DNA from: Rhytidiadelphus loreus
Lineage: Eukaryota > Streptophyta > Bryopsida > Hypnales > Hylocomiaceae
Direction of reading: 5' to 3'
Assembly: GCA_947034895.1 (NCBI GenBank)
Contig: OX344765.1
Coordinates: forward strand, 19,349,001 to 19,413,000
Length of the DNA stretch: 64,000 nt
The position numbers were made by a program, and so were the translations under genes. Positions within the stretch are counted from its first letter, which is position 1. Each line of letters starts with the position of its first letter. The notes under the pieces are model-generated. The model was not told where the DNA came from. It did not search any database and saw only the letters and a program-made list of their open reading frames with translations. Shown piece by piece: positions 1 to 64,000 of the stretch.

Positions 1-3000
1 AATGATTACTTTAGAAACAAGGAATTTCACACATATAAGCCCTGATGTATCTAGGGCGCTTGTATGAACACTTCTTTTAGCACCCCCTTGCAATGCTTTC
101 TTGCTTTACCCATGGGGCATGGCCCATGAGTTGCAAGTTTTGTAGGTGAAATATAGAGTAGCATTAAGTCCTCTCTGACCACTCCTTCACTATGTGCATA
201 CAAAACTCAAAGTGATGAGACTTTAGATTTGTGAGGAACTTAAAACTAAGATTGCAATGAAGTATCTAAGAAAGTGCATGCATCTAATAGAAAGTGGACG
301 ACATAATGCCACTACTTGTAGCATTCTGTCATAGTAGAATAGTTGCCATGTAATTGATCATGACTGTCAACACCACATGTTCTTCTAATTTTATACATGC
401 ATAAACCCAATATTCATTGGTTCCCCCCTTTCCTTTAGTTTAAACACTCATCTTTTCACTTGTCTCATCATGGAAGTATTTTGTTCCTAGTTATAGTGCA
501 AACTTAGAGAGAAGCTCCTTTAGATATGCAATGCAAGGACAAATTCCTTGTCTAGAGTATCAGATAGCATCCTCATCCAAGGAGTTTTTCAAGAGATTGT
601 ATGCTCATTCTTTCTTATTTCTAATTATTCTTACTCTTCATGTTGTAGATTCAAGTGGATTCTAGAATAAGATATTAGTTATATCAAAAGTTAATATGCT
701 TTAACTTTATGAAGGACAATATTGTGTTTATCCTAATTTTCCTTGACCTTGACACGTTTTTGTGTTGTCCAGGCTATATTATCTATCATTATCTCTTGTT
801 TAAAACAATCTTTGTTGATTGTGGGGTTAGTGGGTTTTTTATTTTGAGTAGTCCCTCTTCCCAGAAGACCACTTGAAATATAAACTTTGTGTAGCAATGT
901 ATATTGAGCCTTTTCAATTAATAACATGCAAGTTTATTCTTTTGTTTGTTTTGATATTCTTCATTCTAACATGGGGGGGGAGCATTCTTCAAGTAGTTTA
1001 TATATTACACGTAATTGTAAGGTATTATTACTGGAGGTATTTTGATAGAGGGAACCAATTAAATAAACAATATCATTACCTAATTTTCTAATTTGGCATA
1101 TTTTTTAGTACCATATAGTTATTTTAAATTAGTGTGAAAGGCTAATTTATCATACCATTATTTGTTTTGAATTCAAAATTTAGAATTACATTTTCAACTT
1201 AACATAAAACATACACTGAAACTTTGAAAACATAAGTCATGATGTGCATAGTGAAGATAGCATTAGACATGCAATCCTTATTAAGTTTCATTATTCAAGT
1301 TTACACTTCAACAAGTTCAAGAACAACTATTGATGCTACAACTTAGAAAAGTGCAATGAATGTGGTTAGGGTAGATTTACAACATTTACATTCAAAGTAA
1401 CATAAAATTAAGCCAAGAAAACAAACAATATCAGCACTCTATGTAACATTGAATATTGAAACATTTCTAAGACTTGTTAGTGTACAAACAGATCACTTGA
1501 GCAAACAAGAGAAGCCAACATATCTATGAAGCAAAGCAATGCAATACATGATTGTAGCAAGTACATTTAAGGAGTCAACAAACAAACACTATGCATCATA
1601 CATTTTCCTATATGGAGTAACAAAGGGGAGCATTCAAGGGTAGATAACACGCATCAATGGAGTCATGAAAATCGTGCAAAATGCCTCCCAAATTAGCCAT
1701 GCATTTGTATTAAATTCTGTTTACAAAAACATTAAATTTTTTTTGAAAGCTCCATGAATGTGAAATACAAACCACTGAGAACTATGTGAAGGTTTAGGGT
1801 TGTTCTATAGTACGAGAAATACTAGTATGAGGATTAAGGCCTTTAGGGTTTAGCAAATCTGCGCAATCAAGAGAAAAAAACTAAACCCAATGGAGTAACA
1901 AAAAGAGTGGGGAAGATCAAAGAAGGCTTAAAAACCTACATAGCTAATAGGCAAGTGTGTTGCAAGGGAGTAATCCACAATAGTAAAAAGTCATGCCAAT
2001 CTGCTCCATTCAAGATAGCCCCATATTGCTACTAGACTTGCTCCAGTTGTGTACAAAGAAGAGATAATTATGCCCTTGACAGCTCACTCAAAGGCAGAAG
2101 GGGGAATCAGTCTAGGAAGGGTTTACTAGCACCCAAGTGTGCCCCAAAATGGACATCAAATTTCTCCACCATGTACTGATATCCAAGGTACTTGCCACTC
2201 CCAAACCAACTCAAATTGCACCAACTTTAGCATTGTATACTTGATCCAATTAAACACAACATCATGACACTCTTTATTCACCAAACTTAGTTGGGCTATC
2301 AAGCACAATACTTTTGCCCTCTTACGCACACCAATTCACTTAAAAGACCACTCGTTCCTTCCTACTAGTAGTCAATTGAAGGACAACCAACAACACATTT
2401 CTTGAGTTCTTGTCCAAGTAGGCTCAAGTGTTCCAAGTTCATGGATTTAGGTGAGATAACATCCACCTCCATGTTCTGCAATAAGAGAAGGAGAAGAAGC
2501 ACCTTAATTTTGCGCCAAAAAATAGTGGAAGCAATTGATCTCCCGTTTAGTCGCAATGGCAAAGACCGTGCAAATGTGCAATGATTGGAATGAAGATTAG
2601 AAATCAAAAGAGTGCAAAAGCAAAGACATCCTCTAAAACAAAACAAGGCATAGAAATGGAACCTCTGATCTCTGACGATTACATCCTCAACATTGCTAGA
2701 ACTTCAGACCCCAATACCGGCCATGACTTTGTCAAAAAGCTTCAGCATTGAAGCCTCATCATCCAATATCTACAAGACTGCATGGTAAAATACAACACAT
2801 ATAATGCTATCAGTTTGCAACAACTATAGAAATGAAATAATTGGGAAACACGCTTGTTTATTGGATCAAAGAGTAAATGGTGTCATTCTTTATTATCTAC
2901 CACTAGAGATGACTTTTATGAATTTGATTATGAAATTGCTAATGAAACATACCATCGAGCATAAGGCAAGTTGAATATCAATAAGTTGCCATTTTTTAGC

Positions 3001-4046
3001 ACTATACTTTTCTATAAGATAACTTGCTATCACTCTAACCTTATAAGAATAAGGAGAAGGAGGAGGACATGGTAGATCCTTATATTGCTTTTTCAATCTC
3101 AGTTTGGCATCATTCTTCTTCTACTCAAATTTACTTTGCAATTTATAAAAATAGGCATGCAGTTCAATTCTCCTTTGCTTTACAAATTTTTTGTAAATCT
3201 TTTTCATGTGGAAGAGGAAAAATTTGGCATTGGTATTAATAGGGAGAAAAATGCAATTGTTGTATTCATTGTTGGTTGAGGTGCTTGTTTGCAAGAAGCT
3301 AGGTAATTTGTAGTAGTTATAAAAGAAATTTATGAAAGCAATAGAAGTGTAGCATATATTTTGAATGGGAATGATATATTGGGAATATAACATGATACCA
3401 ACGGCCAACAATAAAAGTTCCCACCAACATGAAGTGTCCTAGAGATGACGTGGACTTTGTTTGATTTTGTTAGTTTCCTAAAATTTGATGAAAACTCATA
3501 GGCATTGTTAATTTGTTAGAAATTTCCTAAAAAAATAGTGAAACCCTATTTACAAACTTTAATCTTGGGCAAAGACCCTAAAGTTGCTCACTCCAATCCT
3601 CAAATGCAATTTGGTTTTGGTACAAATGCGCCTATATTTTAAAGGTTGTATACCAACATTTTTTACTCAAGTAGTTGTATAAAAGGTTGGCATTCAACTT
3701 GAAATTTTAGTTATATGAAAAAAGATTCTTTTAGTCATCACTGAGGATTGATTCCAATTCATTCAAATGCTACAAAAAAATACCGACATTTTTTTAGGGT
3801 TATATACACATCATTACTACTTATACATGTCTCTATAGCAAAGTTAGGAGAACTACACTCTATGAACTCTTCATTCACATTGATCTACATAGACAACAAT
3901 TACTCTTCTTCTTAACCAATATGACTTTAAATTGTTTATGTGAAATGCCTCCAACTTTATACATGGCATAATATCGTTGTAAAAAATAATTTTTTTTGTG
4001 AATGGATTTGAATATTTTGAAGATGCTTCAAAGATTACCTATTAGA

Positions 4047-4095
<49 letters not shown>

Positions 4096-6869
4096 CAAGC
4101 TTGGATTTTATAAAATCAAAGAAATTACAAAAAAAATTCAATTTTTTAATTCTAATTTTGAAAATTCATGATAAATGAAAATTATAAAATTATATATTTT
4201 GGAGAAGATTTTTGCTAATTTTGTGAACCTAAAAAAAAATAAGAGATTTTTAAAGTTAGAGTTTTAGAAACTTTGAAATTGTCGTCTTAAATTGTCTTCA
4301 AAAAGACTCTAAACTATCCACTTGAGATTATATTACTTCAGCCTATGTTGCATGATGTGTAATGTTGACAATATTTCTCAATGACAAGTTTTTAACCCCC
4401 CGTAACCCCCTAAATACCTAATTGACCATTTTATGGTCACAATCCAGTTGAAAGTAGTTTTAATAGGCAAATTTTATTTTCCAAATTTTTATCATTTTCA
4501 ATGCAAACATGATTGGAGGTCTTTTGATTTTTTCTTATTTCAAATTGTAATTGGTACACAATATTAGAAATCCAGTTTCAAACAATTGATAAATATTTTT
4601 CAAACTTTCACCATGTGGATAATTTCTAATCTTAATTTTTTACAATCTTGTTTTTTAATGCAAACATCTAAGAGATTTTGGATTTTATTATATGATTGCA
4701 TAGTGTGATATTGAGTGAGGTAGGTTTGTAAAGTGGGTAAGTTTAAAAGGGGAATATTAATAGCTAGAGGTTGATTATTTTCAAGTTTTCTTTTATGTAA
4801 TAATTGTATGTTGAATGTTAAATGACAATGTTATTGACATTATTTAATATGACTTTGGTAGAAGATGACAATAGTTTAAATGTCACATACAATGTTTGTT
4901 AGTGATAGTATATGTTTGGTTCTTTGAGCACAAACCATAATAACTATTAGTGGTTGTAATGACCAACCAATATTTTCTATTAGTGATTGGAGCCTTTTTT
5001 TCTATTGGATTGATTGACTTGAAAACAATACAAGAATTGAATTCTATAAACTATATAAGGTAGATGTTCCATTTGCTGGACATTGCATTGAATTGGACAC
5101 CCACTACACACAAATTGCACAATTTTCAAAATTTGGGAACAACATCAAGAATGGCAAGATTTTTTTTGAAAACATTGTGGGAACGTCTTAGGAACGTGGA
5201 CAAACCATTGACATCTATACCAAATGAACACAACCATTGCATTTTGTGCGGTGAAGGGTTGTTGGATTTTTTTTAATAAAAATCAAACCTTTTTTTGACA
5301 AGATTTACAATTGCATTGAATTTATATGATCTAATAGCTTGATTTGATTATTTCCAAAGTTTGCACTTCACATGGATTCAATGCACCAAATTTCAAATAA
5401 AATTGGCTCCAAATTTGTTTGGAAGAAGGCTTCAAAGTCTATTTGTGTGGTGATTAGCATGCCTATTTTAATAGGTTTCAAGGATGGAATAGTTGGAGGA
5501 GGATTTGGTTATGGTACATTTCCTACATATAGTATGTGTGAACATAATTTTGCATTACAATTACAATTTGTGATGTCAATGCGTATGCATGGGAGTAATC
5601 ACCTAGGAATTGTTTGTTTAGGGGGATTACTTTCAAATAAACCAACATTCATGAAGATGAAACATTTCAAGTTGGTGTGAGAAATTATGAATTTATAATT
5701 TTTTTGTACCACTTTGTTATGTCTTTGGATGCATAGAGTGTATTGAAATAGTATTAGGTCTCAAAACACCACAAAACCTTCAAGGTTGAACCAAAAATAA
5801 AACTTGTCATGTTTAATTTATACTATATTTTAAAATTCAGAAAATTCATTGAATTATTGCAATTCTATGTTCTATTTTAGGGGTCTTTAGAAAATAAAAC
5901 GAGTTGAATGTCCAAAGATAGGCAATCATTTTTGCTTAAAAACAAAAAATTTAAAAAATTCAAAGATATAAAGAAATTTCAAATCATATAATATTTGGTT
6001 ATTTAAATATCCTAAATATATTTTTGAATATTTTTATATCAAGGATATTCCCTAAAACACACATTGGATGCTTCTAACTAGTTTCTCCAAATACAAAAAG
6101 ATTAACATCCAAATATACCAAAGTACACCATTGGTAAGTGTCCAAAGTACTCAAACAACGCAACTTTTAAATAATTATTCCAATAATGACATGCCTTTGG
6201 GCCCATCAAGTTCATAAATTTTGAAACTTTCAAAAAGAATATGCACCGTTGCTTAATCTCTCTTGATGGATAGAGATAATAAAATGCAACAAAGCCTATA
6301 TGAAATTAAAGAATCTCATTAACTTAATTCACTTATTAACTTTCCTCTTACAATTGGTTCAATAAATTAGCAAACGGGTAAGGCATAACTTGATCTATTA
6401 ATGAAATGGAGTTTTTTACTAGTGGTCTACAAACTCCTACTTTGAAATTGCATAAGAAATTGATTTAATCTCAACAGATGTACTCAAGGATCTCTTCACA
6501 GCTCCATACATCTCCCAAAAAATCTATAAGTTCCTGCATATGTTGACCTGCAAATAGTGTCCTCTACCTTCTGTTCTACGAGGGGTACGTACATTCCATT
6601 GCCTACCACGAGTTTGCGCTGCAGAATGTATGCAGGTGGGCATGAAGCTGATACGATAGCAGAGCAAATGGACATGAAAATTTCTTCCTCAAAATGACCC
6701 AGCATTGGAGCGGTTGCCAACAACAACAATTTACTTTCAAATCTTTCCCCACGTATCTAGGCCTACAAGATGATTGATAACTAGAGCACATTCTATAGCA
6801 ATTCTAATGCTACCTATCTTCCCACAAACAACAAATGACCAAAAGTAAGAGTCTACCTTTCCACAAGAC
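1..6869. other. Gene-poor AT-rich intergenic region
   Basis: I see no convincing gene here. Open frames are short, lack recognisable motifs and are interrupted in all phases. The part next to 6870 (about 6480-6869) is probably the 3' untranslated region and downstream flank of the uL3c gene on the minus strand. The only distinct structure is the (AT)n run listed separately. Confidence 0.6.
4048..4091. repeat. (AT)n microsatellite
   Basis: About 44 bases of uninterrupted alternating TA dinucleotide, inside AT-rich intergenic DNA. It is a typical simple-sequence repeat and its length is probably variable between individuals. Confidence 0.95.
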
Positions 6870-8249
6870 CTAATTCTTGGGGATGTTCTTGCCAACAATC
6901 TTCGCGGGTGTTATCCTGAGCAAGTTTCCCGGCTTCCCTGGAACAGCCCCTCTAATCAAAAGAGCACGAAGTTCCGTATCCACCTTCACAATCTCCAGCT
7001 TCCGAATCTTGGTCCTGCCACCTCCCATTTGCCCCGGCATCTTCTTTCCCGGGTACACACGTCCAGGTGTGGTTCCAGCTCCAATGGATCCCAGTTGCCT
7101 CTTTGATTTGGAACCGTGAGTCATCTGCCCTCTCGCGAAGTTCCATCTCTTAATACCACCTGCACATTGCAATTAAAATCTTACCGACGAATGCACAAAC
7201 CATACTTGCCAAGCCAAGGGCTTAAGGGAGGGATACCGTTTGAGAGAAAGTCCCTGTCGCGGGGGTTGCACAGTCATCTATTTGAAAATGCCAGTGTCAT
7301 TCCAGCGTATGACTTGTAAGAAACGTAGATTCTCTCATACTCAAGAAAATGCTTCCATATAGATGCAATTCCTCTCGTGACCTTCAAAAAATCACTCAAA
7401 ACAGATAGGAGTAGGTTTCCAACCCTAGGGTTTCAAAATTGGAGGATACAATTTGAAGCCAGAAGAAAGAAAGACCGTCAAGGCATTGTCATGAATTCTA
7501 AAATCCATGGCAACCATGCCATGCCATGCCACAAGAATGCGAACTCGGATAACTGTGAATGCATTCTCTGAACGGCAAAATTCGATGAAGAATTGGAGAA
7601 AGGAAGGGAGAGATGATGCAATTGACTAACCCTGAAAACCCTTTCCAATGCTGTTTCCCACGACGTCAATCAAGTCGCCTTCCTTGAAGATTTCCTCAAG
7701 CTCCAGTCTCTGGTTCGGCTCGTACCCTTCCGTCGACACCACCCGAAACTCCTGCAAATGGCGCATAGGGATGGCGCCCACCTTATTGAGGTGCCCGAGC
7801 TCGGGTTTCGTCAGCTTGCGGTCGCGCACCCTTCGGTACCCGACTTGCACGGCAGTGTAACTATCAGTGGCGTCCGTCTTCACCTGCGTGACAATGTTCC
7901 CTTCGTGGAATCCCACCACAGTGCAGGGCACTGCTTTCCCATCCGAAGTGAATACGGTCATCATGCCCATCTTGGTGCCCATCATACCCACCCCTGCTTC
8001 CAGAGGCCCCATCGTCACAACCCCTCGGGAAGACGACGAGGAAGACGACGCAGTCACGCATTGCGAAGCGACGCGAGCATGGAGGGAGGCGTCGGAAAGC
8101 GCGGTGGCCTTGAGGCCATGGAAAGAAGGCAATGCGACGAGTGAAGTTGAGCTCGGTTGCTGGGCCTTGTGCTGGAGCGATAGGGTCGTGAAACTCGCAG
8201 AGACAGCGGAAATGGACGCCGCGGCCGCCATGGGGAAGGTCGGAGGCAA
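6870..8249 (-). CDS. RPL3: Chloroplast 50S ribosomal protein L3 (uL3c), nuclear-encoded, two exons
   Basis: Structural protein of the plastid large ribosomal subunit, made in the cytosol and imported. Exon 1 is 8249-7631 and exon 2 is 7159-6870. The donor (CAGG/GTTAG) and acceptor (TGTGCAG/GTGG) keep the frame and give 302 residues. The first ~80 residues are Ser/Ala-rich without acidic residues at the start, as in a chloroplast transit peptide. The mature part begins near [15 protein letters not shown], the usual uL3 N-terminus. It continues with [19 protein letters not shown] and, after the intron, [36 protein letters not shown] and a C-terminal [16 protein letters not shown] block, all hallmarks of bacterial-type L3. 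The intron splits the GKGFQGG motif. An alternative start is the second Met (residue 7). The family assignment is firm. The first-Met choice is by reading frame only. Confidence 0.95.
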
Positions 8250-8520
8250 CAGACGGGAGGAATGGGATTCCTTGGAGCTCGAATTGGAGCTACAATGCAG
8301 CAGAGGCGCTGAGAAACATCGTTGTTGTCGAGGAAAGGGCGCCCAGGAAGAGAAGCCTGCCTGTGGATAGGATAGTGCGTTGTGACTTGTGAGCGTTCAG
8401 TTTCTGGATTGGGAACGTGAGCTGAGGGAATACTGGCCCGGTATGTACTAGCATCTCCACCGTTAGGAGGCAACTGCATCACCATCATTAAGTAGGTTTA
8501 CGGGTCCGTTTTGTGAGTAA

Positions 8521-8682
8521 TTAAAGTAAACTACCCCATTACGGAATAAATGGGAGCAAGCCCATTGTGGGAAAAATTCTAACGGTGGTGTACATTCAAG
8601 TTTTGAAATGTACACTGCCATTAAAACTTTGCCCACAATGGGCTTGCTTCCATTTCTTCTGTAATGGGGTAGTTTACCTTAA
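8521..8682. mobile_element. TTAA-flanked foldback MITE
   Basis: Two long inverted arms (about 8521-8573 and 8629-8682) pair almost perfectly. The ends read (A/G)GTAAACTACCCCATTAC, and an inner block around AGCAAGCCCATTGTGGG is matched by CCCACAATGGGCTTGCT. TTAA is present at both borders (8521-8524 and 8679-8682) and could be the target duplication, as seen with piggyBac-type elements. The element has no coding capacity. It sits about 270 bp upstream of the uL3c start codon, in or next to that promoter. Confidence 0.8.
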
Positions 8683-11107
8683 ACCATTTCGACACACAAA
8701 CCATGAAATTGACCTAGGTGTGCAGCACATTGTGAGTTGTGCTTCCAAAGAATAAAATTGACTCAACCCAATTCAAGTTCAATTGGTGCAAATTATGAGT
8801 CCATTTATTTCAAGTTTAACATTTATTTTTATTGTCACAGTCATTTTATATTAGAATCCAATTGTTTAGTCTGATTTCAAAACCATCAAAATCAACAAGC
8901 AGGAGTGTCTAAATTATTAAATGGAGCAATCAATAGAACCTAAAAATTATTATATTCAAAGGTTGGACAAATTTTCTTTTATATCACATTGTCACTTATG
9001 TAGTAGTGTTTTGGCATCAACAAAATTGGGCCTAAGTGGTAAAAATTGTTTGGCCATGTATCCTTGAACCCAATTTGAGTTGGCCCTATATTTGTAAATT
9101 GGAATTGGACTTAGTCCCTGCTATAAAGTCGCCTTCAACTTCTTTGGCTAGCTTTTCAATGCACCCATATATCAAGCACAACATATTGAAAAGAATCTAA
9201 AGAACAAGAAAATGATAGATTTACATTATGACACTTGTTCAATGACTTCTCTCAATTACTTCCTCTACTAGTGGTATATTATGTAATTTGTCATCTAGGT
9301 CCAGGAGACTTATTCTAGATAGTTGAGCCATTCCCAATAGATGCTTCATTCGTTCTGGTCTTCCACCCACTAGAGTTAACCTTCTTCTCCCTCCTTGGAA
9401 CATTCTTGGTCTTTGTTTAGGTTCTAATATGTAGTACTATACAGTGCTCATATCTTATAAGTTACAATATGTTACACAGTGCACTACACCTCTTGTTCTT
9501 TTCCTGTCAAAATTCACAACATTCTTCGCACAAATCATTAGCTAAAGAATGTACACTGATCACAACATTTTTGTCCATAAATCTCTCTTCGGCGGGGATT
9601 GCCCTATACAGAAGGCACCCCGGAGCAAATGAGCCTGTGCTACAAGATGGCCTCTTTTCGCTTAACAAGTCAAAGATGAGGTGATTAAGAGGCCATCAAG
9701 GAATGTGGTTTTCTTTTCAGAGGATGATTTCAGGGAGTGTCTGTATGTCGACTCTCAGTTTATGCAGCGCAGGTATGCCACCATGCACTGCACTCCTTTT
9801 CTCAGGAAAATAGTTCCGAGCAAATTGAGTACCATAGCCAGACTTGCAGGAGATATGGAACATTTGAAAGTTGTCTTCCTTCTACGGATTGCTGGTAAAT
9901 TCCATATTTTCAGTTCTTCTCACTCTAGTTCTGTCTTTGATCGTGTGTTTGGAGCAAGAATGAATCACAAGTTACACTCAATTGAATCTTTACCAGTACG
10001 ATTTGACTGACTCCTGGCTTGCAATAGCTCAAGCATTGCTTGCAGAGAAAATGATGATTCAGATCGTGTAGGGGGGTACAATGGTGCAACTGGAATCATA
10101 GTGGAGCTCACCATATCCTGCGCACCTGCCGGTCCACTGCTAATTCAAACATCAAAGAGATGTGCCCCGTCTGAATGTAAGGTTCAATATCTCTATTAGG
10201 TTTGCTACCTGCACTGTCGCTGCAAATGAGATCCCTATTGTACTCGGAACCGTTAGGGCTTGAATTAGGGTTTATGGGTACCTTGCATATATGCGAAGGT
10301 GTACATATTTAGCCCTGGAGATCAAGAAGCCTAAATTGGAATTGGGCCTCGTGTTTTAAAAAAAGTTGAGTAGGTCATATGGGGGACCTTTTTTGTCCAA
10401 TTTTATTTACTTCTTCGACCAGCACATGCAATATTCTTCGTTGATTTCGATGATGAAAAATTCGGCCGGTCTGAATTATATTTTTCTTAATATCATCATC
10501 CAAATCGGTCCTTTCAAACCGTGAGTCCTTGGTCCTGTCGGGGTTACAGGTATTTAGGGTTTAGGAGAGAGAGACAAGTATGAATCTGTTCATGTCCTGG
10601 TCTTGACCTGGACATGGCAACGGTTAGAGTGCCTGCATCCTTGCCAAAGGTCAATCCACGTTCGTAACCCTAAATGGATCCAGTTTTCATCTTCGCCTAC
10701 TTCATGTGAAAGAGGTCACAGGACTCGTGGGATGATGAGTCTCCATTTGTGGTAGAAGTGGGGTATGACATCGTTTGTTGTGAATATTTTCTCAAGAAGT
10801 TGATACTACCATGAAATTTGGGTGCAGTGAGATATTTGTCAATGTCATACTGCTAATGCGGATGACAAAACAGAGACTTGTATTCCTCCCATTGTGATGA
10901 ATTAGAGGAACAAGTTGAGAGGCATGGAGAGGCATGCCTTTGCGTCCATGTGGCCTCATGCGTCCACCATAAATACAATCACAAGGTACGTAGCGTTTTT
11001 CGCCAAAGTCCTGTGCAATTTGGCGCTTGAAGAAATCAAGTCTACTGAATTGGAATGCAGAATTTTTTGGCTTGAAGGCGGGATGGATTTCGATAGAGTG
11101 GTTTGCT
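8683..11107. other. Intergenic region before the RING gene
   Basis: No gene could be supported. A short stretch at about 9672-9770 (plus) reads DEVIKRPSRNVVFFSEDDF and ends at a good donor (CAGCGCAG/GTATG), so it could be an exon of an unrecognised gene. No partner exons or family were identified. A telomere-like TTTAGGGTTTAGG motif occurs near 10555. The remainder looks non-coding. Confidence 0.4.
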
Positions 11108-14091
11108 ATGTTATGTAATCTCAGTCTTAATGGTGAGGCTGACATTGCGAATTCTTTGCTTGACAGCTCTATTGCAGATCAAATTGAGAGCAATACATGT
11201 CCGATTTGTTTTGAGCTTATGAAGTCACCAGACTTTTCGCCCATTCTGCTTTCCCCCTGCGGCCATACATTCTGCGCTATGGTACTTCTATGTTCATCAG
11301 ACTGTGATTTAGTATTGCAGCCGCTATTCCATGTAGATGTTCGCTTTTATGATGGACCATGAGTTAGAAATAGTAATACATGTTTTCAAGTACATCTGAA
11401 TGTATGGAATTGGTGGAGGTGAGACTCTTGAGGAAAGTTGAGTGACTCATTACCATGCCATTTGGTAACTGGACTTGAATGAGATGCTACAAAATGTTTG
11501 TAGCAGAATCTGATGCTCAATCAAATCCCTGGTTAGTTGTGATGGATGAATACTTTGCAGAGTCACAGAATATTGTGTTGAGTTTCGTCAGTTTCTTTTG
11601 CTCCTTAGCTTCTCCTAACTGGAATCGGTGATCATTCATAGCATTGTCTTATTGGTGCGATCACTAGTTGCGCAGTGTGTCACAAGGCATATGTCAATCC
11701 ACGAGAAGAAAGCACGTTTTGGAGGACCTGTTGGGCCAGCACCGTGCCCTTATTGCAGGCAAAAGATATCGTCACAAACCTTGAACTTATCACTCCAGAA
11801 TGTGATTACCAACATTCTCTCGTTGCAACAAACGCTAGAGAAAGCAGATGCAGACAAAGTTGGATTCTGTAATGGGTTTCTTCAGACTCAGACACGCTGC
11901 CACATTCTGGAAAGCGAGCTCCACGAGTCCACGCAATTAAAAGAGGTAAAATACGATATTCCTTCTACCTTTGAGCTCAACGCCAGTATGTAAACTCAGT
12001 GCCCAGATTATAGTCTTCAATTTAGAATTTTGTGCACCTTGGCCCCAAAGCAGAAAACCTCGTGTCCTGCAGCTTATAATCTAGGGTTGAATTTGCATTC
12101 GGCCAGGGAGACTCCCCCTTGTGAATTGAATATGTGTGGGTTCCCTATTTATGGAAAGCAAGCCTGACCTTCGCACCTTGCAACGGAGGTGCACCCACCT
12201 CTATTGGCGAAACCTGGAATCCGAAAGCCGGAGGTTGCCAAAAATCAATATTGTAGCTGCTACATTCCACTTTTGGCAGGCTTTGTATTCTGCGTGTTTC
12301 TTTTTCGTTCACAACTGAGACATCGCCATTACCTCATGCAGATAATGGACAAAGAGATCGCCGAAACTGAAGATGTCCTAGTTCAGCTTCGAGACAAGGA
12401 AGGGGAATTAGACGAAAGGATTCGAAAGGTAACACTTGTGTAACACCTTTATAACGTGCTTTCTTATTGCAGCTTTTCCTCCTATTCAATCGAGTAGAGC
12501 TCCTCGCTGTGATTGTGCACTCCTCTTCACGTATAGAGAATATGAGGGATTTTGGACCCTGAGTAGTTTCCCTCGTAAGAAGCTGATGTGCAAGATGGTG
12601 CCAAGTTGTACATATGCCAAACCTTCACAATATAATTCCGTGATATGTAACAGCGGTGCTATTGTTCAAGTGAAAAATGCATCATTATTGAGTGAAAAGT
12701 GACATTGTTGAGAAGAAAATGGTTGAGAAAAATAGTGGCACTACTAAGATGAATAGTGAGAAAATTATTGGGAAAGTCTTGTTGGGGTTCATTTCAAGCA
12801 AATTTCTCCTCTAATGTCTTGATGTGGAGAATTCGAAAACATGCTAAACTGGAAGAACATGAATCCCATGTCTGTGCTAGGTTAGCTTGGAGCATCAAAA
12901 GGTGCTGACGGGATTGATGGATACTCAAAATAAGAGCACTTCTCTGAAGCGTTCCCGGGATGATTTGATGGCGAAATTGAGCCTTATCCAAGCTTCTTTG
13001 TTTGCTCTTGAGCAGGTATAATCCAGATACTCCAGTGGGCAATTGCTATCTTTGCTAGTTGAGATAATCAATATCAGAGCTTTTCAGTAAAATTTAACTC
13101 TTTTAGGGATTTAAGATGACATCCTGAAGAATCTTCTCCATAATTCATGAGGTCTCCCTTTGGTTGTTGTGATCATTGGAGGCCTCCCTATGTATTATGG
13201 GAGGCTTCGTATCTCCTTAAGGAAGCACCCTTGCTACCTGCATCCATGAGGCATGGTTAGTCAAACTACCCCCAACAGGTTCATCATTCACGATGGTCCT
13301 CGAACCAATGTTATGATCATTATTATGATGAGAGACCTCTCATTAATCATGGGGAAGATTTTTATTACAATGTTGTCTAAAAGTTCCTGACACAATCTAA
13401 TTTTCCTAAAAACATCTTTCAGATCACTGGTCAATCATGTCAGTGGTGTCCTGTTGTGTCACCACGAGATGGAAATTACTCCACACCAGGAACATACAAG
13501 TAATTAAATGTGTTAATTCAATTCTTCTAAGTTTTGAAGCAAATAGGCTTGGTCTCACGAAGGTGTGCGGGTTTCTATCGATGCAATGAAAAGTGAACTA
13601 TTTAGTCCCCATTGCATGATGTTTGAAAACAGCTGGGGTATGTTTAGCTTTAGATTTGGAGATTACCTCTCATGGCTCGTTGTTGTAAAATCAAATAGGT
13701 GAAGCCTCACCTGCAAAGAGCTAACGGTGGTAGTTCCCGTGCCCATACGTAAGAGGTTCATGGATTCTCTAGCATATACAGGGTTGGCACAATGTGGCCG
13801 AATTGATTTGTAATAACGCAGACGTATATTTACTTCATACCCAATGTCAGGAGCGCGACAAATATAAACTGCTTTCTCAAGACGTCTGCCTGCCCAGTGA
13901 ATCTGAAGTGCGGTAAGTTAATCTTCCTCAAACCAGGCTTTCAATTGGTTGGATGCTGTGAAGACATGGAACATGGCAGTAGTTCAAGACTTGCATTGAA
14001 GAAGCCAATTATTATTGATGGCATCTTTCCAATGTTTGATGCTAGCATATGGTCACTTGAACTTCCGTCTACCAGATCAATAGCAGCATGA
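11108..14091 (+). CDS. RING-type (C3HC4) zinc-finger protein with coiled coil, probable E3 ubiquitin ligase
   Basis: Predicted from six exons that join in frame: 11108-11281, 11676-11945, 12342-12428, 12893-13015, 13851-13912 and 13980-14091, giving 275 residues. The RING finger spans the first intron. Cys31, Cys34, Cys51, His53 and Cys56 lie in exon 1; Cys59, Cys82 and Cys85 lie in exon 2 (CPICFELM, SPCGHTFC, PCPYCRQKI). RING domains recruit E2 enzymes, so a role in ubiquitin transfer is likely from the family, but no substrate can be named. After the RING come Leu/Gln/Glu-rich stretches (LSLQQTLEKADADK; DKEIAETEDVLVQLRDKEGE) typical of a coiled coil. The exon 4 acceptor (TTGGAG/CATC) lacks a good pyrimidine tract, and the last exon is predicted only by frame and an AG site, so the C-terminus is less certain. 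The start is the first ATG in frame; TTG codons upstream were not used. Confidence 0.7.
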
Positions 14092-15283
14092 TTTGCCTTT
14101 TTTTCCAGTGGTTGCGATGAGTAAATCGTAACTAGCACAGTGAAATCCGTCCATCTTTGGCAATCCAAATATGCATAAAAAATGAGCTGACAGTGACAAG
14201 AGACTGAAAATCAAAAGATGTAATTCCGTGTTATTTTGTGTAATACGACTTTGCACAAGATTGAGAAATTTCTTCTTTGGGCAACCAGATAACATTATTC
14301 TGCTCGACTGATTGTTCTCGAGGGCAATAGGAAAGAGATACTATATTCTCAAAATTCAACGAACAGTTTCTTTTAGTTATGAAAATTAGAGGAACTGATT
14401 TTTGTAGTTTTTTTTAGCCTAAGTTGGAAGGAGAGTAGGAAACTGGGGCAGTTGTTTGAATATACATGTCATCTCCAAAAAATCACCTGCAAGTCTAAAT
14501 AACTCCCAAAGACATCCCTTGCTCAATGTTGTGCAATAATTTTACAATGGGAAAGTTATGGTCAAATCTTCAAACATTTTGAGTCAAACAATGCATGATG
14601 AAAATTTATCCAATGATTAAAGAAAGACACTTGTTCAAAATATAGATAGTATATTTTGGTGAATTATCAAAGAAAAATTGTAGAAGATATACTTTATAGC
14701 ACATTTAAGTTTTGCTTAGTATTGATCTCCTAGGTAATTAGGGATTAAGGTCAATAGACCATATATATACCTTAAAAGGATAAATAATCCATATTAGTAT
14801 CAAAAAATGACAAGAATAGTCTTTCTATCATATAGAATGAATAGCTATATGTTTTTGCTTTGACTACCAATAATGTATGGAATATCTTTTTTTTCCAATA
14901 ACAGGTTGACTAAAATGCACATGAAATTTTTCCTAATTTACTATTATTTTGCAAGCCATTTTTTTTTAATCCGATAAATCTAAATATGTGGAATGATTGA
15001 AGGGAACCACAACAGCCCATACCCCCCATAACTTACATTACATCCATTTTATACCCTTTGATGAGAGTAGAGAGGATGTGAAATCAAAGAAAGTGATATG
15101 AAAGAGGTCTAGGTGTCCGTTTCACACTGAGAGACCAGAGGATGTGATATTAGGCAAGTTGATATAGCAGAGGTCTTCGTGCAGACGGCAGAGTTCGCTG
15201 GTCGTGAGTGTTATTGTGCAAGCATGGGCTGTGCACCTGCAGCTCTCGCAAGAGAGCACTCTCGTCCCCTCGCCGTGTAGATC
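14092..15283. other. AT-rich intergenic region
   Basis: No gene seen. The first part is probably the 3' flank of the RING gene. The last ~150 bases before 15284 rise in GC and are likely the promoter and leader of the methyltransferase gene. Confidence 0.5.
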
Positions 15284-15997
15284 TTGAAGCATCCTTGCGC
15301 GTGTCGTGCAGCGATGAAATTCTCGGCGTATCCCGTGGTGGATTTGACAGTGGCCGGCGAGACTTTGCACTTCGAGCAAGACAATGGCTCCATGTACGTC
15401 GGCACCTCCGTGTGGCCTTCTTCCCTCGTCCTCGTGAAATGGGCGGAGCACGTCTTGGATCGCAACTTGCCCTCCGTGTGTCCGTCCCTCGCTTTCGCCG
15501 GGAAGAAAGGGGTGGACTTGGGTACGGGCGTCGGAGTGGCCGGATTAGGGTTAGCTCTCCTGGGCTTGAATTGCACGCTCACGGACATCGCCCCTGTTAT
15601 GCCCGCTCTCAAGCGCAATTTCAAGAAGAACGTGGGGAGCACAACGCTCGCGTCGGCAGGGAAGGCGGGGGTGAAAGCCGGGAAGGCGAAAGTGGCGCAG
15701 TTGTATTGGGGGAATGCAAAACAGATGGAAGCGCTGAAACCTCCGTTCGATTATGTGATTGCGGGCGATGTGGTCTACTTGGAGAATATTGTGCAGCCGT
15801 TGCTGGAGACCATGAGTGCGCTCGCCGGGCCGGAGACGGTGATTATTCTTGGGTACCAAATCCGGCAGCTGGAAGCGCATGAGCTCTTTTGGAGGATGTG
15901 TCCCGAGTATTTTACGGTGGTGAAGGTTCCGAGGGAGGAGTTGCATCCCGAGTATTGTTGGCCGGAGAACGAGGTGTACGTCCTTAAGAAGAAATGA
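15284..15997 (+). CDS. METTL21/FAM86-like protein lysine methyltransferase (Methyltransf_16 family)
   Basis: Single-exon seven-beta-strand SAM-dependent methyltransferase of 237 residues. The SAM-binding motif I reads GVDLGTGVGVAGLGLA. It is followed by the post-I acidic strand LTDIAPVMPALKRN and by FDYVIAGDVVYLENIVQPLL, which corresponds to the D-x-x-Y motif conserved in METTL21-type lysine methyltransferases. Upstream, TSVWPSSLVLVKWAEHVL matches the family's usual W-P-s-g-x-x-L element before motif I. Family members methylate lysines on chaperones, translation factors and other cytosolic proteins; the substrate here is unknown. The likely true start is either the first Met or the internal one at 15314 (MKFSAYPVVDL), where family similarity begins. 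The region is GC-rich compared with its flanks, as expected for coding DNA here. Confidence 0.88.
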   Translation: MKHPCACRAAMKFSAYPVVDLTVAGETLHFEQDNGSMYVGTSVWPSSLVLVKWAEHVLDRNLPSVCPSLAFAGKKGVDLGTGVGVAGLGLALLGLNCTLTDIAPVMPALKRNFKKNVGSTTLASAGKAGVKAGKAKVAQLYWGNAKQMEALKPPFDYVIAGDVVYLENIVQPLLETMSALAGPETVIILGYQIRQLEAHELFWRMCPEYFTVVKVPREELHPEYCWPENEVYVLKKK

Positions 15998-17392
15998 GCC
16001 TTTCGCGGTTTCATGGTTTCATGGTTTAGGGTTTAGGGAAAATCGATTCGGTCCTGGAATTCGGAGTGATATATGGCGGTCCCAAGCAATCGACATGGCT
16101 ATATGACGCTAGTGACTTCCTGATTCCCCCCAGTCTTTGAAAGCTTGGGCCTGCAAGAGAGGAACACTGATTCATGATTTAGGGTTTATTGTGTGCCCTA
16201 ATTCAACCTGGAATTTAGAGTGATTTTTTGCCTTATTGGCAATTGACATGGCTTTAAGCTATATTATGCTGTTGACTGTCTGGTCTCTAGACTTAGAAGC
16301 TTTGGCCTCAAGAGAAGAACATCCATTCGTGTCTTTCCGAGTTAGTATTTAGAAAGAACGGCTCAAAGTGTGTATTATAGATGTAGGGTGAGATGCAACA
16401 GAATTCAGTATGAGCAAGCTGGATTCTGGGCCGGTAACATTTGCCGAACTGGTAACGTTTATTGTAGAATTAGCGTATTCTAGAGTTTTGAGTGAACTTC
16501 CGTTCCCTCAGACGTCGGGAAGAGTGAAGAATATGAATGGTGTTCGAGGTGGAAGCCATGACCTGCGTGAGCTTGCGTTAAGAATGGACCCTATAAATGG
16601 TTGTGAAATGGACAAACGGTAGTTCATAAATTGACCTTCATAGTCATTGAATGAATCAAGGAAAAAAGCATTATTAACTGCAAGAGCCAATCATTCTCTT
16701 TGCTTTCCCATTTTTCTTTAGAAGTTGGAAGTGAATGGTTTATGGAAGACTTAGGGACATAAATAGGGACCTATGACACAACTCCTTTGAAAATTCATAA
16801 GTAATTCAAAAATGCTTCAAAAAATATGAAACCCCTTGTGTTAGATTCCTCTTCAATTTTTCTTTGTCTGAAAAATGAGCTAAAAATATTTTCATTTAAG
16901 AAAATACATGAAAAAGGCGGATCAGTCCTTAGATGAGCCATTTCAGAGCCTCCTACCTTACATGGGTCAATCCTCCCTGGCCCTCAAGGACTGACACGGT
17001 AGGTGTTCTTACTGCGGAAGGTTACTGTAACCCGCGCAGCCAGTGATTTGCATCCTCAAGGACGGACGGATACGCTGTTCTTGCAACACAGCTGGCTAGC
17101 GAAAAACGAGGATGGCTAGCGAAAAACGAGGACTGGTGGGAACCCGACTCTCGCCGTTTGACGTCGCACAGGCCCTCACGGGAGCTCTATGTCGCGGGTC
17201 TATTGAATTGATCAATGGATTGATCAGTCCCGAATGCTCACTGAGCCCGCCTGCGTGGCCCGATTGCCCACTTCCATTTCCGCTTTCCGATTCTCAAATT
17301 ACCGTACTGTGATTGCAGCCGTCCACTACAGTTGCTACAGAGTACGTGATCCTACAGTAGGCAACTCTTCGTGAGAGTGAGAGTGTATCGAG
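15998..17392. other. Intergenic region between methyltransferase and acyltransferase genes
   Basis: Contains the methyltransferase 3' flank, including TTTAGGGTTTAGGG near 16025. The part from about 17040 is GC-richer and is probably the promoter of the downstream BAHD gene. No supported coding region was found. Confidence 0.5.
17093..17132. repeat. Perfect tandem duplication of a 20-bp unit
   Basis: The unit containing GGCTAGCGAAAAACGAGGA occurs twice in direct tandem (17093-17112 and 17113-17132) with no differences seen. It lies about 370-410 bp upstream of the BAHD start codon, so it could double a regulatory site, but nothing in the sequence proves this. Confidence 0.9.
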
Positions 17393-17393
17393 A

Positions 17394-17477
17394 GTGGGTT
17401 TCCCACTTCTGAACTGACAATTCTACTTCTGGGGTAGAGTTTTGAGTTCAACGAACTCATTGAAGTGGGAAACCCAC
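17394..17477. promoter_or_regulatory. Hairpin in the presumed 5' leader of the BAHD gene
   Basis: Two 16-base arms, GTGGGTTTCCCACTTC (17394-17409) and GAAGTGGGAAACCCAC (17462-17477), are perfect reverse complements separated by 52 bases. The second arm ends 25 bases before the ATG at 17503. If transcribed, the leader would fold into a stable stem next to the start codon. It could instead be a small decayed foldback element. Confidence 0.7.
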
Positions 17478-17502
17478 CAACTTTGCGAGGTTTGTAGCTC
17501 TC

Positions 17503-19182
17503 ATGGGGGAAGAGACAGAGCGTGACAGCACTCTGGACAGCACTCTTTACTTGAAAGAAGACAGGCTCAAGGGACGGAAACCGGAGAACCTTCACACGAG
17601 CTTCATCAAGCCTTCCTGCGCAACTCCCATTGCGAAAGAATGTCTGCTTTTGTGTCACTTGGACTTCCTGTGGATGGCATACTACACTCCCTGGCTATGC
17701 ATTTTCACCGTGGACCAAGTTCGTAAATTCGGCACGGCCTCTACCGTTGTGCAGCACTTGAAAGATTCCCTGGCGGAGACGCTGGTGTTGTTCTATCCCC
17801 TGGCTGGAAGAGTGGTGACTCGTGATGGACCTTGTCGGATTCACTGCAACGACGCCGGAGCTGTGTTCACGGAAGCGAGCGTGGATTTGAATATTGAGGA
17901 CCTCGGGAGGGAGGATTTTCAGCCTGTGCCGTTGTTGTCAGGACTCGCTGCTGCGGGGCTTGAGAACTACCCTGTTTTGCCTGAGATTGCCACTGGCCTT
18001 CCGGCTCTCATTCTCCAGGTAACCATTTAAGGTTTAGGGTTCCATGATGTGACATTTCTTTAGTACAAGCAAGCTGCCACTAGCCAGGTAACACTTCAGG
18101 ATCCATGATGTGACGTTTCTTCATTAGATGCAAGACGTTTATGGTTGCTTGGAGCTTAAAGACTAGAATCCTAATTTCTACTCTACAATTTCTCTCCCAT
18201 TGTTTGCAACATCAGTGTCGTGAGGATAACCGAGAGCATTGTTATGTAGGTAACGCACTTCAAGTGTGGGGGTATCACTTTAGCAGCCAATTGGTCCCAC
18301 GCAGTAGCTGATGGACGGTCCGGTTTCCACTTCATGAAATCGTGGTCCGAGATTGCACGAGGACTACCAGTGTCACTCCTGCCAGATCACCGACGAGAGC
18401 TTGTGAAGCCACGAGATCCTCTTGTCCCAGGCGACATCGCCGACGGAGTAGCCTTTTCACCAGGTGCTCGCATTGCCGCGTCTCAGCAGCCAAACCTCTC
18501 CTCCACAGCAACTCGACCGGAAGCTAAACCGAATTCCAATGCCAAACCGAAGCCAAAGGAAATCACCACGCAGGTAGTAGAGTTCACAAAGGACGAGATT
18601 ACGCTCCTTCGAAACCCTAACCCTCATCTCACCAGAGCCGACTGCCTCTCGACCCATCTGTGGCGCACAGTAGTCCGAGCTCGAAAGCTTTCCAGCAACG
18701 CACGGGTGCGGCTGTGGGTGATGATCGAAGGCCGGAAGAAGTGCTCCTTGCCAGACGGCTACTTCGGCAACGTCACGGGCATGACGCCCACCATTACAAC
18801 TGTGAATGAACTTCTCAATAAGCCCAGTGGATCCACCGCGAACTTGATTCATGATGCGATTGCATCTGTGTCAGGAGAGTGGTTCCAGGGCATGGTGGAT
18901 TATTTTGCGTCGGTAAAAGAAGGGGAGAGCTTGTTTGCGCCGAAGCCGCTGGGCCTGGGTTCGGAATGCGGGGTTTCGTACCTCGTGCGGTTCCCGTTTT
19001 ACGAACTGGACTTCGGGTTTGGACTTCCGGGGCTCTCGACGAGGAACACCATGGGTGCGTGGGATGGGCTGGTGTTTATTGTGCCGAGCTCTCGTGGCGA
19101 AGGGCACATGGTGGCGATGGCAAACTTGGAGCCGGCTACTGCGAGCAACTTCGCCGATATGGCGCATGACCTTCGGGATTAA
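17503..19182 (+). CDS. BAHD-family acyl-CoA-dependent acyltransferase (hydroxycinnamoyltransferase-like)
   Basis: Transfers an acyl group from acyl-CoA to a hydroxyl or amine of a specialised metabolite, in the cytosol. Exon 1 is 17503-18018 and exon 2 is 18250-19182. The junction CCAG/GTAACC to TATGTAG/GTAACG keeps phase 0 and gives 482 residues. The catalytic HxxxD motif is HAVAD, within WSHAVADGRSGFHFMKSW just after the intron. The structural DFGWG motif appears as DFGFG near the C-terminus (LDFGFGLPG), a known variant. Other family marks are FYPLAGRVV and HLTRADCLSTHLWR. The single intron lies just before the HxxxD region, a common BAHD intron position. The N-terminus has about 30 residues before the expected start of similarity (LHTSFIKPS), so a later start is possible. 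The closest function by general look is HCT-like, but donor and acceptor cannot be told from sequence. Confidence 0.92.
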
Positions 19183-21299
19183 TGTCGGAGAACTGAGTGG
19201 GTTTGGGGTGGGATTGAGGTGAAATTGATCATATCAGTCTAGTGATCTGGCGCAACCAAGGAAAATCCCCTGATTACAATGATCAAATTTTTATTGATTC
19301 TTGTTAGCAATTGAAAGGAGAATCCAATGTTCGCAATGTGCGGTACAAGGTAAAGGGTTATATTACGTGTTGCTAATCCTCTGTTTCTGAAGGCCCTAGT
19401 TTTGATTTGGCATTCACTACTTGTGCCACACTTGATTTCCCAATCCTCACATGAAATAACATACCATTCTGTGGCCTTGCAGTTTCTCACTTTCATTCTG
19501 TTGCCACATAACTCAGGAACTCAAAGGGTATGCGCTGAGGGCAAGTGAGACCAGGACATATATACTACACAATTCCCCTGTGCTCTCACTTCCCCCTGGA
19601 GACTCATTTACACGGCGTTAGTGGAAGTGGACGCGATTCGTCCACTGTAAATGAAGACCCAACAACATATTCTTTTTCATTTACAATGGAAGCAAGTTCG
19701 CTCACGCATCTACTCGCACCTACATTCATGGCGATAAGAGGGGCGCTTGTATTCGTAAAGAATTTGCTCACTTACACCCCATGTAAACAGCCCTTCAATC
19801 AGATTGAGATCAAGGGGGAATGCTGATTGATTTTTAATACACAAATAGGGGCAGTGACATAATGTTCTTGTGTTTAGTTCCTGTCCAAGTTTTGAAGCAA
19901 TTGTGTCAATCTTTGGGGCTAATTAATAAGAAGATTGTTCAATGTGAGGTTTTTCATCAGTCAAAATGTAGTCTGCACATCTCAAGCTGCAATAAAAATA
20001 TCGTGGCATTGTTTTCTCGGATAGCCCTCTCGAAAGTTATCGAGTCCATAAGTGACATCTTTGAGCGCTTGCTTATATCGATGGATTGGAGCTGTGGGGT
20101 GCACAAGTTGAATGAGCTTCATTAGAGCACACAATTGGAGAACTATTTTGCAACCTCTTTCTCTCTCTTAGATCTTCAAAGTGTGTCTATGATTCAGCTT
20201 TCACATAGATTGTGAAAGAGGCAGTTACTACCTCTTTTCAGTGCATTGTGACACATTGAGCTTAAAAAAAATTAAAAAAATCAGATTTATTTATTTTTTC
20301 ATTTACCCCCACCCCCAAATGAGTTATCAGTGAGTTAAAGAAAATTACAAAAATTAATTAATTAAAAAATATTTTTCAACTACCCCCAATCCCACCTTTT
20401 TGTAATTTTGAGGTGGGATAGGGCTGGCATTTGGTATGGAATATGTCCCATATCCAAATCCATATCCATAGCTATGTATGTATTCCTATCCATATCCCAA
20501 ATTGTTTTTTTGAGATCAACAGCATTGGAAGGGAGGGGGATTTTTTTGGTAGAAATTGACAGCTCTAAATTTTTGGAGGAGGGGGGAGGAAATGCATTTG
20601 GAAACAACAATGATTGCTTCTTTTCCATGCATTGTGTTCTTTACAGTTGTAGCAGTTGTAAGGTAAACCTATGATAGGCAGATTACCTAGTTTGCCTTGT
20701 TGACATATTTGAAATTTTGAATTTTTTTTTTCATATAAAGGCAAACATGAAAAATTGGTAGAACAATTGAAATTTTATTTTTTTGACAAAGTATGAATTT
20801 GTTACAAATTTTTGAAGTGAACTGGACAAATGGCTCAAAACAGTCTCTAGACTATCCCAAAACCATCAAAAACTATACCCATGGTGGTCATCAAACCACC
20901 CAATGTAGTTACAATATTTCCTAACATGGTTGAAATATTTTCTAACATGGACATGACATAAAGGAATAAAAAAAGTTAGTTCATATAATGAATTACACTA
21001 GAAAGGGACGAGTTCCTAAAACAGTCTCTAACATCTCCATCACCATCATACAAAACATTGATTTCAGCCATCAACCTACCTAATGAAGTTTTGCTTACAT
21101 TAATTAGAAAAAACCTGGCACAGATTGATGGAAAATTGTAATGGGTCATCTTATAGATGTTTGTATTAGGCACTTGGCTTGTCATAGGCTAGTTTACCTT
21201 ATATGAATACTCACCTCTAAGTTAACTGCACCTAAAATTGTCCCCATAAGAATTTGAGTATAGTGCGGCCTATTATTACATAACATTACATGGCATTCA
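19183..21299. other. Intergenic region
   Basis: No gene recognised. The first ~300 bases are the acyltransferase 3' flank. The rest is AT-rich with homopolymer runs and only short, featureless open frames. Confidence 0.5.
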
Positions 21300-21525
21300 G
21301 CCTTGGGGAGGGCCATTTCAAGCTGGTTCCCGCTGGAACCAGCCTATGCTGCCAGAAAAAAAAAAGTATTAAAAAAATTAAAAAATATATATTTTAAAAA
21401 TATTATTTTAATAATTGCTAATGTGGTCGTCTCTTGACTACATCAATATCCTATGTGGCAAAGTTCCCAGCGTTTGGAAATGCATGGGAACTCGCAGCCT
21501 CTACTTCACCAGAATCCCATCAAAT
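21300..21525. mobile_element. Degenerate MITE (family A, copy 1)
   Basis: Shares with the copies at 22058 and 30085 a GAGGGCC(A/G)TTTCA block near one end. It also has a GTGGTCGTCTC/GACTACAT block in the middle, GGGAACTCGCAGCC near the other end, and a terminal GATGGGATTCT (read on the minus strand). There are no coding frames. The borders are approximate because the left end has decayed. Confidence 0.5.
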
Positions 21526-22057
21526 GCATTCTTAATCCTTTGTTGAATGACCCCTGTAACATTGTAGAGAACCCCAAGTATCAAGGAGAGAATGAGAGGA
21601 CATGATCAAAGGTTTGAGGCTCACCAAACAATGAATAACTTCTTTATGTCAACCTTTATTCTTGGGGTTTCTATAGTAATTTGAAACATGAAATCATTAG
21701 TGTAGAATGTTATGTAAATTGTCTAATGTTTTCGTTTGGTCTTATTAGGAGTCAAAAGGAGATTCTAGATTCTCTTCTCATGCATTTTTTGAACTCCACA
21801 TGAAAAAAAATTCCCAAGACCTGGTCACTAAGTGTACAAAAAAAATTGACCATGGGTGCTTATGAATAAAAGCTATACATTTTAGTCAAGAATTTGAAAG
21901 GGTGGTTTTGCAAACATGTCACAATTAGGTGCAACTACCTTAAAGTGCCTTTGCATACATTCCATTCCTTTGGAATTTCATTATGAGTTTGTCATTCTTG
22001 TGGAGATTGAAGCTTGGAGCTCAAACGAATATGCGTTCCTTTGGTAAATAAAATCAT

Positions 22058-22400
22058 TAGATGGGATTTGGCCCATCTAGAGGGTCATGAGTTCCCGATT
22101 GCAGGGAACGTGCTAAGCTGTGCTAGCGTAGCAGTCTGACGTGGCCAAACAACTGCCACGTCATTGGGAAAAAAAAATTACTTTCATTTTTTCATTTCAA
22201 AAGCAAATTTATTTATTTATTTTTGGTAATACAACACCCGACGCTCCCTCGCTGTATTGGGAACAAATTCAAGAACGGGCCTGAAACAGCCCTCCAGTGC
22301 AGCTGAAAAATATCTAATGGTACAGTACAGTAAGTTTACAGTAATTGCTGCTTGGTTTGCATTGCAGGGTGTTTTTGGCTGGCTTCCAAGTCCCATCTAG
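22058..22400. mobile_element. MITE with TTAGATGGGATTTGG terminal inverted repeats (family A, copy 2)
   Basis: The left end reads TTAGATGGGATTTGG and the right end, on the opposite strand, reads CTAGATGGGACTTGG. Sub-terminal GAGGGCTGTTTCAGGC (minus) matches the copy at 30.1 kb. Inside are ACGTGGCCAA and CTGCCACGT, a small inverted pair. It is non-coding and about 340 bp, in the usual size range of a MITE. Confidence 0.6.
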
Positions 22401-23400
22401 ACCTGTTTCCAGCTACAGACGAGATGAGCCTCGCTGTCAACTGCCTGCGTCATTGCTTAAACATTAATTTTCATGCCTACCTTTTCACTGATACAATTCT
22501 TCAGCGTGCAAGAAATATTCACCGTCACGCTCACCTTTTGTTTCTGATACTAAAATAATTGATTATAATCTCGACAACTCAAGTAGCCAAACAATTCTAG
22601 AATTCATATTGCGTGCTCCCCCGAGATGTACACATGATGTACACAAGAAACTGAACTATGCATTTAGTTTGTGGAAACGTTTGTGCAAGCCAGCGGTAAA
22701 TCCCTGGTATGTATGATTACTATCGCTGATAGAGCAGGAAGAGTAACGGCTTCAGCCCTAAGATCAGAGTGAATGAGGAATCTATTGGGCGTACGTAGCC
22801 CCACTAACTATGCCATATGGACGAGAAGATAGTGTGTGCTACCCCCGGTGCCTCCTACAGAAAGCAAGCTTTACAACGTAACTAACACGAACATTTACAT
22901 ATCCCAATGTCATTGATCTGTATCTGAGAGATCAAACTACTTCAGGAACTTTTAGCCATCATAAGGAAGTCTTTCCCATTGACTCATGGGGAGGTCTCCC
23001 AATGGTCCAAGGGAGATTCTCATTATAGATTCCTGAAGACGGTGGTTTACACTTCTTTTCTTGTCTTGGTCGAGTACAATGAACGGGGAGATCCGGCGGC
23101 TAGTGTAAAATCAGCCGAATGAAATCAAATCAGTAAATTACCGTCTTAATTTCAATGTTTCAGGTCGTATAACCGAACGGAAAACTAGGAGTACAGGAAA
23201 TGAACCTTTTAGGAAAGAGAAATTACGGTTTTTATCCTTCTTCCACCAAGAACAACCAGATATTAACTGTTCTACACAAGCTCCCACCGGTTCTTAGCTA
23301 GTAGCCCAAGGGGACAACTAGCATTAAATTCAAAGAATTCAAGAATGTTCAACAACTATCTCACATAGCTTCAATAATTGCAAGTGCTAGAAAGATGAGA
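22401..23400. other. Intergenic region
   Basis: No gene recognised. A short frame runs into it from 22352, but it overlaps the MITE end and has no known motif. Confidence 0.4.
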
Positions 23401-23404
23401 AGAT

Positions 23405-23463
23405 AAGTTCTTTATACAAGTGGGGTGGTAGAAGGTAAAACAAGCCATGTGGGATATGTAAAT
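23405..23463. mobile_element. Solo arm of foldback family B
   Basis: About 59 bases, with GTTCTTTATACAAGTGGGGT followed by GGTAGAAGGTAAAACAAGCC, are closely similar to one arm of the complete foldback element at 55953-56086. The matching second arm was not found next to it, so this is probably a broken copy. Confidence 0.6.
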
Positions 23464-23497
23464 TAGAATTAGTATGATATCAATCACTCATAGTTAA

Positions 23498-23894
23498 GTC
23501 AAAAGTAGGAATTGTGTTTAAAGTCGACTTTCAGACCTCATTTAGGCATAGTAGAATAACTTTTTTCAAAAATCTTTGAATTAACTTAATGTGAAGAATC
23601 AAGATAAACTTCATTTCCAAAAATCCGTTTGAAATTTTAAGCTTCCAATCAATAGTTATGGACAAAGTTCAAAGAAGGGTTGAAAGGAACATTTCTTTGA
23701 CATTTTCAAACATCCTCTCTGAATTTTGTCCATAACTCTTTTTTGGAGGCTCAAAATCACAAATGGATTTTTGGAGATGAAACTTGGCTTGATTTTACAA
23801 ATTTTCTCAGTTCAAAGTTTTTTGAAAAAAGTTATTCTACTATCCCCAAATGAGGTTTAAAGTTATGCTTTAATCACTATTCCTGCTTTTTGAC
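23498..23894. mobile_element. Long foldback element, about 400 bp
   Basis: The outer parts are inverted copies. The left arm has GTCAAAAGTAGGA and CCTCATTT followed by ATAGTAGAATAACTTTTTTC; the right arm has these in reverse complement with few changes. Similarity continues inward through CAAATTTTCT/AAATCCGTTTG-type blocks and a TAGTTATGGACAAA/TTTGTCCATAACT pair near the centre. Nearly the whole length is thus one large imperfect hairpin. No coding frame. Confidence 0.75.
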
Positions 23895-26800
23895 AATGAG
23901 CATTCAAGTTCTCATTTTCAAATTGTCATATCCTTTGAGGATTTATGACGTAGAATGGATTTCATTATAAAAACAACCTCTTTACTCTTCATTCTCACTA
24001 AATGTCAATGAAATAATTCCTTAATCTTGCCATCAAAAAAATTCTTGAGGGTAAATGATCAAATGATAGATATATATATTCGACTCAATGGATTATTATT
24101 TGATTTTGGATTTTTTTGACAAACCATCTTTACATTTATTTGTAGATTTACTTATTTGGTCCTAAAATTAGCAAAAAAAACTCAACACTTTTTAATATTA
24201 ATTTAAGCCGAACCTACTATCCATGTATGGTAGTATGTAAATGTATTGCCTTCAACTTAGTATTTGACCTAAGTTGTATTTTATTTGTTGGTTTTTTAAC
24301 CGATTGCTTTTACAAACTTAAGGAAAATGACCGAAATGCTAAATAAAAATTGGGTTTTCGACCGAACTAAATGACTTCACTTAGGCAACAACCGAATGAC
24401 CATGGAAAAAAACCGAATGACATGTGAAAAGAACGGCAAAAAGCTGAATTATCCCATAAACTCCCCGTTCACTGGTCGAGTATTTCCTTTATAAATCTCG
24501 TTGATCTTATAAATTTCGCATGCTGTTATTTAACTACGGGATACATTTCCAAGATTGATTGGTCCTATGTTGGGTCGGGTCACAGTCGTGGTCTTCACCA
24601 AAATAAACGCTGTATTCAAGGTTCACCGCACCTTGCCAACATTCCGAAACGAGAGTCCAAAAAAGGATCATTCACATTCTTCTGTGCTCACTACTCCAAT
24701 CTGCTCTTGTTCTTATTCTCATTTCAATGATTCCTTTGTAAATTCTGTCAGTTCACATGGGAATGCGTACGTAATGAATTAGGCCTTGCTTTGGGTGCAG
24801 GCGCAGTCTGTACAAGAAGATCAACGACCACTTTCTATGGGATATGCCCAAGTTTCTCACTGCACCTGGCAGCGCGTTTATTTATTAGTAATACATTGGG
24901 CGTGCAAGCAACACTATTTCTTTTTAATAGACTGTCAGGAATATTTACATTTACCCCTCAAGGATCATGGAACATTTTAGGCAGAAATTGTCAAAAATTG
25001 ACACTTTCTGGGGAAATGAGAATTCTTTTTTAAAGTTTGATTTTGAGATTCAACCATCCAAAATTGTAGTAGGTTATTGTGGGAATGTGTGGGAAAAATT
25101 TCAGAAACATTGATTGCACAAGTTGTAAGATTATAACATTTGAAGTTAGAAGAAAAAGTTCTTTCCTTTCAATCAAGGTCATCAAACTTGAACTCGGCTT
25201 CTATCTAGAGTGAGATCTTTGCACTACACATGGCTTGTTTTTTTACATTTTCATCATGTATCATGTTAGTTACATACTTGCCAAATTTTAGAAGTAAAGA
25301 AGTTTTGCACATGTTACTTGAAGATGCTTAGGTTGCACCAAAATTTCATGGCAACATAACTTTTGATACAAGCACCTGATTTGGAAAAAAAAAATTACAT
25401 TCCCATGAAGGGAATACATGTTCACACTTTGTGTCAAAATTTTGTAAACATTTGACCTAAATTGACTTTGTACACAACTATCCAAGATTTTTTTGAATAT
25501 GTTGAATGGTCACTTGAATGGTCTCATTCTTGAAACTTGGTCCATTTAGGGGTTAATTGTTTGTTAATTTGACTAACAATCTAATTTACTAGAATGTGTT
25601 TTCTGATAAGGTGGGCACCCCCCAAATTGTATCCTATCTAAAACTTCCATCATCACTCTATGTACATCTACAAAATCAATATGTAGTGTACCTAATTATG
25701 TGGAAGAAACAAATTTTAGAACATCTACGAAAAATAAACTTTGACTCTTCATAACTTTTGCATACAATATCCAAATATCGTGGTCTTTGGTGTGTTGGAA
25801 CCTCCTTTCACTTGCCAACAAGAAAATATGAAAATTGACCAATGTAATAATAGAAACTATGGCACAGTAGCCAAAAGTGGCAGTTTGCGGGTGGCCACCT
25901 GAGATAAATGTGTCAACGATGGTGGCAGAGTGAGACTGAGATTTGTGAAATAAGTCACCACTTTGCCCACCTTAAAATGGTGAAATTAACTCTGACAATT
26001 AAGCATACAACGATCAAGGACTTTTGAAAACCGTCTTCATTTCGAGCCTTCCTTCCTTGAAGCTTATATACCATGGCTACTGTGGAGTCCACCATTCCTG
26101 TCAACTATCAATAAATTCATCAACTATAATTCCTTGCTAAAATTATATCAATGAATCCATCTCTTAAGCAGTTTTGAATAATGCTAAGTTAACCCCCACG
26201 AGGAGTTCTCTTGTTCAGGTTTGCGGTTTTGTCGAACATTTCCAAATCCAGTCTATCCCGCACGATTCTAAGCCTCCGAATCTCCTCCCAAATCGCACAA
26301 GTTGTGAACTCTAGTACCATTTAAGGATCCTAGCTAGAACACTTTTAAGAAAAAGTCTAAGTTATACTACCGTATAATTTGTGTCTTCAATCTAGATGTT
26401 CGATTCTTCAGGTAAGTAATAAAACAAAACTCTTTCGCAGTTGCTGATCGATCTCCTTTCAATTTTTCATAGTTTCTATGTATGAAGCTAAGCACGCATT
26501 CAAGCTGCAGGTTAAACGCTTGGAGTTTGATTCGTGGGCAAGCTGTAGCACAAGGGACTCACAAGTCTGTGGGAAAAAGGAGGAGAATTCCCGGTGTTTC
26601 TTTTTGTTCTAAAGGGAACATCAGGAATTTTTTCTTACACTGAAAAGCTTGAGACTCAAAGGGAAACTACACTACTACACCAGTACACCAGGAAAGAAAA
26701 CCCACCGGAAACTCGTAGGGAAACTTTGTTGTTAGTAGTGTAATGAAAGTAAGAAAGAAAAATTGTTTTATGTATGTATGAATGAAATTGAAATCTTGGA

Positions 26801-27115
26801 TGGTTGAACAGGACTGAAAAATTGTGTTTTAGTAATGTTGAACGAAAATGAGTTTCTAGATGGATAGTATTTAGATGAAATGTAGATGATTTATTGTACT
26901 TCTAATGAATGAAATGCATGTTTGGAATGGATCAAACTGGGAGGATAAATGGATGAAATCTGCATGATATGTTGCAATTTTAATGAACCTAGTGTACATT
27001 AATTTTCAGTATCATACTAGCATCTTCTACATCTCTGTATCTTTTCACATCTACATCTACATCTTCAAACTTCTTAGTCATGTAGAAGAGGCCTAAAGAA
27101 GATAGTCTTTATTGA
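23895..27115. other. Intergenic region
   Basis: AT-rich, no gene recognised. A weak possible terminal pair (AAGGTGGGCA at 25609 and TGCCCACCTT at about 25964) is only 10 bp long and is not counted as an element. Confidence 0.45.
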
Positions 27116-28469
27116 GTTAACCCATTAATGTCCGTGGTTGATTTGAGGGGCGAGTGTATACAATTCCAAAAAAGTGCCATTTTGTGCCCTCTTAATAAAT
27201 GTAATTTTAGATCGGATTGAATAGATAAATTCCATGGGATAGGTTCTTGAACCACACAAAAAATGAAAGTGATCCAACGGTTCACATCTTTGTAATAACT
27301 CTTCAAAGATTGATGTGCCATAAACAACGTTTGGTACTAGTGCAAAACTAGGGTTTGCTACAATTGGGCATAAATTTGCATAAATCATCGAAATTGACCC
27401 AAAACCTTTCAACTAATTCCTTCACACACATAAATAGTTGTCCTTTGAAATAAATCCGAATATGAAAGGCTATTTTAAGTTTGAACAAGCACAACTCACT
27501 CATTTTTGCACATTCTCTAGAAATTGGTTTTGTTAGGAGCTTATGAAGACAATCTAAATGCGTTCCTCTTTAACCCCTAACTGCCTCATCGACCATATAT
27601 GGTCGATCTGAAATTTCAGGCTCATTTTGAAGTGGGCAGTTAAATTCGTTTGCCCGTTTTAAATTTTTTTTTGGGCAATTTTCAGGGCTAACTATTCAAA
27701 ACTTTCATTTTTCACTGAAAAAGGTACATATTTGAGTGTTGAGAGGTCTCCAAAGCCATTTGTGTCCGTTAGTGGAAGAGTAAAGCTTGCTAATTTTACT
27801 TCATTTTTCAACTTTGAGCAATTTCACTTGATTTGAGATCTAAAAACTTCCACTTATTCATTTGCTTTGAAAATGGTCCCAATCAAAAGAGTAAAGTTTT
27901 TTCATGATTTTCACCATTGAAAATTTAAACAAGAAAGTGTTGATTTGGAGTTATTTGTGAATTATACTTATTAAAAAAATTGCATCTCAACAATTGCAAG
28001 GTGGATTGTGTAATGAGTTTAAGAGCTTTTCAAGTGATATTAAGTTTTTTGAAAGGGTATTTTAGTGTGCTAACACAATTTGTAGTTGTTCATGTCACTT
28101 CTAATCCCAAAAAGCTTTTATGTGCAAATTTTTGAAACATTGTGGAGAGGGACAACATATTAAAAATAGAAAACGTACATTTCTCTTATTATAATCTCAC
28201 AACTCTTATGGAATTTTGCACTCAAAATTGGTGTATATACTAATAAGCAAGCTCTTTAAACATCCATACGGTTAGATTTTGAAAAAAAATCATTTTGATT
28301 CAATGGAGATTACTATAAGCCCATGTTCTTTTTTCATGGGAAAAACACACTTGGAAAGGCTTAGGCACTTAGGGGTTAAGTTTTTGGAAATCAAATGTTC
28401 AACAAATTGTAGGAGACAAAAAGTACTGAAGTCGACCAAAAGTGGTCGACCGGTCCTTAATGGGTTAGC
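27116..28469. mobile_element. Non-autonomous DNA element, ~1.35 kb, with palindromes near both ends
   Basis: The left terminus GTTAACCCATTAATGTCCG and the right terminus, read on the minus strand, GCTAACCCATTAAGGACCG are inverted repeats of about 18 bp with three differences. Strong palindromes lie inside: the 20-bp perfect ATCGACCATATATGGTCGAT (27588-27607) and GTCGACCA-AAAG-TGGTCGAC (28431-28450), sharing the half-site TCGACCA. An inverted pair TTAACCCCTAA / TTAGGGGTTAA also brackets the interior. Interior frames are short and unrecognised. Confidence 0.55.
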
Positions 28470-31400
28470 TAAAATCCATGTCAATTATTATTTGTCTTGA
28501 CTCTTGCAACAACATCAAAAATTTCAAATTTCAATTGGCATATGGCTTCTATAGATTTAAAATGCATCTCAAAGCTTTCTCATGGGAAATGGGATTTAAA
28601 TTTCTTTGATAATTTGAATGATGAAAATAGAAGTGTTTGAAAGTTTTGTTAAGTTGCCTTAGCAACAAATTCATAGGTCTAAGAAACAAAAGATAATTAA
28701 AACCACCATGATATTGAAAGTGTCACATTTCAAACAAATTCTCCTAAAAAAAATTGTCAATAGATTATTTTTAATCAATTTAAAAGAATTTTTAATCTTA
28801 ATTTTAAAACCATAGTATAAAATAGTGGTAACAACAATAGAAGCTTAAACACTTTAAAATTGAAAACCTACAACTCTTAATTGTACATCAAATCCAAAAT
28901 ACCATTTCAAGTTATAGTTGATGAGAGGAAGGTACTAAGGGTATCTATGTGTGCTTATCACCAAGTTGCAACAAAGCTTCCAACAATGTTAATGAACCTT
29001 TGCTTGAAAAGAAATAATGTCCCTTAGTAGTTTTCTTCTCAACTACTGTTTAACTTCTATACGATAATAAGTATCAACTTTCAAATCCATTTCATAGCTT
29101 GCATGTCCACACAAATAATCATTAATTAAAAAAAATGACCTAGTAAAACTACTCTTTGGGAATATGAGATTCTAAAGTATACAAGAGAATTACAAATTTG
29201 CAAATTTCAAATTTTTGTAGTTTCCAACCCCTTGGTGAACTAGATACATAGGATTCCATTAGAAAGTTTCTAAAGACTCGTAAGGACTTATTATTAAGCT
29301 TGAAAACAATGATTGCATCAATATGGCCTAGTACTATATATAAGAAACTTGGGAAACCATCCTTTTTTGATGGAAAAACATGAATTCTCATGAAAGCATT
29401 CTTATTTGTAACCAACAACTACATAGATAAGGATACAATAAATTAATATAATCTAGTTTGTACTTGTAGTCCAATTGTACTACTTAGGATTTATAATTTA
29501 TGTAAGAACTTTTCCTAAACAACCAAACTATATGTGCATATATCTACATTGTCATTTTTAACCGGATTGCCATCATAATAAGTCAGTAATGACCAAAACA
29601 AAGTCAGAGGTTGATAAGAGTGATAAGAAGCAACTTCTCCACTTGAAGCTTTGAATTGGAACAAGAAATATAACCCCTACCCTAAACCAAGTACATGTAG
29701 ACAACAATAGCTTGAATTGCATATATTATGTTAGTAGAAGGGCAATCAAAGGATTGGTTTCATGACAACATACATGATATAACTGTTTGAAAGCATTTCC
29801 AAAGAAAAAATCATATGCAATGATGCTTAGTTGCTTATGGTTGACATGTATCTTGTAGCCTATATGTTGATCTCTAGATCAAATGTAGAAAAAAAGTAAA
29901 TCAAATCATGTGACTAGTGTGAATGAAAAGTATATTAGAGATATATAGTTCTACAATCTAAGCTACAAAGACTTAGGTAGTGGGTGCTATCCTTAGTGCC
30001 TCCTTTCTCAAGTAGACTCTATAATATGGACTTGTAACTAGTAAACAGTGACCTATATCTATTGATACTTGTATTTCTAAGGCATTAGATGGGATTGGGG
30101 GGGGGGCTAGAGGGCCGTTTCAGGCTGTTCCTAGCTCTGGGCCCCCAGGCCCCATTGAACGCGGATGCCAGATTTTTTTTTTCAAAAATAAATAAATAAA
30201 TAAATTTAAAGTTCTTAAAATGAAAAACAAAGTTAATTTTTTTTTTTTTTTAATTTTAAAAACGACGTGGTAGTCGCTTGGCCAAGTCAACAGAGCTTGC
30301 GAACAGCCAGTTTCGGGAGGTTCCCCACTTGAGAACTCACAGCCCTTTCCAGTAGGGAAATCACATCATATTTTATCAGTGATCCTATTGAGTTAGGGTA
30401 TATTTAGAAAGAATGATACAATAGGTTGATAATTGATGAATGAAATAGTCTTCAAAGGACCTCAAATTTCCTTCAATAGTTTGAACCAAGACAAGAGATA
30501 TCTCTTGCTTGGGGGGTCATTTAGAGTGTCCATTAGAAACCACATGCGAACAAAACTTTGGACCTCCTATAAACTTTTTGAATTTTAAATAAAACAAAAT
30601 TAAAAAATTTGAATAGATTTTCCTACTTTGAAAGTTTATGTTTTGAATTATTGATATTTTTATTTGTTAATAATAATTAGTTATAAATTTTTGAAGTAAA
30701 AAGATACACTGTAGAACTTAAAAATAACTTTCACACCCCTATATTATATAAGAAAAAATTGTCTAAAAAATGAACAAAAAATTCCTAAAAATAATTCATT
30801 ATTGAAAGCTCATTTTGAGTTGAATATTGACTCAATGGTCATCTAAATGTGTCCTCTATAATTATTTGAGTTGAAAAACATGCCATTTTAGTTCATTTTC
30901 AACCTCTTCTAGAAATCATTTCATATTTTATTTGAGTCGGAAATTTTGGCAATAGAAAGCTATAGTCATTATTAAACAATGTTCAAAATTTTAGGTTGAA
31001 ATTATAGTTTATTAGAAACCACTTATTCGCACGTGGTTTGTTATAGTAGAACTAAGTGCACCCCTCGAGATCTCTTGAAATAAAATCATCAGTAGTTGTG
31101 AGCATTTTATCTTCACTATTGAGATGGAACAAGTACAACCGGGATTTTTCACCTTTTAGTGTTAAACTATTTAAGGCGAGTGTCTAAACATTGTTTACTA
31201 TGTTTTTCAAGCAATGGAAAATTAATTGATTACTAATTGCTTTAAATAGTTCAAATTACAAAAGAAATAGGTTCAAAATGCAATAGTTGACAAAGTTAAT
31301 TGTTTTGGCCTAACTAAGCCAATTATGTGGTCCGATAATATGGAGTTGTCAAAATCAAAGGTTGAATATTCTTGGAGTTGACCTCCAACACGGTTCCATT

Positions 31401-33380
31401 GTCCATAATTTGAATCCAAATGGCTTCAAGAGGTCCTCCATGCTCCATCTGATTGATGTTTTGGTTAAAATTTGTTTTTTTGCTCACTTCTTAATTAGAA
31501 ATTTATAAATAACAATAGAATTCCAATCCATACTCTAAACTATCTCTTTTGCTTGTTTGTTTTTCTTTTCTCCCTTCCACTTCTTTTTCTTTTCTCCCTC
31601 CTACTTTTGTTTCCTTCTCTTTTCTTTGTAAATCAAAATATTTGACTAAACTACACCTACTTGTATACTAATTGACTAAAAGATCTAATGTTTTAAATGT
31701 CAACTACTTCTTCTAAGAGTATTCTAATGTTTCCCTATAATCAATGATTTTTTTTCTTTGCTACAAAGTCAATGATGGAATAAAAGTCTAATTTCTCCAT
31801 AATATTTTAACTTGTACTCACTATATCAAGAAGAAAAAATACGTTTGATCATACCATTACACTTCTAAGTTTGTCTCTCAATCTTTCTCCAAATGAATTT
31901 TTTCTTCATTATATGTAATTAAAAGAGGGTCTTAGCCTTCAGGTTCCATCACTTCTCTCTCTTTTCCCTGAGCTTTGCAATCCCTCCTTCTCTCCTTGAA
32001 TTATGTAAGCATTGATTGTTGGCTTATACTTGGCCTATTGCTCAAATTTGGCTTGCTACTCATTGTGGGCACTTATTTGGTAAATAGACGAACACAACTA
32101 GGTTCTTTGGATTGTGGGTTGATTTCTATTCTAGTGGATGCCTAACATCGGTCTATTGTGCCTTCCAAGCAATGAAACTTTGCTAAGTCACTTATATAGA
32201 CTAATCAATAGGCTATAGTGATTCTAAGGGTAGAATTCTATTGTCCTAATATATCTATTCTAAGTGGAAGATAACCTTATGCCATTTTTGAAAACATAAG
32301 ACTTGTCAAATTTGAGAGTTCCTATAAGAAATTATAAGCAGATGAAGTTTGGCCTTCGAGCGGTGCTTTAAATTTCATCCATGCTTTTCTATGGGCTCGG
32401 AATTCCAATTTGGTGTAGAACTTGGGCTATGGGCCTGAATTTCTATGATTTACTTAAATACTAAATTTTGACTTGGATGGATGAAATCTCCTAGGGTTCA
32501 TCCATTATCTGTCCCAAACTTCATCTGCCTATATCTTTTTCATCATGACTCCGATACCTACATATTTCATGTTTTTGGAAACCTCTTGACCTCTAATTTA
32601 GGATTTTTTTTTCAAATATGACCTGACCAAGGTCCTACTTGCTTCTAGTCTTGGGCACTAATTGACAACTACCACTTACGGAAGTTTAAATGGAGATCCG
32701 CAATTAAGTTGTCCAATCTTCCCTTGCCTACTATTTGTAGAAATTTTGGCCGACTTGTTCGATAAATTTTGGTTCATAGATGATTCCATTTTACAAAAAG
32801 AGTCCTATCTTTTTCTTTACCTCCTTTCTTCTACCCATTTATTTTCACTCTATACACCGTGTCACATTAAATGGTGGTGGTTGGAGGACTACCAACTATC
32901 TCACGTGGCCCTAGGCTTGGGTTAATCACCACTTACGTTTTGAACTACTACCTTACGTGTCTGTTATCCAAAAGCTCATCTAATGGTAGAGGGATGTTCT
33001 TGACATTTCTCCCTCCCATTCTATCTCCTTAGTCCTATCCTATCTGTACCTCCTCCTTTCTACCTTCACTCCATTCTTGCACCTTGAAGTATTCTACTTT
33101 GTTGTTGATGTTTGAATTGAGGGTTGTAGATGTGAGAGTGGTGGTAGTGAGGCTTCTCTTCTTGCCTCTAGGATTAGACCTTGTCTTTCTTCATGTGCAT
33201 CTATTCTACTTCTACTTCTACTTCTATTTGCACCTATTCTACTTCTATTTCTAATTGCACCTATCCTATTTCTACTTGTATCTCTTATGTGCACATATTC
33301 TACTTCTACTTTTATTTCTATTCCCTTCATTTTTTTTCTTAATCAATCAATAAATTGGTAACGAACAAAAAAAGAACAAT
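28470..33380. other. Intergenic region with simple repeats
   Basis: No gene recognised. It includes polypyrimidine stretches (31555-31630) and a degenerate (CTACTTCTATTT)n tract at about 33190-33320, whose open frame on the minus strand (Arg/Ile-rich) is a repeat artefact. A MITE copy at 30085 is listed separately. Confidence 0.5.
30085..30370. mobile_element. MITE (family A, copy 3)
   Basis: Starts TTAGATGGGATTGG and ends with GGGAAATCACATC, an imperfect inverted repeat of the start. It contains GAGGGCCGTTTCAGGCTGTT, ACGACGTGGTAGTCG and GAGAACTCACAGCCC, in the same order as related blocks in the copies at 21.3 and 22.1 kb. Non-coding, with A-rich and T-rich runs inside. Confidence 0.55.
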
Positions 33381-33550
33381 ACCCAAAGGAGGCAGTCTAG
33401 TCTGCTGGGTTGCTGGTTCTACTAGTTGCTTGGTCTGTTGGGTTGCCAACCCATTGGATTGCCGGCTCTACTAGTTGCCAAATGAGGAATGCTGGTATGT
33501 GAGCAGAGAGCGGGAGCAGAAAAAAGTAAGCACAGAGCAGGGATTTTAGG
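33380..33550 (-). repeat. Candidate left end of a large element (GCTC-rich terminal repeat family C)
   Basis: Contains GGTATGTGAGCAGAGAGCGG, which on the opposite strand is closely similar to CCGCTCACATACTAGC at about 48.94 kb. Around it are repeated GGGTTGC and CTACTAGTTGC words. Minus orientation here faces the plus-oriented copy at 48.88-49.08 kb, as expected for the two ends of one element. Confidence 0.45.
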
Positions 33551-34159
33551 GAAAAAAATCCCTCCTTAGTCCTGCTACTATGAAAAAGGGTACCTAAAAC
33601 CGTGTAATCAATTTGTCTAAAAAAGTTTGAAATTGAATTTTTTAATCCAAATAGGACCTAAAGCCGTGGGATTTTAGAAGCTTAGACCTAATAGTTATAT
33701 AGTGTAAGCATTATACTTATTAATTTTCAGACATTTAAAGCCTTCTACAAGAGTAGGGAGCAGATTTTGGAGAGCCAAAAATAGTGTATTATAGTTTAAT
33801 TTATGAAATATGAGAGACCCTATTATCATGTACTTGTCATTAGGATTTAATTTTTATACTAAAAGAACATGCATAACATTGGATTTAAAAAAATTAGAAT
33901 AACTAAAAAAATGATGATTAATTGCTTTAGGAAAAGTAGAACATCTAATTCCTTGGTTTAGAGTCATTTAAATCTTACAATAGAAAAATGAAGTAGTTTC
34001 AAAGAGATTGAATGAAAAACTATAATAGTACAATACCATCAAATAAATGATATATATAGTTTTGGCATGATATTGCAATTGTGAAGATTATAGGTAGTTG
34101 TGAAACATTTACAAACAAATCTTTTCTTTGAGAAAATGCATAGAAGAAGAAATTAACTG

Positions 34160-35127
34160 TAAACCACCCAAGGCCTAATCATGTAAAAAAAAACTTTTTT
34201 TTTTAGTGTGATAAGTCTAAATGTTAGCAAGGTATGAAAATCTCAATTGTACAATCTTATAGTGTGCATATTGATGATAATGTAAATCAAATTTGGGGTG
34301 ATTTGACTGCACAAATTGGAAGATTATAATATTTTAGTATTGGAAAAAAATGGTGAAGTTTTCCTAAAAACACATTCGGACGTCAAATTTAAACCTTGAA
34401 CCTACTCAAATAAGGAAAAAAATGAACTACATAGTGATTCAAAACTAGAATATAATCACATTGGTGAAAGAAAATATCACTCACTTGACTCATCTTATCT
34501 CCAATATTAGTTCAAAATGTCAAAAAATAATAAAAAAAGAACACAATATCACATCTTTGGCTGAACCTCTCTCTAGTAAAATGCTTCTCAGTTTTCCATA
34601 ACTTCTTAGATTGTTATGAAATTCTTACCACAAAAAGAAGACTAGTATGTGCAACCATTCCAACAAAAATGATTGAAAACGGACATTGTATGAAGAAGAA
34701 ATAGGCGGCCAAAGTTCATTGTAACTAAAAAAATGACTGAATTTTAAACTTGAAATTGCTCCCAACCATTCAAAAGAACTTGGAGTGACATGAAAATTTT
34801 ACCACAATAACTAGATCTGAAGGCAAACCAAACACAACAAATTTTATTGAAAACGGACTTTGGAGGACAAAGATACAAGCCCTCAAAGTTGCAGCCTAAA
34901 AATGTCGAGTGCTGAATTGAAACTGCACCTGTGAACTTTGATTGGCTCTTACAAACTGAATACAAGTTCAATCAATCTGAAAATTTAACCACAAAAACTA
35001 GACTATTATGCGCAGCTTTTCCAACAAGTTTTACTGAATTTAAACATTGGATGCAAAAGTTATAGCACTTTAAATTAGATTGCTACATTGTGTGAGGACA
35101 CTATAATTGGTCCTCTTGGGTGGTTTA
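34160..35127. repeat. Repeat with 13-bp inverted termini, containing a 480-bp duplicated segment
   Basis: TAAACCACCCAAG (34160-34172) and its reverse complement (35115-35127) bound a ~970-bp segment immediately 3' of the ParB-methylase gene. Bases 34546-35025 are identical, as far as I can see by eye, to 38659-39138 inside intron 4 of that gene. Beyond the identical core, similarity drops on both sides. Confidence 0.65.
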
Positions 35128-35313
35128 GGGTTAAATACTCACAAAAAATAGAAGAAATAATACAATAAAATATGTATGTCACTTAGATATATCATTCAAA
35201 TTTGAGAGCATACAACTAATTGTGTGCATAATAAATATATTAAAGCAAATGCTATAAAACTATCGAGCAATTTTGAGCCACAATAGTGAAATATATTGAA
35301 AAATGAAAACCAC

Positions 35314-38300
35314 TCAAAGATCATCACTAGAAGTTGAACCTTCAATTTCAAATTCCTCTCCTTCACTTGCCTCTATATCCAAGAACTTCTTTACCTTTGG
35401 ATTGTATTGAAGTTTGCGTTGATTTGCTATTGGTGATGGGGCGTCAATGTATGCTTGAGCAATCCTTTCTGCATAAATTGGGAGATTGAAATTGAAAGGT
35501 GGACTTCGGTCATTTGCATCTTGCACTTGCTCTACTATAGCACTTCTACAAGACCAAAAAAAATTGGTCAAATATAATGTAGAAATCATTTAAGTATATA
35601 CTCATAAAGTAAAAAATGGTGATAAAACAAATGAATCACAACTTACGCACAAGAAGTGAATCGATTCCTCTTTGGCTTCTTTGTAGGTGGCTGATCAGAT
35701 GGTGGAGTAATGACTCTGCCCTTGCTTTTAGGAATAGAGGCTGTGATAGGGGCAAATGGAGCAATTATAGCCTTGAAAATGAGAGGATCATCTTCTAAAG
35801 CCAGGATGTGTCGTCCAGTCTCCAAACAAGCCTTGATGGATGAGCCTGATAGAAAACAAAAGATATATGAATAAATCATGAAAATTGAGTTCTAAAGAAT
35901 GATGAATAGAACTTAAATTTGTAGAAAAAAAAAATACCTGTTGCAGCTTTGCAATCAAAGACAATATCTCCAGGCTTGCAAAATTGTAGGATGAGATCTC
36001 GCATGAAGGGTAAGTTCTTCTCACGTGGACCTCTCCATGGAACTTTCTCATTCATAGAGAGGTTTTCAATGTCCGTGAGATTGAATAGAGCATCGTTTTT
36101 CTCTAAAGGCTCACCATCATAAGAAGAGTCACGATTTTCTTGGAATGAAAACCGTGAAGGAATCTCCCGTCGAATGAACAACTGAATCCCAAATTGAACA
36201 GACTGGAAACATTGAAAAGTTGAATATTAGAAAAAAAATTGTATTTATAAAACCATAAATTCAATGCAAGCATATAGAATTAAATTCAACCATTCCTTCA
36301 AATCCTTACAAATGCTCAAAAACTATTTTGCAAATTCTTTGATTACCGTCAGTGATGGATCGCGTGCAGATGCAAGATGTAGCTCATTGATCCCCCACCA
36401 ATCTTTGGCCAACTTCATGTCATATTGGTCGGCCAACTCATCAACTTCCTTTAGCAAATTGCGGTCATCGCAATGTATAAGTAGGAGGGCACCGTCATCA
36501 TGCAAATACATATCAGCCATCTCAAAGAGAGTCTCAACATAGTTCTCTGTGCGGGTGTTCCAATCTAGAATCGAAGTTGAAATGCCTGGAACAGGAAGGT
36601 TCTCTGGAATGTCTGCAATGATCAAATCAAGCCCTGTATGCTTGTACTTCTTGCAAAAGTTGGATGTGACAGTACGGTTGTGAGAAGCGCTAATCTGTAC
36701 ATTTCATAATTATGAAGTTAGAATTAAAACTTTCAAAACAATGGCATAGAAAGGAAAATGTTGGAATTAGGTTTAGAATACAATACCTTAGCTATAGTAT
36801 CATGCAACCTTATCCATCGAGGATTAGGGCCATTGGGATCTTGTAAACTATTCAAGAGAGTGATGAGAGAAGTGCACTCTACAAAGACATGAAGAGAGTG
36901 TTGAGGCTCTATCATAGAAGAACTAACTGAAGGAAACATGGACTGTTTCTTCTTGCGAATTTGGTTACCAATCCCATGATGAACATTGGATAAAGAGGAA
37001 TCTGGAGCAAAGGTTGCAACGCCGTCATCATGACCTTGGTCTGACATGGGGGTAGTCTCATGACTATCTGAAGGCATGGCTACAAGCTCATTTGCTTGAG
37101 ACTTCTCTCTTTCAGCTTCTTCTTTCTCTGCCTTCTCTTTTGCCACCCTCTCCATCTCTTCCTTCTCCGCCTTCTCTTTTGTCACCCTCTCCATCTCTTC
37201 CTTCTCCTTCTTTGTAAGTCGTTTTTTCTTCGGTGGCTTGTCTTGTGGTTGAGCTTCTTTGGGGTTTACTTCTTGTGCATCGTCAGGGTCAACAAGAGGA
37301 AGCTTTCCATCATCAAGAGTTGTCCTCTCAACAACCTCTGAATCGGGGGTGTAGTTCCGGTGACAATCAAGGTACCACCCTCCCGCTTCCAAATGTGTAG
37401 CTTTGAATTTCCTCAATTGCTCAAATGTAAACATGCAAAGATCGGAATCTTTTTGCAACCAAGAAAGGAAAAAGGGCGGTACAGCTTCAGCTGAAATTGC
37501 TTTCTTGGATAGTAAGACTCGCATGAAGTACCTAAAGTAGAGGTGAAAAATGTTATATAATTAAAAAGTAGTTCATGAAACATAAAGAATAAAAACAAAC
37601 AAAACATTTTCATCAACTTTTGGAAGCAATGGTAACAAATAGGGACCAAAATATAATAAACAATAGAAACTAAATAATGAAAGACCAAAGCAATTACACA
37701 AGTGTAGTAGTTTGGATGTATGGTATTGGTACCTGTATACAACGCGCCTCACTGCACTATCAGTTCCAGGGAACCCTTTGAATACAGATTTTTTGGTATA
37801 AAGCTTTTGATCTTTGTTTCCAAAGAATGGGATAAAAGCTTTGTCCCAAAGAAGAATGCGCCAACTCTCCACGTAATCAGAGGGTTTTCGAACACCTTGT
37901 ATAGTCCAATCTACAACAATGTTGTCGTCTTTGCAAATATTTGTAACCATCTTAACAATTGCCTCTTCCATCTGTTAAAATGAAATAGAGAATGTTTAAA
38001 ACAAAATAAAATGAAACCATGATAACTGTAAGAGACAAATTGATTGTTGGTCATAGTACAATACCTCAGCCCAAAATGATGCTTTGTTGATCCAAGAATC
38101 CCAAAAGAGATCCTTATCTTTGGACCCAGGAAAACGATAAGATTGTCGAATAGTCAATGAAGATGCATTCCACCAACGTAACCACCGTGCCTTGTGCTTT
38201 GCTTCAACGTTAGCAGTAGCAATTTTTTGAAGCTTCTCAATTGTCATTTCGGGAACTGGATTCTCGCTGAAATGACGGTCAATCTGAGCATACAAGAACA

Positions 38301-41300
38301 TTTTTGTTAGATTGAAAGATAACAATCTCAAGATAAATTTAGAAATAGAAACTTTGACTAGGGTAGGAATGAATTTATACCTCTTTCAAAAAATCGTTTC
38401 TATTCTTTGGATTTGCCACCGCAAAGTATTTGTCAAAGTCTTTGGCATGAATGGCCTTGATGAACTTATCTGAGGCACTCTTCATTGCCTCCCAAAAGCC
38501 TGGAGCAGTCCTTTCTTGGAGCGGTGTCCGCAATGTGTACTCTCGAGCTGCTTCATCGGCAGCCACTGCAATCTCCCGCTACAATTGAAAAAAAGAATGT
38601 CAAAGGAATTACAGATTTCATGTACAAAATGTCAAAAAACAATGAAAAAAGGATCACCATATCACATCTTTGGCTGAACCTCTCTCTAGTAAAATGCTTC
38701 TCAGTTTTCCATAACTTCTTAGATTGTTATGAAATTCTTACCACAAAAAGAAGACTAGTATGTGCAACCATTCCAACAAAAATGATTGAAAACGGACATT
38801 GTATGAAGAAGAAATAGGCGGCCAAAGTTCATTGTAACTAAAAAAATGACTGAATTTTAAACTTGAAATTGCTCCCAACCATTCAAAAGAACTTGGAGTG
38901 ACATGAAAATTTTACCACAATAACTAGATCTGAAGGCAAACCAAACACAACAAATTTTATTGAAAACGGACTTTGGAGGACAAAGATACAAGCCCTCAAA
39001 GTTGCAGCCTAAAAATGTCGAGTGCTGAATTGAAACTGCACCTGTGAACTTTGATTGGCTCTTACAAACTGAATACAAGTTCAATCAATCTGAAAATTTA
39101 ACCACAAAAACTAGACTATTATGCGCAGCTTTTCCAACTAGTTTTATTAAATTTGGAAATTACATGCAAAAGTTACATGACTTTGAATTGGACTGCCAAA
39201 CTATGTGAGGATACTTTTGGTCCCATTCGACAATAAAAGGTTTTGCAAGAAAAGCAAATTGAAAAGATGGTTGTACCTTATACCAGAAGGAGAAGAAGAC
39301 ATTGACTGTCAAAGAAAACCAACTTGGTCTCATCGCCTTCACTTTCTCACAGTATTGGTATTCGTCGGGTGAGATAAGGTCTTTGAAATCAGCAAGGGGT
39401 AGAACTCCAAAATTTCGAATTCGACGCAGTCGAGCTGGAATTGTGCTCTTCACATGATCATGTTCCGTAGACCTATACAATACATTTTTATGAGAATGAA
39501 ATCAAAGTCAATGTCAATGTCAATGTCAATGTCAATAAATTGATATTTAGATGCAATACGTATATATTAAAAGAAAACAACAAACTTACCTATTGACATC
39601 GCTCATTGCATTTAGCAAGTTTGCCACTTGACCTCTTGGATCCAATATAATGCAATGGACTCGTTTGTGCCAGCCGAATTCTCCATCATGATAGTTGGTG
39701 ATGTGTCGCATCCATGCGGAGACACGATGATTCCCATCCCATACATAAAACATCTTACCTCTCAATTGGACAAGGTCGACATCTGCCATCAATTCCTTCT
39801 CAAATTCCTCATTGACACGTTGCCAATGAGGACTCCACCTTGCAATTTCTTCCTCAGTCACATCCATAATTTTCTCAAAATTGTTGTACAGTGAAACGTA
39901 TAAAACCCGATCACCATCTCGATAGCCGTTCATGAACTCGCTCTCCAATCTTTGAACATCCATTTCTCCAACTGGTCTAACCTCGTGCATTACAATCATT
40001 CGACAAAGAGGGATCTCAAGGCGTGACTTCGTAATAGGTTGGATGCGTAATGTGTTGATGAGTCCTGTAGTGTCCACCTTGAGTTGTTTGCGGTGGAGGT
40101 GCTCACTCTCCAACACACTCGTTACATTAGGTGGAAATTTGTGCCTTGGCTCATCATCATCTTCAAGATCAATAGATGCAACCTTCAAAATAATAACACA
40201 TGAAATTGAATTAGAAAAATTGAAGATAGGGTTGTGAAGGGAGAGAGTGATGTGTATGGAAGCTCTTTCTTTCAAAAACTGCACATACACAAAGTAATGG
40301 AAATTACATGAACTTCAGAAGTAGATATTTCATTTACCTCAGTGATTGGTGGTGGAAAACTTTCTGTAAGCACAATTGGGGATATTCCATCTCTTCTCGT
40401 TTGTCTTGCAACAATCCTCTCAGCACTGTCCTCCTCATCATATATAATTTCAGTTGTCTTCGTCCATCTGATTAGTTCAAATCATTCCAAAAAACATGAC
40501 GTGAGTGCTGAATTATTTGTAATGAAGACGAAACAAAATTTGGCTCACAACTATAACATACAATACAAATATTGTCATAATAGTAAAGACTAGGATTCCT
40601 CGTGAACAAGGATTCACCCTAGCCCTTTTTTTATTGAAGATCTAAACCATATCATATGACCAAAAACAAATTCAGCAAGTATATTCATTGACAAGTAAAC
40701 CCTGAAAGAGCTCAAAGTTCATTCTAACCCTAAACAAGAAAAGGTATTAGGAAGTTATGAAATGACATCTATATTTAAAATTCAGCCTAAGTAGTCTAGT
40801 TTGTGAACACCCTCGTGAACGAGGACTACATTAGCTACCGAAATTCTAAACCAAAATATTAGCATTGGTGCAAAGAAGGTGTATAAATCCTCCTTTAAAA
40901 GGACTTTGTTTAAAACGATACAACAATAATAGCATTTTCAATCAGATTCGAAACATCAATAGGTTTTTCCTTAAAAAGGACTTTTTGAAATGGATATGTG
41001 TAATACAGCCTACAAAATACAACATTTTTAAGTACACTAGGCGCAGCTTTTAGTATCCTCGTCAACGAGGACTCCCGAAAATGGTTGTATTCAATTCACC
41101 GCTCACAACATTTTTTACTACAGTAAGCGCAATTTTTAGTATCCTCGTCAACGAGGACACTCGAAAATGGTTGAATCCAACTCAAGAATCACTACATTTT
41201 CAACTATACTAGGCGCAGTTATTGGTATCCTCGTCAACGAGGACACTCGAAAATGGTTGAATCCAACTCAAGAATCACTACATTTTCAACTATACTAGGC

Positions 41301-41556
41301 GCAGTTATTGGTATCCTCGTCAACGAGGACTCCCCGAAATGATTTAGAATAAGGCGCAGTTTTTGGCATCCTCGTCAACGAGGACTCTCGAAATCACACC
41401 GCCACTTCTACTGTGATATTCAGCATTGTTCCTAAACTCCTAAACCAAAATTATGAAGGTAAAGACATGATTGTGAACCTCAATCTCTGGCTGAACATCT
41501 TCTAGCAATTGGTGCGAAGCCATTGCCGAACGCGCCGCAAACTCTCCTTCCTCCAT
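35314..41556 (-). CDS. ParB-like domain / N4-N6 DNA methylase-like fusion protein, 12 exons
   Basis: Predicted exons (5' to 3'): 41556-41479, 40457-40338, 40182-39590, 39472-39277, 38578-38381, 38283-38065, 37971-37733, 37531-36787, 36694-36347, 36202-35938, 35845-35647, 35545-35314. All introns are GT-AG and the phases match throughout, giving 1143 residues. The least certain join is exon 1 to 2. Residues ~124-250 resemble a ParB/sulfiredoxin fold; YVWDGNHRVSAW (DGNHR at 215-219) corresponds to the ParB G-x-R-R/H nucleotide-binding motif. Residues ~540-730 are a Lys/Glu-rich linker with basic clusters such as PPKKKRLTKKEKEE that could act as nuclear signals. Residues ~797-1050 follow the beta-class methylase order. 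The motif IV position is LIIADIPEN instead of DPPY/SPPY, then PGDIVFDCKAATGSS replaces the usual D-P-F-x-G-x-G, then GRHILALEDDPLIF. ParB plus methylase fusions are known in bacteria and phages; a eukaryotic host copy is unusual. Altered motifs suggest lost or changed catalysis. Confidence 0.75.
38659..39138. repeat. 480-bp duplicate inside intron 4 of the ParB-methylase gene
   Basis: Same orientation as, and apparently identical to, 34546-35025, about 4.1 kb away on the other side of the gene's 3' end. The identical block is bordered by diverged but still alignable sequence. This pattern fits recent gene conversion within an older duplication. Confidence 0.85.
39507..39536. repeat. Short (GTCAAT)n tandem repeat
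   Basis: Five copies of GTCAAT in intron 3 of the ParB-methylase gene. A minor simple repeat. Confidence 0.9.
40597..41384. repeat. Tandem 86-bp array of palindromes TCCTCGTCAACGAGGA
   Basis: The 16-bp inverted repeat TCCTCGT-CA-ACGAGGA occurs at 41056, 41142, 41228 and 41314 (spaced exactly 86 bp) and again at 41369 (55 bp, shortened unit). Variants are CCTCGTGAACGAGG at 40811 and an imperfect copy at 40597. The sequence between palindromes is also repeated, with GAAAATGGTTG and AGGCGCAG words; two middle units look identical. In the gene model this lies in intron 1 of the ParB-methylase gene, close to its 5' end. The core contains GTTGAC on one strand, so a WRKY-type W-box reading is an alternative to a site for the element's own proteins. 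Confidence 0.9.
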
Positions 41557-41598
41557 CTAGAACATGCGGCTACCACCAATCGTGAGCAAAAACAACAC

Positions 41599-41637
41599 CT
41601 CGTCGACGAGCACTCACCCGACGCACCCAAACCCTAA
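41599..41637 (-). promoter_or_regulatory. Putative promoter/leader elements of the ParB-methylase gene
   Basis: The palindrome CTCGTCGACGAG (41599-41610), with the same CTCGTnnACGAG core as the intron array, sits about 45 bases upstream of the ATG at 41556. A plant telo-box AAACCCTAA (41629-41637, plus strand) lies just beyond. Telo-boxes are common near plant transcription starts, which favours transcription starting here. A long poly-A run (about 41680-41695 on plus) is further upstream. Confidence 0.4.
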
Positions 41638-42265
41638 CCTCAACCGGTTCGCAAGACTAAGGAAGAAGAAGAAAAAGGAAAAAAAAAAAAAAAAGAGTAC
41701 AAAATCGGTAGATGCAGGTCAAGAGAATCTTTACAATAAGAATTCTGATTTTGAAGATTTAGGGTCAAAATTTTCAGATGACCTAGATTATAACCTTACA
41801 ATTAACCTCAATTTTTTTCAGAATTTTTGGACTCACGGCTGATTTTATAAAAATCCTCAAAGTTGACAAAAAAGACGGAGGCCAAGATTTGCTCAAAAAA
41901 TCTTCAGATTCTGAAGATTTCAGAGAAGATTCCAATATGCTGAATTCGTTTTTGGGCCATAAAACATTCAATTAGGGTCCGTTTTTTACATGCTATATAC
42001 TGTTGGAATCGTCTTCTCAAACTGCATGATTAAGTTTAGGATGTCAAATTCAGATCTAACAAAAAACTATTCATATTCATTTAACGCACACTCTTCTAAT
42101 TCTGTGGTCCATTCTTCTACAATTCTAAGCCCATACGAATATAGTTTTGCAACCAATTAGAGAATGAGTACATAACCTTTGTATTTCCAAAAAAATACAT
42201 CTACATCTTATTTAAATTATTGACTGCAAATCATTAAATGGCATATGGTATACTTATGAACATAC

Positions 42266-42725
42266 CAAGTCTTCTCTATCCTGGTTAGGCTCTTCATTTG
42301 TATCTTCATTGTCATCCTCGCTTTCATCATCTTCTTTGCCATCTTGGTTGTCCTCGCTCTCATCGTCTTCTTTGCCATCTTGGTTGTCCTCGCTCTCATC
42401 GTCTTCTTCGCCATCTTGGTTGCCCTCGTCTCTTTCAACCACAGACAATGGTTCTTCAATAATCTTAACGAGACATAATGAACGGTCACCAACAACGTCG
42501 TCCACTTCTTGGTCACCAAAATCAAGTGCCTTCGACGTTTCACCATAGCTATGTATACCTCTGTTTACAATTTTTTCCCCTCTCATCTTAGCTTTTAATC
42601 TTTCTTTGGGAGTTGTGTAATACAGTTTGCGTCTTCTTCTCTTCTTCTTTATCAACCTACAAGTTGCAACCTGAGACTTAAGTACTTTGATTTCTTCAAG
42701 CATTTGATTTACTACACATACATCC
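42266..42725 (-). other. Putative exon encoding basic then acidic repeat protein segment
   Basis: An open frame bounded by plausible splice sites (TTTAG/GGATG acceptor, GACTTG/GTATGT donor). It encodes a helix-like start (MLEEIKVLKSQVATCRL), a basic cluster KKKRRRRK, and about three copies of a 12-residue acidic repeat, NQDGKEDDESED. The repeat is a 36-bp tandem in DNA. The donor phase (0) would join in frame with the ATG exon at 41556, so this could be an upstream exon of the ParB-methylase gene. It could also be a separate unit, since promoter-like signals lie between them. No family recognised. Confidence 0.35.
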
Positions 42726-42739
42726 CTAAATAGCAAGCA

Positions 42740-43858
42740 TTACAATAGCACCCTCTCTATCACCTCCAAACTATTTATCATTCTCCCTACTAACTTTAAA
42801 AACAGATCAATCAAGTATTGAGTCTACAAATACCTTGCTTAGCCATTTAAAACCTCAAATAAGTGACAACTTAGGTGCACTACCTTCACCCCTCACCCCT
42901 CACAGATCTTTAGTACTCTACAATCTCCCTTTGCAACAAGAATACATAACACATATCCAATGCCCAAGCTAATGCAACACAAACTCAAACTTCTTACAGA
43001 ACAATAGAAATAATACAATGCAGTTCTACAACTCTAATAAAGAAGACAAGCAAGAACCACTGACAAGAAGAGTTTAACATCTCTGGCAACGGTAAATGAC
43101 AATTGTACTACTCAATACCTGATTCAAATTATGAAATCTAACAGATCTATTGTTGTAAATGCAATTTGTTGTATGAGTACTCTCCCTACCTTCTACTATA
43201 ACATAAACCTACAAGTTCAGGATTTGGCGCTTCTAGTACTAGTATACCTGAATATCAACATAAATAGCAATTTTTCAAATAAATAAATGCCTATACTTTC
43301 TACTGTTTCTTGTCCTTAATTCATACAAATGATGTCTGCATCAACCGCTGCTTGCTTTAAATGCTGGCTACTTCAAACAGAGATTGTGACATGTACCAGA
43401 TTTTATTAGGTTTCTTATTCCTAACTCATATTAATTATTAAATTCATTAGCAATAAATATGCTTATTTTTGTATTTCATTAATTACTAATCTAGCTATCT
43501 TATTTACATTTCTCTTCATTTTAACAAATATGGTACTAATATATTTTATTGTCTGTTATGTCATCATTATGTGTTTTTAGTTTGCTTGCCTTTCTTAATG
43601 AGGTTATTTGAAGATGTTAATATTAATGATACTTCTTACACTCTTTGTTAGTTTTCATCATTGTTATGCTTTTCAAACCATTTCCTAATCATCATTCACT
43701 AAAGATGTAGTAAAAATACTTTATTCATTCTTCATCATACCTGCTCACTATATTTTTGTCTCGAACACAATATGCTTTTCTTTTTCAAAGCAGTTTTCTT
43801 CAGAGCAGTATGTACTAAAACTAGAATGATGTTTTCATGAAACTTCAATTTCTGAGCG
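42740..43858. other. Non-coding interval upstream of the transposase-like gene
   Basis: AT-rich DNA with no recognised coding region. Together with 41611-42265 it forms the divergent intergenic space between the minus-strand ParB-methylase gene and the plus-strand transposase-like gene, so promoters are expected here. Confidence 0.45.
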
Positions 43859-46800
43859 ATGGTAGACTTTGCAGAGATGGTTGTTGTGAGAGCGAATGGT
43901 GAAGGAGTTCCAATAATGTTTCTAGTGGATGAAGATGGATTTGCTGTTGTATCCGCATTTCGGTTAAATCTCAGGTTCCAATTAAACGAGGACTCACTTC
44001 ACATTGATGAAGAGGTATTTGATGAGCGTCGTGGAGATCTTACTCATACAATTGATCAAGTCTCTACATCTGATGGTTCTGGTAGAATGTGGCATCTCAA
44101 GTCTGGTAAATTTAGGGTCTATGGATTACGAGAATCCATCATGGCACCTTCCTCGAGTGTTTTTACACCTCATCAATCATCTACATCTTCTCTTCAAACA
44201 CCTTTAGCCTGGCCTTTAGCATCGCAAGTCAAAGTAGAGCTTGTTGTGAATGATGTCACCATTCTTAGTGACGACTCTGACGACAATTCTCCTGAGCAAT
44301 TGCAAAGCATAACGACTTCTTGTTTGGAGTCAACTTTGCTGAGATCAAGTATTTTACAGGGCTCAAATACTTTGTTGAGCTCAAGTACTTTGCCGAGCTC
44401 AAGTACTTTCCCAAATTCGAGCACCTTGCCAAGCTTGAATACTTTACAAACCTCCGGTACATTGCCGAGCTTCGGTACATTGCCGAGCTTCAGTACTTTA
44501 CCTAGCTCAAGTACTTTACCAACCTCTACTGAACCGTTATCTGCCAACCACTCTAGTGGTAGCAAATCCATTACATCTGTAATTGATTGTTTAAGAAATT
44601 TGCGTACATTGAAGGGTTGTAGAAATGTCTTGAAAAAATTGATTATGACTCTATTACTATTCATAGAGTAAGCGTGTTACCTCCAATTTTTAATGGTGAT
44701 GTCATTTTTGAGTTTCCACCACTCACTACCTCCACTGGTCCATCTCAAGCTAAACAAATGCTTGGGATGGATAAACGGTATGATGGCCATGTCTGGTCAA
44801 AAACTATTACAACAAATATAACAAATCCCATGGGATTATCATTCCGCACATCTTCGTGCATAGGGCATCTTCAGTGCATTAATTCAGGCTGTGATTTTCT
44901 TAGTCGCATTCATCGAATCAAGCCTATCAATGAATTGGAATGGGAAGGATTCACGCCGTCATTGTTGGAAGTGGGAAGTACACATCCTCGGGGCTCAACG
45001 CTTATTTGTAAAATGTGCAAGCAACCTCTGTCGTGTATTGCTACATGTTCTGCAAAAGTATATTACGTATTTGGAAAATACAACTTTACTCGTGCATTTG
45101 TACACCTTGGCATTCATGAACATCCTGTCAAAGATGGTGAGCTCAGAGATTTGAAGGAGAAAACTCGTATTCTTATTGGAGAACAGATGGAGAGAACACC
45201 AGTTGCAACAAACTCTTCAATTGTGTTAGAGGCTACAAAAGAGCTTGTGGGAGAACTATTGTTGCGTCCAGATGGCGTTCCGTTGAAGACCCTCAACATT
45301 GATGAACTGCTTCCAGTTCTTGACAAGTGCAAGTACTTCAGCTCTCCAAACATTCGAAATGAGGTAACTTCGTTCAAATACTTAAGGAGGTTTGGAGTTA
45401 TGGATAGCATTACGAAATTGAGGGGGACAAGCACTTGGGCATTTGTTCAAGAGAATAAATTTCCAGGACAAGGGTCGGATATGGATAAAGTTTTTGTATT
45501 CAAAATGTCAGAAGTTGGACCTGGTAGTAGAGTGGACTTGGTCAAGCGAATGCAACCTGGCGGAGATCTTCAAGCTGCTTGGTTGATGTTTGATCATGTC
45601 AAACGTGTTAAAGGTTGGACTACTATGGCATGTCATGTTTATGACTCCATGTATTGTCGCGTTATGACTATTACTGTTTGCGATATGCAATCGGAAGATT
45701 GCGCTGCTCAAATTGTGTTTGGGAAAAACTTAAATTCAGTTCTTGCAAGACATGGTGTATCCCACCCTAAATTCAAGGGATTCATGGCTGACACCGCTCA
45801 AGCCAATTGGAATGCTGTAAGGACAATTTATGGGTCAGGCGACACTAGTGTTCCAATGGAAAATCAAGAAAGGACTTGCCTCTTCTATTGGACTCAATCA
45901 ATGGAAAAACACACAAAAGCTGATATTCGATCCAATTTACAAGATCAACATCGTTTGCTATGCAAACAATACAAGAATGTTGTTTCTTCTGAAGAATCAG
46001 AAACTCGATATCTTGCCATCAAAGCTTGGTGGTTGTCATCTGGTGCCACAACTGAAGAAGGACTTCATCGATTAGAACTTTGGCTATCGTTTTGGCATTT
46101 TCGTTACTGCCAATGGGGAGGATTTCAGCAACTTGTAAGTATCTACTCTTCATCAATTGTACTTCAAACATCTATTTGTTTCAATAATAAAAAATTTCAA
46201 AATTTAATTTTATAATCATTACTAATCAATTTGACAATGTCAAATTGTAAATGGATGTATAGTATATATATATTCATTGTTGTTTTTATAATTGCTATAA
46301 ATGATTCATCAGAGAAAGTATAGATGATTAGTATTCACAGTATTATTTATCAAGCATTTTGAATTAAATTAGAGACCAAGACCACTCGTCAACGAGTGGT
46401 CTGAGACTTCAGTTATTCTTTATTTTATTTGTGCAACCCCTAAACTAAATTGAAGCATATCTAGTCACTGCATTGGTAGCATTGCCATAACTTAACTTCC
46501 TCCCCTAGTTCTTTTATAAAAAACCACATGAACTGGAGAGTAAGGTTATTTTCTTTATTATTGATGATGGAAAGTTTATGGTTTTTCTTGTTTTATTTTA
46601 TAATTTCCTTCCTACCTAGATTATTAGTCATACTATGAGTATTAATAGCAATAATATTTTACTTACAACACATTTAAATTTTTTTATAACAAAGTTTGTA
46701 TTTTTGCTTTTTCATTTCAGGATCTTAGTACATCTAAGCTTGCAGAAATGCCTTCCTGCAATCTAGCTGAAACTGTCCATAACAAGTGGCTTCAACAATC

Positions 46801-48184
46801 TGAAAATCGTGGAAACGATTTGTACATTGCCACTGTTGACGACTATGTAAGAGCCTTTATGCAAATGGTCAAGTATTATCAATTCCTTAAAGGCAATGAG
46901 GCTGGAACAGGACCAAGAAAGGAAGAATTACTACTTCGAGTTGCTCAACGATCAGCTCAAAGATCAGGAAATCCAAAGGTGCTTACCGAAGCTATGTCCA
47001 ATATTCCAGGAGTAGAGGAGTTTCTTAATAGAGAGCCTCGTCTTGAAGGTGAGGAAGTGTTTGGATCGCAGAAACGCAAACCAGATATGCCATTGGGTTG
47101 TGAATATGATTCACACCGCCCAGACAAAGTGAATTTTTCTCATCCACATATGAGGTCAAAGAGAGCTTCTACAAGCACTCAAAACTTGAATCCTATTGTT
47201 GAAGACATTTTTCCAAGTGTAGACAGAGAAATTGAAGATCCAATGGCAGCTGAGGACAATTCCAGGGAAGGTTTTACTCACAGAATTCCTCATGTGTTAG
47301 CAATTCAAGAGAGCAACTGTGACGAGTTTCAGTGGCACATTGCAAGGCTTCCCAAAACCTCAGCAAAGGCTTGTTTTGCCCTCCAAGCTATTTCAAAGAA
47401 GAAGTGTACAACAAAGATTGTTCAAAACAACAAGGCCAAAGCAGCACCAACGTACACAGGTATGATGACCAATTACAAAAAAAATCGAAATGAACAAATG
47501 CAATTTTTCTTTTGCAATGACGATATTGAACGTTGTGTGAAGGGGACTAGTCGGAAGTGGGTATTGTCAAGACCTAATGTTCCTGCCATATGGCCTGTCA
47601 AAATGGGTACCAATTTGTCAAAGCAAGAAGTTTTGGCATTTGAAACAACTGGCTTTCAACTTCCACAAAGTGAAGTTATTTCACCTCGAAGACTGTTTGG
47701 TAGAGAAGCCGGGTTAGATTTGGTCTCCTCATATCCTATTCCAGGTTTATCGGATGAGCATCCCCAAATTCGGTTAGGGAAAAGTATTCGTCGGAATCTA
47801 AAGGCACCAACAGTAAAACACGCAAACAATTGCGCATCTGCAATTACACTAAAAGCACGCATTCGTCGAGTAACAATGGTTCCTCACCCTGGATTTGGTT
47901 GCATTGTTTGCCTTGATTCTGGATTAGAGCCAAAGATTGAGCAATATATGCTTACCATTTCATCATTTCCAGAGTGCTCGTGTCCATATTTCAAAGAAAT
48001 GACTATAAAGTCATTAGGCAAGCGAGGACAGTGGGCAAACTGTAAGCATCTCTATTTTATTTTCACTGTCATTTGCAACCTTCAGTCAACAATAGATGCT
48101 TTCATTCATGCCCCAAGTTTAAGTTTCAATGAAGTCAAGAAGATCCTTCTCAGTGGGATATTGAATCATTTAGTTTTAGATTAG
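43859..48184 (+). CDS. MULE-type transposase-like protein with RNase H fold and SWIM zinc finger
   Basis: Exons: 43859-44578 (or to ~44622), 44623-46134, 46721-48184; the last junction (CAACTT/GTAAGT to TTTCAG/GAT) is clear and in frame. About 1230 residues. The N-terminal exon has an unrecognised domain and a Ser/Thr repeat of SSTLPSS type. The middle exon holds the likely catalytic core: VYDSMYCRVMTITVCDMQSED (first Asp at 45643), FMADTAQANWNAV (second Asp at 45790) and CLFYWTQSMEKHTK, the arrangement seen in MULE-like DDE transposases. KLAEMPSCNLAETVHNKW follows in exon 3. A SWIM finger closes it: CSC at 47974-47982 and CKH at 48041-48049. Exons 1 and 2 are in different frames. Joining them needs either a very short 44-nt intron (GTAATTG to GTTGTAG) or marks a frameshift, so the gene may be broken. 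Its role would be to move the surrounding element. Confidence 0.7.
46380..46401. repeat. Palindrome GACCACTCGT-CA-ACGAGTGGTC
   Basis: Perfect inverted repeat with 10-bp arms around CA, in the large intron (46135-46720) of the transposase-like gene. It shares the CTCGTCAACGAG core with the 86-bp array but has different outer bases. Confidence 0.9.
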
Positions 48185-48870
48185 ATTTGTTATTGCAAAA
48201 CAGTATCAACTTTTGTACCTTGTGTGCTCATCAATGAATATGTAGTGAGACTAAAAGGGCCACTACTTCCATTTCACTTTTGCTTGCACTTCTGGCATTT
48301 AGACTACTGAATGATTTCTCTTATCCTCATTTTACCTATTTTTTGCATTATAACTTATAAAATTTTATCAAAAATATCATGTGTTTGTGCCTTTTTTTAA
48401 CCATTATAGTATATTTAATTTAATTTTTTTGTATTAAAAACAAGAACAGAAAACCTTTATTTTTTGGTTCAGGATTAGAATTCTCATTTCTTCTTTGCAC
48501 AAAGTCTATATAGTCATCAATTCTAAAAATGTCCACGATAATAGGTCTATTTGAGATTAATTATATGGCATAAAAAATAAAAATAAACTCTAAACTTTGA
48601 CAGTCTTAAAACAATTTACTTTCACGGTCATAGGCATCGTAACAATAAAATTATAATTTTGAATGGTTTAAAGTGGAATGTTATTTGATTTTGACCTTCT
48701 TTCATTCACTTCTAATATCCATTGTCCTTCATTATTGCATTCAGTTCCATCCATTTTTTCCATCTATTTTCATCCGAAATTCATCTATTTTCATTCATTT
48801 TTCATCTACTTTCATCCATTTTTTCCATCTATTTTCATCCATTTTCATCCAACTTTATGTTTTTTCATCC
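48185..48870. repeat. 3' flank and degenerate CATCC/TTTTCAT tandem repeats
   Basis: After the transposase stop comes AT-rich DNA. From about 48710 to 48870 a degenerate tandem of TTTTCATCCAT-type words follows; frames crossing it are Phe/Ser/His-rich artefacts. Similar CATCC words accompany the terminal repeats near 51.3 and 61.2 kb. Confidence 0.6.
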
Positions 48871-49080
48871 TAAAACAATGCTCACCGCTCACAACTTGTC
48901 GCTCACCGCTCGTTGCTCCCCGCTCCCCGCTCACATACTAGCGACGTTGGTTGCCAAGTTGTTTGGTGGCCCAACTCCGCTCAATCGCTCGGCTATTGGT
49001 CACTTGACTTTGCTAGATTGCATGGCTATGCTAGAGTGGCTTGGCTATTGGGTGGCCCAAAAAATCCAAATAAAATAGTA
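48870..49080 (+). repeat. Candidate right end of the large element (GCTC-rich terminal repeat family C)
   Basis: Tandem GCTCACCGCTC-type words lead into CCGCTCACATACTAGCGACG and then TTGGTTGCCAAG. The opposite strand resembles 33380-33550, and relatives lie at 51.06, 51.89, 60.4 and 61.33 kb. Orientation here is plus, inverted relative to the 33.4-kb copy. Confidence 0.5.
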
Positions 49081-51020
49081 TATAAAAAAATGACTAATTA
49101 TGCCTAATCCCACCTTCATAGTTCCTACGGTGTGTGTGAGTCCTACAAGGGACTTTGGCTATTCTTGGATCCTAAGCTTTGGGCGTTTCCAAGCACGTCT
49201 TGAAAACTAAACTTTGGAGATAGTGACCGGAGGGTTCAATGCTTTGTTGTGACTTTGGTTACACCAAATCTAGAATTGTCTAGGACCTTTAAGGTCAAAG
49301 CTCTGCCGTTAATTACGTTTTTAATACACAATCTAAGACTTAGACTTCCTGGGGTGTTCAAAGCTTCGCCGCCCCAACATGGATCCACCACAACACATGC
49401 ACGATACTACAAGTGGTTAGTGTGTAAAACAACTCAACTTACAAGGCTAAAGACCCTCCAAAGTGGCATCACCAAGGTATAGTGGGGGTGATTTTAGGGT
49501 TAGTACACGGACAACAGACTATATCTTTTCACAAAGACACGATCACCACTCTCCTCCCAATGTTAGTAGAACTAAACTAAACAAGCCAAAAAAACTTAAA
49601 GTTGAGTAACTCAAAGCACAAAGGTGTATTCCCAAATAACTTAAGAAAACACAAGGCTCCTACGAGCTTTGTCAAATAACAACAATGAAATCAAAAGAGA
49701 CCAAAAGAAACACCGTGCAAGGTTCTTGGCTAAAACGCCGAAGATCCTAACATAAGTTGGATCCCACAGATCCAAATACAAAGTTTGGAGGTGGTTTGAA
49801 AGGGAGATGGATGCCCTTTTATACCCTCCTAGGGCATCACGCTAGTCCAACATTCTAACTTTTGAAGCTTAATTCCAAATCACAAATGGATTGCACCATT
49901 GGCTTTATAAGGCCGTTTTTAAAATTGGGAATCTCCAAACCCTATTTTCTTCATGAAAAACTCATCTAAAAGTAGCACCAACTAGAATCAGTAAAAGATT
50001 AAAAAATTTAATTTTTGGAAGTTACCTTTTTTGACAAGGAAGACTAGCTAGGGTTGTCTGAAGGGCTCTAAGAAGTAAGAAAAGACTCTTTGTTGACTTC
50101 ATTCTAACTTCGTGTGCTCCTAGGACACTAGTCAACTCCACGTAAATTTCACCACGTTGATATTTTGGATAAAATAGGCTAACTTAATTCTTAGTGAGAT
50201 TTTATTGCAACCCATGAATTTTTCATTGTAGGTTTAGGTAGTTGATCGTCTAAAAAGGGCATCTTTGCAAGTCAGAAAATTCCAAAATTTCTTGGGGTAC
50301 CTCTCTTGGAATTGACCAAAAGGTGTACAAGCTAATGTGTCCATCTTGCACATTCTGATAAGGAAGGAAAAATCAACCTTCCTCAATTTCCAAGTAGTCA
50401 AAGAATCTTTCACATGTAAGGAAATCTTGGCGAATGAATTTCACTCTTGACTTCCTAGCATGCTTTTGACCTTAGATTACTATCCGGTGACCATAGATTC
50501 ATCTAATGGTCAATCTTGAGAAAGTAACTCCTACATACTTCCAATTGGGGGTTCTAATATTTGTCGACAAGATGGGAAAATTGAAACCTATCTTTGGAAA
50601 TCTATGGCTAGGTACTTCTCTAGACTCTCCTCAAAACAATTTAGCCAAGCATAGTCACATGCATAGTGGTTTTAGGCTATTTTGGATAAATACCCTCAAA
50701 CCTATTGATTCCTACTATTTTCGAGGTTCTAACCTATTCACAAGTGGATTTTAGGGGTATTTTAGGGATAAAAGCCTATAGAGGGCCAAATGCTATATTG
50801 GCATGTAACATATCTATTTTGGTTTTATACTCTTTTTTGGACTTTTTGTATGATATTATGACTTAAATTGCACAATTTAGAAAAAACAAACTATGAGTCT
50901 CAAGTGACGAATTGGGAGCTTACACTCATATCCAGTCCTTGTTTATATCCAATGGTTGGATTGTACCTAGATAAAAGTTTCAATCAATGAAATATTGAGG
51001 TGGTATAGAATTTTAGATTT
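49081..51020. other. Intergenic region between two inverted-end regions
   Basis: No gene recognised. The first ~700 bases contain repeated words such as CTTTGG and AAAGCTTTG-like motifs and could be a decayed element, but no coding domain or clear terminal repeats were found. Confidence 0.4.
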
Positions 51021-51024
51021 GATT

Positions 51025-51960
51025 TGAGTCTTAATTAAGAGGTCTTTTTTAGCTAACTAACAACGACGCTAGAGTGTGAGTAGGGAGCAACGAGCGTTGA
51101 GCATTGAGCGATGAGCGATTAGATTTGAGCATTCATTGCGAGGATTTTTACTAAAAATAGACATGTCAGAGTAATAAATAGTATTGTCAGACCCCAAAAT
51201 AATAATGTCTGAAATCCCAAATAGAAAAAATTGCAAAAAAAATTGCAATTTTTTTATTTAAAATAATCAATGTTGCAATCAAATATTGCATGAGAGAACA
51301 TCCATTCATCCATGTACACATGAACTTCATCCATGTCATCCATTCATCATCTATCCAAGAAAGGCGTGATTTATTATTATAGTAGAAGTCCTAGAAAATG
51401 AAATGTAATTTTTTGAATATTTATTTTCAAAAATAAAAATTTACAAAAATCATTAAGATTTGCATTGTTGACCACAAAACTTTGTTAACTATTTTGAGGC
51501 TGGTTTAATGCTCCTCGGAACTGAATAGCATCTTCAAGGTTCATTTGGAGAAATGTAACAACTAATCCTATATTGTAGTTTGATTGTGGTTTAGGGGTCC
51601 TTGAAACCAAAAAATATTGTTAAGGTTCATCTGGAAAAATGTAACAATCAATTCTACAATGGTTCATTAATTTCTTTTTGTGATTTCAAAACCTTTCATC
51701 GAAGAAAATTAACTTTATAGACCAAATTTTTTTTTCACCACCTTCTCATGAGCCTCAGGCTTCCCTCCATATATTGTGTTTAGCTTTTTATTTTCTTACG
51801 ATGAGCCTCTTTGGAACCTAACTTTTATTGAAGATGTTGGTTTATTAATCATTATGAGAATATGTACATCTTTGGACAATGACACTAGAGTAGGGAACAA
51901 TAAGCAATGAGTGTTGAACGACAAGCGTTTCAATTTGAGCACTCAATAAGATTTTTGTTA
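51025..51960 (-). repeat. Left inverted end of a second large region (family C, two motif copies)
   Basis: From outside inward: CTTAATTAAGAGG, TAGCTAACTAAC, then GACGCTAGAGTGTGAGTAGG and GAGCGTTGAGCATTGAGCG. A second, weaker GAGTAGGGAACAATAAGCAATGAG-type copy lies at about 51885. Both are in minus orientation. The same blocks in the same order, inverted, occur at 60.4-61.45 kb. Confidence 0.5.
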
Positions 51961-54450
51961 ATTAAAAATAGACATGTTAGAGTTATAAATAGTGATGTCA
52001 AATCCAAAAATAATAATGTCAAAATTACTAAAATATAAATTATTAAAAATAGATTTTAAGAAAATCAATTTGTTGTTAAAATACCTTTAATTAAGGTAGT
52101 TAATTTAGCATTCAAATGTTGCAGGTAAGTCCAAGAGTAATAGTCTAGCTTCTCCTGCAACAAAAAATGTACCACCATGGGGATGATGTGTGAATTAATT
52201 TCATACATATCATCCATTCATCATCCATCTAGGAAGGGCCTTATTTACACATTGCAATACATGCTCTAGAATCCTATGGTTCTCTCCATCCATTTTTTTA
52301 TGACTCCCATGTACATAGAATGCACAAACCTTTCTACCAAGTGTACATTCATTGTATTGTTCTTTAATCCTTGAAGTCCTATTGTCCCTATGGGGGAAAA
52401 AAAAGATTTCAAGTAGGTTTTTTATGAGTTCAATCTTTGGTGAATTTTTTTGAAACTTTCTTATAAGGTAGAAAAACTTATTAGCTTTTTGTGAATATGA
52501 TTTTTATTTCAATTGGATTCTAAAATACATATTTTTTTTAATTTCTTGGATGAATGCAATAGAAATGATAGTTTTGAGTGTTTTTTGATAGAAATTGGGC
52601 TTGGGACTTTGAAAGTTAAAAATAATCATGTATTCTTCATTTTAATTTAAATAATAAAAGACCAACTACAGAAAATCATGTCAATGAAAATTCTTATCAT
52701 GTCAATGAAAAGCCCTCACAAAGTTATAAAAAAAATTCCAAGCACTTTGTGAATCAATGAATAGAAGAAAAACAACTTGTTCTTGGATTGAATACTATGG
52801 AATTTTAAATTATTTTGAATTTTTTTGGCAAAAGTATTCAAGGCCTCTAAAGACACTTTAGGGTCCTTAGGAACATCGGGACACTTTTCAAGTAATTGTA
52901 GAGATATAATCTATAGTATCTTCCCTAAAACTTCCATTGAATTAGGCCCTAATTTTTTTTCTAATTTTTATTATAGAGGTTGCAAATATTTGATTGATAA
53001 AAGAAAATGTGGTGGAGAATGGATTTTATTCAATCCCTAAAGGTTGGAAGTTGTTTTGGAAGTGAAAAAGTTCAAAACTACCAATTTTTGATGCATTGTC
53101 AAAAGTCAAAACCTGAAACATTTTTTTCAATTTCAACCATTCAAAAGTGTACTATATAGGTAAGGCAATGTGTGAAAAAGATTTTAGGCCATTTAATTGC
53201 ATGTATTAAAAGATTATAACATTTGAAGTGAGATCAAAGTTTTTTTGAGATTAATTCTTGCAAAACAAGCTTTGTAGACTTTGAGCCTTCTTGGAGTACA
53301 ATCTTTTTTCTATTCAAAAATGATTATTTTCACCATTTATAAATATATGATGTTAGATTCACTTATGAAAAATTTCAAAAGAAAATATAGAGTCTAGCTT
53401 ACTCTAAATCACCCATCATTGCAAGGAGGTTAAGTGAATTGGCAATATTTAAACTAGTCATTTTTTAATGATTTCTTGTACAATTAGAATTTTTTTAAAT
53501 TTGAAATCCAATTAGTGAAAAGTTAGAGACAAAAATTTGGAATATGTGGGAAAAATTTCAAGAACTTTGACATGATAGATTGCAAGGTAAGAGGGCTTGA
53601 AGTTGAAAAAAATATTTTTTCTTGAAATTGCCATAATATAGCTAATAAAGTTTGAGTCCTCTTACAATGTGATTTTAGGACTAAAATTTTAGGATTTTTT
53701 TGATAGTTGTATGCCATACTTTATTGGTTACATACATGCCAAATTTCAAAAGTTGATGGGTTTTTTAGGAAAAGATGCCCTCAAAATGCCCAAATTGCCT
53801 AGGCTACAATAAAAGCTCAAGGTAGCATAACTTTTGATCTAAGCACCTCATTAGAAAAAAAATTATATTACCATTGTCCACACATTTGTCTTTTTCTATG
53901 TATTCTTTTGATGTTTACAATTTTACAAATGATTTGAGTCATCCTTGAGGTGCCAAATACTACTTCCACCTTGAACTAATTAGTCTAGTAAGGCCTATTC
54001 CAATTGACCATTATTTAACCAACTCTAACACATGTGTCTTGACTATGAATTGTTAGATGGATATCATTAGGGGAAGAATAGGGTCGGAATAGGGCTACTA
54101 GATCTAAACTACTACTAAACAGTAGATGGCTCCTCAAATATAACGAGTCAATTTTTGGTGCAAAAAGACCTTCCCTCTATTAATTTGAGGAGTTTATAGA
54201 ATTGAAATTTTGGTTTTAAATTCAATTTTTTTTATGCAAGAGATGGCTTCTCAAATGGGCGGAGACATTTCTTGGTGCCAAAGACTTTCTTCCTGTTAAT
54301 TTTGTGGATTATAAGAACTGTGATTTAAATTCTTTTTTCAGATATTTAAAAACTAAAAAAAAAATCATCATACGATTCTTTGGATTTAAAAAGACAATTT
54401 TTGGTGCTAAAGGATCTTTTTCTATTTATAGAAAGGATTATTTGAAGATC
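51961..54450. other. AT-rich interior, no gene seen
   Basis: No coding region supported. Short frames lack motifs. Parts resemble other AT-rich stretches in the window, but no boundaries could be set. Confidence 0.45.
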
Positions 54451-54459
54451 TTTAATTCA

Positions 54460-57400
54460 TTGTGATTTGTAAGGGTCCCTTCAAGCCAATGAAAGGCTCT
54501 CTAGAACCCTCCTAAGTGTATCAAATCCAACGAACAATCCTTGTATCTATAGAGACCTTTCTTGTTGGCAAAAGACTCTCCCAAAAAAGGCTATTTGAAA
54601 TCCAAAGTCTCTTCCAAAGAAGGCTCTTTGGATTCCGAGGAGCCTTCCTTTGGGTTCTAAGGGCTCATCCAATTAAGGCTTTAAAGAACTCCAATAGACT
54701 CCTCAAATCCAAAAGCCTTTTTTGGGTGCCAAAGGGCTCTTCCAAGGAAGGCCCCTTAGATCTCAAGGAAGGCTTTTTAGATTATGTAGATCCCTCCTTT
54801 GGTTCCCAAGGCTCTTCCAATGAAGACTCTAAGGCACCCCTAAAGGCTCCTCGAATTCAAGGAGCCTTTCCTTGGTGTTAAAGGATTCTTCTAAAGAATG
54901 CTACTTAGAATCCAAGGAACTCTCTTTGGATTTCCAAGAACCCATTTTTAGTGCCTAAAGGCTCTCTCAATAAGGAACTCCAAAAGGCTCTTTGAATTTG
55001 AGGAGACTTTCTTTAGTGCCAAGGGCTCCTTCAAGGAAGGCTCTTTAGAACCGAAGGAAGGCTCCTCAAATTTTGAAGAGCCTTCCTTCCGTTCCTAAGG
55101 GCTCTCCAATAATTTCTCTAAAGGCCCTATAAGACTTCTTGAATTTGAGGAGCCTTTTTTTAGTGCCAAAGGGTTCTTGCAAGGGAGGCTCCTCAAAACC
55201 CAAGGAAGGCTCCTCGGTTCTGAGGAGCCTTCTTTCGGTTTCCAAAAGGCTCTCTCAATGAAGTATTTCAAGAACAAAAAGGCTCCTTGGTTCCGAGGAG
55301 CGTATTTTTAGTGCCAAAGAGTTCTTGCAAGGGAGGCTCCTCAAAAACCAAGGGAGGCTCTTTAGAACCCAAAGAAGGCTCCTCGGTTCTGAGGAGCCAA
55401 TTTTTGGTGCCAAAGGGTTCTTGCAAGGGAGACTCTTTGGAAACCAAGGAAGGCTCCTCATAACCTAAGGAAGGCTCTTCCATTCTGAGGAGTCTTCTTT
55501 CGGTTCCAAAGGCTCCTTCAATGAAGGCTTTTAAGGACAAAAAAGGCTCCTCAAATTCAAGGAGACTATTTTTGGTGCCAAGGTATTATTGCAACGAAGC
55601 ATTTGTAGAAAAATAGTGACCACCATAACAAAAAATCAACAAAAAAGTGTTATGTCGTTTGTATCCTCGGTTGCGTTTTTGGACAGTACTTAATCAAAAA
55701 GTGTTGTCTATTTTGTTATGGTGGTCAAATGAAAAAACTAAAATAATAATTCGTTTATAAATTTGCTCAAAAAAGAGCCATTACATGGCAAACCAAAAAT
55801 CAGCCTTGTAGAGAATGCTACATAGGCAAAAACTGCCATGCTAACAAAAGAATTAAATTAACTTTTGAACTTTAATTAGAAAGAAGAAGACAAGCTCAAT
55901 TTAACTTGATGATTGAAGAGAGGTAACTTTAGTGATAGAAGAGAGGAGAAGGCAAGCTCTTTATACAAATGGGGTGGTAGAAGGTAGAACAAACTATATG
56001 GGATATGTGAATTAAGACTATGAGTGGTTCACATATCCCACATGGTTTGTTCTACCTTCTACCACCCCATTTGTATAAAGAGCTTGTCAAAATGAATAAG
56101 ATAGAGTTAACTTTTTTGTTGATTTGAACGTTGTATTATCTTAATCAACAAAAATTTAGTGACTATTTTGTTAACTTGTACCTAATCAACAAAAAATTGA
56201 TAAAATGGTCAATATAGTATGCCAATTAACAAAAAATTGTTTCTTCACTTGGACACCATGTTCTAGTAGTGAAGGCTCCTCGGAACCCAAGGAAGCCTCC
56301 TCGATTCCGAGGAGCCTATTTTTGGAACAAAGGATTCTTGCAAGGGAGGCTCCTCAGAACCCAAAGATTCCCAAAGGCTCTTTCAATGAAGGCTTTCAAG
56401 GACAAAAAAGGCTCCTCGGTTCCGAGGAGCCTATTTTTGGTGCCAAAGGATTCTTGTAAGGGAGGCTCTTCGATTCCGAGGAACCTTCTCTTGATTCCCA
56501 AAGGCTCTTTCAATAAAGGTTTTCAAGAACAAAAAAGGCTCCTAAAATTTGAGGAGCCTATTTTTGGTGTCAATGACTTCTTGTAAAGGAGGCTCTTTAG
56601 TTTCAAAAAGTCTATTTTTGGTGCCAAAGAGTTCTTGCAAGGGAGGCTCTTCGGAACCCAAGGAAGGCTCCTTGGTTCCCAAAGGCTCTTTCAATAAAGG
56701 CTTTTAAGGACAAAAAAGGCTCTTCGAATTTGAGGAGCCTATTTTTGGTGTCAAAGACTTTTTGTAAAGGAGGCTTCTTGATTTTGAAGAACCTATTTTT
56801 GGTGCCAAAAAGTTCTTGCAAGGAGGCTCCTTGGAACTCAAGGAGCCTCTTTAGAACTCAAGGAAGGCTCCTTGGTTCCGAGGAGCCTTCTCTCAATTTC
56901 CAAAGGCTCCTTGGATTTCGAGGAGCCCTACTTTGGTTCCCATGGGCTCTCCCAATGAAGGCTCTAAAGGACCCCTAAAGGCTCCTTGGATCGGAGGAGG
57001 CTTTCCTTATTGCCATTTGGCTCTTCCATAGAAGGCTCTTTGAAACATGAGGACGACGGCTCCTCGGATTCCAAGAAGCCCTTTCTTGTTTCCTAAGAGT
57101 TATTTCAATAGAGGTTGTAAGGGACTCTTAATGGCTCCATGGGTCGGAGGAGCCTTTCTTTGGTGCCAAAGACTTTTTAAGTTTTTTTTTCCATTTGTCA
57201 TTAGATAGATTGTTGATGCCAAAAAAGGTTCTAGACTTCAAATTTGAGAAGTCATTTCTTAATAACATTGATTCTCCCTTAATTTATTGAGTATATCATT
57301 AGATAGATTTTTGGTGCTAGAAGAAGCTCCTCGGATCCAAAAAGTAATTTTGTGGTCCCAATGGACTCTACGCCTTTTAGGGGGGGCATTTGAATGTTTT

Positions 57401-58210
57401 TGGATTTTTGTAAAGGTCCCTTTGAACCAACGAAAGGCTCTTTGGAATCCAAATATGACTCATTGGATCCCATAGAAGGTACCTCTTAGCCTAAAAAAGG
57501 CTCCAAAAGATACCAAGAAAGGCTCCTCATATCTATAGAGCCTTCGTTTTTTACAAAAGGACTCTTCTAAGGAGGGATCTTTATATTCGAGGAGCCTTTC
57601 CTTGTTGCCAAAGGGCTCTCCAAAGATAGACTCCTCCAAACCTTAGGATGGATCCGAAGAGCTCTTCTTTGGTGCTAAAGAACTTTCTCTTAATTTTTTT
57701 GGTATGTCATTCGATAGACCCTTGGTGCCATAGAAGATTCCAGGCCTTGGATCTGAGGAGCTTTTTTAGGAGAAGTGACTCTCCATTCTTTTGGAGGTAT
57801 GTCATTAGATAGACTTTTGTTGCCATAGAAGGCTCTTGGAATACGAAGAGCCATTTTTCGATATTCCCTTTAAGAGACTCTCTTAATTTTTTGGGTGTCA
57901 TTTAAGAGACTCCTTTTTTAAGGTCTTTGGTGCCATGGGAGGGTCTTTAAGATCCTAGGAACCTCCTTTAGTGCTTAATGAATCTCTCTTTAAATTTTTT
58001 TGGTTGTCTATACAAGGATGGGGGGTTCTTTGTGAAGGGCTCCTAGTGCCATAGAAGGGTCTTTGGGAGTCTAGGAACCTATTCTTGGTGCCAAGAGACC
58101 TTCCCTCAAAAAAAATTGGGATGTCATTTGAAGAACTTTGAATTCTTAGTGAAGGGCTTGAGGTGGCAAGGGAGAGGCTCTCAAGTCCTAGGAACCCTTT
58201 ATTGTTGCTA
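54460..58210. repeat. Degenerate repeat field rich in GGCTCC/GGAGCC hairpins
   Basis: About 3.7 kb made of variants of AAGGCTCCTCGG-TTC-GAGGAGCC, TTTGGTGCCAAAGG and TTCTTGCAAGGGAGGCTC. Many copies are self-complementary, for example the perfect 10-2-10 palindrome GGCTCCTCGG-TT-CCGAGGAGCC at 56410-56431, and hairpins at 55206-55231 and 55378-55399. There is no single fixed period. Open frames on both strands (Gly/Ser/Leu/Pro-rich) follow the repeat and are not genes. Isolated relatives lie at 60583-60800. Part of the region (55600-56240) is AT-rich and contains an unrelated foldback. Confidence 0.85.
55953..56086. mobile_element. Complete foldback MITE, 59-bp arms (family B)
   Basis: Arms 55953-56011 and 56028-56086 are reverse complements with very few differences and a 16-base loop. 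The termini read CAAGCTCTTTATACAAATGG and include GGTAGAAGGTAGAACAAAC. A solo arm occurs at 23405-23463. Non-coding, inserted inside the hairpin repeat field. Confidence 0.85.
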
Positions 58211-60390
58211 TTGGTACCACTTACAAAGCACAATTTTGTATTGATTTAATCATTGTTTGTATTTTTTTTAAAACTAAAGTGCAATAGAATCAAAATACTT
58301 TTTTAAAGATTAAGACGTATTGTTATAAAATGTATCAAATATAAGATTTTATTACACTTTAGTCTTCCAATATACGTAAAGTGAATATTTTATTTGTATA
58401 GTGCAATTTCTAAATTTGACTTTTTTTTCTAATAAAGGACATCTAAAGATACATTTTATATTTTATATGTACAATTTCATTTTCACAATCTTTCAAAATG
58501 AATATCACTAAGTTCTTCATTGATGTAAGATGCACACCCTATATTAATTTCATATCAAAAAATATTTTTTCCTACAAAAATGTATATTTGAAATTCAAAA
58601 GTGCATTCTCTATGTCCCTAAACATGTAAAATTGTCTCTTTTAAATGTCAAAAGTAGAGAACATTTGTAGAGGTTGATTTAAAAAAAATTAACCAATAGA
58701 AAAAAAACTAATGAAATTGATAAATGACTTGAAAATGAAATATTATCAAAGTTTGCCTTTAAAATTTTTTAGTAAATTCTTCACTTAGAGTGGCTCCTTA
58801 AATTGTAAACATACCTTCTAAGATCATGCATATTGCTCTTTTCTCAATAACAATTCAAATTACTATTAGACAATGCCATTCTTTTGGCAAAACACCTTAA
58901 AGAAGGTGATGCATTGTTGCTTATATCACTATGGCATCCTTCAAATGTCCACTCAATTTTTTTTCTTGCTTTATTTAGTATTTGAGCTTCACCTTAGTAT
59001 TTCAACTACTCTTGTTCTTATCTAGGAATGTTTTGACCCTGTGAGTAATCATTCATCTCTAACTAATGACAAATTAATTTAAGTGTGGGTCTTAAAGCTT
59101 AGTCTATGCAGACCATGTTTCTACTAGTAATTAACCAATGTCTATGATTTTTATGACAATAAAGAAGAAGTATGAAAAGAAATTTGAAGGCATGTACAAA
59201 AAGAGCAAGAAGAAGTTTTGGGTTGTATCATGTAACTTGTCGCGTAAATACACAACTCACTTAAGGAGTCAAGGATCCTTGAATCTTTATTTCTTAGAGA
59301 TTATTCTATCATTTAGCTTATATATTTTTTGAAAATAATACTTGAATGTTGGATTTGTATGTGAGGTAAATTTTATTCATTCTTAGTAGTGATTTAACCT
59401 TTAAAGTCCCAAGGCCTTATTTTCATAAAAAAACCCTCAGAACTACCATTTCTATTTTGAAGAGCAAAAAAGTTTTTAAATTCTTTTTTTCCATATCTAA
59501 CTATAGGATATTGCACTAAACTATTACATAAATGTGTGGAAGAAATTTCAAAAACTTTGATTATGTAGATTGAAAGATATTTGCATTTACAATGAAGAAA
59601 ACAAATTTTTTGTTACCCGGCTCAACTAGAGTCTTTGTCTTTGGATCTTCTTAATTTAAAATTTTTGGACTATTGATTTTGAATTTCTAATTTTCTTATG
59701 TTGAAAAATTGAGTTGAAAGTCTAGGAAAAAAATTCCAAGAAAAAATACTTAATTTTCACTCATAGATGGAATTTTTCCTATTCTAAATTCCAAGAGTCT
59801 CCCATAGGGACTTTGGGACTTTAGGACTTTAGGGATCAACGCATACGATTGAGGTTCCATATACAATGTGAAAAATTCAAGATTTTAGCTCATAGCTAGT
59901 AATAGGAATATTTGTGGATTGAATCTACTTCTTTCAATTAGCAACATGCCGGTTCTCTTAGATGTCAATATGTAATTAAAACTCATAAATGTTGGTGTTA
60001 GTATAGGAATAAATTTAGCCAAACTTAAACCTTAGTAATGCTTGAAAGAAATTATAAATTTTAAAGGAAAACGATACCTTCCTTGAAGTGAATTTAAATT
60101 GCTATGTGAATATAAGTCCTTGGTTTCCGAAAGTCTATCTACCTTTGAGTTAAGGTACTAGGACATGAATCCTTATCTTAAACAATTGAGTTTTTAGTCC
60201 CATTCAACAATCATCTATCACCTAATGCAATGATCAATATATGTATTTCATTCAACAAAGTCAACTACAAAAATTCATCCTCATTCATCTTCATTAAATT
60301 CATATATAGCCATTCTTTTTTACCCTAAACCATGGATATAGGCATCTTATGTTGAAAAGTTTTAAAATTTTACAAATTTTTCTAAAAACA
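58211..60390. other. AT-rich region, no gene seen
   Basis: No supported coding region. Long A/T runs and short featureless frames only. Confidence 0.5.
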
Positions 60391-60394
60391 CTCA

Positions 60395-61460
60395 CTACTC
60401 ACTCTTGTTGCTTAATGTTCAATGCTTGTTACTCCTTGCTCATATTTTAATAACTTTGCATTCTTGAATTCAATGACAAATGAAGGATTAAAATATTTTC
60501 TTTCTCTTCCCTTCCTTTGAGCATCCCCTAAACTGAGTAGTCTTCAATTCCCAAATTGTTAAGATTTTTGCAACTCACTAAGAGCCTCTTTGGAACCGAA
60601 GAGGCTTATGGGTCCATATGTGCTTATGTCTTGCTAGTACAAGAGAGACTCTTCAAAACCAAGGAGGCATTTAGGCCATCTGCCTTGCTTTTGAATATCA
60701 TCTCCATATAAGCCTCCTTAGAATTTGGGGAGGCATTTAGACCACCTTTGCTCTTTATTATTGTCTCCCACTAAGCCTCCTCAAAATCGAGGAGGCTCAT
60801 AGGAAACCCTTGTGAATGTGGTATATAAGATGCTTTGACTACCCAATCAATTTGTAGGAGTGCTTGGGAGGAGTGTTTGGGAGGGCTTTGCTAACCCAAA
60901 GAAAAATGCATCTGAGTTTAGGATTTCACTAATTTAATTCAAGCCATCCATGCTTATGATTATTGTCTCCCTAAGAGCCTTCTTGGAACCAAAGAGGTTT
61001 TTAGGACCCCACATGAGGTTGGTATGTGTACATTACAATGCGAACAATTTACATCACTTGCATCTATATCAAATGAATGTGCTTTATCCATCTCTAAATT
61101 TGATGCTTCACAATGCCGGTGACTTCATTTAATGTAAAAAATTCAAAGCCAATTTTTTTTTCATCCATTAACTTTCATCTACATTCATTCGTCATCATCT
61201 TCATCCATCCAAAGCAATGGATGAAAATAGTGACCTACATTCAAAATTATTATTTTTTTAAAACTCCAATTTTATGTATAGAATTTTTGATAATTATGAA
61301 GCCTAAAAAATTTAATACATAAAAAATTTACTGCTCAAATGCAATTGCTCATTGCTCAACGCTCATTGCTCCCTGCTCATACTTTAGCAACCCTGGCTAA
61401 CTAATAGGGTGGTTTAGCTATTTGGGCTCTAGTTTTTAATTAAGAGATTTTCTTGGGATA
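60395..61460 (+). repeat. Right inverted end of the second large region (family C, two motif copies)
   Basis: Two GCTC-rich motifs in plus orientation: about 60400-60460 (AATGTTCAATGCTTGTTACT) and 61330-61385 (GCTCATTGCTCAACGCTC followed by CTGCTCATACTTTAGC). Outside the second are GGCTAACTAATAGGG, TTTAGCTA and TTTAATTAAGAGA, matching in inverted order the blocks at 51.03-51.13 kb. CATCC-rich words (61165-61220) lie just inside, as at the other ends. Confidence 0.5.
60583..60805. repeat. Outlying hairpins related to the 54.5-58.2 kb field
   Basis: Imperfect palindromes such as GAGCCTCTTTGGAACCGAAG followed by AGGC (60583-60607), and GCCTCCTCAAAATCGAGGAG followed by GC near 60775, share the architecture and words of the main hairpin field but are widely spaced. 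Confidence 0.6.
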
Positions 61461-64000
61461 ACTTAATAGAGTGGTTTGGTTTCTTTAGGCTCTAGTTCTA
61501 ACTGAAAGTTTCTTGTGTTAAAAGAAATAGATAAGAACTAGTGAATGTGGAATAATAAAATGGTGATAAGTTCTAACAGAAGGTTGTCTTTGTCCCTTCA
61601 AATTTTTGCACCAAACTTCTCTTTAGAGGAGGGTTCAAAACTTTGATGTCTAGTAGTTGAAAAAGGAAAAAAAACAAATAATATAAATATGAAAATAAGC
61701 TATGAATCAAAGCTCCACCATTATGTCTTCTTGCCAACAAAACTTAGGGAATAAAATGACAGAGGGTTTGAAAAGCAATGAAATAACAACTTCAACATTA
61801 ATACCAATACATCTATAACATAACAACTCATATCAACCACAACAACCATAAATCTATGACTTCGAGGAAAATTCTCAAATGATGGAATTCCCACTTTAAA
61901 GTTATGTCAACCTTGGTATACAATAGTGTGATCTTATTGTAACTCATTTCTTCAAACCATCCCTACAAGAAACTCTGAAATGAACAATAAACAATTCTAA
62001 AATGGATTGGTGATGGAACGTGAATGGATTGTAGACAATGTGAGAGCATAATTAGATCTATCAAATATTGATTCATACTTTGCCAATGGATGGAATAAGA
62101 GCTAGGGTTGGTCAAATTTTGAACTAAGTAGACATGTGTCCATTGAGTTTTTAAAATTAGATTTGGCAATCCAATTGCTTTCTTACAAATGTTAAAGTAT
62201 TTGAAATAATGAATGACTCCAACATGGGACAAACTAAAGAAAATAAACATTGCTTTTACAACCGTAGACCAACGCCTACAAACAAATGAAATAATCAACT
62301 TTCAAGACTTTATTAGCCCACATTGAAATTAAAAATCTTTATGGTACATTAGTAGGTAATTCTTCCACCTTCATTTTTGAAAAAACTAAAGTCTACAATC
62401 AGATCCATAAAAATCATGAGAAACTAAAAAAATTCAGTGGCAAAATTAGACAACTATGTTTAGAAGTCCTTCGCATTTCTAAGTCCAGAGATTATAAAAG
62501 CAAAACTCTAAAAACTTCTTCCTAATACTAAATGCTTTGACAAGTTGTTTATAGAACTTAAAGCTTCGATTTTTCATATCATTTGCACAAGCTATATAAT
62601 TAACGTAGTTCCATTCAAGTTGCTCTAGAAATGCATGATACAAATTGTAACTACATTACTTGTAGCAAGCCAAAACTCAATCTGAGCTTTAGGGTCTAAC
62701 CATTCATAGGGGTGTTGCAAGGTCTGTTCATGGAGTATTTTGATGCTGCAAAGTTTAAAGAAGATTCTAACGACAATTAGAAGAACAATACCAACAAGTA
62801 CCAAAGACCTTGGAGCTAGGAGTCCAGTCAAGGTGACTATGACAAACCAAACTTCATCATCAAAGAAGAGTCTGATGATGAAGAGATTCATGATTCTTTT
62901 GATTGGGTAGTTCAAAGATTGGGCGAGTAAAAGAATGACCAAATCAACAATCTACACCTACCAACAACAAGCATATGGAAAAGAACAAAGAAACTTACTA
63001 CAACTCATCTTCTTACCCAGGTTCTTAAGTCTAAGCAACAAATCTTCCACTTCCACTTCTTCCAACCATCTCACCACTTGAACTCCAAACCATAAAAATG
63101 AAGAGAGGAGGTTGATGAAGAAGAAGAAGAAAGGGAGGAATTAAACCACGTGAGAGATTTCAACAATTAAAAATTATTAAGGTAAGGAATCATACTATTC
63201 ATATTGGCTTTGTTGTTAGATTTTATTCTATTTACTATTCACTTAGTTGTTTGGTAGTTATTAATTAGGATTCCAATTGTATTAGTTGGCCAAATTTGTT
63301 GTTTAGAGTTTTGTTTTATTAGACTAATAAGCCAAATAGATAAAAACAAAAAACACCTAATATCTTTGGAATATTAAACTAAAAACTATTAAATAATTGG
63401 CAAAAGAATAATATTACTATTCATTAGAATTAGAAAATTTAAATGAATTAACTAATTTACAATAAAAACTCTAAAACAAAATTATTATTTTCAAAACTAA
63501 CAAAATTGGGCATTTAGATAGGTTTTTTAGAATGACAATTTGACAACAATTAATCAAAATCTCACTAGAACGTTGCAAATTCATGAAAGACAATGGAGGA
63601 CTTTGGGGAGACAATTATGATGGTATTTTGCAACGATGGATCCATCGACGTCTTTGATACTGAGGTATGATTTCTAACTTCTTTTTTTTTTTTAATTTTG
63701 CTTTTCAATCACAATTAACATCTAGAATTCCATTTACTACATGAAAGTTTGAACATTGCTAAAATTCTTAAAAAAACTAATTAAAATTGTGGAAGTAATA
63801 AATGGATGAATTTAGAATTAATTTGGAAAGAAAATATTAATTTCATCCAAAAAAATCTCAAAAAGAATATAAATTAATTTAGGAATCTAGGGAATATGAT
63901 AATAATTGGGGAAAGTTAAAACCTAAAGTATCCCCTTATTTTCTATAAAACTTACTAAAGGAACGAATTCTATCCAATCAAGGGGAATTTCATCCATCCA
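61461..64000. other. AT-rich terminal region, no gene seen
   Basis: No gene supported. A 105-residue frame (62625-62942, minus) has hydrophobic stretches (MVILLLAQSLNYP; LLAPRSLVLVGIVLLIVV), but no family is recognised and there is no splice-site or promoter support. Confidence 0.4.

Follow-up and report, generated by a model that had tools for sequence, protein, structure and literature searches.

The ParB-methylase gene of Rhytidiadelphus loreus is an accessory gene of a highly repeated two-gene DNA transposon. It is proposed that its product would be a DNA-bound factor on the array of its own element, without methylase activity, a reading for and against which we find the balance about even. 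The transposon spans 15,466 bp (33484-48949) of the window, by which we mean the whole stretch of 64,000 nucleotides that was analysed. Its ends were revealed by comparison with sister copies, not by the inverted repeats of 24 nt or longer (25 of the 48 pairs listed): two near-identical copies align with the window over the stretch between 33484 and about 48.9 kb, with the same end points and with both genes covered. These shared ends, and the match across both genes, bear out a sequence-only reading of this DNA that had placed the gene in a mobile element with a SWIM gene. The element is laid out as follows.

33474 to 33483, no strand: left 10-bp target-site duplication GTTGCCAAAT, 9/10 identical to the right copy GTTGCCAAGT
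33484 to 33504, plus strand: left terminal inverted repeat, 14 of 21 nt matching the right end; two sister copies start at the same base
34510 to 35102, plus strand: direct repeat 3' of the gene, 95.8% identical to 38622-39215
38622 to 39215, plus strand: direct repeat in intron 4; a single repeat in the C2:22.01 Mb copy
43856 to 48184, plus strand: second gene, transposase-like, with a SWIM-type CxC...CxH motif (ORFs 43856-44671, 44623-46215 and 46655-48184)
48929 to 48949, minus strand: right terminal inverted repeat, from comparison with the left end and with sister copies
48950 to 48959, no strand: right target-site duplication GTTGCCAAGT

A 10-bp duplication borders all four ParB-bearing elements in which both ends were seen, matching at 9/10 in the window and at 10/10 in the other three: a C2 copy (ACTATGTACC), a C4 copy (GTACAGTACC) and an element of the diverged family A (GTGTAGTGTA). 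The C2:22.01 Mb copy has one of the two direct repeats of ~594 bp and lacks the intervening sequence with exons 5-12. The transposase-like genes of the window and of family A have a SWIM-type CxC...CKH in common, as judged by eye; a Pfam search with two ORFs or with four pieces of the transposase-like gene gave no match.

The gene itself lies on the minus strand (41556-35314). The earlier joining of twelve exons could be reproduced: rebuilt with GT-AG borders and matching phases, the predicted exons give 1143 codons and a stop.

41479 to 41556, minus strand: exon 1 (proposed, 5' end uncertain); ATG in 25/29 and donor GT in 27/29 sister copies
40338 to 40457, minus strand: exon 2, open in 29/29 sister copies
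39590 to 40182, minus strand: exon 3, ParB/sulfiredoxin-like domain with the box WDGNHR
39277 to 39472, minus strand: exon 4; the protein P0039 spans exon 3 into exon 4 sequence; also in families A and B
38381 to 38578, minus strand: exon 5 (middle region), from the rebuilt gene model; also in families A and B
38065 to 38283, minus strand: exon 6 (middle region), from the rebuilt gene model; also in families A and B
37733 to 37971, minus strand: exon 7 (middle region), from the rebuilt gene model; also in families A and B
36787 to 37531, minus strand: exon 8 with the charged linker; P0007-P0009 have a similar stretch in frame with the methylase domain
36347 to 36694, minus strand: exon 9, methylase-like domain, DIPENLPVP at the motif IV position; DIPEN in 13/13 covering relatives
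35938 to 36202, minus strand: exon 10, methylase-like domain, WRGPREK and DCKAATG at the motif I position
35647 to 35845, minus strand: exon 11, end of the methylase-like domain (GRHILALEDDP); PF01555 match at protein residues 843-1022
35314 to 35545, minus strand: exon 12 and stop, with a counterpart in family B
42254 to 42739, minus strand: charged ORF of 161 aa within the element, part of a gene or chance

The GT and AG borders of exons 2-5 are kept in 24-29 of the 29 sister copies, and the junction of exons 3 and 4 is echoed by P0039, a protein from another source that reads through it. The end of exon 10 is the point where several relatives drop out of the alignment. The window copy has a flaw: the final codon of exon 3 is AGG in it and TGG in 28 of the 29 sister copies. 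Exons 1 and 2 are in phase only if splicing uses the acceptor immediately preceding 40457 (ACGAAG/ACA), whose AG is kept in all 29 aligned sister copies; a competing AG ten bases upstream, in a different phase, is kept in 25 of 29. Exon 1 has no counterpart in the diverged families A and B. Given this, and given that the choice of acceptor decides the phase of exons 1-2, the model is weakest at its 5' end, and the upstream ORF (42739-42254) could be an alternative 5' exon.

The host genome, 489 contigs with 407 Mb in total and five large contigs of 51-94 Mb, has at least 150 matches to the ParB exon. A first look gave 1354 candidates, of which the best 150 were scored and all 150 matched: the window copy, 29 copies with 95-98% identity, of which one is partial, and a further 120 with 38-47%. 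A methylase exon lies 2.5-5.5 kb downstream in at least 25 of the 30 near-identical ParB copies, the window included, so that the order of ParB followed by methylase, noted earlier from the window, stands. Across the 28 full-length near-identical exons (window included), 22 of the distinct changes are synonymous (25.2 expected under neutrality), 59 are replacements (58.7 expected) and 9 create stops (6.1 expected); ten of the 28 exons carry a stop. The near-identical copies decay neutrally, and the ParB exon shows no sign of purifying selection. Consequently the open frame of the window copy reflects youth and is not proof of function; the earlier argument that openness speaks against decay fails, since the window copy belongs to a set of 30 dispersed, near-identical copies with a neutrally changing ParB exon. 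In the 29 sister copies (aligned 3.6 kb), C>T amounts to 4.6% at CG, 5.7% at CHG and 2.0% at CHH, and A>G to 0.7%; the excess at CG and CHG would be the signature of methylated, silenced copies. The gene might also be read as a host gene that the plant has domesticated, fixed and put to use, and its frame is indeed open over 12 exons. That reading is contradicted by the element ends and target duplications that flank the gene, by its 30 dispersed near-identical copies (counting the window's) and by their neutral decay, and we reject it as having next to no probability.

Families A and B are 28-53% identical in protein sequence to the window proteins. Both have the ParB, middle and methylase parts in that order on one strand and a divergent transposase-like gene, the right end of the family B element lying outside the compared sequence, and the architecture is conserved between families. 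The copies of A and B each have one stop in a methylase exon; given these stops and the neutral change of the near-identical copies, constraint is deduced from conservation between families only. A whole-length protein search gave no match and exon-sized pieces did match relatives, perhaps because the relatives are recorded as exon-sized ORFs.

The structure model of the ParB-like part matches the fold of the ParB N-domain and sulfiredoxin. This comparison of models lends support to the earlier description of the N-terminal half as ParB-like, while sequence profiles do not match; in Foldseek the ParB model had no match as good as E 0.001. The G-x-x-R box is present as EGNHR in 14, DGNHR in 11 and KGNHR in two of 39 alignment rows, the remaining 12 being varied, cut short or gapped. 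The Pfam ParB N-domain profile did not match the ParB exon at E up to 10, nor was it among the matches listed for the 39 alignment members at E up to 5. One of these members matches a ParB C-terminal family at E 0.12. The ParB part reaches a PHROG ParB-like family at E 0.058 only, its relatives were found neither in viral nor in prokaryote genome contigs, and no helix-turn-helix family appeared in the Pfam scan.

The C-terminal half had been called N6/N4-methylase-like, and the profile search agrees: PF01555 (N6_N4_Mtase) matches residues 843-1022 of the protein with 30.3 bits, above the cut-off of 26.7. Searched singly, two of the 15 methylase alignment members, the window included, match PF01555 (E up to 5). 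The methylase model matches the fold of beta-class methylases; with a pLDDT of 43 and the domain end absent, these matches support the assignment and do not prove it. No relatives of the methylase part were found in viral contigs, and the PF01555 matches in the moss's own assembly lie on seven bacterial-looking contigs (open frames, high contig numbers) and are not plant copies.

The departures from active methylases lie in the motifs. The motif IV position reads DIPENLPVP in the window, which differs from (D/S/N)-x-P-aromatic, and DIPEN recurs in 13 of the 13 relatives covering this position; nine of them form a single clade of 88-93% identity, so that the independent DIPEN lineages are about five. 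Family A has DMPE and family B has DMPD, and the catalytic aromatic of motif IV is thus replaced by Glu or Asp in every family read. Among viral-contig methylases (the best 80 of 419, four unreadable at motif IV), the fourth residue is aromatic in 76 of 76 readable sequences (73 Tyr, 3 Phe). The second place is Ile or Leu in 12 of these 76, and it is therefore the acid that is the real departure. Motif I of beta-class amino-methylases, FxGxG, serves SAM. Here it is altered to DCKAATG, DCTTATG or DCTASTG, which do not fit FxGxG; one clade has mostly NAGVG, with G-x-G kept.

These motifs bear on the reading in which the protein is an active methylase with an unusual motif IV (D-I/M-P-E/D), marking the palindromes with 4mC or 6mA so that self-modification protects or flags the element. 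Such an enzyme would account for the invariance of DIPEN in the 13 relatives, motif I still has one of its glycines and strand 2 its closing acid, and palindromes would suit a methylase target. However, the aromatic is present in every readable viral relative, the window family motif I (DCKAATG) is without the usual F and first G, and the bdelloid methylase N4CMT lost its activity when the catalytic Ser and Tyr of SPPY were replaced by Ala (PMC8885841); we consider an active methylase quite improbable. With an acid at motif IV in every family read, DNA binding looks likelier than methylation, and we infer that the methylase fold may have been retained for a role other than methyl transfer. Of the earlier guess of DNA recognition or modification, recognition would thus be the better half, and modification is doubtful.

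A candidate for the recognised DNA is found 5' of the ParB exon.

40598 to 41611, no strand: eight palindromes CCTCGTNNACGAGG with 0-1 mismatch, where 0.01 are expected

These palindromes lie partly inside an 86-bp tandem repeat (41022-41339), and each of the 29 sister copies has 2-5 exact ones. In the rest of the element CCTCGN4CGA is absent. Tandem arrays (period 60-450, score at least 150) were sought in 2.5-kb stretches upstream of 19 ParB exons, namely 16 diverged copies hand-picked from the 120 at 38-47%, A, B and the window; they were present, often in palindromic form, in 18 of the 19 and in two of 16 controls taken 1 Mb away. The core CCTCGN4CGA occurs in ten of the 19 stretches and in none of the 16 controls, where simulation predicts at most 0.18 per stretch. 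Five pairs among the 19 stretches share more than 400 nt. One stretch (L135) has no tandem array, the array of L138 is AT-rich and those of L146 and L147 lie far upstream, all unlike the rest; a clear palindrome is missing from some arrays.

The core was chosen after the arrays had been viewed, and the genome-wide count of CCTCGGCGCCGAYGG is an independent look. The genome has 514 occurrences of this sequence and none of its reversed control. Of 100 listed sites, all from C1 or the initial 0.3 Mb of C2, 97 fall in the 5 kb on the 5' side of a listed ParB exon, and such zones make up 0.16% of C1; ten of the 12 listed clusters are 5' of a listed ParB exon, and one of the 12 (C1:39234604) was already in the sample of 19. 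The palindrome CCTCGTCAACGAGG occurs 199 times, against once for its control, and by eye 57 of 100 listed sites lie 5' of near-identical copies, comprising 17 of the 17 such copies in the listed part. The other 43 are away from any listed ParB exon, mostly at ~115-bp spacing (by eye). At the one such place that was opened, C2:26.887 Mb, the array of ~115-bp spacing lies 5' of a transposase-like gene, on the side viewed.

The last observation fits a reading in which the transposase-like protein binds the array, or the array simply belongs to a promoter, and in which the ParB-methylase protein helps transposition and does not bind DNA sequence-specifically. The position of the array between two divergent genes would also suit it. 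On the other hand, a distance of ~0.4-1.7 kb separates the family A sites from the ParB exon, and one of ~3.5 kb or more from the point where the match to the transposase-like gene begins; two whole elements have CCTCGN4CGA in the array only and none at the ends; and the CCTCGGCGCCGAYGG clusters keep to the 5' side of ParB exons in ten of 12 cases. We judge this reading unlikely.

Next to the transposon the window holds a second element of 10.3 kb (51062-61395), whose ends are similar and whose 10-bp duplication reads GCTAACTAAC/GCTAACTAAT (9/10). An 11-nt match further out, away from the ends, was passed over. Neither the two proteins nor 52 relatives match the second element at E below 0.05, and between 54.6 and 57.2 kb it carries a palindromic minisatellite of its own, in which CCTCGGTTCCGAGG occurs. 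That a gene-less relative keeps an array would point to a role in cis. The same element tells against the arrays being selectively neutral minisatellites, prone to expansion in noncoding DNA rich in G+C, with a protein function unrelated to them. Tandem repeats are indeed common in the window (32 rows), the array sequence differs between families, and the upstream stretches have on average a higher G+C than the controls. Yet the excess of arrays over controls and the recurrence of the CCTCGN4CGA core beyond its simulated expectation speak against neutral expansion, which is in our view a very doubtful account.

In the preferred reading the ParB-methylase protein would bind the array of its own element and act there as a sequence-specific DNA-bound factor, not as a methylase. 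Its most likely effect would be to keep the divergent promoters of the element active against host DNA methylation, in the manner of VANC proteins; this anti-silencing role, argued by analogy, is tentative and stays below even probability. A more elaborate version is modelled on bacterial parABS, in which ParB is a nucleotide-gated sliding clamp at parS with the ATPase ParA as partner. The protein would load at the palindromes of the 5' array and spread as a nucleotide-gated clamp, with the dead methylase domain gripping DNA; its own element family would be spared host methylation and silencing, and array and protein would have diversified together. We regard this version as distinctly unlikely.

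The order of the fusion had been called familiar from bacteria and phages, which we could not confirm: of five phage matches opened, four are too short (246-255 aa) and the fifth, judged on length only, has 347 aa. Among the open-licence literature matches listed there was no published account of a ParB-methylase fusion or of ParB in plant transposons, a weak indication. The protein shares with bacterial parABS and the N-terminal (CTPase) domain of ParB the ParB/Srx fold, the (D/E)GNHR box and clustered palindromes near the gene, and differs in having no Pfam ParB N-domain match, a fused methylase-like domain and a plant transposon as host. Mutator-like elements make duplications of about 9-11 bp, and MuDR has a second gene, mudrB. 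The present element resembles them in its 10-bp target duplication, SWIM-type motif and two genes, unlike them in having no Pfam transposase match and in its short, imperfect inverted ends. To beta-class N6/N4 DNA methylases (CcrM and phage methylases; PF01555) the protein is linked by a profile above cut-off, the motif order IV to I and a fold match, and it departs from them by Glu or Asp for the catalytic aromatic in every family read and by a motif I that is degenerate in most. If the proposal is true, the methylase fold would have been kept between families after the catalytic aromatic was lost, a case comparable to METTL14. In bdelloid N4CMT, too, a eukaryote has an amino-methylase domain of bacterial type fused to a further domain; according to PMC8885841, however, N4CMT is encoded by the host, has SPPY and is demonstrably active, whereas the present gene is transposon-borne with a DIPE-type motif.

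The closest functional parallel may be the VANDAL transposons of Arabidopsis, for which sequence-specific proteins countering host silencing have been described (PMC5735166). According to PMC5735166 and PMC10398659, VANC proteins bind short motifs in tandem repeats of the noncoding parts of their own elements, VANC introns included, and remove silencing marks from those elements. In both systems a DNA transposon would have an accessory protein, host-methylated copies, and tandem arrays with a short family-specific motif in its noncoding parts, accessory-gene introns among them. The present system differs in its ParB-like and methylase-like domains, its terminal inverted repeats and its 10-bp duplications, and its binding and anti-silencing are what we infer here. 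In a Pfam scan of the 1143-aa protein (E up to 10) four families matched, none VANC-type; the protein, being unrelated to VANC, may work like a VANC and is not one. If the proposal is true, it would add another anti-silencing transposon system, built of unrelated parts of the bacterial partition and modification type, and the recognisable candidate binding-site arrays make the idea directly testable. A transposon with a sequence-specific accessory factor would be of a known kind; what would be unfamiliar is its parts.

The transposon carrying the ParB-methylase-like gene contains, in addition to the gene's exons, a pair of direct repeats and a charged open reading frame:

Window 34510-35102 and 38622-39215: direct repeat pair of about 594 bp with 95.8% identity, the first member lying 3' of the gene and the second in intron 4.
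Window 42254-42739, minus strand: charged ORF of 161 aa within the element, upstream of exon 1.

The copy at 22.01 Mb on contig C2 has a single direct repeat, and exons 5-12 are absent from it. The charged ORF has a donor-like end, GTATGT, and may possibly be an alternative 5' exon.

In the sister copies aligned to window 38089-41682 (L095-L123), C>T changes are commoner at CG and CHG than at CHH, the trace that plant DNA methylation leaves behind. Exon 3 ends in the codon AGG (window 39589-39591) in the window copy versus TGG in 28 of the 29 sister copies.

A second element of the same kind, with similar ends, occupies window 51062-61395. It is bordered by a 10-bp target duplication (GCTAACTAAC/GCTAACTAAT) and encloses a minisatellite with palindromes at 54.6-57.2 kb; no ParB, methylase or transposase-like match was found within it at E < 0.05. 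Arrays of CCTCGTCAACGAGG at about 115-bp spacing, with no listed ParB exon near, are located at locus L164, C1:5254076, C1:16430883, C2:828197, C2:26887467 and C2:52204801. At C2:26.887 Mb a transposase-like gene adjoins the array, and a stretch next to this array shows 81% identity to window 41679-42021.

Open PF01555 methylase frames are present on assembly contigs C295, C426, C309, C318, C174, C245 and C62 (loci L086-L093), which look like bacterial sequence within the plant assembly. In the Solobacterium phage methylase (locus L002, 1447-2214), the catalytic motif IV reads DIPY, indicating that Ile at the second place of this motif can coexist with an aromatic residue.
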